Below, piece after piece: positions 1 to 40,185 of a stretch of 40,185 nt of DNA. Each line of letters opens with the position of its first letter. Position 1 is the stretch's first letter. Position numbers and translations under genes: made by a program. The notes beneath the pieces were generated by a model. The model made no database searches. It had not been told where the DNA came from and worked only from the letters and a program-made list of their open reading frames with translations. The stretch spans positions 4,149,250 through 4,189,434 of the forward strand of contig NZ_MTFE01000010.1 of assembly GCF_001953305.1 (NCBI RefSeq). Reading direction: 5' to 3'. This DNA is from Cnuella takakiae. Lineage in GTDB: Bacteria > Bacteroidota > Bacteroidia > Chitinophagales > Chitinophagaceae.

Positions 1-257
1 ACACCAAAGGGTTCCAACTTGTAGTTTTTAGCGTATTACAGCGGCAGGAGATTGCTTCGCCGCACAGGTTTGCTGCAGGCACAAGCAGCGGAGGCGCTTT
101 CACAATGTCGGTGTGCAGTGGGCAACTTTCTTTAATACGGCACGCTTTTTTCCATAATAGATAATGGCAGGATACCTGCTGGGTGTGGTACAATCAACAA
201 ATTAATCCGCCTGTGCTGGCATCTTGTTCTTTTATTTTTTACCAAAAACGAATTGTT
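1..257. other. Stretch without a recognisable gene
   Basis: No convincing coding region is visible here. One plus-strand frame stays open from the window edge to about 173, but its translation has no recognisable domain and an unconvincing composition. The segment probably holds the promoter region of the small protein that starts at 258. Confidence 0.4.
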
Positions 258-632
258 ATGCGCAACGATAATCTGAACGACCGCAACGATGAACTAAGGG
301 ACAATAATGACGACCAGTTGCGTCCCAACACCATGAATGAAATGATCAGGGAAGCCAATGGCAACCCTGATACCAACCTGAACCAATTACAGGACACCAG
401 CACCGGGGCTCCCGATAGCGATGGCAGCCACAGTGCGGATGTCACCCGTGGTGTCAACTACTCGCCCAACGACGCTTCCGGCGTGCTGAGCGGCGGCACT
501 TCCGATATGGACAACCAGGGCGATGTGGGTGCACATGCCGCACCGGGCTCGCATGGCAAGTTTGGCTCCAACCTGGAACCCAAGCACAATGTAACCGGCA
601 GCGACTTCGATGGCCAGGTATCTACCTCCTAA
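258..632 (+). CDS. Small hydrophilic, probably disordered protein
   Basis: This 124-residue protein has no recognised family. It is rich in Asn, Asp, Gly and Ser, contains no Cys or Trp, and shows no hydrophobic segment or signal peptide, so it is probably cytosolic and largely disordered. Glycine makes up about 11 percent, which fits the loose definition of hydrophilins or desiccation-type proteins, but that role is only a suggestion. I chose the ATG at 258 over an upstream in-frame ATG at 183 because the extra 25 residues have a different, hydrophobic composition. The gene is monocistronic and is followed by a strong terminator. Confidence 0.7.
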   Translation: MRNDNLNDRNDELRDNNDDQLRPNTMNEMIREANGNPDTNLNQLQDTSTGAPDSDGSHSADVTRGVNYSPNDASGVLSGGTSDMDNQGDVGAHAAPGSHGKFGSNLEPKHNVTGSDFDGQVSTS

Positions 633-680
633 GCAGGTATAAGCTTTGGGTAACCGTAAAAGCGGTTTCACCCTTTGGTA

Positions 681-726
681 AAAGCCCGCACTACTTTGCG
701 TTTGCAAGTTGTGCGGGCTTTTTTTA
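681..726 (+). terminator. Intrinsic terminator
   Basis: An 11-bp perfect stem (AAAGCCCGCAC at 681-691 pairing with GTGCGGGCTTT at 711-721) has a shorter inner stem (CTTTGC with GCAAG) and is followed by a T-run. It ends the transcript of the hydrophilic protein. Confidence 0.85.
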
Positions 727-781
727 TTAGGTTCTTTTCAACAGCCCGGGTTTGTTATCTTGCCACTCAACCGGTACGAAA

Positions 782-1204
782 ATGAAGTTACTGTTCGCCA
801 TCGTGCTCCTTTTTGCTGCACCTTGTTGTCGGGCCCAAAGTAAAGGCCCCGAGCAAGCCATTGTTCGTTTCTTCGACGGGCTCGCCCTGCTCAACGACAC
901 CCTGATCAGGGAAAACACCACGCCCGATTTCCTGCTGCTGGAGCATGGGGAAGTATGGAATTGCGACACGCTCTTGCGTCGCATTGCACCCCTGAAAGGC
1001 AGGACCTTTAAGCGGGTAAATGAATTTAAATTCATCCGTACGGAGCAGCAAGGCAATACAGCCTGGTTGGCTTACGACAATAAGGCCTATATCACTGTCA
1101 ATAACCAGCAACGCACCGTGCATTGGCTGGAAAGCGCTACCCTGAAATACAACCAGGGAAAGTGGCGGATCGCACTGCTCCATTCCACCCGCCTGCCGGA
1201 GTAA
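782..1204 (+). CDS. Secreted NTF2-like (SnoaL/DUF4440-type) protein
   Basis: This 140-residue protein begins with a Sec signal peptide: Lys, a hydrophobic run, then a small-residue cleavage region near CRAQ at about residues 14-17. The mature part has the alpha-helix-then-curved-sheet pattern of small NTF2-fold proteins. It opens with a helix resembling the ligand-pocket helix (EQAIVRFFDGL) and ends with strands around TAWLAYDNKAYI and KWRIALLHSTRLPE. NTF2-fold proteins of this size include isomerase-like, polyketide-cyclase-like and purely binding members, so no reaction can be assigned. I chose the ATG at 782 because it places the signal peptide at the N-terminus; an earlier in-frame ATG at 752 only adds a polar leader. 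It faces the glycosidase gene convergently, with 88 bp between them. Confidence 0.65.
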   Translation: MKLLFAIVLLFAAPCCRAQSKGPEQAIVRFFDGLALLNDTLIRENTTPDFLLLEHGEVWNCDTLLRRIAPLKGRTFKRVNEFKFIRTEQQGNTAWLAYDNKAYITVNNQQRTVHWLESATLKYNQGKWRIALLHSTRLPE

Positions 1205-1292
1205 GCGAAAAGGAAGGGCAGTAAAAAAACAAGGCTTGATAATCCTTATGTCCAACAAAATATTAATTATCGTCTCCCTTGCATAGCAAGGG

Positions 1293-2537
1293 CTAATGCC
1301 AGTTCTGGTCGGGTTGCTTGTTCAACCTTTTGGCGGCATCTATTACATCCTGGAGCTCCACCGGGTCGCTGAAGGGGTTTTCATCCAGTTCCGTCACCCG
1401 GTTCAGTTCTTTTTGCCAGCGTCTTAGTTCCGCAACAAAGGGCGCATAAGGCACCCTGCGCAGGTCCTTGCCTTGGGGCACCAGGTCGCAGATACCATTG
1501 TGCAGCCATTTACCATTGTGCCAGTCGGGCATGTCCACCGCAGGAAACAGGCAAATGCCATGCAGGTCCATACCCATGTCCACGGCAGCTAGGGATTCTT
1601 CCACCACATCGCGCAGCCAGTCTTCACGGCCTTCTTCCATGCCACTTGTTTCGCTGATGATCATGGGCCGGCGGTACCGCTCCCATGCGCATTTCAGCAA
1701 GTCGCAAAGGCTTTTGATGCGGTCATCGTCGGGTGAAAGGGCCTGATGCGGGCCCTGCTCGCGGTACTCCATCTGCCCAAACGAATAGTTGTTGACGCCC
1801 ACAATGTCAAGCACTTCGGGAGCGCCGCCCAGTTCCGGGTGTTCCCTGCCATACAAAATATCCCAGGCCAGGAAAGTATCTACTTCTGTTTCGTGGCGGG
1901 CAGCGGCTTCCAGGTCGGGGCGGTCGCGGGGCGCCACCACCTGTACCAGTGGGTCCATATGCACCATGCGGGCATCCGGAATTACTTCGCGGATGGCGTT
2001 CACACCGGCAATAGCGGCCTTGCACAATTGAATACGCAGTTGGAAACGGTCCTCTTTTGTTTTGCGGAAAGGCGCCACCCAGCCCCACTCGCCCCCAATA
2101 AAGGCAAAGAAGGTGATCTCGTTGATGGGCGTGAAATAATAAGGCCCCCGCAGGCGGCTGCTTACATAACGGGCGGCTTCCCTGCAATAGGCAGCAAAGC
2201 GGGTAATGAAGGTTTCGGAAAAAGGATCCAGGTCGTCGGGGTAGCCATAGTGACACATATCCCAGATGGGCAGGATGCAGTGTTTTTCCATGGCAGCGAT
2301 CATGGGGTCGATGGCAGAAAAGTCGTAAGCGCCTGCCTTATCCACCATGGGCCAAGGGATGCCCTCGCGGGAAACAGCCATACCCAAGGACCGGAGCAGT
2401 TCATAATCGGCATCTGCATAATGGTCGTGCTGCGTTTCCGCCACCAGGTTGCGGCGGCCCTGGTCTTTCCATACAAAGGTGGAACACTCGAAACCGGAAA
2501 GAAAAAAGGTGGGGAAGATACCGGGATGCCTGGCCAT
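1293..2537 (-). CDS. Clan GH-A glycoside hydrolase, GH1-like
   Basis: This 414-residue protein has no signal peptide and is probably cytosolic. It looks like a (beta/alpha)8 retaining glycosidase of the GH1 / beta-glucosidase-like kind. The acid/base Glu is likely E140 in TPINE and the nucleophile E296 in IISETSG, with HYGYP near residue 96 and a GVNNYS strand near 247 also typical of the clan. Proteins of this type are often annotated beta-glucosidase or glycosyl hydrolase family 1 although they are shorter and more divergent than classical GH1 enzymes (about 450 residues), so the substrate is open. I chose the ATG at 2537 because the 95 residues upstream in frame look non-coding and would run into the promoter region of the divergent receiver gene. 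It is transcribed alone. Confidence 0.7.
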   Translation of the reverse strand: MARHPGIFPTFFLSGFECSTFVWKDQGRRNLVAETQHDHYADADYELLRSLGMAVSREGIPWPMVDKAGAYDFSAIDPMIAAMEKHCILPIWDMCHYGYPDDLDPFSETFITRFAAYCREAARYVSSRLRGPYYFTPINEITFFAFIGGEWGWVAPFRKTKEDRFQLRIQLCKAAIAGVNAIREVIPDARMVHMDPLVQVVAPRDRPDLEAAARHETEVDTFLAWDILYGREHPELGGAPEVLDIVGVNNYSFGQMEYREQGPHQALSPDDDRIKSLCDLLKCAWERYRRPMIISETSGMEEGREDWLRDVVEESLAAVDMGMDLHGICLFPAVDMPDWHNGKWLHNGICDLVPQGKDLRRVPYAPFVAELRRWQKELNRVTELDENPFSDPVELQDVIDAAKRLNKQPDQNWH

Positions 2538-2773
2538 ATATTTATTTGTAAGGCAGTTGATGTAAACCCTGTGCCAGCCGGCGCCTGCTGCCAACCTTTT
2601 ACCCGCGGCATAAATTTTTTTATAGCCCAGGTCTTTTGCACCCGGTGCTTGTTTGTGCAAGCTCTTGGGTAAGAAAAAGGACAAGACAAAACCGCATTGG
2701 CTGATCGCGTTGCTATTAAGCAATTTTAACCTCCAAACAGCCGCAGCAAAGCTGAGGTGCGCTTTTTTTAGGT

Positions 2774-2781
2774 TAGCTTTG
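2774..2781 (+). promoter_or_regulatory. Bacteroidota -7 promoter element
   Basis: TAGCTTTG matches the Bacteroidota -7 consensus TAnnTTTG exactly and lies 46 bp before the start codon of the first receiver gene. No clear -33 TTTG partner is seen. It probably drives the signalling island. Confidence 0.4.
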
Positions 2782-2827
2782 TCACCGTACCCTGCCTCAG
2801 CAACACCCAAACCTTTAACCAAGAACC

Positions 2828-3292
2828 ATGGCCCAGACCATCACTTTCCTGTTGGTAGACGACGACATCGACGACACCTTCCTGTTTCGGGAAGTACTAA
2901 ACGATGTTGCACCACATATTCACCTGCGCACTGCCGCCAACGGACAGGAAGCCATCGAAACACTGAATACCCTGCACACCGAAGGCAGCCCCCTTCCCGA
3001 CCTGATCTTCCTGGACCTGAACATGCCGCGGATGGATGGCAAACAATGCCTGGGCCTGTTGAAAGAAAGCCAGGTGCTCCACCAAATACCGGTGATCATG
3101 TACACCACTTCCTCGCACTCCCGCGACATTGAAGAGACCATGCAAAAAGGCGCTATTTCTTTTATCACCAAGCCCTCGCATGTGTCGGACCTGAAAGCCA
3201 TATTGGGGTCGCTGGCGGCCAACGTACGCCACAACCTGCGGCCTACCCTGCGCACCCTCAGTGAAACCCAGAACACCTTTATCGTTTGTTGA
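2828..3292 (+). CDS. Single-domain response regulator
   Basis: This 154-residue protein is a standalone receiver of the Rcp1/phytochrome-partner type common in Bacteroidota. The acidic pocket is DDD at residues 11-13, the phosphoacceptor is D63 in FLDLNMP, the switch residue lies in the YTTSS strand near 92-96, and the conserved Lys is K115 in TKP. A tail of about 25 residues follows the domain without an output module, so it must act by protein contact, either as a phosphate shuttle or by binding a kinase. It is the first gene of a same-strand island and sits 38 bp before the receiver-kinase gene, which suggests it is that kinase's partner. Confidence 0.9.
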   Translation: MAQTITFLLVDDDIDDTFLFREVLNDVAPHIHLRTAANGQEAIETLNTLHTEGSPLPDLIFLDLNMPRMDGKQCLGLLKESQVLHQIPVIMYTTSSHSRDIEETMQKGAISFITKPSHVSDLKAILGSLAANVRHNLRPTLRTLSETQNTFIVC

Positions 3293-3330
3293 ACCAGTTT
3301 TAAGCCTACTACCCCTAACCCAGCCAGGGA

Positions 3331-4524
3331 ATGATCCTGATTGTTGACGACAGACCCGAAAATCTATTCTCGCTCAAAACCCTCCTGCAGCTGCACCGCT
3401 TTGAAGTGGACACCGCGGCTTCGGGCGAGGAAGCCCTGCGCAAAATTTTGCGGCACGACTATGCCCTTATCATCCTCGATGTGCAGATGCCCGGAATGGA
3501 TGGCTACGAGGTGGCGGAAAATATTACCGGCTACAGCAAGTCGAGGGACATCCCCATTCTTTTTCTTTCCGCAGTCAATATCGACAAGCGCTTTATCACC
3601 CGGGGCTACGAATCGGGCGGTGTGGACTATATCACCAAACCCTTCGACCCCGAGTTGCTGCTGTTGAAAGTGAAAACTTTTTACCGCCTGTCGGAACAGC
3701 AAAAGGCGCTTAATGAAGCGCACGCTACCCTGGAACAGAAAGTGGCCGAGCGAACCGCCGAACTGGTACGCACCAACGAAGCCCTTGAGGCCAGCAATGC
3801 CGAGCTGCAGCAGTATGCCTACCTGGCCTCGCACGACCTGCAGGAACCCCTGCGCAAGATCATGACCTTCAGCAGCCTGGTGGCGGAGCGCTTTTTGTCC
3901 GACAGGCCAGAGGCGGGTACTTATGTAAAACGCATCATTGCTTCGTCCGAACGGATGCGCAACCTGATCAACGACCTGCTGGAGTATTCCCGGATTTCGG
4001 GCAATACCCAGTTTATGCCCACCGACCTCAACCAGCTGTTGCAGGAAGCCCTCTCCGACCTGGAGGTGGCCATCCGCGAAAAAGAAGTGCAGGTACACAG
4101 TTCCAACCTCCCCACAGCCGATGTTATTCCTGGGCAAATACGGCAGTTATTCCAAAACCTCCTGAGCAATGCCATCAAGTTTACCCGGCTAGGTGTACGT
4201 CCCCAAATTGAAGTGCGGGGCGAAAAGGTAAGTAGCCTTTCGCTGGATGCCCAGCCTGCTGCTGGGGGCAATTACCTGCGGCTGTCTGTAACCGATAATG
4301 GCATTGGGTTCAACGAGGCCTACCTGCAAAAAATCTTTGTATTGTTTCAACGGCTGAACGGCCGGGAAGAATATGCGGGCACCGGGCTGGGGCTTGCCAT
4401 TGTGAAAAAGATCGTGGACCGCCACCATGGCCTGGTGGGTGCCCGCAGCCGCGAGGGGGAAGGGGCCTGCTTTATCGTTGTGCTGCCGCTGCAGCAACAA
4501 AGCCCGCCAGCCATCAGCCGCTAA
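3331..4524 (+). CDS. Receiver-histidine kinase hybrid
   Basis: This 397-residue cytosolic protein starts with a receiver domain (about residues 1-120, phosphoacceptor D50 in ILDVQMPGMDG, Lys in TKPFD). A coiled-coil linker (about 125-160) follows, then a HisKA dimerisation domain with phosphorylated H168 in ASHDLQEPLRKI and an HATPase_c domain with an N-box near LLSNAIKF, a G1 box DNGIGF and a G2 box GTGLGLAIV. There is no membrane segment or sensory domain, so it is probably driven by phosphorylation of its own receiver from the neighbouring CHASE3 kinase. The ATG at 3331 begins the receiver directly. The gene lies 38 bp after the single-domain regulator and 27 bp before the large kinase, consistent with one operon. 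Confidence 0.93.
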   Translation: MILIVDDRPENLFSLKTLLQLHRFEVDTAASGEEALRKILRHDYALIILDVQMPGMDGYEVAENITGYSKSRDIPILFLSAVNIDKRFITRGYESGGVDYITKPFDPELLLLKVKTFYRLSEQQKALNEAHATLEQKVAERTAELVRTNEALEASNAELQQYAYLASHDLQEPLRKIMTFSSLVAERFLSDRPEAGTYVKRIIASSERMRNLINDLLEYSRISGNTQFMPTDLNQLLQEALSDLEVAIREKEVQVHSSNLPTADVIPGQIRQLFQNLLSNAIKFTRLGVRPQIEVRGEKVSSLSLDAQPAAGGNYLRLSVTDNGIGFNEAYLQKIFVLFQRLNGREEYAGTGLGLAIVKKIVDRHHGLVGARSREGEGACFIVVLPLQQQSPPAISR

Positions 4525-4551
4525 TACCGGCTCAAACGCCAACCCTGAACT

Positions 4552-7500
4552 ATGAACCAGACCTTTAAAAGAAACCTGATCCTGGGCTTCGGCTTGTCGC
4601 TGCTCCTGCTGCTGATCAGCGCCATAGCCTCGTTTGTCAGCATCCGCTCCCTGGTAAAAAGCGCTTACTGGGTAAACCACACCAACAGTGTGATCATTAA
4701 CTTGGAGCAACTTTTTTCCAATATTAAAGATGCCGAAACAGGGCAAAGAGGCTACCTGCTTACCCGCGACCCCAGCTTTTTAACCCCTTATAACGGCACC
4801 GAAAAAAAGATCATTGCAAACCTGTCGGAGCTGCAGGACCTGACATCGGACAACCCCAGGCAGCAGGTCACCATCAAAACACTGCGCCAGGCCGTACGCA
4901 TGCGCCTCGACCGGTTGCAGAAACGCATTGACGAACTCAATAACCTGGGTACGGTAAACCTCAGCAACCTGGCCGAGGGGCAACAGCAGATGAACCGGGT
5001 GCGGAGCCTTATAGAAGAAATGAACGCCGAGGAGCAGCGTCTCCTTAAACTGCGCACCGAAGATTCGGAAAAGTTCACCCAGAGCACGCTGCTGCTGATC
5101 ATTGTGGCTTCGATCCTTTCCCTTGCCGTTGCCATCGGTTTCTTTTTGCGGGTACTGGCCGATTACAACCGGCGGGTGGCCCTGCAGCAGGAACTGGAAA
5201 AGAAAGACCGCGAAATACACCAGCGGCTTACCATCATCAGCGGTATTGCCGAACAGATATCGGAAGGTAACTATAGTGTTCGGGTAGGCGACGCCGAAGG
5301 GCAGGATGTGCTGGGCAGCCTCAGCGGCTCGCTCAACGCAATGGCCCGGTCGCTGGATGACTCTTTTTCCCGCCTGTCGCAAAACGAATGGCTGCAAACC
5401 GGCGTGGCCGGCCTCAACGATGCCATGATCGGCGACAAAACCATGCAGGCACTTTGTCATTCCATACTCACCCAGGTGGCCAGCTACAGCGAAAGCAACA
5501 GGGGCGCCTTTTACCTGGCCCAGGAAGACGGGAGCCTGAAACTGACCTGCGGCTATGCCCTTCCGCATGGCCTTGACGGCAGGATACTGCGCCCCCACGA
5601 AGGCCTGGCCGGCGAATGTGCCGCCCAGCGGAAAATACTTTATATAGAAAATAAAGACGCCACCGACTACGCCATCAGCATCTCCGGGGCGCAACTGCCG
5701 CCCCGCTCGGTGGTTGCCATTCCTATTCAGTTTGAAGGCAAGCTGAAAGGGGTCATTGAGCTGGCATCGCTACAGCACTTTGAGCCAAAAACCCACCACC
5801 TCTTTTTCGCGGCCATAGCATCCAATACCGGCATTTCCCTCAACGCCGCCAAAAGCCGGCAGCGGGTGCAGGAACTGCTGGAGGAAACCCAGGCGCAGGC
5901 CGAAGAGCTACAGGCCCAGCATTCGGAACTGGAAAACATCAACGCCGAACTGGAGGCACAGGCCGAAAAGCTGCAGGCATCGGAAGAAGAACTGCGGGTG
6001 CAACAGGAAGAACTGCAGCAGGCCAACAGCGAGCTGGAAGAACGAAGCCGCCTGTTGGAAGAACGCAACAACCTGATCATGGAACGCAACCTGGAGATAC
6101 AGGCCAAAGCCGAAGAACTGGCGCAAAGCACCCGCTACAAATCGGAGTTCCTGGCCAATATGAGCCACGAACTGCGCACGCCGCTCAACTCCATCCTGCT
6201 GCTCTCCCGCCTGCTTTCGGAAAACCACGAGGGCAACCTGAGCACCGACCAGGTAGAATATGCCCGGGTGATCCAGGGATCGGGCAGCGGGCTGCTCACC
6301 CTGATTGATGAAATACTGGACCTCTCCAAAATCGAGTCGGGCAAGATGGAACTGGAGTACCAGGATGTGGCCCTTGCCGAAATAGAGAAAGACCTGCGCA
6401 ACCTCTTTGCGCCGCTGGCAAAAGAAAAAGGAATTGCCTTCGACATCAAAACCGAGGAAGGCGTTACCGGCAGGCTGGAAACCGACAAGCTACGGATAGA
6501 ACAGATCCTGCGCAACCTCATTTCCAACGCCCTCAAGTTTACCAGTAAAGGATCGGTGCGCCTCAATATCAGCAACCAGGACGACAACCTGCATTTCGCC
6601 GTGCAGGATACCGGCATCGGCATTCCTGTGGAGAAACAGCATACCATTTTTGAAGCCTTCCAGCAGGCCGATGGCTCTACCCGCCGCAAGTATGGCGGCA
6701 CCGGCCTGGGGCTTTCCATCAGCCGCGAGCTGGCCCGGCTGCTGGGAGGAGAAATAACCCTGCAAAGCGAGGAAGGCAAGGGCAGCATATTTACCTTGGT
6801 TGTACCAAAGCAAAAAACAACGGTAGCCCCAGCTGAAATGCCTGAACCAGTTATGGCAACTGCGCCCCGCATCGCAACTGCGCAGGCAACACAACCAGCT
6901 ACACCAGCCTTTACTGCCGAACAAATCCCGGCATCCATTCCTGATGACCGCGCAAGCATTGGTCCCAACGACCGGGTGCTGCTGATTGTGGAAGATGATA
7001 CGGGTTTTGCCCGCTCCCTGCTCGACTATGCGCGCCGCAAAAACTATAAAGGCATTGTAGCGGTGCGCGGAGACGAGGGCATTGAACTGGCACAACGCTA
7101 CCGCCCATCGGGTATTTTGCTGGATGTGCAATTGCCGGTAAAAAGCGGCTGGGAAGTAATGGAAGCGCTCAAGGGCAACCCGGCTACCCGTCCCATCCCG
7201 GTACATATGATGTCGGCCATGCAGGTAAAACACAAAAGCTTGACTGCCGGCGCCATCGATTTTATCGACAAGCCCGTTGCCTTTGAGCAGCTCAGTTCCA
7301 TGTTCCAGAAAATAGAAGAAGCACTGAGCAAGCATCCCCGCAAGGTGCTGATTGTGGAAGAGAACACCCGTCATGCACAGGCACTTGCTTATTTCCTGGA
7401 AAACTATAGCGTGCAGTCGCAGATACGCAACTCGGTGGACGAAGGCATCAAGGCCCTCAATGGCAACGAAGCCGACTGTGTGATCCTGGACATGGGCGTT

Positions 7501-8136
7501 CCCGGCCAGCATGCCTACAAAACCTTGGAAGAGGTAAAACGTACGCCCGGGCTGGAGCATATTCCCATCATCATTTTTACCGGCCCCAACCTGTCGCACC
7601 AGGAAGAGGGACGCATCAAGCAATACGCCGATTCCATCGTAATCAAGACCGCCCATTCCTACCAGCGCATCCTCGACGAAGTATCGCTGTTCCTCCACCT
7701 GGTGGAAGAGCAAAAAACAGATCAGGGCAGCCGCCGCAAAGCCCTGATGCCTGCGGAAGTATTGCAGGGAAAAACAGTACTGATTGCAGACGACGATGTG
7801 CGCAATATTTTTTCCCTGACCAAAATACTGGAGCAAAACGGCATACAGGTGCTGTCGGCAATGGACGGCAAGGACGCACTGGCACAGCTGCAATCCACCC
7901 CTGATGTAGACCTGGTGCTGCTGGATATGATGATGCCCGAAATGGATGGATACGAAACGGCCCGCGCCATTCGCGCCAACCAACGCTGGCGCAACCTGCC
8001 CATCATTGCCGTAACTGCCAAGGCAATGACCGGCGACCGCGAAAAATGTATTGAAGCAGGTGCTTCTGATTATATCACCAAACCGGTAGATGTAGACCAG
8101 CTGGTTTCACTGCTGCGCGTATGGTTGTACCAGTAA
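4552..8136 (+). CDS. CHASE3-HAMP-GAF hybrid histidine kinase with three receivers
   Basis: This is a 1194-residue membrane sensor kinase. The order is TM1 (about 8-32), a periplasmic CHASE3 domain (about 35-175, with the DAETGQRGYLLT motif), TM2 (about 178-201), HAMP (about 205-260), GAF (about 285-430), a long coiled coil rich in Glu, Gln and Leu (about 440-525), HisKA with H539 in ANMSHELRTPLN, HATPase_c, and an Ala/Pro/Thr-rich linker. Three receivers follow with phosphoacceptors D858, D980 and D1125. The middle receiver is degenerate: its acidic pair is EE, and VPGQHAY replaces the usual MPxMDG loop. The third is a close match of the standalone regulator encoded next. Signals could enter through both the CHASE3 and GAF domains. 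Its neighbours CheR and CheB suggest that methylation also feeds into the system. Confidence 0.95.
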   Translation: MNQTFKRNLILGFGLSLLLLLISAIASFVSIRSLVKSAYWVNHTNSVIINLEQLFSNIKDAETGQRGYLLTRDPSFLTPYNGTEKKIIANLSELQDLTSDNPRQQVTIKTLRQAVRMRLDRLQKRIDELNNLGTVNLSNLAEGQQQMNRVRSLIEEMNAEEQRLLKLRTEDSEKFTQSTLLLIIVASILSLAVAIGFFLRVLADYNRRVALQQELEKKDREIHQRLTIISGIAEQISEGNYSVRVGDAEGQDVLGSLSGSLNAMARSLDDSFSRLSQNEWLQTGVAGLNDAMIGDKTMQALCHSILTQVASYSESNRGAFYLAQEDGSLKLTCGYALPHGLDGRILRPHEGLAGECAAQRKILYIENKDATDYAISISGAQLPPRSVVAIPIQFEGKLKGVIELASLQHFEPKTHHLFFAAIASNTGISLNAAKSRQRVQELLEETQAQAEELQAQHSELENINAELEAQAEKLQASEEELRVQQEELQQANSELEERSRLLEERNNLIMERNLEIQAKAEELAQSTRYKSEFLANMSHELRTPLNSILLLSRLLSENHEGNLSTDQVEYARVIQGSGSGLLTLIDEILDLSKIESGKMELEYQDVALAEIEKDLRNLFAPLAKEKGIAFDIKTEEGVTGRLETDKLRIEQILRNLISNALKFTSKGSVRLNISNQDDNLHFAVQDTGIGIPVEKQHTIFEAFQQADGSTRRKYGGTGLGLSISRELARLLGGEITLQSEEGKGSIFTLVVPKQKTTVAPAEMPEPVMATAPRIATAQATQPATPAFTAEQIPASIPDDRASIGPNDRVLLIVEDDTGFARSLLDYARRKNYKGIVAVRGDEGIELAQRYRPSGILLDVQLPVKSGWEVMEALKGNPATRPIPVHMMSAMQVKHKSLTAGAIDFIDKPVAFEQLSSMFQKIEEALSKHPRKVLIVEENTRHAQALAYFLENYSVQSQIRNSVDEGIKALNGNEADCVILDMGVPGQHAYKTLEEVKRTPGLEHIPIIIFTGPNLSHQEEGRIKQYADSIVIKTAHSYQRILDEVSLFLHLVEEQKTDQGSRRKALMPAEVLQGKTVLIADDDVRNIFSLTKILEQNGIQVLSAMDGKDALAQLQSTPDVDLVLLDMMMPEMDGYETARAIRANQRWRNLPIIAVTAKAMTGDREKCIEAGASDYITKPVDVDQLVSLLRVWLYQ

Positions 8137-8212
8137 ACCAGGCATTCCTTTATACAAAGCGCATTTACTATATGACTAAAACCGGAATCAAAAAGCTACA
8201 ATCCAATACCGC

Positions 8213-8581
8213 ATGTCTTCCATCCTGATCATCGACGACGATCCCCGCAATGTATTTGCCCTTTCGGCCGTACTGAAAGCAAAAGGGCATACCTGCCGTT
8301 CGGCACCAGGTATGAAAGAGGCCTTTGCCTTGCTGCAGGCACATACCGATATCGGCATTATTTTAATGGATATGATGATGCCCGAAATGGACGGCTATGA
8401 GGCTATTCCACAACTGAAGGCATCGCCCGACTGGAAACACATACCCGTGGTAGCGGTAACAGCACAGGCCATGACCGGCGACCGCGAACGCTGCCTCGCT
8501 GCCGGTGCCGATGACTATTTATCGAAACCCGTGGATGTGCCCCAGTTGGAGGCCCTGCTACAACAATACCTCAAAGCCTGA
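8213..8581 (+). CDS. Single-domain response regulator
   Basis: This 122-residue receiver has no output domain. The acidic residues are DDD at 8-10, the phosphoacceptor is D53 in LMDMMMPEMDGYE, the switch Thr is in VAVTAQAM, and the Lys is in SKPVDV. It closely resembles the C-terminal receiver of the preceding 1194-residue kinase, sharing the LxDMMMPEMDGYE and AMTGDRE blocks and the KPVDVxQL end, so the two probably arose by duplication. It begins 76 bp after the kinase and 31 bp separate it from cheR. It may compete with or relay from the kinase's last receiver toward CheR/CheB. Confidence 0.93.
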   Translation: MSSILIIDDDPRNVFALSAVLKAKGHTCRSAPGMKEAFALLQAHTDIGIILMDMMMPEMDGYEAIPQLKASPDWKHIPVVAVTAQAMTGDRERCLAAGADDYLSKPVDVPQLEALLQQYLKA

Positions 8582-8612
8582 ACCAAGCGACGGCAGGAGC
8601 AAAGAGAAGCGT

Positions 8613-9437
8613 ATGGACCCCAATATCATCAGGGAGGAGGAAATAGAACAATTGCTGGCAGGCCTGCTGGACCTGTACGGCTACGATTTCACCAACTATG
8701 CCCGTGCATCGCTGCGCCGCCGCATCAACCGCATCATGATTGTAGACAAGCTGCCCTCTTTTGCGGAGCTTTTTTACAAAATCAAAAGCGATCCTGCTTA
8801 CCTCAAACACTTCGTGGCGGAGGTAACGGTAAACGTTACCGAAATGTTTCGCGACCCGCAGGTGTATGCCACCATCCGCCGCGAAGTGCTACCGGTACTG
8901 GCCACCTACCCTTTTATCCGCATCTGGCATGCAGGATGCGCCACCGGCGAGGAAGTGTACTCCATGGCCATCCTGCTGGAAGAAAGCGGGCTGCTGCACA
9001 AGTCTTTGTTGTATGCCACCGACCTCAATCACAACATGGTGGAGCAGGTGCGCAGCGGCATCTTTCCCATGCGGCACATGAAGCAGTACTCTGAAAATTA
9101 TATTGCCGCAGGCGGCAAACAGGACTTTTCGCAATACTATACGGCCAAATATGACCGGGCCGTATTTAGCAGTACGCTGCGCAAAAAACTGATTGTAGCC
9201 ACACACAACTTGGTATCGGATAGTTCTTTCAATGAATTCCAGATGATCTTCTGCCGCAATGTGCTGATCTACTTTGACAAGACACTGCAGGAAAAGGTGC
9301 TGCAACTGCTGGACAACAGCCTGGAGCAAAGAGGCTTTCTTGTTTTAGGTACTAAAGAAAACCTGCGCTTTTCGGCTATTGCTCCGGGTTACCTACCCCT
9401 GGCCCCAAAAGATAAAATATGGCGCAAACGACAGTAG
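8613..9437 (+). CDS. cheR: CheR-type protein-glutamate methyltransferase
   Basis: This 274-residue protein transfers a methyl group from S-adenosylmethionine to glutamate side chains. The N-terminal helical domain carries the Arg-rich recognition helix SLRRRINRIM (about 30-39). The SAM-binding domain has HAGCATGEEVYSMA (about 105-118), and a later strand contains the IFCRNVLIYF motif typical of CheR. I chose the ATG at 8613 because it follows an AGGAG-containing leader and gives the family's usual N-terminus; the longer frame runs into the previous gene. It overlaps cheB by 19 bp, so the two are translationally coupled. No chemoreceptor gene is in the window, so the substrate is likely a coiled-coil kinase or a receptor encoded elsewhere. 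Confidence 0.93.
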   Translation: MDPNIIREEEIEQLLAGLLDLYGYDFTNYARASLRRRINRIMIVDKLPSFAELFYKIKSDPAYLKHFVAEVTVNVTEMFRDPQVYATIRREVLPVLATYPFIRIWHAGCATGEEVYSMAILLEESGLLHKSLLYATDLNHNMVEQVRSGIFPMRHMKQYSENYIAAGGKQDFSQYYTAKYDRAVFSSTLRKKLIVATHNLVSDSSFNEFQMIFCRNVLIYFDKTLQEKVLQLLDNSLEQRGFLVLGTKENLRFSAIAPGYLPLAPKDKIWRKRQ

Positions 9438-10009
9438 GTATCCGCACCGTATTGGTTGTGGGTGGTTCGGCTGGCAGCCTGGACCCGGTGCTGCAAATTG
9501 TAGGCGCCCTGCCTGCCGATACAGATGCCGCCATCGTGATTGTAGTGCACCGCAAGGCAGGCTCCGACTCCATTCTGTCCAACCTGCTGGCGGCCAAAAC
9601 ATCGCTGCCGGTAAAAGAAGTGGAAGACAAGGACCCGGTACTTACAGGGCATATATTCCTGGCTCCCCCGGATTATCACCTTTTGTTTGAAAACCGCAAC
9701 TATTTTGCACTCGATGCCTCGGAGAAAATCAACTACAGCCGCCCCAGCATTGATGTAACTTTTGAATCGGCTGCGGCCGCTTTTGGAAGTACCGTTGTTG
9801 GCGTTTTGCTGTCGGGTGCCAATGCCGATGGCGCTGAAGGCCTTGCTGCCATCCGGAATGCCGGCGGCCTAACCCTGGTGCAGGACCCTGCCACTGCCGA
9901 AGTATATTATATGCCCCAACAGGCAATTTTGCTGGGCGCTGCAGGGCAAGTTGTACACAAAGACCAACTCCCCGCACGGCTGGCAGCCCTGTTGCGCAGG
10001 CAGCCTTAA
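9419..10009 (+). CDS. cheB: CheB-type methylesterase, catalytic domain only
   Basis: This 196-residue protein is the C-terminal esterase/amidase domain of CheB without the usual N-terminal receiver. It removes methyl groups from glutamates modified by CheR. The catalytic triad is S17 in GGSAGS, H44 in VIVVHRK and D137 in the SGANADGAEG loop, matching the CheB Ser-His-Asp arrangement. Because the regulatory receiver is missing, control probably comes through the separate receiver proteins upstream. The start codon lies inside the end of cheR (19-bp overlap). This is the last gene of the signalling island, and about 200 bp follow before the next gene. Confidence 0.93.
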   Translation: MAQTTVGIRTVLVVGGSAGSLDPVLQIVGALPADTDAAIVIVVHRKAGSDSILSNLLAAKTSLPVKEVEDKDPVLTGHIFLAPPDYHLLFENRNYFALDASEKINYSRPSIDVTFESAAAAFGSTVVGVLLSGANADGAEGLAAIRNAGGLTLVQDPATAEVYYMPQQAILLGAAGQVVHKDQLPARLAALLRRQP

Positions 10010-10214
10010 GTTTCAAACTCCCCTTCCATTTCCCAGGTAAATATTTACCCCATTGTTGTAATGGCTGCCCCTTGGTGCAGGAACCTGATAATGCCCAATG
10101 CTTCCATTTTAGCAGGAGTACAAGTGCTGTTTTGCTTATATTAACCGTACCAATGGTTCTGATGATTGCATCGATGGCATAGTGGCAAGTACGGCATAGC
10201 TCAAACTTCTTCTG

Positions 10215-10946
10215 ATGAACATCTTCACCCTTATACTCCTACTGATCATGCAGCAAACCACGCATGCGCAAACCACTGCGCCCCCAATGCACCTAAAACC
10301 AGCACCGCTGAAAATAAAAAAGACGCAGCCATTTACCCTTACCGGGAAGGGCGAAGCCACAGCATGGAACAGCACGGACTGGATTGCTTTGCAAAAACTG
10401 GATGCAGGCGGTGCACCCAACGATACCCGTTTTAAAATCCTGTACACCGACCAGGGAATCTATGTGTTATTTTCAGGTGACGACCAGCGCATTACAACCC
10501 AATACGACACCGACTTCAGCAACCTGTTCCTGGGTGATGTATTTGAAGTATTTTTTCATCCCGACCCGCAGGTGCCTGTATATTTTGAATACGAAATAAA
10601 TGCGCTGGACAAAGAATTGGTGCTGCTCATTCCGAATATCAACGGCCGCCTTTCGGGCTGGACACCGTGGCACTATGAAGGCAGGAAGAAGGTGCAGAAA
10701 AAAGTGTGGATTGATGGCGGCAGTGCAGCCATGAACAGCAGCATCAAAGCATGGCGGGCAGAATTGTTTTTCCCGTTTGAACTGCTACACCCCCTGATCA
10801 AAACTGCACCGCAAAAGGGCGACCGATGGAACGCCAATTTCTATCGACTGGATTACGATTCGGGCAAAATGATCAAATGGGCATGGAGCCCGGTGGAAAC
10901 GAATTTCCACGAGTACAAACGCTTTGGAGCTATTGAATTTGACTGA
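10215..10946 (+). CDS. Secreted CBM9-like carbohydrate-binding protein
   Basis: This 243-residue protein has a Sec signal peptide with likely cleavage after THAQ (residues 16-19). The rest resembles the family-9-like carbohydrate-binding fold found as a standalone domain in many Bacteroidota: a substrate strand pair around WNSTDWIAL, then TRFKILYTDQGIYVLF, the DVFEVFFHPD strand, the YFEYEINALDKE block and a late WRAELFFPFELL strand. Such proteins bind sugars or polyol-like ligands and are usually not catalytic. It precedes a run of exported catabolic enzymes on the same strand and could serve as their binding component, although a 202-bp gap separates it from the first of them. Confidence 0.75.
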   Translation: MNIFTLILLLIMQQTTHAQTTAPPMHLKPAPLKIKKTQPFTLTGKGEATAWNSTDWIALQKLDAGGAPNDTRFKILYTDQGIYVLFSGDDQRITTQYDTDFSNLFLGDVFEVFFHPDPQVPVYFEYEINALDKELVLLIPNINGRLSGWTPWHYEGRKKVQKKVWIDGGSAAMNSSIKAWRAELFFPFELLHPLIKTAPQKGDRWNANFYRLDYDSGKMIKWAWSPVETNFHEYKRFGAIEFD

Positions 10947-11148
10947 ACAAACGTTTGCACGCCAGCGCTCCATTTTCGGACAGGCCAGCATTTAAAAAAG
11001 TGGTATTTTAAAAACTGTTAGCACATCCAATACCGCTGCCAAACCTTACTCCGTCAAACCCGTGTTGACCTATTGCAAGCGATTGCCAAACAATAAGCAA
11101 ACCCGGTTCCCTGCAGTATTGCAGCCCGATTACCAAACCTTTATTTCC

Positions 11149-11616
11149 ATGCACAACCAAAGAAGAAGCGCACTGAAAAAACTGGCAGCATCACTTGCTG
11201 GCTTTACTGGTTTTAGTCTGTTTCAAAAAGCACAGGCAACAGCTGTCGATGAAGACCAGCACAGATCCGGCAATATCACCTACAACCAGGAAGTACCGCT
11301 GTTTTCCGGACACACCATACACAATGGCCTGGTTTATATTGCCGGCAAGGGTGCACACTTTGAAGGCGACATCAAGGCACATACCCTGCACGTGCTGAAG
11401 GAGCTGGAAACAGAATTGAAGAAGGCCGGCAGCTCAATGGAAAAAGTGCTCAAGGTAAATGTATACCTCAACGACATTGCCGACTACCAGGGCATGAACG
11501 AAGCCTACAAAGGAAAATTCGGCAACAAACCACCGGTACGTACCACCGTTGCAGTAGCCAGGGGCGGTGTGCCCGGCAACTCGCTGGTTGAAATGGACTG
11601 CATCGCATACCTGTAA
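11149..11616 (+). CDS. Exported RidA-family enamine/imine deaminase, Tat-type leader
   Basis: This 155-residue protein is a RidA (YjgF/YER057c/UK114) homologue. The family hydrolyses reactive enamine and imine intermediates released by PLP enzymes. The substrate-carboxylate Arg is conserved as R131 in PPVRTTVAVAR, and the GDIKAHTLHVLKELE and KVLKVNVYLNDIADY blocks are typical. It differs from cytosolic RidA in having an N-terminal leader of about 30 residues with a twin-arginine-like motif (RRSALKK), a hydrophobic stretch and an AQA cleavage site. I chose the ATG at 11149 because it starts this leader. It lies 163 bp before a PLP enzyme that also has a Tat-type leader, so the pair probably works together outside the cytoplasm. 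Confidence 0.85.
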   Translation: MHNQRRSALKKLAASLAGFTGFSLFQKAQATAVDEDQHRSGNITYNQEVPLFSGHTIHNGLVYIAGKGAHFEGDIKAHTLHVLKELETELKKAGSSMEKVLKVNVYLNDIADYQGMNEAYKGKFGNKPPVRTTVAVARGGVPGNSLVEMDCIAYL

Positions 11617-11779
11617 TACTTTGAACCATGGAGACACGTATGCAGAAAGGTACACAGGGAAGCATGTTGATGGCAACTTATAAACCATTATCCTGATTGC
11701 TGCGCCTTTTGAGTTCCAAAATTCCGTGTTCTTTCATGTCGCCCTGTCTCCCTGGTTCCCATTTAAAAAAACCCGCATC

Positions 11780-13000
11780 ATGAAACGCAGGGACCTCCTC
11801 CGCCGTCTTTCGCTGCTGCCCTTTGCAGGGAGCACGGTAGGCGCTTTTTTTATGCCGACTGCTGTGCAGGCTGCTCCTACAGGCGCCAAACGAAACCTCT
11901 TCCAGGAACTGGGTGTGCGCACCTTTATCAATGCTGCGGGCACCTACACTTTTATGACCGGCTCCCTGATGCACGACTATGTGCAGGAAGCATGGCTGGA
12001 AGCGTCTAAAGAGTTTTGCCTGCTGGATGAACTGCAGGATAAGGTAGGCGCCAAACTTGCGGAGCTGACCCATGCCGAAGCAGCAGTGGTTACAGCAGGT
12101 GCCTTCTCCGGGTTAACCCTGGGCCTTGCAGGCATCCTCACCGGTACCGATGTAGAAAAAGTAAAAAAACTACCGCATATCGGGGGCACCGGCATGAAGT
12201 CGGAAGTGATCTACCAGAAAGGCCATGAGATTGATTACAACCATGCCCTTACCAACACCGGCTGCACCATGGTAGCGGTAGAAAACATTGCCGATGTGGA
12301 AAAAGCCATCAATGAAAAAACGGCGATGCTCTTCTTCGTAAACATTCTGGCCAACAGTGGCAAGATCAGCCACGAGGAATGGGTGGCACTGGGACGCAAA
12401 CACGGCATTCCTACCGCCATTGATATAGCCGCCGATGTGCCGCCGGTTGAAAACCTTTGGAAATTCAACGACATGGGTTTCGACTTCGTGGTGGTATCGG
12501 GAGGCAAGGCCATGCGGGGCCCGCAAAGCGCAGGCGTGCTGATGGGTCGCAAAAAAATCATTGAAGCAGCACGCCTGCATATGCCGCCACGCGGTTTTAA
12601 TATAGGCCGGGGTATGAAGGTGAACAAGGAAGAAGTGGTAGCCATGTATGTGGCCATTGAGCAGTTCATCAAACACGATCATGCAAAGGATTATAAAATT
12701 TGGGGCGAACGCATTGCGCACATCGAAAATGCAGTAAAAGGCTTACCCGGCGTAAGCACGAATGTCACAACACCCGAACTGGGCAACGTAACGCCTACGC
12801 TGGAGGTATCGTGGAAAGAAGACCTGGTGAAGATGAAACCCAAAGACCTGCAGGAGCGACTGCGCAATGGCCAACCTTCCATAGAAGTAGCAGGGGGCAA
12901 AGAAAACAGCGTAAATATCACCGCCTGGGTGATGAAGGCCGGTGAAGAAAAAATTGTTGCCCGCAGGCTGAAAGAAGAACTGTCAAGGGCGGCTGTTTAG
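11780..13000 (+). CDS. Exported SelA-like PLP-dependent enzyme (aminotransferase V fold)
   Basis: This 406-residue fold-type I PLP enzyme belongs to the SelA-related group (TIGR01437-type), which includes the D-glucosaminate-6-phosphate ammonia-lyase DgaE. The PLP lysine is likely K243 in SGGKAMRGPQ, and the ring-contacting Asp is likely D215 or D219 in IDIAADVPP. INAAGTYT near residue 50 matches the family's N-terminal INA.GT motif. The N-terminus carries a Tat-type signal (KRRDLLRRLSLLPFAG, then a VQA cleavage site), so the cofactor-loaded enzyme is probably exported folded. Expected chemistry is beta-elimination of ammonia or a related reaction that yields an enamine, which fits the flanking RidA genes. 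I chose the ATG at 11780 because it places the RR motif at the very start. Confidence 0.85.
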   Translation: MKRRDLLRRLSLLPFAGSTVGAFFMPTAVQAAPTGAKRNLFQELGVRTFINAAGTYTFMTGSLMHDYVQEAWLEASKEFCLLDELQDKVGAKLAELTHAEAAVVTAGAFSGLTLGLAGILTGTDVEKVKKLPHIGGTGMKSEVIYQKGHEIDYNHALTNTGCTMVAVENIADVEKAINEKTAMLFFVNILANSGKISHEEWVALGRKHGIPTAIDIAADVPPVENLWKFNDMGFDFVVVSGGKAMRGPQSAGVLMGRKKIIEAARLHMPPRGFNIGRGMKVNKEEVVAMYVAIEQFIKHDHAKDYKIWGERIAHIENAVKGLPGVSTNVTTPELGNVTPTLEVSWKEDLVKMKPKDLQERLRNGQPSIEVAGGKENSVNITAWVMKAGEEKIVARRLKEELSRAAV

Positions 13001-13007
13001 ATCTTCA

Positions 13008-13203
13008 CGCAAAGACGCTAAGGAATAAAGCCGCAATGGAGGGTTGCTTGCAAAGGCGCTAAGGCGCAAAGAAAAACAGTGAAAATATTTTCCACCAATC
13101 GCCTAAGCATATAGTGGAATTCAAAATACCACCCGTGGCGCCGTTGCTCCTTTGCGTCGTTGCGTGAAAAAACTTTGCGGCTTTGCTCCTTAGCGCCTTT
13201 GCG
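13008..13203. repeat. Imperfect inverted-repeat element, GCAAAG/CTTTGC family
   Basis: The outer arms 13008-13036 and 13175-13203 pair at 26 of 29 positions. A further copy of the core motif (GCAAAGGCGCTAAGGCGCAAAG) lies at 13050-13071, with a rough counterpart near 13148-13166. The element fills the gap between the PLP enzyme and the dehydrogenase gene. The same motif family appears at 15554-15609. It is MITE- or REP-like and may act as a transcript hairpin between the two genes. Confidence 0.8.
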
Positions 13204-13234
13204 GGAAAATAGCTAACAAACAAATGAATACCAG

Positions 13235-14992
13235 ATGCAGGCCTGGACTCCTAACACTGGACTTATACTATTGTTTACCACCTTGTTGTTTGCCCAATGC
13301 AAACACAAAGGCCTGCCCGTTGGCGACCCAGACAACGGTGGGCTCCAGCTTGCCGATGGCTTTGAAGCGGTAGTAGTAGCTGATAGCCTGGGCAGGGCAA
13401 GGCATATGGCCGTTAACCACAACGGCGACATTTATGTAAAGCTGCGCAACGTAGATGCGCAGGGCGGCAGCGTGGCCCTGCGGGACACCGATGGTGATGG
13501 CAAGGCCGATATCATGGAAAAGTTTGGCGGCTATTCCGATTCGGGTTCCTACGGAACGGCCATGCGTATCCACAATGGCTACCTCTATTTTAGTACTTCG
13601 GGCGAAGTGTACCGGCAGAAACTGACACCCGGAAAACTGGTACCTCAAACGACCATCGAACCTATTGTGGTGGATGACTACCGCAATGACCCGCACGGGT
13701 ATGAACACATAGCCAAGCCCATTGCTTTTGACAACAAAGGCCACCTGTATGTACCCTTCGGTTCGCCGGGCGACGCCTGCCAGGAACTCAAAAGGGTACC
13801 GGGTTCTAAAGGCATTTCACCCTGTCCGGAGTTGGGCGAACACGGCGGCGTCTGGCAGTTTGACGAAGCCAAGCCCAACCAAACTATAAAAGACGGCAAG
13901 CGATACGCTACAGGTATCCGCAGCATCGTGGCCATGAGCTGGAATGCGCAGGACAACAACCTTTTTGCACTGCAGCATGGCCGCGACAACCTCCTGGGTA
14001 CCTGGCCCCAACTGTTCAATGCCTGGCAAAGCGCGGTACTGCCTTCCGAAGAGTTTTTCCGCGTAAAACAGGGCATCGACGCGGGCTGGCCCTATTACTA
14101 TTACGACTGGATGGATAAAAAGAAAAAGCTTAACCCGGAGTATGGTGGCGATGGCAAGATCACCGCCAAAGGCCAGGATTACGAACAACCGATCATGGGT
14201 TTTCCCGGGCACTGGGCACCCAACGACCTCTTGTTTTATACCGGCAACCAGTTTCCCGAACGTTACCGTAATGGCGCCTTTATCGCTTTTCATGGCTCCA
14301 CCATCAGGGCACCATATCCGCAGGGCGGCTATTTTGTTGCTTTTGTGCCATTCAAGAATGGACAGCCTTCAGGTGAATGGGAAGTGTTTGCCGATGGCTT
14401 TGCCGGTGTTGATACCATCTACAATACCAGCGATGCCAAAGCCAGGCCCATGGGTTTGGCGCAGGGTCCCGATGGCTCGCTGTACATCACCGAAAGCGTA
14501 AAAGGAAAACTATGGCGCATCGTGTACAAAGGCGACCGGAACAAGTTCAGCACAGCAGGCCTAGAAAAGATGACCGCACTAAAAAGTACAAAGTCCAATA
14601 TCAAACATCCTGATGCGGTTAAAGACAACCTGCAAAACGGGATGATGGTGGGTGGCGGTCATGTGTACACGACCTATTGCGCAGCCTGCCACCAGTATAA
14701 TGGCAAGGGGGATGGCACCCGCTTTCCACCGCTGGCCAACTCCGATTGGGTGAACGGTGACAAGCAAAAGCTGATTCATGTTTTACTCAAAGGCCTCAAC
14801 CAGCCCATACAGGTAAATGGTGTTGCCTACAATGATGTGATGCCTGCACACAACTTTTTAAAGGATGATGAAATATCGGCCGTGCTCAGTTATGTACGCA
14901 GGGCTTTCAACAACAATATGGATTCTATTACGCCAGCCGAAGTAAGCCAGGCACGTAGCGGCATCATGCTGGCAAGCCGCAAAAAACCTTAA
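13235..14992 (+). CDS. Lipoprotein sugar dehydrogenase (sorbosone/PQQ-type propeller) fused to cytochrome c
   Basis: This 585-residue exported protein has a lipobox ending at C22 (LLFAQC). A beta-propeller of the soluble glucose / L-sorbosone dehydrogenase type occupies about residues 35-440, with GSPGDACQE, GIRSIVAMSWN and LQHGRDNL blocks and a late MGLAQGPDGSLYITE strand. A C-terminal class I cytochrome c carries the haem motif C482-A-A-C485-H486, and a Met ligand probably lies in the VMPAHNFL loop. It should oxidise a sugar or aldose to a lactone or acid and pass electrons to haem at the cell surface or in the periplasm. PQQ dependence is inferred from the family. It sits 234 bp after the PLP enzyme, with the inverted-repeat element between, and 32 bp before the second RidA gene. 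Confidence 0.85.
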   Translation: MQAWTPNTGLILLFTTLLFAQCKHKGLPVGDPDNGGLQLADGFEAVVVADSLGRARHMAVNHNGDIYVKLRNVDAQGGSVALRDTDGDGKADIMEKFGGYSDSGSYGTAMRIHNGYLYFSTSGEVYRQKLTPGKLVPQTTIEPIVVDDYRNDPHGYEHIAKPIAFDNKGHLYVPFGSPGDACQELKRVPGSKGISPCPELGEHGGVWQFDEAKPNQTIKDGKRYATGIRSIVAMSWNAQDNNLFALQHGRDNLLGTWPQLFNAWQSAVLPSEEFFRVKQGIDAGWPYYYYDWMDKKKKLNPEYGGDGKITAKGQDYEQPIMGFPGHWAPNDLLFYTGNQFPERYRNGAFIAFHGSTIRAPYPQGGYFVAFVPFKNGQPSGEWEVFADGFAGVDTIYNTSDAKARPMGLAQGPDGSLYITESVKGKLWRIVYKGDRNKFSTAGLEKMTALKSTKSNIKHPDAVKDNLQNGMMVGGGHVYTTYCAACHQYNGKGDGTRFPPLANSDWVNGDKQKLIHVLLKGLNQPIQVNGVAYNDVMPAHNFLKDDEISAVLSYVRRAFNNNMDSITPAEVSQARSGIMLASRKKP

Positions 14993-15024
14993 AGCAAATA
15001 ATACCTGCGATGACGAACCGCACG

Positions 15025-15549
15025 ATGAAAAGAACTTGTACACTTGTCATGTCCTGCCTGTTGATGACGGCTGCGGTGAAGGCACAAACCACGGCCCCGG
15101 AACAAAAGATCAAAGACCTGAACATCCCACTCATCACCCCTGTAGCGCCTACTGCCAACTTCGTAAAAGCCCTCACTGTGGGGAAGATGGTTTATCTCTC
15201 CGGACACGGTCCCGACAAACCCGAAGGCGGTCAGGTGGTTGGCAAAATAGGTACCGAGTTGGATGTGGAAGCAGGCAGGGCTGCGGCAAGGCTGGTAGGC
15301 ATTTCCCTGCTGTCTTCTCTTAAAAAAGAAATTGGCAGCCTTGACCGGGTAAAGCGGGTAGTAAAAGTATTGGGCATGGTCAACGCCGAAGCTTCCTTCA
15401 CACAACACTCACAGGTGATGAACGGCTTTAGCGACCTGATGGTAGAAGTGTTTGGAGAGTCAGGCAAACATGCCCGGTCCTCGGTGGGCATGAGCTCTTT
15501 GCCGGGCAATATCCCGGTTGAAATTGAAATGATTGTTGAACTAAAATAA
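15025..15549 (+). CDS. Second exported RidA-family protein
   Basis: This 174-residue protein belongs to a different RidA branch from the one at 11149, the longer YjgF-like type with a GKMVYLSGHGPD strand. The substrate Arg is conserved as R151 in ARSSVGMSSLPG. The N-terminus is a Sec-type signal peptide (Lys-Arg, a hydrophobic run, cleavage after VKAQ near residue 21). I chose the ATG at 15025 because it begins the compact signal peptide; an in-frame ATG at 15010 would add five residues and cannot be excluded. The gene starts 32 bp after the dehydrogenase and ends next to an inverted-repeat element. Two divergent exported RidA proteins in one operon-like run point to a pathway that makes reactive enamines or imines outside the cytoplasm. 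Confidence 0.82.
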   Translation: MKRTCTLVMSCLLMTAAVKAQTTAPEQKIKDLNIPLITPVAPTANFVKALTVGKMVYLSGHGPDKPEGGQVVGKIGTELDVEAGRAAARLVGISLLSSLKKEIGSLDRVKRVVKVLGMVNAEASFTQHSQVMNGFSDLMVEVFGESGKHARSSVGMSSLPGNIPVEIEMIVELK

Positions 15550-15553
15550 ACTC

Positions 15554-15609
15554 TTTGCGCCATGGCGTCTTTGCGTGAAATATTGCTCGCAAAGGCGCAG
15601 AGGCGCAAA
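15554..15609. repeat. Short inverted repeat, second copy of the GCAAAG family
   Basis: Arms 15554-15575 and 15588-15609 pair at 18 of 22 positions around a 12-nt loop. The right arm resembles 13050-13071 closely. An ATG at 15562 falls within the element and would create an artificial N-terminal extension of the next gene. Confidence 0.8.
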
Positions 15610-15621
15610 GCAAAAAAGACT

Positions 15622-16863
15622 ATGTATAAGTTTCTCCTCTTCCTGCTTTTTCCCATTTGCGTCTTTGGCCAGCCTTATAGCATCGTAATCAAAGGAGGTC
15701 ATGTCATTGATCCAAAAAACAATATCAACGAACCCTATGATGTAGCCATCCAAAATGGCAAGGTGGCCCTGGTAGCCAAAAACATAGACGCCAAAGGCGC
15801 CACACAGGTGGTAGATGCCAAAGGCTTGTATGTTACACCCGGCCTCATCGACATCCACGGCCATGTATTTGCCGGCACCCATTCCGACCGGTATCTAAGT
15901 GATGGCAATTCGGCCCTGATGCCCGATGGTTTTACCTTCAGGGTAGGCGTTACCACCATCGTTGATGCCGGCGGTGCTGGCTGGAAATCTTTTCCGCTGT
16001 TTAAACAAAACATCATCGACCAGTCGCAGACAAGGGTGCTTTCTTTTTTAAACATTGTAGGTGAAGGCATGCGCGGTGGGGTACACGAACAGAATATGGG
16101 CGATATGGATCCCAGGCAGGCCGCCTTGGTGGCGCAGCAGTATAAAGACCAAATCGTGGGTTTCAAGGTGGCACACTTTAATGGTCCGCAGTGGACACCG
16201 GTAGACAATGCCGTTGAAGCCGGGCGCATCAGCAACAAACCCGTCATGGTTGATTTTGGGGGCAATGTGCCGCCCCTGTCGTTGCAGGAGCTGTTTATGC
16301 AGCACCTGCGTGCAGGCGATATTTTTACCCATACCTATACCCTGCTCGATGGCAATGTGCGCGAAACCGTAGTGGATGATGCTACCGCTAAGGTGAAACC
16401 TTTTGTGTGGGAAGCCATCAAAAAAGGCATTGTCTTCGACGTGGGTTATGGTGGTGCATCGTTCAATTTTTCGCAAGCTATTCCCGCCATCAAACAGGGT
16501 TTTCTGCCCACCACCATCAGCACCGACCTGCACACCGGCAGTATGAATACTTCCATGAAAGACCAGCTGAGTGTTATGAGCAAATTCCTGGTGATGGGTA
16601 TGGAACTGCCTGCTGTGATCAAAGCCAGCACCTGGAGTGCAGCACAGGTTATCAAACATGAAGAACTGGGGCACTTGTCGGCGGGCGCCATCGCCGATAT
16701 TACCCTACTGGGTTTGCGCCAGGGTAATTTTGGTTTCTACGATAAAACAGGGTACAAGATTGAGGGCAAGCGCAAATTTGAATGCGAGATGACCATCAAG
16801 GATGGCAGGATCGTGTACGACCTCAATGGCATTGCCAACCCCGTAGTAGTAAAAAGTAAATAA
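15622..16863 (+). CDS. Exported amidohydrolase/deacetylase of the COG3964 (EF_0837) family
   Basis: This 413-residue metal-dependent hydrolase has a signal peptide cleaved near VFGQ (residues 14-17). Amidohydrolase motifs are H79-x-H81 in IDIHGH, the probable carboxylated K182 in GFKVAHF, H237 in FTHTYT and D302 in STDLH. The COG3964 group includes deacetylases and esterases once mis-called dihydroorotases, and in Enterococcus a member (EF_0837) is encoded beside a SelA-like PLP enzyme, as here. At the position where I expect a metal-binding His in this family, the sequence has D211 (MVDFGG). I chose the ATG at 15622 because the frame upstream is repeat DNA. It is likely to remove an acyl group from the substrate of the neighbouring PLP enzyme. 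Confidence 0.85.
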   Translation: MYKFLLFLLFPICVFGQPYSIVIKGGHVIDPKNNINEPYDVAIQNGKVALVAKNIDAKGATQVVDAKGLYVTPGLIDIHGHVFAGTHSDRYLSDGNSALMPDGFTFRVGVTTIVDAGGAGWKSFPLFKQNIIDQSQTRVLSFLNIVGEGMRGGVHEQNMGDMDPRQAALVAQQYKDQIVGFKVAHFNGPQWTPVDNAVEAGRISNKPVMVDFGGNVPPLSLQELFMQHLRAGDIFTHTYTLLDGNVRETVVDDATAKVKPFVWEAIKKGIVFDVGYGGASFNFSQAIPAIKQGFLPTTISTDLHTGSMNTSMKDQLSVMSKFLVMGMELPAVIKASTWSAAQVIKHEELGHLSAGAIADITLLGLRQGNFGFYDKTGYKIEGKRKFECEMTIKDGRIVYDLNGIANPVVVKSK

Positions 16864-16930
16864 ACAATCCTGCCCTTTGTGTATGCCAGCAAAGGATCAC
16901 AACACCGGAATAGGAAATACAAACCCCACC

Positions 16931-17854
16931 ATGTTCTACAACACCTGTATCGTAACCTGCACTTTTATGCTTGTTGTCGCCTGCAAAGGTTCGGCAAGCA
17001 ACGAAACCGTACCCCAACAGGATAGCCTGTACCAGTCGAAAGCATTTACGCCCGCTAAAAGTTTTACCGCCGGCGCTGAAGGTCCTGCCGTAGACAAGGA
17101 AGGCAATGTTTACGCGGTCAACTTCAGAACGGAAGGCACCATTGGCCGCATGGCTCCCAATGGCGATACCAGCCTGTATCTGCAATTGCCTAAAGGCAGC
17201 ACCGGCAATGGCATCCGCCTGTACAAAAACAACCTGTATATAGCCGATTACACGGGACATAACATTTTACAGCTAGATCCGGCAGCAAAGATCTTATCGG
17301 TATTTGCCCACGAAGCCCACATGAACCAACCCAATGATATTGCCGTGGACAGCAAGGGTCGCTTTTATGCCTCTGACCCCAACTGGAAGGAAAGCACCGG
17401 CCAGCTTTGGCGTATCGATGCCGATGGCAAAACAGTTTTACTGGCAAAAGACCTGGGCACAACCAACGGCGTGGAAGTAAGCCCCGATGAAAAAAGGCTT
17501 TATGTAAATGAATCGGTACAGCGCAAGGTGTGGATATTTGACCTTTCACCCGAAGGAGCCATCAGCAACAAGCGCCTGCTGCTGTCATTCCCCGACCATG
17601 GTATGGACGGGATGCGTTGCGATGCCGCCGGCAACCTGTACATCACCAGGCATGGCAAGGGAACGGTGGCAAAAATTTCGCCCGATGGCAAACTATTGCA
17701 GGAAATAACCCTCAATGGCAAATTGCCCAGCAATATCGCCTTCGGCGGACCTGATGGGCGTACCGCTTATGTAACCTTGCAGGACAATGGCAATATGGAA
17801 AGCTTCAGGGTGGACGAACCGGGCAGGGAATGGAAGCTGCAGGCAAACTGGTAA
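16931..17854 (+). CDS. SMP-30/gluconolactonase-family lipoprotein
   Basis: This 307-residue six-bladed propeller has a lipobox ending at C18 (VVAC), so it is probably membrane-anchored outside the cytoplasm. The SMP-30 metal and active-site residues can be matched in order: E50 in AEGPAVD, N135 in QPNDIAVD, N179 in TNGVEVSPDE and D226 in GMDGMRCD, with spacing close to that of human SMP-30. The family hydrolyses sugar lactones with a divalent metal. It would open the lactone made by the dehydrogenase at 13235. I chose the ATG at 16931 because it leads directly into the lipoprotein signal; an upstream in-frame ATG at 16877 adds 18 polar residues that would displace it. It follows the deacetylase by 67 bp. 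Confidence 0.87.
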   Translation: MFYNTCIVTCTFMLVVACKGSASNETVPQQDSLYQSKAFTPAKSFTAGAEGPAVDKEGNVYAVNFRTEGTIGRMAPNGDTSLYLQLPKGSTGNGIRLYKNNLYIADYTGHNILQLDPAAKILSVFAHEAHMNQPNDIAVDSKGRFYASDPNWKESTGQLWRIDADGKTVLLAKDLGTTNGVEVSPDEKRLYVNESVQRKVWIFDLSPEGAISNKRLLLSFPDHGMDGMRCDAAGNLYITRHGKGTVAKISPDGKLLQEITLNGKLPSNIAFGGPDGRTAYVTLQDNGNMESFRVDEPGREWKLQANW

Positions 17855-17956
17855 AGGAATTTGCACCAGCCGATTTACTATTATTTTTAGCAAATCAACC
17901 TTTCGCAGGTAGTACCTGATTTGCTGCTGCTTTACCTTACCGGCAAACCAAAAAAT

Positions 17957-18388
17957 ATGTCTCCACAAACCAACATCATCAACTGGTTCGAAATACCAGT
18001 ATCTGACATGGCCAGGGCCAAGCATTTTTACGAAACCATTTTTGGCATCGAAATGTACGAGGAAACGATTGCCGGTACACAGATGGCCTATTTTCCCGGT
18101 GAACCCGGAAGCGGTAAAGTATCGGGTGCCCTGGCGTTGAGCCCCGATCATAAGCCAACTGCGGATGGCGTGGTGGTGTACCTGAATGCCAACCCTGCCA
18201 TGAACCCGATAATGGACAAAGTTACCGAAGCGGGTGGCACGGTACTGATGCCCCGCACCCTGATCACACCCGAAATCGGGTACATGGCTTTCTTCTTCGA
18301 TACGGAAGGCAATAAGATGGCCCTGCACAGTACCGAAGGCATCCACATACCCATTCACGATATGGAATCGGTAATAGGGGGTGAATAG
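17957..18388 (+). CDS. VOC-family (glyoxalase/bleomycin-resistance fold) protein
   Basis: This 143-residue cytosolic protein has two VOC half-modules. The first is around WFEIPVSDMARAKHFYETIFG (about 9-29), and the second ends with YMAFFFDTEGNKMALHS (about 112-128). The residues at the usual metal positions are not a complete set, so it may be a non-catalytic or atypical member; no substrate can be named. I chose the ATG at 17957 because the family domain begins a few residues later. It is the only protein of this run without an export signal and lies 102 bp after the lactonase, so it may not share the pathway. A strong bidirectional terminator overlaps its stop codon. Confidence 0.85.
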   Translation: MSPQTNIINWFEIPVSDMARAKHFYETIFGIEMYEETIAGTQMAYFPGEPGSGKVSGALALSPDHKPTADGVVVYLNANPAMNPIMDKVTEAGGTVLMPRTLITPEIGYMAFFFDTEGNKMALHSTEGIHIPIHDMESVIGGE

Positions 18389-18451
18389 CAAAGCCCATAA
18401 AAAAACACCTGGCAATTAAAAGTTGCAAGGTGTTTTTTTATGGGCTTTGCT
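18387..18451. terminator. Bidirectional terminator hairpin
   Basis: Nearly perfect arms of about 29 nt (beginning AGCAAAGCCCATAAAAAAAC and ending in its complement) surround a short loop near 18416-18422. Each strand gives a GC-containing stem and a run of T. It lies between convergent genes (VOC plus strand, hypothetical minus strand) and serves both. The first bases of the left arm overlap the VOC stop codon. Confidence 0.9.
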
Positions 18452-18455
18452 GTTC

Positions 18456-18914
18456 TTATGCTTGTTGCTGCAGCACCGCTACGCCAACCGACCAGGCCAG
18501 CACCAGCAGCACGGAGCGGAATAAGATTGGGTCGCTGTGAACGGCCACTTGTGTGTGTGCAGAATCGTAGTGCCAGAACACGGGTTCCGATAAGCCCTGG
18601 ACCTGCAATTCAACCCAGCCTTTTCCAGGTTCGTCTAGTACACTAACCCTCGTATCATCCAGTTGGATGAGTCCTTTTTCACTACTCCTCATTTGCAGCT
18701 TGCCTACTACAAGGCCATATTCATTCAGCAGGATGCCACGGGAGGGAAAGAAAGTATCAGCTTCATAAAAGAAAAGCCTACGCGAGCCGCCCTGTATGAC
18801 TCTTAATGAATGCTTTTCTGGTTCGTACCGGATATCTACCAAAAATTGGGGATCCCCGGTAAGGGCAATAACCAGGCGTTGGTTGTCGGCGTGGGTGCTG
18901 GTCCTGATATCCAT
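18456..18914 (-). CDS. Hypothetical protein with C-terminal hydrophobic tail
   Basis: I do not recognise this 152-residue protein. The first about 125 residues look like a beta-rich soluble domain with alternating polar and hydrophobic strands (LVIALTGDPQFLVDIRYEP, then SLRVIQGG and RRLFFYEADTFF). The last about 25 residues form one hydrophobic segment (PILFRSVLLVLAWSVGVAV), so the protein could be tail-anchored. There is no signal peptide. It lies 204 bp downstream of the FAD oxidoreductase on the same strand and ends at a strong terminator, so it could be the last gene of that transcript, but nothing in it points to phosphonates. Confidence 0.65.
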   Translation of the reverse strand: MDIRTSTHADNQRLVIALTGDPQFLVDIRYEPEKHSLRVIQGGSRRLFFYEADTFFPSRGILLNEYGLVVGKLQMRSSEKGLIQLDDTRVSVLDEPGKGWVELQVQGLSEPVFWHYDSAHTQVAVHSDPILFRSVLLVLAWSVGVAVLQQQA

Positions 18915-19118
18915 GGTTAAGTTTTATGGGTGCGCAGCCCGATGCCACTCCTATCGGCATCGAGAGTAGGAAAAGTAAGTAAAGAATAGGTTACCCGAAT
19001 ATTAAGTTTATATGAACTGAGCAGTAAAAAATACGCAAGGTGTTTCCTGTCGCATCCGGCACTTATACCAACCTGCTAATACTGTCCTGTTGCAACAATG
19101 GTGCCTCAAGATTGCTGG

Positions 19119-20285
19119 TTAAGCTGGAAACAAGGTGGCTTCGTTGGAAGGCCATAATAGGGATTGGGGATGTTCCAATACAGCTTCGGCAAGGCCAAAA
19201 GAAAGGGTCATTCCAGCTCCTCCCAAACCATTCACGATGGTTACACCAGGCTCCGGCGCCAATACCATTTCCGTGGCACCATTGGTAAGCTTTGGATAAA
19301 TGCCGTTCCAGGTTTGCTGCAGGTCCCAGTTCTTCAGCCGTACAAATCTTTGCAGGTAGTGCAGGATCAGGTCGTTGATAAAGGTCTTATCAAACGGATC
19401 GTGCACCAGGCCGTACTCGTGGCTGTCGCCAATGGTAAGCGCCCCTTCTCCGTTTTGCGATACCATCACATGAATGCCCCATTTACCATATTCCGGGAGG
19501 GTGTCCTGGTAGTGGGCAACCAGTGCCTGCAAGGAAGGCGCAAGGGTAAAGCTTTTATAATGCGTGAGCGACAGGCCGCCACATAAGGAAGGGCCGATAC
19601 GCCAGTCGCCGGGTTGTGGCTTGATCCGCATCAACTGCAGTTTGCATTTGGTAATGGGCGCCGCCGCAAACACCTCGGGGTAAAGGGTTTCAAAATCGGC
19701 GCCACTGCATACAAAGATCTGGTCGGCAAACCAGTTGCGGTTGCCGGCCCACACGGTCGGGCTGGCAATATGCGTAACCGCCGTATTAAAGAAAAACTGC
19801 ACGCCAAATTTTTCCGACAGGTATGCAGGCAGGCGCTCGATGGCTACCCGGCTTTCTACAATCAGTTCATCGGCGCTCCACAAGCCACCCTGAATCCCGT
19901 AGGGGTTAATGGCCGGCGACAATGCCCGGGCATCGGCGGCCGTTACCATTCGTAAGGGGCGTTGCCCCGAAAAGCTGGCAAATTCCTCCAGCACCTGCAA
20001 CTCAAGCTGGTTATACGCCAGGTGAAGGCTGCCGCTTTCTTCGTACCACAGCCCCGCCTCATCACATACTTTCTTCCAGATGGAGCGGCTGCGCAGGGCT
20101 CTTTCATACAAGGGTCCATCGGGCTGGCCAATGGGCCAAACCATACCAAAGTTGCGGATGGAGGCACCCACGGCTTTTTCGTTTCTTTCCAACACGGTTA
20201 CCTGGTAGCCACGTACGGCAAGACTGCGGGCCATGGCGAGGCCAACGATACCGGCGCCAATAACAATTGCTTTCTGTGCAGGCAT
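19119..20285 (-). CDS. FAD-dependent oxidoreductase, phosphonate-associated (TIGR03364 type)
   Basis: This 388-residue DAO-family flavoprotein has an N-terminal Rossmann motif, VIGAGIVGLAMARSLAVRG (about 7-25), followed by VTVLERNEKAVGASIRNFGM, which is characteristic of the TIGR03364 clade. A C-terminal GLGGAGMTLSFGLAE strand closes the FAD site. This clade is known from its gene neighbourhoods with phosphonatase-like HAD enzymes and is proposed to oxidatively deaminate an aminophosphonate, such as an N-substituted or hydroxylated 2-aminoethylphosphonate. Here it is the last gene of a cluster that includes exactly such a HAD enzyme and a PhnZ-like oxygenase. It begins 34 bp after the permease gene. 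The exact substrate is not determined by the sequence. Confidence 0.88.
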   Translation of the reverse strand: MPAQKAIVIGAGIVGLAMARSLAVRGYQVTVLERNEKAVGASIRNFGMVWPIGQPDGPLYERALRSRSIWKKVCDEAGLWYEESGSLHLAYNQLELQVLEEFASFSGQRPLRMVTAADARALSPAINPYGIQGGLWSADELIVESRVAIERLPAYLSEKFGVQFFFNTAVTHIASPTVWAGNRNWFADQIFVCSGADFETLYPEVFAAAPITKCKLQLMRIKPQPGDWRIGPSLCGGLSLTHYKSFTLAPSLQALVAHYQDTLPEYGKWGIHVMVSQNGEGALTIGDSHEYGLVHDPFDKTFINDLILHYLQRFVRLKNWDLQQTWNGIYPKLTNGATEMVLAPEPGVTIVNGLGGAGMTLSFGLAEAVLEHPQSLLWPSNEATLFPA

Positions 20286-20319
20286 TTATTAAACTTGAAT
20301 TTTATACAATTTGGTGCGT

Positions 20320-21651
20320 TCAGGCTGCCACTACCACGGGATCCGGAAGCCTGGTGGGTGATGCTTCCTGCAATGGCCAGCCGGTGTGCTTTTTACGGAA
20401 ATATAAGGCTGCCATTACGGTACCCAGAATCCCCATCAGGCTCATGACCCAGATGGCCTGAACAAAAAAGGCAGTCCAGCTCAAACGCAACCCCCAGAAT
20501 TCTTTTACAAACAATACCAGCACACTTCCCAGGTAGCCGAAAGCATCGGCCAGGTACATCAAAAAACCCACATTGCCTTTCAGTCGAAAGGCAGCGATCA
20601 TCCGTTCGAAATACAGGCAGTTGAAAGGCACATAGCTGATATAAAGGCCTGTTCCGGAAAGAATCATCCAGAGTTGGGGCGCCAGCATCCCCGAGGAAAA
20701 CAACAGGGTGGCGGCAAGTGCCAGCAGGAAGCCGCAAATGATGATCAGGTGGTTGAACAGGAAAGCCTTCAGGTTGCTGCGTACCAGCATCAGGCTGCCC
20801 ATGGCCCCAAGTACCACCAGGGAAACTGGTATTTCGGCATGTGTGAAAACAGCGGCACTGGCGCCAAAGCCCAGCTCGGTCCATAGCTCGTTGGCGAAAT
20901 TATCACGCAGGTCGCGCAGCACGGTCAACAGTACATAAGTGAGCATAACGGCTGCCAGCCCGGGCCCCAGCAACTGCAACAACCGCAAACGTTCGGCAGC
21001 GGTCATGGGCAACCGCACCGAGCGGTGGGCTACATCGGCAGCTGAGGGTGGCGGCACATGATGGAGCAGCCAGGTGGCCACCAACATCGGCAAAAGAAAA
21101 ATGGCACCACAGCAAAAGGGCATCCACTGTTCGGAAAGTCCCATATCCAGCAACAACCATTTACCGGCACTCTTCATCATACCCGATGCAAGGATAAAGC
21201 TGGTAGCCAGCACCGTACCCATCAGTTCGGTAGCACGGCGGCCTTCGAGGTAGCTAAACACCACGCCCCATACCATTCCCAGCGGAAACCCATTGAGCAG
21301 CAGCCACACCACGCCCCAGGGCGCAGGTGTAAGGGCAAAACCCAGCAGGGCCAGCCAGGCTGCGGTAATCAGCACCACGATGGTTTTGGCCCTGTGGCCT
21401 GCACCCAAGGCTGAAATAAAACGGATACCGTAAAACTTGCTGCACATATAACCCAGGACCTGGGCGGTCACCAGCCATACTTTATAGGAAACACCCATAA
21501 ACTGAAGCCTGTTGAAGGCAGCCACCGTAAAGGGCTTGCGGAAAGCGTACATACAGCAATAGACCGCAAAGGCGCAAAAGGCGGCAAATACCACCAGCAC
21601 GGCAGGTGGCTTTCGCGCCAGCCATCGACTTATAGCAGCAGACTGCATCAT
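20320..21651 (-). CDS. DUF5690-type MFS permease
   Basis: This 443-residue polytopic membrane protein has about twelve hydrophobic segments. The first segment ends with YAFRKPFTVAAF, which recalls the Arg-containing TM1 motif of organophosphate:phosphate antiporters such as GlpT and UhpT. Later segments include GFPLGMVWGVVFSYLEGRR (a loop-TM junction typical of the MFS fold) and the GNVGFLMYLADAFGYLGSV helix. DUF5690 proteins have no established substrate. The position is informative: its start codon overlaps the HAD gene by 4 bp (ATGA), and the FAD oxidoreductase follows after 34 bp. It is therefore a good candidate for inner-membrane import of the phosphonate handled by these enzymes. Confidence 0.85.
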   Translation of the reverse strand: MMQSAAISRWLARKPPAVLVVFAAFCAFAVYCCMYAFRKPFTVAAFNRLQFMGVSYKVWLVTAQVLGYMCSKFYGIRFISALGAGHRAKTIVVLITAAWLALLGFALTPAPWGVVWLLLNGFPLGMVWGVVFSYLEGRRATELMGTVLATSFILASGMMKSAGKWLLLDMGLSEQWMPFCCGAIFLLPMLVATWLLHHVPPPSAADVAHRSVRLPMTAAERLRLLQLLGPGLAAVMLTYVLLTVLRDLRDNFANELWTELGFGASAAVFTHAEIPVSLVVLGAMGSLMLVRSNLKAFLFNHLIIICGFLLALAATLLFSSGMLAPQLWMILSGTGLYISYVPFNCLYFERMIAAFRLKGNVGFLMYLADAFGYLGSVLVLFVKEFWGLRLSWTAFFVQAIWVMSLMGILGTVMAALYFRKKHTGWPLQEASPTRLPDPVVVAA

Positions 21652-22352
21652 GCCGTTGCGGTTACATGTTCAAGCAGGGGCATCAACTGCGATAAATCGT
21701 CGATGATAAAGGAGGGATTATGCGGCACCAGGGCGTCGGCAGTAAAGGCGCCTGTAGTTACTGCTATGGAAAAAAGGCAACCGGCATTAAGCCCTTCGTG
21801 TATGTCCACTTCGGTATCGCCCACCTTTACCACTTCCAGCGGATCGGTGATGCCGGCACGTTCCATCAACCGGTTGATCATGTATGGGTAGGGCCTTCCT
21901 TTGGGCACTTCATCGCTGGCAACCAGGTCATCTACCAGGCCATTGCGCAGCCAGCCCAGCCGGCCGAGTATTACATCGGCAATATCGCGTGAAAAACCGG
22001 TGTCCAGGGCTACCCGGATGCCAGCCGACCGGAGGCGGGCAAAACTGGCTTCCACATGGGGCAGGGGCATGATGGCTGCATACCGGTAATGCCCCAGCAT
22101 ATGGGCTAAAAACCGGTCGTGGATACGATCTACCAGTTTCGTTGTGATGCGGTCTTCGTTGGTTTCGTACTCCGAAAGCATGATGCGGATAGCTTCCGGT
22201 TTTTTATACCCCATCAGCGGATTGATAAGGCTTACCGGGATAAAATAGCCCCACTCCTGCATGGCCCGCTGAAAGGCCAGCGCAATAGCGCCGTCATCGG
22301 CAACAGTGGTACCTGCCATGTCGAATACGACCATTTTAATAGTTGCTGGCAT
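21648..22352 (-). CDS. Phosphonatase-like HAD hydrolase (PhnX-like, TIGR03351 type)
   Basis: This 234-residue HAD hydrolase has the nucleophile D11 in VVFDMAGTT. The residue two positions on is Ala (A13), as in phosphonoacetaldehyde hydrolase, rather than the usual HAD Asp. The cap region has MGYKKPEAI (about 47-55), where K51 aligns by pattern with the Schiff-base lysine of PhnX. The C-terminal KVGDTEVDIHEGLNAG block supplies the metal-binding acids. The family cleaves the C-P bond of phosphonoacetaldehyde or a close relative. Its start overlaps the PhnZ-like gene by 17 bp and its stop overlaps the permease start by 4 bp, so the three are coupled. A start at 22334 is possible but would trim the first strand. 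Confidence 0.9.
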   Translation of the reverse strand: MPATIKMVVFDMAGTTVADDGAIALAFQRAMQEWGYFIPVSLINPLMGYKKPEAIRIMLSEYETNEDRITTKLVDRIHDRFLAHMLGHYRYAAIMPLPHVEASFARLRSAGIRVALDTGFSRDIADVILGRLGWLRNGLVDDLVASDEVPKGRPYPYMINRLMERAGITDPLEVVKVGDTEVDIHEGLNAGCLFSIAVTTGAFTADALVPHNPSFIIDDLSQLMPLLEHVTATA

Positions 22353-22923
22353 ACAGATATTCTTGACGCATTAAGTGTTGTAAGATCACCGGTTCAAAAT
22401 AGGTGGGCGGCGGCACCAGCACCATCGTGTCTTTACCCAATTCGTCCCATCGGCGTACTGCAATGATGTCGTTGAAAAAAGGAAGTTGCTCAAACAAACG
22501 GGCTTCATTGGCGCCCATTGCACCACCCTGCCACTGCAGGGTTACCAGGCTTGCCGGTGACAGTTTCCTGCGGTAGTCTTCATCTTTGGCTACCAGGTAG
22601 CGCTTGGCAGCCACATGATTTTCCACAATGCTGCACACCCTTGGCGAAAAGCCCCTTGCGCGGAGATAAGCGCCCCCCAGCAACTCATGGTTCACCACGC
22701 CAAAACCATACATGGTTTCGGTATGTGGTTCCTGTTTCAGCAGGTGCCCGATATCGTGGAGCAGGCCTGCCACCACCAGGTCGGCATCCCCGGTTTCCAC
22801 TTCGGCTATCAAAGCGCACTGCATCATGTGCGATGCCTGCGATACCGGTTCGCCGTCATAATCTTCCGCACCATGTAAGGCAAACAGGTCCATGATTTCT
22901 GCAACAACAAATTTTGGAGCCAT
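22336..22923 (-). CDS. PhnZ-like HD-domain mixed-valent diiron oxygenase
   Basis: This 195-residue protein matches the phosphonate-operon HD family (TIGR03276) that includes PhnZ, which oxidatively cleaves (R)-2-amino-1-hydroxyethylphosphonate to glycine and phosphate. The residues that define PhnZ are present in order: Y22 and E25 in DYDGE, H32, H56-D57 and H60 in LLHDIGH, H79, and H103 and K107 in NHVAAKRYLV. The TLQWQGG and RRWDELGK blocks are also conserved. No PhnY hydroxylase, the usual partner that makes its substrate, is encoded in the window. Either the hydroxylated compound is imported directly or PhnY is elsewhere. It is the first gene of the coupled phosphonate set, 128 bp after the phosphatase-like gene. 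Confidence 0.9.
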   Translation of the reverse strand: MAPKFVVAEIMDLFALHGAEDYDGEPVSQASHMMQCALIAEVETGDADLVVAGLLHDIGHLLKQEPHTETMYGFGVVNHELLGGAYLRARGFSPRVCSIVENHVAAKRYLVAKDEDYRRKLSPASLVTLQWQGGAMGANEARLFEQLPFFNDIIAVRRWDELGKDTMVLVPPPTYFEPVILQHLMRQEYLYASNY

Positions 22924-22942
22924 AGGAAAACTGGAGGTTAAG

Positions 22943-22972
22943 TAAGCTTATTGAAGTTGGTAAAAAAACAAA
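22943..22972 (-). promoter_or_regulatory. Possible Bacteroidota promoter for the phosphonate genes
   Basis: Read on the minus strand, TTTG (22969-22972) is followed after 18 bases by TAAGCTTA (22943-22950), which matches 6 of 8 bases of TAnnTTTG. The start codon follows 20 bases later. It would allow expression apart from the upstream SusCD genes. Confidence 0.3.
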
Positions 22973-23051
22973 GGGGGCAGCAAGGGGCAAGCGGATGGTA
23001 ATGGTAAATTAATACACGCACCGGCAGGCCTGAACTGCAAACCGGCAGCTT

Positions 23052-24131
23052 TTACTTACCTGCTACAGGTTGTAATGCAGGCATTACCGGGTGCGCTACT
23101 TTAAACTGTATTCCAAGCAGCGATGCAATGGTTGCTGCTACCTGTGCCTGGTACAATTGCGCGGGTGTTTTCACCTCACCCAAAGCCGGCAGTCCGGGGC
23201 CCATGGCTGCTATCCAGATGGCGCTTGCCTCGGGCACTCCTTCGCCATGATCGCGCCACTGCTTTTTGTCCTTGTCGCCGCGGCCATGATCGGTGGCAAT
23301 GATCAGGGCTGTTTTGTCTTTGTATTGCGGCATCGCCTGGATGGTTTGCCACAAGTCGGCAACCATGGCATCCTGTGCATGTGCGCTCTTGATGTACTGG
23401 TCGTACTGGCCGCCATGTGCATAATCATCGGTCTCATCAAAAGCGAGGTACAACACCCGGGGTTTACTTACCTTCAGGTACTCACGGGCAGCCATATACG
23501 TAAATATATCGGGGCGTACATCAATGGGCCGCGTGGTGAGCTTTTGCAGATCGTTGAGCAGCCGCAGTTCGGGATTGGTTGCAGGAAAGGAATCAAAGTC
23601 CGCATTTACATACAATCCGCTGCGCTGCCGGTTGAGGATATAGAGAAAAACATCCCAGGTAGCAAATGCCGCAACCTTGCCTTTAAAACCTGGCTGGCTA
23701 TTGATAAACTCCAGCACATTGACATTCTTGTTCCAAACCTTATCGTTCGAATTAACGGCGGTATCGGGATAGCCGGTAAACAACTCATTGTAACCCGGGT
23801 AAGAGAACCGGTACTTATTGGCCACATCCACCTGGTTGCCATAAGCACGGTTGCCATGCAACTGGCCATTGGCAGCAATGGTTTGCCATAAAAAAGGCAG
23901 CAGCTTTTGCCTCCGCACTTCGGGTGCTGCATCCCAGAACTTTGTCTTCATGCCTTCCCCATCGCGGGTGTACGCCTTGCTGTTCATCAATGCCGAATCA
24001 ACACCGTTGAATACCTCCTGCCAGCGCATACCATCGAGGGTAACAACAATGACGTTCTCTATTTTATTTTTTTGTGCATTAGCACCATGCAAGCACAATA
24101 ATCCGGCGAAAAGAATAAAAAACTGCTTCAT
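23052..24131 (-). CDS. Secreted alkaline-phosphatase-superfamily enzyme (phosphodiesterase type)
   Basis: This 359-residue protein has a signal peptide cleaved near ANAQ (residues 17-20). It belongs to the type I phosphodiesterase / nucleotide pyrophosphatase branch. The metal and nucleophile residues can be traced: Asp in TLDGMRWQ, the Ser nucleophile in FSYPGYNELFTG, Asp and His in DETDDYAHGG, Asp-His in ATDHGRGD, and His in RDHGEG. Members cleave phosphodiesters, phosphomonoesters or, in phosphonoacetate hydrolase, C-P bonds. It lies between susD (61 bp upstream) and the phosphonate genes (128 bp downstream), so it probably trims the imported substrate in the periplasm. I preferred the ATG at 24131 to one three codons upstream because it begins the typical Lys-plus-hydrophobic leader. 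Confidence 0.87.
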   Translation of the reverse strand: MKQFFILFAGLLCLHGANAQKNKIENVIVVTLDGMRWQEVFNGVDSALMNSKAYTRDGEGMKTKFWDAAPEVRRQKLLPFLWQTIAANGQLHGNRAYGNQVDVANKYRFSYPGYNELFTGYPDTAVNSNDKVWNKNVNVLEFINSQPGFKGKVAAFATWDVFLYILNRQRSGLYVNADFDSFPATNPELRLLNDLQKLTTRPIDVRPDIFTYMAAREYLKVSKPRVLYLAFDETDDYAHGGQYDQYIKSAHAQDAMVADLWQTIQAMPQYKDKTALIIATDHGRGDKDKKQWRDHGEGVPEASAIWIAAMGPGLPALGEVKTPAQLYQAQVAATIASLLGIQFKVAHPVMPALQPVAGK

Positions 24132-24192
24132 ACAATACAAGGGGTGATTGGGTAAAAAATCCTGCTCTTCAAATTAGACAATGGAACCCAGA

Positions 24193-25785
24193 TCAGCGCA
24201 CCACCCACGGGTTTTGATTGATATCATCCTTGCCGCCATATTGCGCAGCGAGTGCTGCATCGAGGTTGCTCCTGTTGGTAGTTGCTTCCGACACCGGGTA
24301 TTGAAAACGGCGGGGAATAACACCACTGTTGCCCGTTCCGGGTCCACCCTGTGCAAAGGCTGGCACGCCGGTTCTGCGGTAGTTGAAATAAGCTTCCCAA
24401 CCCGAGTTCTGGAAAAAGGCCAGGTACTTCTGGGAGAGAATTTTGTTTAAACCATCTGTTCCTGCGGCATACTTCACGGTGGGCTGGCTGTAATAATCAT
24501 CCCAGTTGAAATTAACTGTATACTGGTTGTAATCGGCTGCATTGGTCACCTGTCCGCCCGCCGTGAAAAAGTAAAGCGTGAGGTTGCCCGGCTGTACGCC
24601 CATCATTGCCTGTGCGGCTTTAATCCCCGACACATAGTAAGCTTCGGCATCACCACCGGCCCATCCCCTGTTCATGCCTTCGGCAATATTGAAGCATTGT
24701 TCCGGATACCCAACCTGGATGGTAGGTTCGGCAGTATAGGTGCTGTAATACCGCTTACGGTTGTAAAACGAATATTCACCCGGCAGGATACCGGCACCGT
24801 TGTTCACACCGGCCTTCGACGACATATCGGCAAGATCCTGCGCGGAAGAAGCACCCACAAAGGCTGCGTAATCGGTGGGCGCAATACCTGCCTTAATTTT
24901 GGCACCTGCGGGCTCCGCTACATAAAAAGTACGCGGGTCCCTGAGGGATGCCAGGGTATTAAGCAAAGTAGCCGCCATGTTGTACCGGGTGGCATCAAAA
25001 CCGAAGTTATCAGGGTTGGTGGGGTACTTGTTGAATTGGTTGTTGTACCGGTACTGCAGGTTGTCGTCGTTGCTGCCAAACAGGGGATATTTTGCGGGAT
25101 CGGCAAGTATTTGCGCAAACTGCTGTTTTACCTGCAGGTCTGCATCCTCATCCTTTTTACTCAGGGCCACCAGTACCCGCAGGCGGAGTGCGTTTACCGC
25201 CTTTTGCCACTTACTCAGATCGTTGTTGTAATAAATATCACCGCTCAGGTTTCTGTCGCCGGCTTTTACCAGGGCAGCAAGGTCGGTATTGGCGGCATCC
25301 AGCCATGCCAGCACCTGTTTGAAGATATCTTTCTGGCTATCGTATTTGGGTGCCAGGTTCTCGGTGCCTTTCAGGGCATCGTTCATGGGCAGGTCGCCCA
25401 GCTTCATGGTCATTTCGTAAAAGAAAAATGCACGGAAGAACTTGCCCAGGGCTGCATAGGCATTTTGTGCCGGCAACCCTATGCGTAGTGCTTCGGCTTC
25501 CATTTGCTGTACGTTCTTGAGCGTAGTATAATTCAACCCTGTAGCGGCCCAGTTGTACTCCTGGTTGCCATAGTAGTTGTAGTTGCAGGCAAAGAACTGG
25601 TTGTACCGCATCACATCGTTCCATGCGCCGCGGTAGAAATCGTTGGCTACGCCACTGAACACCAGTCCGGGGGTAACCTGCTTGGGCTGGTTGGGGTTGG
25701 CTTCGAGTGCATCAAACTTTTTACATCCTACAAGGGTGGCACTGAAGATTGCTGTGCCCAGGATGATCTTTTTGAAGGATTGCAT
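24193..25785 (-). CDS. SusD/RagB-family surface substrate-binding lipoprotein
   Basis: This 530-residue lipoprotein has a lipobox ending at C21 (TLVGC), followed by acidic and polar residues. It is a SusD-like protein of the SusD-like_2 type: the N-terminal NPNQPKQVTPGLVFSG and FYRGAWNDVMRYNQF blocks, TPR-like helices in the middle, and the typical end with FNYRRTGVPAF and IPRRFQYPVSEATTNRSN. It forms the lid over the SusC barrel and binds the substrate at the cell surface. I chose the ATG at 25785 because it starts the lipoprotein signal; a start at 25881 would add 32 non-signal residues. SusC lies 113 bp upstream. Its ligand is unknown; the neighbours suggest a phosphorus-containing compound instead of a glycan. 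Confidence 0.93.
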   Translation of the reverse strand: MQSFKKIILGTAIFSATLVGCKKFDALEANPNQPKQVTPGLVFSGVANDFYRGAWNDVMRYNQFFACNYNYYGNQEYNWAATGLNYTTLKNVQQMEAEALRIGLPAQNAYAALGKFFRAFFFYEMTMKLGDLPMNDALKGTENLAPKYDSQKDIFKQVLAWLDAANTDLAALVKAGDRNLSGDIYYNNDLSKWQKAVNALRLRVLVALSKKDEDADLQVKQQFAQILADPAKYPLFGSNDDNLQYRYNNQFNKYPTNPDNFGFDATRYNMAATLLNTLASLRDPRTFYVAEPAGAKIKAGIAPTDYAAFVGASSAQDLADMSSKAGVNNGAGILPGEYSFYNRKRYYSTYTAEPTIQVGYPEQCFNIAEGMNRGWAGGDAEAYYVSGIKAAQAMMGVQPGNLTLYFFTAGGQVTNAADYNQYTVNFNWDDYYSQPTVKYAAGTDGLNKILSQKYLAFFQNSGWEAYFNYRRTGVPAFAQGGPGTGNSGVIPRRFQYPVSEATTNRSNLDAALAAQYGGKDDINQNPWVVR

Positions 25786-25898
25786 ATACTTTGTTTTGGC
25801 CGGACTATCTCTATTTGTTCGGCCAGTTAATGATTGTTGTATTAATGGCAGTTCTGGTTGCGACCGAACTGTTCGGGCCACTTTAAGTAGCCTGATCC

Positions 25899-28800
25899 TT
25901 AAAATACCAGGTTCAGGTTCATACCAAAACGGCGGGTGGTAGGGGTTTGCAGGGTGGTGTACGCAGCCGCGCCGGGGTACTGGTCGAGGTCCAAGTCCTT
26001 GGCCTTGCTGAAGTACAACAGGTTGCGACCTACCACCGATACACTACCCGACTTGAATACACGGCCGCCAAACACGGTTGCGGGCAGGTTATAGGTCAGG
26101 GTCACTTCGCGCAGCTTGGCAAAGGTCTTGCTGATCAGGCTGGCTTCGTAGGTACCGTAGTAGCGGCTGATCCAATCCTGCAGGAAGGTTGCCGTTGTAT
26201 TGGGCGCATAACTCAGGTCTTTCAGGTTGGTAATGGCACCGGTAACGGGATCAAAGGCTAGCGGACCACTGGCAACCACGCCTTCACCTACCCAGGATTT
26301 ATTACCCAGGTAATCCTGGTAGCGGGCCTCCCCCATCTTTCCCTGTACGGTTTCGATGTTGCGGCCACCGCGGAAACTCTGGCGCTCGATCTGGTTCACG
26401 ATATTGCCACCCACACGGCCATCAAACTGGAAGGATAGGCCAAAGTTCTTCCACTGGAATTTGTTGTTTACACCCCACACCCAATCGGGGTTGCCGTAAC
26501 CCAGAAACTGTCCCTTGGGCAATACGATGGGCCTGCCGCCGGCATCGTTGATCAGCTGACCATCGGCTGTGCGGGCAAAGGCACTGGCGTAAATGGCATC
26601 TACCCTATCGCCTACCTGGATGAAGCGGTCCCCCTGGTTGTCGCCAATAAAATAGCTCGAAGGCAGGGAGTTCACACCGGGGTAAATAGAGGTGAGTGTT
26701 TCCTTGTAGGTGCTCCAGTTTAGCAGCACATCCCAGTTGAGCGCATTGCGGTCGCGGGCACGCAGCACGTTACCGGTAAGCGATGCCTCCCAACCCTTGC
26801 GCTGGGTTTCGATACCGTTTACAATGGCATTGTTATACCCCGTGGTTTGCGACACCTGACGGTTGAAGATGCCGGGACCATCGTTGTACACAAAATAGGT
26901 AAGGTCAAGCCCCAGGCGGTTGCGCATAAAGCGCATATCGATACCGCCCTCGTAGTTGGTGCGGCTGAAAGGCTGGAGTTCTTTATTGTTGAGGGTATTG
27001 GTATAATAAGCCGCCGGGCTGTTGTTGTACACCAAAGGGGTGGTATAGGCCGGTGAGTTCTCGTAGGTTGGCCCTTCGTACGAAGTCACATAAGGCGTAC
27101 CATAGCCAATGGGATAAGCTGCCGGTCCGCGGTTGGCAGCCGTCAAACCACCTTTTACGTTAGCCACCGACCCCTTTATTTTCAACATGCTGATAAAGGC
27201 GGGGAGCTTTACATAATCGGATACTACGCTGGACACCGATGCAGAAGGATAAAAGAAGCGGTTGTTGTTGGCGGGCAGCGTAGAGAGCTGGTCCTGGCGG
27301 CCAGTGAGCGAGAGGTTGATCCAGTTGCGGTAGCTGATATCCGCAAAAGCATAAAGGCTGTACACCCGCATGTCCGCGTCAAAGTTGTACACCTTCACGG
27401 GGTTGGCGCTGTTGCTGAAATTGTACACGTTGGGCACGTTCAGGTAGTCGGTGGTGGCAAAAGAAGAACGGTAGTTCCAGTTGCGGATATTGCCGCCAAC
27501 CGATGCGCGGATGTCCAGGCCGGGCATCAGCTTGCCATTGTTGGTATAACTCAGCAGGGCCTCGGTATTGTTTTCGAAAAGAGCGCGTTTGTCTTCGCGG
27601 TAGTCGCCCCTGCCCTCTTCCCTGCCGTAAGGGTGTGCCGAGAAGGGCATCTTTTCGTTGCGGAACACATCAAAGGTGGTAACCGAAGTACGGGCCATCA
27701 GCTCCAGGTTGTTGCGCAGCTTATAAGTCAGGTTAGCATAACCATAGATATCGTTTTTATAATGCCCACGGGTCCACTCATAACTCATAAAATATGGGTT
27801 GTGGTAGCGTTGGTATTCGGCATAGATGCTTTGCACGCCATCCTTGCCGGGCTGCCAGTAGTTGCGCATATCGCGCACATCCCAGTCGGCGCCACCCCAG
27901 ATGGTCATGTTGTAAATAATACTGTTGGGACCATACAACACATCGGGGAAGTTGTCGGTGTACTGGCGGTTGTAGTTGATATTGCTTTCAAACTTCAGCC
28001 GGTCGGTAAACCGGACGGTGTTGGCCAGGTTGAAAGAAGTGCTGTTCAGGTGGGTGTTGGGCACAATACCTTTCTGGTAAGTGTGCGAAACAGAAAAGCG
28101 GATATCACTGCGCTCGGTGCTGTTGCTCACGGCAATGTTGGTGGTGCTCAGCAATCCGGTTTGCAGGAAGCGCTTGAGGTTGTCCTTACCCCGTGCCATC
28201 CAGGGTGTAGCCTGCCGCACACCCGTTGCAGGGTCCACGGGGCTGTCGTACTGCGGGATCAGCTGGCCTTCAAACTTAGGCCCCCACACATCGTAGTCGC
28301 CGTCGTTCAATCCACCACCCCGGCCATCTACAAAAGAGTAGCGGCCGTGGTCGCCGGGGCCGTATTCATCCTGCACTTTGGGTATGGCCACAAAACCCCG
28401 CTCGGCCATCAGGCTGGTATTGAATTCTACGGTTGTGCCTTTGCGTGAGGATCCTTTCTTTGTATTGATGATGATGGCGCCGTTTTGCCCGCGGTAGCCA
28501 TAAAGGGCTGCGGCACTGGGCCCTTTTAGGATGGAAAAAGATTCAATATCATCGGGCGAGATATTCCAGGTATCGGAAGTGATGGGCACACCATCCACTA
28601 CAAACAGGGTTATGTTGGAACCACGTAGCAGCAGAGCGGGCGGACCCAGCAGTTCAGAGGAGATACCTACCGTAAGACCCGCCACTTTTCCCACCAAGCC
28701 ATTCAACGGGTTGGGTTCGCGAGCCTTAACCAGTTCCGATCCTTTTACCTCCTGAACCGAATAGCCAAGGCGCTTGGTCTCTTTTTTAATCCCAAGGGCG

Positions 28801-29126
28801 GTTACTACTACATCGTTCAGTTGCTTTACCGCCTGGCTGACTTCCAGGTTCAGCACTTCGCCGGCTACCGGAAAGCTGTTGCCTTCATAACCAATAGAAC
28901 TTACCAGTACCTGGTCGGAAGGTGCAGCATCAATGGTAAAAGATCCGTCGGCAGCGGTGGTGGTTACTTTACGGGTACCTTTCACCTGGATGGAAGCACC
29001 TGCAATGGGTTGTTTGGTTACTGCATCTACCAGTTTGCCTTTTACAGGGCCGTTCTGTGCCCACAAGGCAGCGGGTGCTGCAAGGGCCGCCAGCAACAGC
29101 AGCCGGTAGCAATTTTTACGCATCAT
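25899..29126 (-). CDS. SusC/RagA-family TonB-dependent outer-membrane transporter
   Basis: This 1075-residue protein has a signal peptide (cleavage near LWAQ, about residues 21-24) and a carboxypeptidase-regulatory-like domain (about 28-100, VKGKLVDAVTKQPIAGASI). A TonB-box-like segment follows (DVVVTALGIKKE, about 104-115), then the plug domain (LLRGSNITLFVVDGVPI and GPSAAALYGYRGQNGAIII) and a large beta-barrel ending in Phe. It pairs with the SusD protein to import a large or bulky substrate across the outer membrane using TonB energy. The absence of a nearby anti-sigma/sigma pair or hybrid two-component regulator is unusual for a polysaccharide locus. It is the first gene of a same-strand run that reaches the phosphonate enzymes. 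A TAnnTTTG element lies 24 bp before the start. Confidence 0.95.
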   Translation of the reverse strand: MMRKNCYRLLLLAALAAPAALWAQNGPVKGKLVDAVTKQPIAGASIQVKGTRKVTTTAADGSFTIDAAPSDQVLVSSIGYEGNSFPVAGEVLNLEVSQAVKQLNDVVVTALGIKKETKRLGYSVQEVKGSELVKAREPNPLNGLVGKVAGLTVGISSELLGPPALLLRGSNITLFVVDGVPITSDTWNISPDDIESFSILKGPSAAALYGYRGQNGAIIINTKKGSSRKGTTVEFNTSLMAERGFVAIPKVQDEYGPGDHGRYSFVDGRGGGLNDGDYDVWGPKFEGQLIPQYDSPVDPATGVRQATPWMARGKDNLKRFLQTGLLSTTNIAVSNSTERSDIRFSVSHTYQKGIVPNTHLNSTSFNLANTVRFTDRLKFESNINYNRQYTDNFPDVLYGPNSIIYNMTIWGGADWDVRDMRNYWQPGKDGVQSIYAEYQRYHNPYFMSYEWTRGHYKNDIYGYANLTYKLRNNLELMARTSVTTFDVFRNEKMPFSAHPYGREEGRGDYREDKRALFENNTEALLSYTNNGKLMPGLDIRASVGGNIRNWNYRSSFATTDYLNVPNVYNFSNSANPVKVYNFDADMRVYSLYAFADISYRNWINLSLTGRQDQLSTLPANNNRFFYPSASVSSVVSDYVKLPAFISMLKIKGSVANVKGGLTAANRGPAAYPIGYGTPYVTSYEGPTYENSPAYTTPLVYNNSPAAYYTNTLNNKELQPFSRTNYEGGIDMRFMRNRLGLDLTYFVYNDGPGIFNRQVSQTTGYNNAIVNGIETQRKGWEASLTGNVLRARDRNALNWDVLLNWSTYKETLTSIYPGVNSLPSSYFIGDNQGDRFIQVGDRVDAIYASAFARTADGQLINDAGGRPIVLPKGQFLGYGNPDWVWGVNNKFQWKNFGLSFQFDGRVGGNIVNQIERQSFRGGRNIETVQGKMGEARYQDYLGNKSWVGEGVVASGPLAFDPVTGAITNLKDLSYAPNTTATFLQDWISRYYGTYEASLISKTFAKLREVTLTYNLPATVFGGRVFKSGSVSVVGRNLLYFSKAKDLDLDQYPGAAAYTTLQTPTTRRFGMNLNLVF

Positions 29127-29149
29127 AAAACAGGGTGTTATGTATGCGT

Positions 29150-29157
29150 CAAAACTA
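29150..29157 (-). promoter_or_regulatory. Bacteroidota -7 element upstream of susC
   Basis: On the minus strand this reads TAGTTTTG, an exact match to TAnnTTTG, 23 bp before the susC start codon. No clear TTTG is found at the -33 position. Confidence 0.4.
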
Positions 29158-29252
29158 TCCGGGCAGTGTTACGGCGATATTGCCGGATGGTTAGGGAAAG
29201 GTTATGTTAATGGAAACTAAATGTTATGGATCCTTTACTGGTAAAAATTCTC

Positions 29253-30509
29253 CTATTTTTTTCCGGGAAATAAAACACCGGCAGGCACCACCCAGCAGCC
29301 CACACTATTGTATTTGCCCGCAACAACCACTTTTCCATAGGGCTGCATTACCGGGACGGGCAAGGAAATTTTCTGTTTTGCAGCAGCAACTTTTGCCAGC
29401 AGCCGGTATTTGTCGGTGCCACCTTTCCGGTGTTCGTCAGCAGGCGCATACCATATTGCTACCACTTCTTCCGGGTTGATGGCTTGCCACCTTACCACCA
29501 GTGAGTCGCCTTCCCGTGCTGCACCAGGTTGTGCAACTGAAAGAGGCCCGGACAGGGCTATACCGTCCAACTCGTAGCTAACGGCCTTGGGCAAGCGCAG
29601 CTGCATGTGGCGGGCAAGGGTTGGATAGATGTCCACCACTGCGGGCAATCCTACCGTAGCAGTATTTGCCAGCTTTTTATTACTGACGATCCAGGTACTG
29701 CGTTCCCGGCTGCTTTGCCCGCCATGGTGTTTTCCTGTTGCACTGTCCCTGCCATGGTCGGTGGTGATTACCAGCATCCAGTCTTCCCCATACTTCTTTG
29801 CCCTTGCTGCAATTGCCGCATCCAGCAGGCCTATCTGCCGGTCGAGGTAAGTGATGGCCTGTTCCATCTGTGGGCTATCGCCCCAGCGGTGGCCCATGTC
29901 ATCGGTATACTCGAGGTATACCCAGGAAAGGTCGGGCCCATGAGCAGCGATGGTAGCCGCTACATCGGCCACTACTTTTTCGTCTATCTGATGGATAAAG
30001 TTGCGTTCCTTATCGTGTGGGTACCGGATGGTGTCCAGTTCATACCCATCCGACACATAATCAAACTGCAGCCCTTTGGTTTGGGGCAGCCCCGCACCAG
30101 CCAGCTTAGTCCGGTTATCTGTCCAGGTAGAAAAAAGGGCAATGCTTTTTTGCGGGTATGCATCTTTGAATACCCGGAAGATGGTTGGATAGCTATAGTT
30201 GGGTGAGTCGATGTTATTGTCCCACACATTGTGCTTATGGGCCCAGGTACCCGTCAGCAGGCTGTTGTAGCCCACGGCAGAAATGGTGGGCGACTGCGTG
30301 TAACCATCCTTTTGGCCGCCCACATAGGCCCGGGTATAAGTACCCTGTGCTGCTATGCGCTTCAGCGTTGGCGCCGGGTGCCGCTCCAGCATATCGGCGG
30401 CAATACCATCGGCAATGATAAAAAGGGCTTTTGGCTTTTGCTGGGCCTGTAACAAAAAAGGCAAGCACAGCAAAAGCAATATCCTGCCAGCAAGGGAAAT
30501 GTGGAACAT
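29253..30509 (-). CDS. Second secreted alkaline-phosphatase-superfamily enzyme
   Basis: This 418-residue protein has a signal peptide (hydrophobic run, cleavage near LLQAQ, about residues 16-20). It has the nucleotide pyrophosphatase / phosphodiesterase fold: metal Asp in [11 protein letters not shown], a Thr/Ser nucleophile in [35 protein letters not shown] and KHHGGQSS. It differs clearly in sequence from the enzyme at 23052, so it is not a recent duplicate. A C-terminal region of about 110 residues after [12 protein letters not shown] looks like an added beta domain. It lies 126 bp upstream of susC on the same strand and could release phosphate or a head group from an ester at the cell surface. 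I chose the ATG at 30509 because it begins the signal peptide. Confidence 0.85.
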
Positions 30510-30697
30510 AGCGGGAAAGGGCATTTCCAAAAATAACAAGTCCCCAAAGGCCACCAAGAGCGGGCGCATTTCTTTTTCATTAAGGTTTGGGATTGGTCGG
30601 CAAGGTCAATCCCATTTACAATATGATCCCGCCACCTAACAACCATCATTTTGAATAGCACAAACTTTGTTAGTTTAGCCCCATTTCCCAGCCATAC

Positions 30698-32629
30698 ATG
30701 AACATTTCCCAGATACCCGGCTCTGATCCACTGCCCAATACAACAGATATATTGCTGCAGGCTTTACAACAAGCAGCAGTGCCGGTTATATTTTTTTATG
30801 CCCACAATGCAATTTGCGGCTTTGCCAGCGATGGCTGGCGCCAAAAGATCTGTGCTGCGGCAAGGGAAGGCGCACCTGCCGAGGACTGCTTTCCGGTAGC
30901 GGCCCGGTCCTTACTCGCTACGCTTATGCAGGATGCACAGCGGCAAGGCCAAAGCCGCAGCCCCATGTTTGGCGGCACTGAAGCCGGCAAATACTGGCGG
31001 TTGGATTGCAACTTCCACGCACAACCTACCCATGCGGGGTTCCTGGTATGGGCAAGCGATTGCACAGAAGCGTTTCTGGAGCACACACAGGCGGGCATAC
31101 TGCAGGAGAAGATGTCCCTCCTGGAACATGTGCTCCACAATATGGAAGAAGGCGTTTCCATAAGCGATGGCTCCGGTCATATTATTTATACCAATAAAGC
31201 CGAAGACCAGATGTTTGGGTACGAACCCGGCGGGTTGTACGGCCAACATGTTTCGGTACAAAATGCCTATGGCCAAGACGAGAATGCAGCCATCGTTGCA
31301 CAGGTGATGGAGGTGATTCGCAGCCAGGGCTTCTGGTCGGGTGAATGGCACAACCGCCGAAAGGACAGAACTCCTTTTTATACCTACGCACATATTACAG
31401 CCTCCGGCGAGGGCGAAAATTTTCGGTTTATTTGCGTGCAGCGCGATATCACCCGGGAAAAAGAAACAATGGAAGCCCTGCAACAGGAAACCAAGCTGAA
31501 ACAAACCATTACCGATAATGCCACGGCCACCCTGTTTATGATGAATGCCGAAGGCTATTGCACTTTTATGAACCCAGCAGGCGAGCAGATGTTTGGCTTT
31601 AGCCAGGAAGAGATCCGATCCAAGCCCCTGCACTACCTGGTACACCACCACCGCCCCGACGGTTCTTTTTACCCCATGCAGGAATGCCCCATCGACCGGG
31701 CCCTGCCCGAAAACTATGATGTGCGTGCACATGAAGACCTGTTCTTCCGCAAAGATGGCAGTACGTTGCGGGTAAGCTGCGCTGCCAGCCCCATTTTTGA
31801 AAATGGCGTACCCGTGTCAACGGTAATTGAAGTAAGGGATATTACCCGCGAAAAGGAAGCCCAGGAACGATTGCGCCGCAGCGCGGAAGAACTGGAGATA
31901 AAGGTGCGGGAACGTACTTCGGAACTGGAAGTGGCCAACGAACAACTCACGCAGTTTGCCTATGCCGCCTCACACGATTTGCAGGAGCCCTTGCGAAAGA
32001 TCCACTTCTTTTCCGACCGGCTGAAGCAAACCCTGGGCGACCAGCTGCCACCGTCCGAACGGGCCATGTTCGATCGAATGGAAAATGCCACCCAGCGCAT
32101 GCGCACCCTGATCGATGACCTGCTCAGCTACTCCCATACCAGCCTGGGCACAACGGCTTTTGAAACGGTGGACCTCAATGTGCTGCTGAATGAAGTACTG
32201 GAAGATATGGAAGCCACCATTGCCGAAACGGAAGCACGGATTGAAAAGGAGCCCCTACCGATAGTGCAGGGCAACGCGAGGCAATTGCGGCAACTGTTGC
32301 AAAACCTGCTGAGCAATGGCATCAAATACGCCAAACCCGAAAGCAGGCCCGAGCTGTGGATCAGTGCACGGGAACTGGGCGCAACCCAAAACGGCACCTA
32401 CGAAATAAAAGTGCGTGACAACGGTATTGGCTTTGAGCAGGGCGATGCCGACCGCATCTTTCATGTGTTTCAACGGCTGCATGGCAGAAGCGAATATGCA
32501 GGCACGGGCATCGGGCTGGCCATTGTGCGCAAGGTGGCCGAGAACCACGGCGGCAACATCACCGCTCACAGTCAGCCCGGACTGGGCGCAACATTTACCC
32601 TCAGCCTGCCCCGGCAGCCCTTGGATTAG
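30698..32629 (+). CDS. PAS-domain sensor histidine kinase
   Basis: This 643-residue protein has no membrane segment, so it is cytosolic. It carries a divergent N-terminal PAS-like region (about 20-130), two clearer PAS/PAC units (about 150-260 and 270-390, each ending in a DITREKE motif), a coiled coil, and a HisKA domain with H426 in AASHDLQEPLRKI. An HATPase_c domain follows, with LLSNGIKYA, DNGIGFEQ and GTGIGLAIV boxes. The HisKA/HATPase half resembles the receiver-kinase at 3331. No receiver gene is adjacent, so it is an orphan kinase. It is divergently transcribed from the phosphatase/SusCD genes with 188 bp between the start codons, so a regulatory link is possible but unproven. A strong terminator follows. 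Confidence 0.93.
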   Translation: MNISQIPGSDPLPNTTDILLQALQQAAVPVIFFYAHNAICGFASDGWRQKICAAAREGAPAEDCFPVAARSLLATLMQDAQRQGQSRSPMFGGTEAGKYWRLDCNFHAQPTHAGFLVWASDCTEAFLEHTQAGILQEKMSLLEHVLHNMEEGVSISDGSGHIIYTNKAEDQMFGYEPGGLYGQHVSVQNAYGQDENAAIVAQVMEVIRSQGFWSGEWHNRRKDRTPFYTYAHITASGEGENFRFICVQRDITREKETMEALQQETKLKQTITDNATATLFMMNAEGYCTFMNPAGEQMFGFSQEEIRSKPLHYLVHHHRPDGSFYPMQECPIDRALPENYDVRAHEDLFFRKDGSTLRVSCAASPIFENGVPVSTVIEVRDITREKEAQERLRRSAEELEIKVRERTSELEVANEQLTQFAYAASHDLQEPLRKIHFFSDRLKQTLGDQLPPSERAMFDRMENATQRMRTLIDDLLSYSHTSLGTTAFETVDLNVLLNEVLEDMEATIAETEARIEKEPLPIVQGNARQLRQLLQNLLSNGIKYAKPESRPELWISARELGATQNGTYEIKVRDNGIGFEQGDADRIFHVFQRLHGRSEYAGTGIGLAIVRKVAENHGGNITAHSQPGLGATFTLSLPRQPLD

Positions 32630-32651
32630 GCGCTTTTTGGGAAACAATAGC

Positions 32652-32681
32652 AAACCACCTGTAACAGGTGGTTTATTTTTT
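32652..32681 (+). terminator. Intrinsic terminator
   Basis: An 11-bp perfect stem (AAACCACCTGT with ACAGGTGGTTT, 32652-32674) is followed by ATTTTTT. It ends the PAS kinase transcript. Confidence 0.88.
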
Positions 32682-32753
32682 GCCGGTATCTTTTGGCACC
32701 ATGGATAAATAATCCACCGGAACCTTTAAACAATCAACTTTTAATTCGGCATT

Positions 32754-33125
32754 ATGGCAACCATTAATATCAGCGCCCAGGACTTTAAAGAGAAAATCTT
32801 CAACTACGAAACTTCGGAAGAGTGGCAGTACCTGGGACAGCGCCCTGCTATCATCGACTTTTACGCAGACTGGTGCGGTCCCTGCAAGGCCGTGGCACCG
32901 GTGCTGGAAGAACTGGCGGAACAATACCAGGGACAGGTGGATATTTATAAAATTGACACAGACAAAGAGCAGGAGCTTTCAGCCCTTTTTGGCATCCAGA
33001 GCATTCCTACTTTTCTTTTTATTCCCCTGCAGGGCAGCCCCATGTTGCAACGCGGTGCATTGCCCAAAAATGCTTTTCAACAGGTAATTGACCAGCGGCT
33101 GTTGCAGACTGAAGAAAAAGCTTAG
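32754..33125 (+). CDS. Thioredoxin
   Basis: This 123-residue thioredoxin-fold protein has the redox motif WCGPC in FYADWCGPCKAVAP (about residues 36-49), the cis-Pro in IQSIPTFLF, and no signal peptide, so it acts in the cytosol as a disulfide reductase. It has a slightly longer N-terminus than E. coli TrxA, with an insertion before the first central strand (YETSEEWQYLGQ). It is a single gene between two terminator-like hairpins. A near-consensus TATCTTTTG lies about 60 bp upstream. The role appears to be general redox maintenance, and its neighbours do not narrow it. Confidence 0.9.
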   Translation: MATINISAQDFKEKIFNYETSEEWQYLGQRPAIIDFYADWCGPCKAVAPVLEELAEQYQGQVDIYKIDTDKEQELSALFGIQSIPTFLFIPLQGSPMLQRGALPKNAFQQVIDQRLLQTEEKA

Positions 33126-33126
33126 T

Positions 33127-33194
33127 AGACGATGGACCATGGACGATGGGTTGTGGTCTATCTTCCATCGTCTATCGTCCATCAACCATCGTCC
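33127..33194. repeat. GATGG-rich inverted repeat between convergent genes
   Basis: GACGATGG and GGACGATGGG on the left face CCATCGTC, TCGTCCATC and CCATCGTCC on the right, forming an imperfect hairpin that can be read on both strands. It fills the whole gap between the thioredoxin stop and the glpF stop and probably serves as a shared terminator. The composition suggests a dispersed repeat and not ordinary intergenic DNA. Confidence 0.6.
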
Positions 33195-33922
33195 TAATTC
33201 AACATCAGGAACAGCAGGGCTGCCAGCACGGCACCGATCACGGGCCCTATCACAGGCACCCAGGCGTAGGCCCAGTTGGAGGAACCCTTACCCCGGATGG
33301 GCAAAACACTGTGTGCCAGCCGGGGACCCAAGTCGCGTACAGGGTTGATGGCATAACCCGTGGTACCGCCCAGCGAAAGACCTATGGACCATACCAAGAA
33401 CGCAACCGGCAGGGCACCCAGCGACCCCAAACCGATGGGTGTTTTCTCCGGACCTAATTCGGCACTTGAAAAATAAAAAACCACGAACACCAGCACAAAA
33501 GTGCCGACGATTTCGCTCAGCAGGTTGAAAGTGCGGTGCCTGATGGCGGGTGCCGTACAAAAACAGGCCAGTTGCGTGTCGGGTTCGGTGGTATGGTTGA
33601 AGTGCTGGTAATAAACCCCGTACACCACCAGCGCACCGATGATGGAGCCCAGCAATTGCGCCACAACGTAAGCAGCCACACCGCTCCAGGCAAACTTGCC
33701 TGCAATGGCCAAACCAATGGTTACCGCCGGGTTGAGGTGCGCCCCGCTAAATGGCGTGGCGATTACCACCCCGGTAAAAACAGCCAGTGCCCACCCCGTG
33801 GTGATCACCATCCAGCCGCCGTTAAAACCTTTAGTGCCTTTCAAAATACAATTGGCAACCACGCCGTTGCCCAGGATAATGAGGATAGCGGTACCGATTA
33901 GTTCTGCTGTAAAAGGAGACAT
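33194..33922 (-). CDS. glpF: Glycerol facilitator (MIP/aquaglyceroporin)
   Basis: This 242-residue protein with six membrane helices and two half-helices is a major intrinsic protein. The first pore motif is NPA in GAHLNPAVT. The second is NPV in INPVRDLGPR instead of NPA, with the Arg of the selectivity filter retained and the following Asp that marks glycerol-type channels also present. It should let glycerol diffuse across the inner membrane. It lies 142 bp downstream of glpK on the same strand, so the two probably form a glycerol uptake and trapping unit. The gap contains two copies of TAATGTGCTGATG (33925-33937 and 33941-33953). Confidence 0.93.
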   Translation of the reverse strand: MSPFTAELIGTAILIILGNGVVANCILKGTKGFNGGWMVITTGWALAVFTGVVIATPFSGAHLNPAVTIGLAIAGKFAWSGVAAYVVAQLLGSIIGALVVYGVYYQHFNHTTEPDTQLACFCTAPAIRHRTFNLLSEIVGTFVLVFVVFYFSSAELGPEKTPIGLGSLGALPVAFLVWSIGLSLGGTTGYAINPVRDLGPRLAHSVLPIRGKGSSNWAYAWVPVIGPVIGAVLAALLFLMLN

Positions 33923-34064
33923 GATAATGTGCTGATGAGGTAATGTGCTGATGTGCTAAAATGCAAGGCAGGCGTACAATGCCTTTCTTGCAGGAATATG
34001 CAATTGCCTAAATGAGATGTGGGCTGGAGCAGGCCTGTTTTGCTGCTGCAACTAATAAACTGTT

Positions 34065-35591
34065 TTAGCGGATGTTTGCCGGTTCGGGCTGGGGCTCGGT
34101 TTCCGTCCAGGCAAGACAGGCTTTTACGGCCCTTTGCCAGCCCCGCTGCCAGGCATCACCATTTGAATGGAGTACCGGGTCAAAACTTCGCTCCTCCTGC
34201 CATAGCTGCTCCAGTTCCGTCCTGTTTTTCCAAAACCCAACCGCCAGGCCCGCAAGGAAAGCTGCACCCATGGCGGTGGTCTCCAGTATTTGCGGCCGCA
34301 CCACTTTTGCGCCCAGCACATCGGCCTGGATTTGCATCAGCAGGTCGTCGGCAGTGGCACCACCATCTACCCGCAGTTCGCTGATGGCGGCACCGGCATC
34401 GGCTTCCATACAACGCAGCACATCACCGGTTTGAAAGGCGATGCTTTCCAGTGCCGCCCTGGCCAGGTGGCCTGCCGATGTGCCGCGGGTGATGCCCACC
34501 ATGGTTCCCCGCGCATGGCCATTCCAGTGCGGCGCCCCCAGGCCGGCAAAAGCAGGCACCAGGTATACACCACCATTGTCGGGTACTTTGGCTGCCAGGG
34601 TTTCCACATCAGCAGCAGTGGCTATCAGTCCCAGGCCATCGCGCAGCCATTGCACCACGGCACCACCAATAAAGATGCTGCCTTCAAGGGCATAGTTCAC
34701 TTCGGCACCAATTTGCCAGGCTACCGTCGTCACCAAGTTATTTTGAGAAGCAACAGGTTTTCCGCCTGTATTCATCAGCATAAAGCAACCGGTACCATAG
34801 GTGCTTTTCACCATGCCCACACGGGTGCATTGCTGTCCAAACAGCGCCGCCTGCTGGTCGCCGGCAATACCGGCAATAGGTATGCGGTGCGAAAGGATGC
34901 GGCCTGCGGTATGCCCGTACACTTCACTGGAAGACCGCACCTGGGGCAGTACGGAATAGGGAATATCAAACAACTGCAACAATTCTTCATCCCACTGGAG
35001 GGTATGGATATTGAACAGCAGGGTACGCGAGGCATTGGTTACATCCGTAACATGCACCTCGCCGCCGGTAAGATTCCATACCAGCCAGCTGTCTACAGTG
35101 CCAAATGCCAATTGTCCTTTTTCAGCCTTATCCCTGGCACCTGAAACATGATTCAGTATCCAGCGCAGCTTGGTAGCCGAAAAGTAAGCGTCAATCAACA
35201 AACCTGTTTTTTCCCGGATCAAGGGTTCCAGTCCCTGCAGGCGCAGCTCATCGCAGAAGGTTGCAGTGCGGCGGTCCTGCCATACAATGGCCGGGCAGAT
35301 GGGCTGCCCCGAGGTACGATCCCAAACAATGGTGGTTTCGCGCTGGTTGGTAATGCCAATGGCAGCGATATCGTGCGGATGCAGGGAGGCCTGGAGGATG
35401 GCTTCAGCGGCAACAGCCGCCTGGGTGCTCCATATTTCCATGGCATCGTGCTCTACCCAGCCGGGCTGGGGATAGTACTGGGTAAACTCCCTTTGCGCTA
35501 CTGAAATGATCTTACCGGCGCGGTCAAATACCAGGGCACGGGAAGAAGTGGTTCCCTGGTCGAGGGAAAGAATATAAGGTGGCAGGCTCAT
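34065..35591 (-). CDS. glpK: Glycerol kinase
   Basis: This 508-residue FGGY-family kinase phosphorylates glycerol to sn-glycerol 3-phosphate with ATP. The N-terminal phosphate motif [15 protein letters not shown] (about 9-23, D11) and the glycerol-binding [13 protein letters not shown] and WQDRRT blocks are present, as are the C-terminal signature region ([19 protein letters not shown]) and [16 protein letters not shown]. The length is normal. It is followed by glpF on the same strand, and glpD lies upstream beyond an AT-rich insertion that carries toxin-antitoxin remnants. The product feeds GlpD and lipid synthesis. Confidence 0.97.
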
Positions 35592-35862
35592 GGTCGTTAG
35601 ATTGTGTGTTTAAGGTAAGCTTTAGCGGGTAAAATAAAACAAGGGGATATTTCTAAATTTCTATCCGTTCTACCCAAAGAACAATGATGAAAATAAAACA
35701 ATAACACACTGGAATCCTACCTGACTCGACACCAATAATGTATAAATTGGTTTATTAACCTGGCATCACAAATGCAAGTTGACAAACTACCCAATCATTA
35801 TTGCCTTCAAGCCTGCAAACAGTTTCAAACTTACAAAGAGCCATAACTTCACCCACAAGTAA
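35592..35862. other. AT-rich stretch with no intact gene
   Basis: This is the first part of a markedly AT-rich segment between glpK and the mntA remnant. I see no open frame with a recognisable family. Short translated pieces between 35770 and 35850 do not match anything I know. Confidence 0.5.
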
Positions 35863-36180
35863 ATGCCCAGGCATCACAACCAAAGAAGACATACTCAGCA
35901 AGCTCAGGTTACTGAAATCTGAATTCCATAAGTAGGGGCACATAGCACTGGATTGTTTTGTTTTTACTGACGCAATTAACAGTCGGCCAACAGTGATATT
36001 GCTATGCGGATTGACTTTGAGCCGGAGCAAGAAAACTTTGACAATCACAAGGCGGCAAACGCCTGACTGGAACACCTTTTTGATAAAGAGAAAATTGAAA
36101 TAGTTACCAGGAATGGTTTAAGGAAATACACCGGACTTAAAATTTTAAACAACGTGCTTTTTGTCTTAATAGCCAATTGA
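35863..36180 (+). pseudogene. Decayed MntA-type nucleotidyltransferase (antitoxin)
   Basis: Reading three frame segments together gives a recognisable minimal nucleotidyltransferase. The N-terminus is TTKEDILSKLRLLKSEFHK (35876-35932), followed by a TAG at 35933. A CFVFTDAINSRP segment then takes the place of the GSFARG loop. After a frame change near 35985-35990 come NSDIAMRIDFEPEQENFDN, a TGA at 36064, and LEHLFDKEKIEIVTRNGL up to 36180. The usual SDIDLL catalytic acids read SDIAMR, so activity is lost. The only ATG that fits the family start (35863) is one frame off. In intact systems MntA AMPylates and silences the HepT toxin, whose remnant follows directly. Confidence 0.85.
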
Positions 36181-36547
36181 ATTCCTAAAGCACATTTCTG
36201 ATTAAGGTACATACTTGGCTTCTGTCAATAAAGGTTTAACAGCGGAGGCTTTTTTAAAAACAAAACCCTAAAGCGGCCAGTTGTAAAAAGTTTAAAAATT
36301 ATTGGGGAGGCTACAAAGAAAGTACCAGCAATCTTCAAATCACAATGGCGTTCTATTGAATGGAAAGATATGGCTGGTATGCGCAACCGCCTTTCAAGAT
36401 TATTTGGGCGTAAACTATTCGATTGTTTGGGATGTGTTAACCAGCAAAATCCCAGAACTACATAGCCAGATAAGGGTAATAATAGCAGGGCAGCAAAATT
36501 TGTTCTTTAGTAATGGCATAATACAATTGCTTGTAATTGCCTCATAA
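36176..36547 (+). pseudogene. Decayed HepT-type (DUF86, HEPN) toxin
   Basis: Three frame segments assemble into a DUF86/HepT protein. They are IEFLKHISD, a TAA at 36203, then GLTAEAFLKTK; after a first frame change near 36250, KSLKIIGEATKKVPAIFKSQ and IEWKDMAGMRNRLS; and after a second near 36393, DYLGVNYSIVWDVLTSKIPE. The order and motifs (IIGEA, W-K-D-x-A-G-M-R-x-R-L, YxGVxYxIVWD) are those of HepT. The HEPN ribonuclease motif R-x4-6-H is broken where the second frame change falls. The homology overlaps the mntA remnant by a few bases, as in intact operons. Confidence 0.88.
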
Positions 36548-36567
36548 GGCTGCACTCCTACTTTACA

Positions 36568-38178
36568 TTAAGTAACTACTTCGGTTGCACTTTCCTGTGG
36601 CAGATACCGGCCGGCCACCTGCTCAAACTGCTGCACCTGCAGCAACACCCATTCCTTATCTTTTCCCAATTCTGCTGCCATCAATTGAGCCACGCCAGGC
36701 GCCGCCGCAAGCGCCGCCCGCGCATCCAAAAACAGCAACCGAAGCCTGCGGGCCAGCACATCTTCCACGGTGCGGGCCATTTCGTTTTGAATGGCCCATA
36801 CCACTTCCGCTTTCAAATAAGCATGTCCAGTCAAAAGCGGTTTGCCAAGCTCAGGGTATTGCTGCACCAGGGCTTCAATATGTGCGGCATCGCTGCCATA
36901 CAATTGCAAGGCACCTGTAGGCGGTACCGCACCGGCACCATGTATGGGCAGCTCGCGGGTGCGGCAGGTACCTGGCGTTAAACCGGCCAGCACCTCTACT
37001 TGTGCCAGCACATCCTCCGCCATCTTGCGGTAGGTGGTCCACTTGCCGCCGGTAATGGTGATCAAACCAGAAGGTGCCACCAGCAGTTTGTGGTCGCGGG
37101 AAATTTCCTTTGTCGCCGCTTCGGCATGATGCGGAGCCGCCAGGGGACGCAGCCCTGCGAAAATGCTTTTGATATCGCTGCGCTGTGGTTTGCGGGCCAG
37201 GTAGCGCTGTACATTATCCAGCACAAATCCAATCTCCGCCTCCTGTGCCACAGGTTCCAGCGCATGCCGGTTGAGCGGGGTATCGGTAGTACCCACCAGC
37301 AGTTGTCCATGCCAGGGCAGGGCAAAGAGCACCCGGCCATCACTGGTTTGGGGTATCATCAAGGCTGTCTCACCAGGAAGAAAAGATCGGTCAAATACCA
37401 GGTGTATGCCCTGGCTGGGACGTACCAGCGGCGCACGTCCGGGTTCATCCAGTTGTAATACCTCGTCAACGAAAACGCCGGTAGCATTTACTACCGCTTT
37501 TGCATACAGTTCATAGCTAGTACCGGTTTCCAGGTCTGTGGCTATTACCCCGCTTATTTTCCTATCGCTTTTGAGCAGGCCCTGCACCTGCATGTAGTTG
37601 AGTACCGTGGCGCCTTCGCGTGCAGCAGTTTGTGCCAGGTTGAGGGCCAGCCTTGCATCATCAAACCGGCCATCGTAGTAGAGGATGCCACCGGTAAGCC
37701 CCTGGGTGCGCACACCGGGCAGCCTTTCGGTTACCTCGGCGGCAGTAAGCAGTTTGGAAGCGCCAAAACTCAGGCCCACCGACAGCCAGTCGTACAGCTT
37801 CAGGCCGGTCCAGTATTTCATCTGCTCAAAATAGTTGTAGCAGGGAATCACAAAGGATTGGCGGCGTACCAGGTGGGGCGCATTGCGCAAGAGATAACCC
37901 CTTTCCCGCAAGGCTTCAAATACCAGCTTGATATTGCCCTGTGCCAGGTAGCGCACCCCGCCATGCACCAGCTTGGTGCTGCGGCTGGACGTGCCTTTGG
38001 CAAAATCAGAGCCCTCCAGCAAAAGCGTCCGCAAACCGCGGCTGGCGGCATCTACGGCAACCCCCAACCCGGTAGCACCACCGCCAATAACAACAAGGTC
38101 CCACAGGGGCGTTTGCGCCAGTTGCGATAAACTATGCGAGCGGTTGAAAAAAGGTTTTTCGTTGGCAGGTAAGGGCAT
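36568..38178 (-). CDS. glpD: Glycerol-3-phosphate dehydrogenase, FAD-dependent
   Basis: This 536-residue flavoprotein oxidises sn-glycerol 3-phosphate to dihydroxyacetone phosphate and passes electrons to the quinone pool at the membrane. The FAD-binding motif is VVIGGGATGLGVAVDAASRG (about 29-48). It also has the GlpD signature KGTSSRSTKLVHGGVRYL, an LVGTTDTPL strand, the ITGGKWTTYRKMAEDV region and a C-terminal capping domain with the ARRLRLLFLDA helix. I chose the ATG at 38178, since the longer reading frame begins at a TTG. It completes the glycerol set with glpK and glpF on the same strand but is separated from them by about 980 bp of AT-rich DNA. Confidence 0.96.
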   Translation of the reverse strand: MPLPANEKPFFNRSHSLSQLAQTPLWDLVVIGGGATGLGVAVDAASRGLRTLLLEGSDFAKGTSSRSTKLVHGGVRYLAQGNIKLVFEALRERGYLLRNAPHLVRRQSFVIPCYNYFEQMKYWTGLKLYDWLSVGLSFGASKLLTAAEVTERLPGVRTQGLTGGILYYDGRFDDARLALNLAQTAAREGATVLNYMQVQGLLKSDRKISGVIATDLETGTSYELYAKAVVNATGVFVDEVLQLDEPGRAPLVRPSQGIHLVFDRSFLPGETALMIPQTSDGRVLFALPWHGQLLVGTTDTPLNRHALEPVAQEAEIGFVLDNVQRYLARKPQRSDIKSIFAGLRPLAAPHHAEAATKEISRDHKLLVAPSGLITITGGKWTTYRKMAEDVLAQVEVLAGLTPGTCRTRELPIHGAGAVPPTGALQLYGSDAAHIEALVQQYPELGKPLLTGHAYLKAEVVWAIQNEMARTVEDVLARRLRLLFLDARAALAAAPGVAQLMAAELGKDKEWVLLQVQQFEQVAGRYLPQESATEVVT

Positions 38179-38241
38179 AACCGGGCTTTGATACAAATTA
38201 CGCCAAAGGCGCTGATCCGTAAGTTAATTGGCCGTTAGGAA

Positions 38242-38275
38242 AATATAAAGGGTGCTGAAAAGCACCCTTTATATT
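38242..38275 (-). terminator. Terminator hairpin with GAAA loop
   Basis: A 15-bp perfect stem (AATATAAAGGGTGCT with its complement) encloses GAAA read on the plus strand. It lies just after the GH43 stop codon and before the glpD start, so it ends the GH43 transcript. The base of the stem and the following bases are T-rich on the minus strand. Confidence 0.85.
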
Positions 38276-38289
38276 CTTCGTCAAAACAT

Positions 38290-39768
38290 TTATTGTGAAT
38301 CCATCACAAAGCGGTCGAACACCGCCACGCTGCCTTCTCTGCCTCTTGATACCACCCCTACCCTCAAGGCCCGGTCCCATGGTGGCAGATAGGAGCCATC
38401 AATGGGTGTGGTATTTACAGGGGAATAGCTGCGACCATTGGTGCTGTATAAAAATTGAAAACGGTTGCCGCCCTGTGCTGCTACCCGCAGGTGCAATTTG
38501 CGGCCTGCCTTGTACGGCATACTTGCAATAACACTATCCCGTCCACTCCGCAATGCCGATACCACCAGGCTATCGCCGGTATAAAACAGGTTAAGGGTAT
38601 TTTGCTCATCACCAATAACCGTAACACCGGCAGCGGCGTTCGTCTTACCCGGACGCACAAGGGCTGTTGCGGTATAGTCGCCGCTCAGTGTTTTTTGCCC
38701 GGCAAACAACCCTGATGCTGTTGGCAAAGCTTGCAGGTGCAGTTCGCCATTGGCTACGGCATAGCGGGGTTGTTGAAAAACATTCCACTCCCATGTTTTA
38801 GGCAGGCTGCCGCCCCGGAAGCGATCGGTGCGGGGTGCTATATCGCGTTGAACAGCGCCCGGTGCTTTTATAAATTCTACCCAGCCATCGGGTGTAAAAC
38901 GAAACTCCTGCAACAGCCCTTCCCTGCCTGTAAATACCGTTGACTGAGCACTATAGCCATGATACAGGAAATAGTGCCTGCCGTTTTTTTCCACCGGCGT
39001 ACCATGACCCGGGCAGCGCCACTGTTCGTTGTGTGTGAGAATTGGATTACCACTGTACTTTTCCCATGGACCAAGCAGGTCTTTGGCACGGGCCACACCG
39101 GTGGCATAGGTACATCCCGGGCCGCAGCAACCCGCTGCCGCATAAAAAGCATAATAGTAATCGCCATTTTGGATCATGCTCACCCCTTCCACCAGGTTGG
39201 CTTCCCAGGGCAGGGTATTGCGAAACAATTCGCGCTTCTCCCCCAGCATCGCAGTGCGTTCTTCGTTCATCTCCTGTATCCAGATGGGCGTAGGTTGGTT
39301 TACGCTGTTGGCGTCTTCCTTCCATATCAGGTATAGCTTACCTGCCTTGTCGCGCATGGGAAAAGCATCGATGGAACCAACAGCCTGGCAGATCAGGGGG
39401 CCATGGTCTTTGTAAGGACCCTCGGGCCGGTCGGCACTGGCAACGGAGAGACAAAGGTTACCGCCTTTTTTATGACCCGAGTAGTAGATGTACACCTTGC
39501 CCTTATCGTAGGTCACTTCGGGTGCCCAGAAATAGTAATCTGCCCACTCCGGCGGCCGGTCAAATACATGCCCCACCATTTGCCAGTCGGTAAGGTTCTT
39601 AGATTTCAACAGGGGGAAAATGGGCATCCAGTTGCTTGAAGTGGCCGAGGCCCAGTAGGTATCGCCGATCTTGACCACAGAAGGATCGGGGTGGTCGCCG
39701 GGAAGTACCAGTTGCTGGGCATGTGATAGCTGCCAACAGAACAGGCAGAAAAAAAATAGTTGCTTCAT
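38290..39768 (-). CDS. Secreted GH43-family glycoside hydrolase
   Basis: This 492-residue exported protein has a signal peptide cleaved near SHAQ (residues 15-18) and a five-bladed propeller of the GH43 type. The three catalytic acids are visible: base D28 in DHPDPS, pKa-modulating D134 in GSIDAFPM, and acid E194 in LVEGVSM. A C-terminal beta-sandwich of about 180 residues (from about 310, with GGSLPKTWEWN and GVTVIGDEQNTLNLFYT) is the accessory domain common in this family. Family members are inverting arabinofuranosidases or xylosidases, so arabinose- or xylose-containing plant glycans are likely substrates. It is a single gene with its own terminator and no adjacent SusCD pair for glycans. 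Confidence 0.92.
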   Translation of the reverse strand: MKQLFFFCLFCWQLSHAQQLVLPGDHPDPSVVKIGDTYWASATSSNWMPIFPLLKSKNLTDWQMVGHVFDRPPEWADYYFWAPEVTYDKGKVYIYYSGHKKGGNLCLSVASADRPEGPYKDHGPLICQAVGSIDAFPMRDKAGKLYLIWKEDANSVNQPTPIWIQEMNEERTAMLGEKRELFRNTLPWEANLVEGVSMIQNGDYYYAFYAAAGCCGPGCTYATGVARAKDLLGPWEKYSGNPILTHNEQWRCPGHGTPVEKNGRHYFLYHGYSAQSTVFTGREGLLQEFRFTPDGWVEFIKAPGAVQRDIAPRTDRFRGGSLPKTWEWNVFQQPRYAVANGELHLQALPTASGLFAGQKTLSGDYTATALVRPGKTNAAAGVTVIGDEQNTLNLFYTGDSLVVSALRSGRDSVIASMPYKAGRKLHLRVAAQGGNRFQFLYSTNGRSYSPVNTTPIDGSYLPPWDRALRVGVVSRGREGSVAVFDRFVMDSQ

Positions 39769-39998
39769 GTAAGATCTTTCGTTTCAACAATAAAAAAACA
39801 AGAACAGGCAATGGGGTGATTTCCGCAAATAGCGGGCCTTGAACGCTGTAGAGGGGCAGGTAATAGGTTTAATGCCATATCTGTTATTATCGCCAGTAAG
39901 GGTAATAGGCTAACACTGTCTTACCAAAAGCAAGAACTATCAGCTTAGCTTTTACAGGTGTATGCCCGAGTGATCAAGGCGATGCAGCAAACAGGATT
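39769..39998. other. Noncoding stretch upstream of the GH43 gene
   Basis: No gene is visible here. The segment should carry the promoter and regulatory region of the GH43 gene, but no exact TAnnTTTG element stands out on the minus strand. Confidence 0.5.
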
Positions 39999-40083
39999 TG
40001 TCATGCCGAACTTGTTTCGGAATCTCGAGCACCATCTTTCGTTTCCGATTGTGCCGGGGATGCCGACCTACGTCGGCATGACA
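39999..40083. repeat. 85-bp element with 11-bp terminal inverted repeats
   Basis: The ends are TGTCATGCCGA (39999-40009) and TCGGCATGACA (40073-40083), which are exact complements. An inner short palindrome (CCGACCTACGTCGG) and a TTTCGG/CCGATT pairing add structure. It resembles a small MITE-like or REP-like dispersed element and encodes nothing. Confidence 0.8.
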
Positions 40084-40130
40084 GACCCGGGCAGTCGCCC
40101 GTTTTGCTTCGTACCTTACCAACCTTTTTC

Positions 40131-40185
40131 AATCACCAATCACCAATCACCAATCACCAATCACCAATCACCAATCACCAATCAC
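40131..40185. repeat. Tandem AATCACC heptamer array, truncated by the window end
   Basis: Almost eight perfect copies of AATCACC run to the last base of the window. The true length is unknown. It does not have the spacer structure of a CRISPR array. Confidence 0.95.

Follow-up and report, generated by a model that had tools for sequence, protein, structure and literature searches.

SusCD systems are mostly glycan-serving, and a SusCD pair encoded next to enzymes for carbon-phosphorus bond cleavage raises the question of whether importer and enzymes act on the same substrate. Such a locus lies in a 40,185-nucleotide stretch of Cnuella takakiae DNA (hereafter the window), in which eight closely packed genes, all on the minus strand, encode: a phosphodiesterase-like protein (PDE2), SusC, SusD, a second phosphoesterase (PDE1), a PhnZ-like oxygenase, a HAD hydrolase, a DUF5690 protein and a TIGR03364/PbfD-type oxidase. 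A first-pass annotation had described these genes on one strand, the PhnZ-like, HAD, DUF5690 and TIGR03364 genes as a coupled set, and all eight were recovered in their places. According to the ORF coordinates the PhnZ-like and HAD genes overlap by 17 nt and the HAD and DUF5690 genes by 4 nt, with gaps of 34 nt between DUF5690 and the oxidase, 128 nt between PDE1 and PhnZ and 126 nt between PDE2 and SusC; taking likely starts, SusC and SusD are separated by 113 nt, and SusD and PDE1 by 61 nt. This gene arrangement is far from chance, and the locus most likely serves the import of phosphonate-containing compounds across the outer membrane and the cleavage of their C-P bond.

The SusC/RagA-type TonB-dependent outer-membrane transporter (25899..29126, TIGR04056 441.8 bits, cut-off 368.25) is followed by a SusD-like lipoprotein (24193..25881, likely start 25785, PF12771 208.6 bits), its SusC partner with a predicted role in ligand capture, whose likely N-terminus carries a lipobox-like LVGC as judged by eye. 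PUS-type systems call for a SusCD pair and for an exported phosphoesterase within the cluster. The SusC and SusD genes are adjacent, and two phosphoesterases flank them, each with a signal-like N-terminal stretch by which export was predicted by eye. Both exceed the PF01663 cut-off of 23: PDE2 (29253..30569, likely start 30509, 66 bits), a type I phosphodiesterase/NPP-like protein that resembles ENPP and bacterial NPP chains weakly, and PDE1 (23052..24140, likely start 24131, 33.9 bits), a probably exported phosphoesterase of the alkaline-phosphatase superfamily. In PDE1 the putative active-site and metal residues are conserved in the alignment, and its structural model (pLDDT 86) matches LtaP/LtaS, NPP, YejM and sulfatases; since these best folds are other members of the superfamily, at a TM of about 0.5, no finer class is claimed. 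A PhnA-type phosphonoacetate hydrolase was considered for PDE1 and rejected, as no TIGR02335 match was found at E 0.001.

The two phosphoesterases differ in their conservation. A PDE1 homologue above 100 bits was found in 43/52 family loci, while PDE2 homologues above this score occurred in none of the 52 and in 4/120 other loci, all of them phosphonate loci (L163, L164, L172, L258). PDE2 was therefore rejected as a core part of the family locus, and its four recurrences are not independent cases, because L258 (Mucilaginibacter) and L163 are nearly identical in SusD. Thus the two phosphodiesterase-type enzymes proposed at the outset are both present, with PDE1 retained in the window's family and PDE2 a local addition. 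Across the loci, phosphoesterases of several kinds were found between or beside SusD and PhnZ, namely PDE1, PF04185 propeller enzymes, GDPD (in two loci) and metallophosphoesterases, and a phosphoesterase of the four kinds searched was present in 40 of the 43 SusCD-bearing family loci. All four kinds were missing from the other 3/43, from 2/10 SusCD-bearing loci of the phylum sample and from 10/31 in named genomes. The frequency and variety of these enzymes make a phosphonate ester the likely ligand of SusCD, and we infer that the aminophosphonate is released in the periplasm.

The three putative C-P enzymes were assessed by profile scores, solved structures and catalytic residues. The oxidase (19119..20285) scored 436.8 bits against TIGR03364 (cut-off 285.1), in agreement with its first-pass label, and is predicted to be a PbfD-type FAD oxidase of 2-aminoethylphosphonate (AEP) or N-methyl-AEP (M1AEP). 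The labels of its two partners fell under the NCBIfam cut-offs, yet are backed by active-site residues and solved structures. For the PhnZ-like HD mixed-valent di-iron oxygenase (22336..22923, TIGR03276 191 bits, cut-off 214.6) the best PDB match was PhnZ (4n71, E 8.4e-44), followed by TmpB (6npa, E 5.9e-28). Residues Y22, E25, H32, H56, D57, H79, H103 and K107 are invariant in 73/73 sequences and D160 is present in 72/73, while the neighbouring R158 (23/73) is not conserved; we take the tested residues to be the di-iron ligands and the Tyr/Glu lid residues. The phosphonatase-like HAD hydrolase (21648..22352) scored below the PhnX-family cut-offs (TIGR01422, 119 against 220 bits; TIGR03351, 182.7 against 218.9 bits), and its best PDB match was phosphonoacetaldehyde hydrolase (1rql, E 1.2e-17). 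Its D11 (88/88 sequences), A13 (85/88) and K51 (88/88) align with D12, A14 and K53 of 1rql and are presumably the nucleophile Asp, the Ala at +2 and the Schiff-base Lys. The genome yielded no match to the PhyH family (PhnY*), so that PhnZ would need preformed hydroxy-AEP. HAD-DUF5690-PbfD also occurs in six loci of Stenotrophomonas, Lysobacter and Luteibacter that gave no match to SusC, SusD or PhnZ, suggesting that the catabolic module works without these three proteins.

Between the HAD and oxidase genes lies the gene for DUF5690 (20320..21651, PF18943 547.8 bits), a predicted inner-membrane transporter of MFS fold and OPA/SLC37-like type. A HMMER sequence search yielded no useful relative of known structure. 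In its structural model (pLDDT 94) the best PDB matches were to human G6PT/SLC37A4, which accounts for all seven best Foldseek rows (TM 0.58-0.64 on the query), with other MFS proteins close behind. R38/K39 and R246 aligned by hhalign with R45/K46 and R269 of GlpT, in a pair of low probability (14.6%, E 0.0019), and R38 and R246 are invariant in 59 sequences; R45 and R269 are the arginines with which GlpT binds the substrate phosphate. DUF5690 may therefore be an organophosphate-antiporter-like MFS protein with a predicted transport function. In loci anchored on DUF5690, SusCD was found nearby in 10/26 loci with other phosphonate genes and 0/14 without them in the phylum sample (Fisher 0.0075), and in 30/52 versus 1/28 in named genomes (Fisher 6e-7), both values being uncorrected for the relatedness of the genomes. 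DUF5690 stood without other phosphonate genes in 14/40 and 28/80 of these loci, respectively, and a SusC+SusD pair was absent from the 12-kb surroundings of 16/26 and 22/52 of the loci with phosphonate genes and DUF5690, some of these loci being cut by contig ends. The name DUF5690 did not occur in the literature searched, and the context of the locus proposes a function for it.

Conservation of SusCD beside the phosphonate genes, on which the first-pass annotation had made its proposal depend, was examined by tblastn in 52 PhnZ loci of relatives. Of these, 43 had both SusC and SusD at most 12 kb from PhnZ, and six of the nine SusCD-negative loci are cut by contig ends; the proposal was not refuted by this test. 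In the reverse direction, SusD hits of at least 409 bits (n=51 in 195 genomes, at most seven SusD candidates being scored per genome) gave 48 informative loci including the window, of which 44 adjoin phosphonate genes; in two of these (L085, L092) DUF5690 is the sole phosphonate-type gene beside SusD. No phosphonate gene was recognised in the remaining four: L087 and L088, both with PDE1, L095, with GDPD adjoining SusD, and L096. Of 24 fetched among the weaker SusD matches so scored and located outside PhnZ loci, 23 had downstream room and none adjoined phosphonate genes. In a quick SusD tree built under a simple model, with long branches flagged for L122, L107, L118 and L121, the clade of the window contained 62/70 phosphonate-linked rows (4 unknown, 4 not linked) and a second clade 24/24, counts that hinge on how loci were gathered, many rows having been found via PhnZ or DUF5690.

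Moreover, the same gene set occurs in other gene orders in loci of Mucilaginibacter, Pedobacter, Fulvivirga, Roseivirga and Muricauda. The isolates Ginsengibacter hankyongi BR5-29 (L249) and Foetidibacter luteolus YG09 (L196) are further carriers of the set. In L038 and L041, PhnA, PhnY and PhnW replace HAD and PbfD behind orthologous SusCD and PhnZ, a module swap that points to AEP as the substrate. The two other genomes of the window's genus in the sample (G004, G104) had neither PhnZ nor the window-type SusD at the thresholds used. Two-way conservation, the SusD tree, the shuffled orders and the exchange of catabolic modules thus lend good support to the earlier suggestion that SusCD and the phosphonate enzymes share a substrate.

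Neighbouring genes appear to lie outside this unit. The upstream genes glpF, glpK and glpD (33194-38196, same strand) had suggested release of glycerol from a glycerophosphonate, a link that was dropped since homologues above 100 bits are absent elsewhere (glpF 0/52, glpK 1/52, glpD 0/52, and 0/120 other loci). Nor is the gene for a divergent histidine kinase (30698-32629) conserved: one homologue was found in the 52 loci (L038, a 1188-aa protein of about 30% identity) and 0/120.

The gene set, its conservation, the catalytic residues and the pathway swap were computed directly. Adding the ester nature of the ligand, the activities of these very enzymes, the transport substrates and directions and the co-expression, all of them inferred, we consider it probable that the locus is dedicated to phosphonate-specific phosphorus utilisation on the plan of a PUL. 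SusD would capture and SusC would import a carrier of aminophosphonate, most probably esterified AEP, M1AEP or (R)-1-hydroxy-AEP; a glycerophosphonate, or a fragment with the head group of a phosphonolipid or phosphonoglycan, would be an example. Release of the aminophosphonate, whether periplasmic or on the cell surface, would fall to PDE1, here aided by PDE2, and DUF5690 would carry the freed compound across the inner membrane. PbfD could then convert AEP or M1AEP to phosphonoacetaldehyde, which the PhnX-like HAD would split into acetaldehyde and phosphate, while PhnZ could convert the hydroxylated variant to glycine and phosphate. The oxidation of M1AEP and AEP to phosphonoacetaldehyde was demonstrated for two other PbfD enzymes, and PbfD1, which oxidises both compounds, is annotated in TIGR03364, as given in the available text of PMC10590968.

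Counting against this scheme are the four SusD orthologues with no phosphonate gene, the DUF5690 loci that lack other phosphonate genes or a SusCD pair, the six loci of Stenotrophomonas, Lysobacter and Luteibacter, and the two genomes of the genus in which neither PhnZ nor the window-type SusD reached the thresholds. Other readings of the locus were weighed against it. SusCD and PDE1 might scavenge phosphodiesters in general, such as lipid head groups and glycerophosphodiesters, with the phosphonate enzymes as add-ons for a minority of phosphonate head groups. Related SusCD groups do adjoin PDE2, PF04185, GDPD or Y_phosphatase3 enzymes where phosphonate genes are missing, L087 and L088 retain SusCD-PDE1 in this manner, and PUSI of Flavobacterium couples SusCD with two PDEs according to the available text of PMC8115612. 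However, ordinary phosphodiesters would exert no selection to retain C-P enzymes, and phosphonate linkage prevails in both SusD clades, for which the gathering of rows matters, and in the less biased reverse test (44/48), so that we regard general scavenging as unlikely. It is somewhat more doubtful still that SusCD provides high-affinity uptake of free aminophosphonates (AEP, M1AEP, hydroxy-AEP) while PDE1 has another task, for example the hydrolysis of other phosphoesters. Molecules this small are expected to pass through porins, and a phosphoesterase accompanies nearly all SusCD-bearing family loci, against which stand the SusCD loci that lack all four searched kinds and the fact that relatives of the downstream enzymes, where characterised, use free aminophosphonates or phosphonoacetaldehyde (available text of PMC10590968 and PMC8154272).

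That SusCD imports an unrelated glycan or peptide, and stands here by historical accident, is very improbable. SusCD pairs are numerous and mainly glycan-serving, the genome contains 37 PF14322 SusD matches, and the window includes a GH43 gene at a distance of about 8 kb; yet this GH43 has no homologue above 100 bits in any of the 52 family and 120 other loci, no glycosidase was found among the subset of inserted ORFs scanned with Pfam, and an accident is at odds with the two-way conservation, the SusD tree and the rearranged gene orders. A more far-reaching reading appears rather improbable: that this SusCD clade is reserved for phosphonate esters that stem from other organisms' membranes or glycans (phosphonolipids, amoebal phosphonoglycan), and that DUF5690, which it feeds, forms a new group of organophosphate antiporters. 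A strict antiport of phosphonate against phosphate brings in no phosphorus on balance; for this reason the locus would in that case harvest carbon and nitrogen, gained as acetaldehyde, glycine, ammonia and methylamine, and release the phosphate again into the environment.

The idea that SusCD may serve phosphorus compounds has been raised before: the available text of PMC8115612 already mentions phosphate-starvation SusCD loci with phosphonate enzymes in Flavobacterium. These PusCD loci share with the window a SusCD-like complex and exported phosphoesterases in one cluster, but PusD1 and PusD2 carry PF07980/PF14322, whereas the window SusD is PF12771. In the main text of that paper the word 'phosphonate' appears twice, and its available text names no phosphonate gene, while the window offers a defined module, PDE1-PhnZ-HAD-DUF5690-PbfD, traced across families. 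The PbfD-PhnX clusters of PMC10590968 likewise combine a TIGR03364-type FAD oxidase with phosphonoacetaldehyde hydrolase, often without PhnW, to which the window adds SusCD, a phosphoesterase, PhnZ and DUF5690; PbfD is noted there in the FCB group, and the available text contains neither a 'Bacteroid-' word nor 'outer membrane'. With the PhnY*-PhnZ oxidative pathway the window shares the oxygenase, nearer to PhnZ than to TmpB, but its genome lacks a PhyH-family match and PhnZ adjoins the hydrolytic route, an arrangement that the available text of PMC8154272 also records for certain phnWX and phnWAY clusters. DUF5690 resembles the organophosphate:phosphate antiporters GlpT, UhpT and SLC37A4 in MFS fold, best solved-structure matches and counterparts of both GlpT arginines, but forms its own Pfam family, with no HMMER match and the low hhalign probability given above. 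Finally, SusCD and exported hydrolases are shared with glycan PULs, although the window's hydrolases are phosphoesterase-like and not glycosidases.

Many related bacteria have an importer of this kind next to genes for phosphonate breakdown, and importers known mainly for sugars thus probably also serve phosphorus chemistry. No description of how larger phosphonate compounds pass the outer membrane was found in the literature searched, surveyed mostly through listings, and the conserved SusCD-phosphonate unit is a concrete candidate for this step. The unit may also mark the use of phosphonate esters among Bacteroidota, a capacity that surveys based on classical phosphonate genes could miss.

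The phosphonate locus lies on the minus strand of the window, from 30569 down to 19119 in a genome of 5.7 Mb, and encodes, in this order, a probably exported phosphoesterase (PDE2), SusC, SusD, a second such phosphoesterase (PDE1), a PhnZ-like HD protein, a phosphonatase-like HAD hydrolase, the transporter-like protein DUF5690 and a TIGR03364 FAD oxidase (PbfD). The PhnZ and HAD genes overlap, as do those for HAD and DUF5690; DUF5690 and the oxidase are separated by 34 nt, and the remaining intergenic gaps, with likely starts assumed, are at most 128 nt. Both the HAD and the PhnZ-like protein fall under the NCBIfam cut-offs, and among solved structures they come closest to phosphonoacetaldehyde hydrolase (1rql, E 1.2e-17) and PhnZ (4n71, E 8.4e-44), respectively. 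Alanine at +2 plus a lysine is the phosphonatase signature, and among 88 HAD sequences D11, K51, D179 and D183 were kept in all and A13 in 85. In PhnZ, Y22, E25, H32, H56, D57, H79, H103 and K107 were kept in 73/73 sequences, D160 in 72 and R158 in just 23.

Upstream on the same strand are genes for a glycerol facilitator, glycerol kinase and glycerol-3-phosphate dehydrogenase (33194-38196), which showed no link to the phosphonate locus in other genomes. Near PDE2, on the plus strand, are a divergent PAS histidine kinase (30698-32629), not kept together with the locus elsewhere, and a thioredoxin (32754-33125). A further plus-strand cluster (11726-17854) resembles a catabolic set for a sugar acid or amino-sugar acid, with genes for a DgaE/SelA-like PLP enzyme, a GSDH/cytochrome-c protein, a Rid protein, an amidohydrolase (PRK09237) and an SMP-30 protein.

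The PhnZ-like protein was searched in 195 Chitinophagaceae genomes at E 1e-15 or better, giving matches in 53, the window's own among them, and one neighbourhood was taken from each of the 52 others. The order SusC-SusD-PDE1-PhnZ-HAD-DUF5690-oxidase was widespread, with some genes gained or lost. By tblastn, 43 of the 52 loci have both SusC and SusD no further than 12 kb from PhnZ, and 49 have another phosphonate gene in that range. Six of the nine loci lacking the pair end at a contig edge on the relevant side (L032, L033, L034, L052, L062, L075); it is truly absent near PhnZ in L036, L079 and L081.

When the same 195 genomes were searched with the window's SusD, scoring up to seven candidates per genome, 51 matches of at least 409 bits were found in 51 genomes, including the window. 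Three stop at a contig edge (L086, L089, L090), leaving 48 informative cases, and in 44 of these at least one of PhnZ, HAD, DUF5690, oxidase, PhnA, PhnY and PhnW lay within 12 kb (DUF5690 alone in L085 and L092). The four strong matches without a phosphonate gene were L087 and L088 (with PDE1), L095, where the Pfam scan showed a GDPD, and L096 (surroundings unscanned). In L087:6080-10177 and L088:10245-14348, SusCD-PDE1 is followed by an ORF of 445-448 aa and no phosphonate gene; the L087 product, the one scanned, is an amino-acid permease (Pfam AA_permease_2), and these sets perhaps serve release and uptake of a different amino compound. For 24 weaker SusD matches outside PhnZ loci (L099-L122), a phosphonate-set gene of at least 45 bits was found in 0/23, L117 being left out as having no room downstream. 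Another SusCD group (L108-L111, L114) has PDE2 homologues (50-54% identity) directly after it and no phosphonate genes.

In a SusD tree of 121 rows, after removal of 7 identical and 2 short ones, the window's SusD fell into a clade of 70, of which 62 rows are phosphonate-linked, 4 are unknown, 2 have a phosphoesterase only and 2 have neither. A second clade, of 24, is phosphonate-linked throughout; these shares lean upward because loci were partly collected via PhnZ and DUF5690. Nine more weak SusD matches, sitting in PhnZ loci, are part of this second group. Eight of the nine members of a group adjoining the window's clade (L098-L106) are unlinked to phosphonate genes, L098 being linked. The SusD-adjacent product was Y_phosphatase3 (PF13350) in six of seven scanned (all except L099 and L105), namely in L098 and five of the six unlinked members scanned; L102 gave no match. 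The backward test from SusD is less biased than the tree shares. The first-pass annotation had proposed that the importer and the phosphodiesterases serve the same phosphonate substrate as the C-P enzymes, and the link of SusCD to phosphonate genes proved largely right, neighbourhoods being conserved from the PhnZ side (43/52) and the SusD side (44/48). A phosphonolipid fragment, as that annotation suggested, may be the cargo.

Outside this set, DUF5690 matches occurred in 43/395 phylum genomes. After exclusion of seven loci in the earlier set and two weak matches, the phylum sample held 40 loci, six from the window's family; a profile search of named genomes supplied 80 (the best 80 of 588), and the phylum, named-genome and family sets have some genomes in common. 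SusCD lay within 12 kb of DUF5690 in 10/26 phylum loci with other phosphonate genes against 0/14 without, nine of the ten coming from outside the family, and in 30/52 named-genome loci with such genes against 1/28 without, the lone case (L197) being SusCD-DUF5690 alone. DUF5690 also stands without other phosphonate genes in 14/40 and 28/80 loci. Loci of Mucilaginibacter, Pedobacter, Fulvivirga, Roseivirga and Muricauda carry the same set in a different arrangement, and the SusCD-phosphonate link therefore does not depend on one inherited order. HAD-DUF5690-oxidase is present in six Stenotrophomonas, Lysobacter and Luteibacter loci, in which SusC, SusD and PhnZ gave no match.

Forty of the 43 SusCD-bearing family loci encode a PDE1-, PDE2- or PF04185 beta-propeller-type phosphoesterase. 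PDE1 residues D36, S113, D238, H242, D284, H285 and H298, each kept in 70 or 71 of 71 sequences, look by motif resemblance like putative alkaline-phosphatase-superfamily positions, and the predicted model (pLDDT 86) best matched YejM, LtaP/LtaS, NPP and sulfatases at a TM of about 0.5. Other loci supplement or replace these enzymes with PF04185 propellers, GDPD (L053, L061) or metallophosphoesterases (L180, L244, L246). This recurrence of several unrelated phosphoesterases supports, without proving, an ester as cargo. Near PDE1 in L048 (9478-10803) is a signal-bearing 441-aa protein with no Pfam match and, by eye, a metallo-beta-lactamase-like HxHxDH motif; with homologues in L049, L064, L066, L068, L069 and L075, it occurs in seven phosphonate loci.

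An XRE+cupin regulator (PF01381, PF07883) was found in 19/52 family loci (L031, L035 and L053 among them), directly upstream of SusC in 17 of the 19, and in 37/120 others, which suggests control tied to substrate; it is absent from the window's own locus. The regulator also occurs in phosphonate loci without SusCD.

Sequence searches with DUF5690 returned nothing useful. For its predicted model (pLDDT 94), each of the top seven PDB matches was to the glucose-6-phosphate transporter SLC37A4; sialin and further MFS proteins followed closely. Against GlpT, UhpT and UhpC, hhalign gave a pair E of 0.0019 with a probability of only 14.6%, placing R38-K39 on GlpT R45-K46 and R246 on R269; none of R38, K39 and R246 varies across 59 sequences, and GlpT R45 and R269 bind phosphate. 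An organophosphate-antiporter-like role is likely.

In Flavobacterium, SusCD complexes are reported to be induced by phosphate depletion and to lie together with PMEs, PDEs and enzymes that degrade phosphonates (PMC8115612); SusCD for organic phosphorus is therefore not new, and the window's locus is a variant of that organophosphorus kind. Two papers (PMC8812569, PMC7029141) mention both topics, and the passages concerned do not link SusCD with phosphonates. Literature searches, mostly at listing level, gave no match for this specific module, for its conservation in both directions, for the PhnA-PhnY-PhnW exchange or for the DUF5690 reading.

PhnZ is described as acting on (R)-hydroxy-AEP, a 2-aminoethylphosphonate (AEP) derivative first isolated from Acanthamoeba polysaccharides and also reported from Bdellovibrio lipids (PMC8154272). 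The window's genome has no PhyH-family PhnY*, so hydroxy-AEP would need an external source, and its PEP-mutase-family matches are all below cut-off, which makes phosphonate synthesis unlikely. PbfD enzymes are reported to oxidise AEP and N-methyl-AEP to phosphonoacetaldehyde (PMC10590968). HAD and PbfD are absent from the L038 and L041 stretches. L038 reads SusC-SusD-PDE1-PhnZ, then PhnA, PhnY, PhnW, a sarcosine-oxidase-like FAD enzyme and DUF5690; L041 reads SusC-SusD-PhnZ, then PhnA, PhnY, a PDE1 homologue, the same FAD enzyme and PhnW. In both loci PhnA and PhnY score above their NCBIfam equivalog cut-offs, as does PhnW in L038; the L041 PhnW is named from 79% identity to that of L038. Two different routes to one end, behind orthologous SusCD and PhnZ, point to AEP as the substrate.
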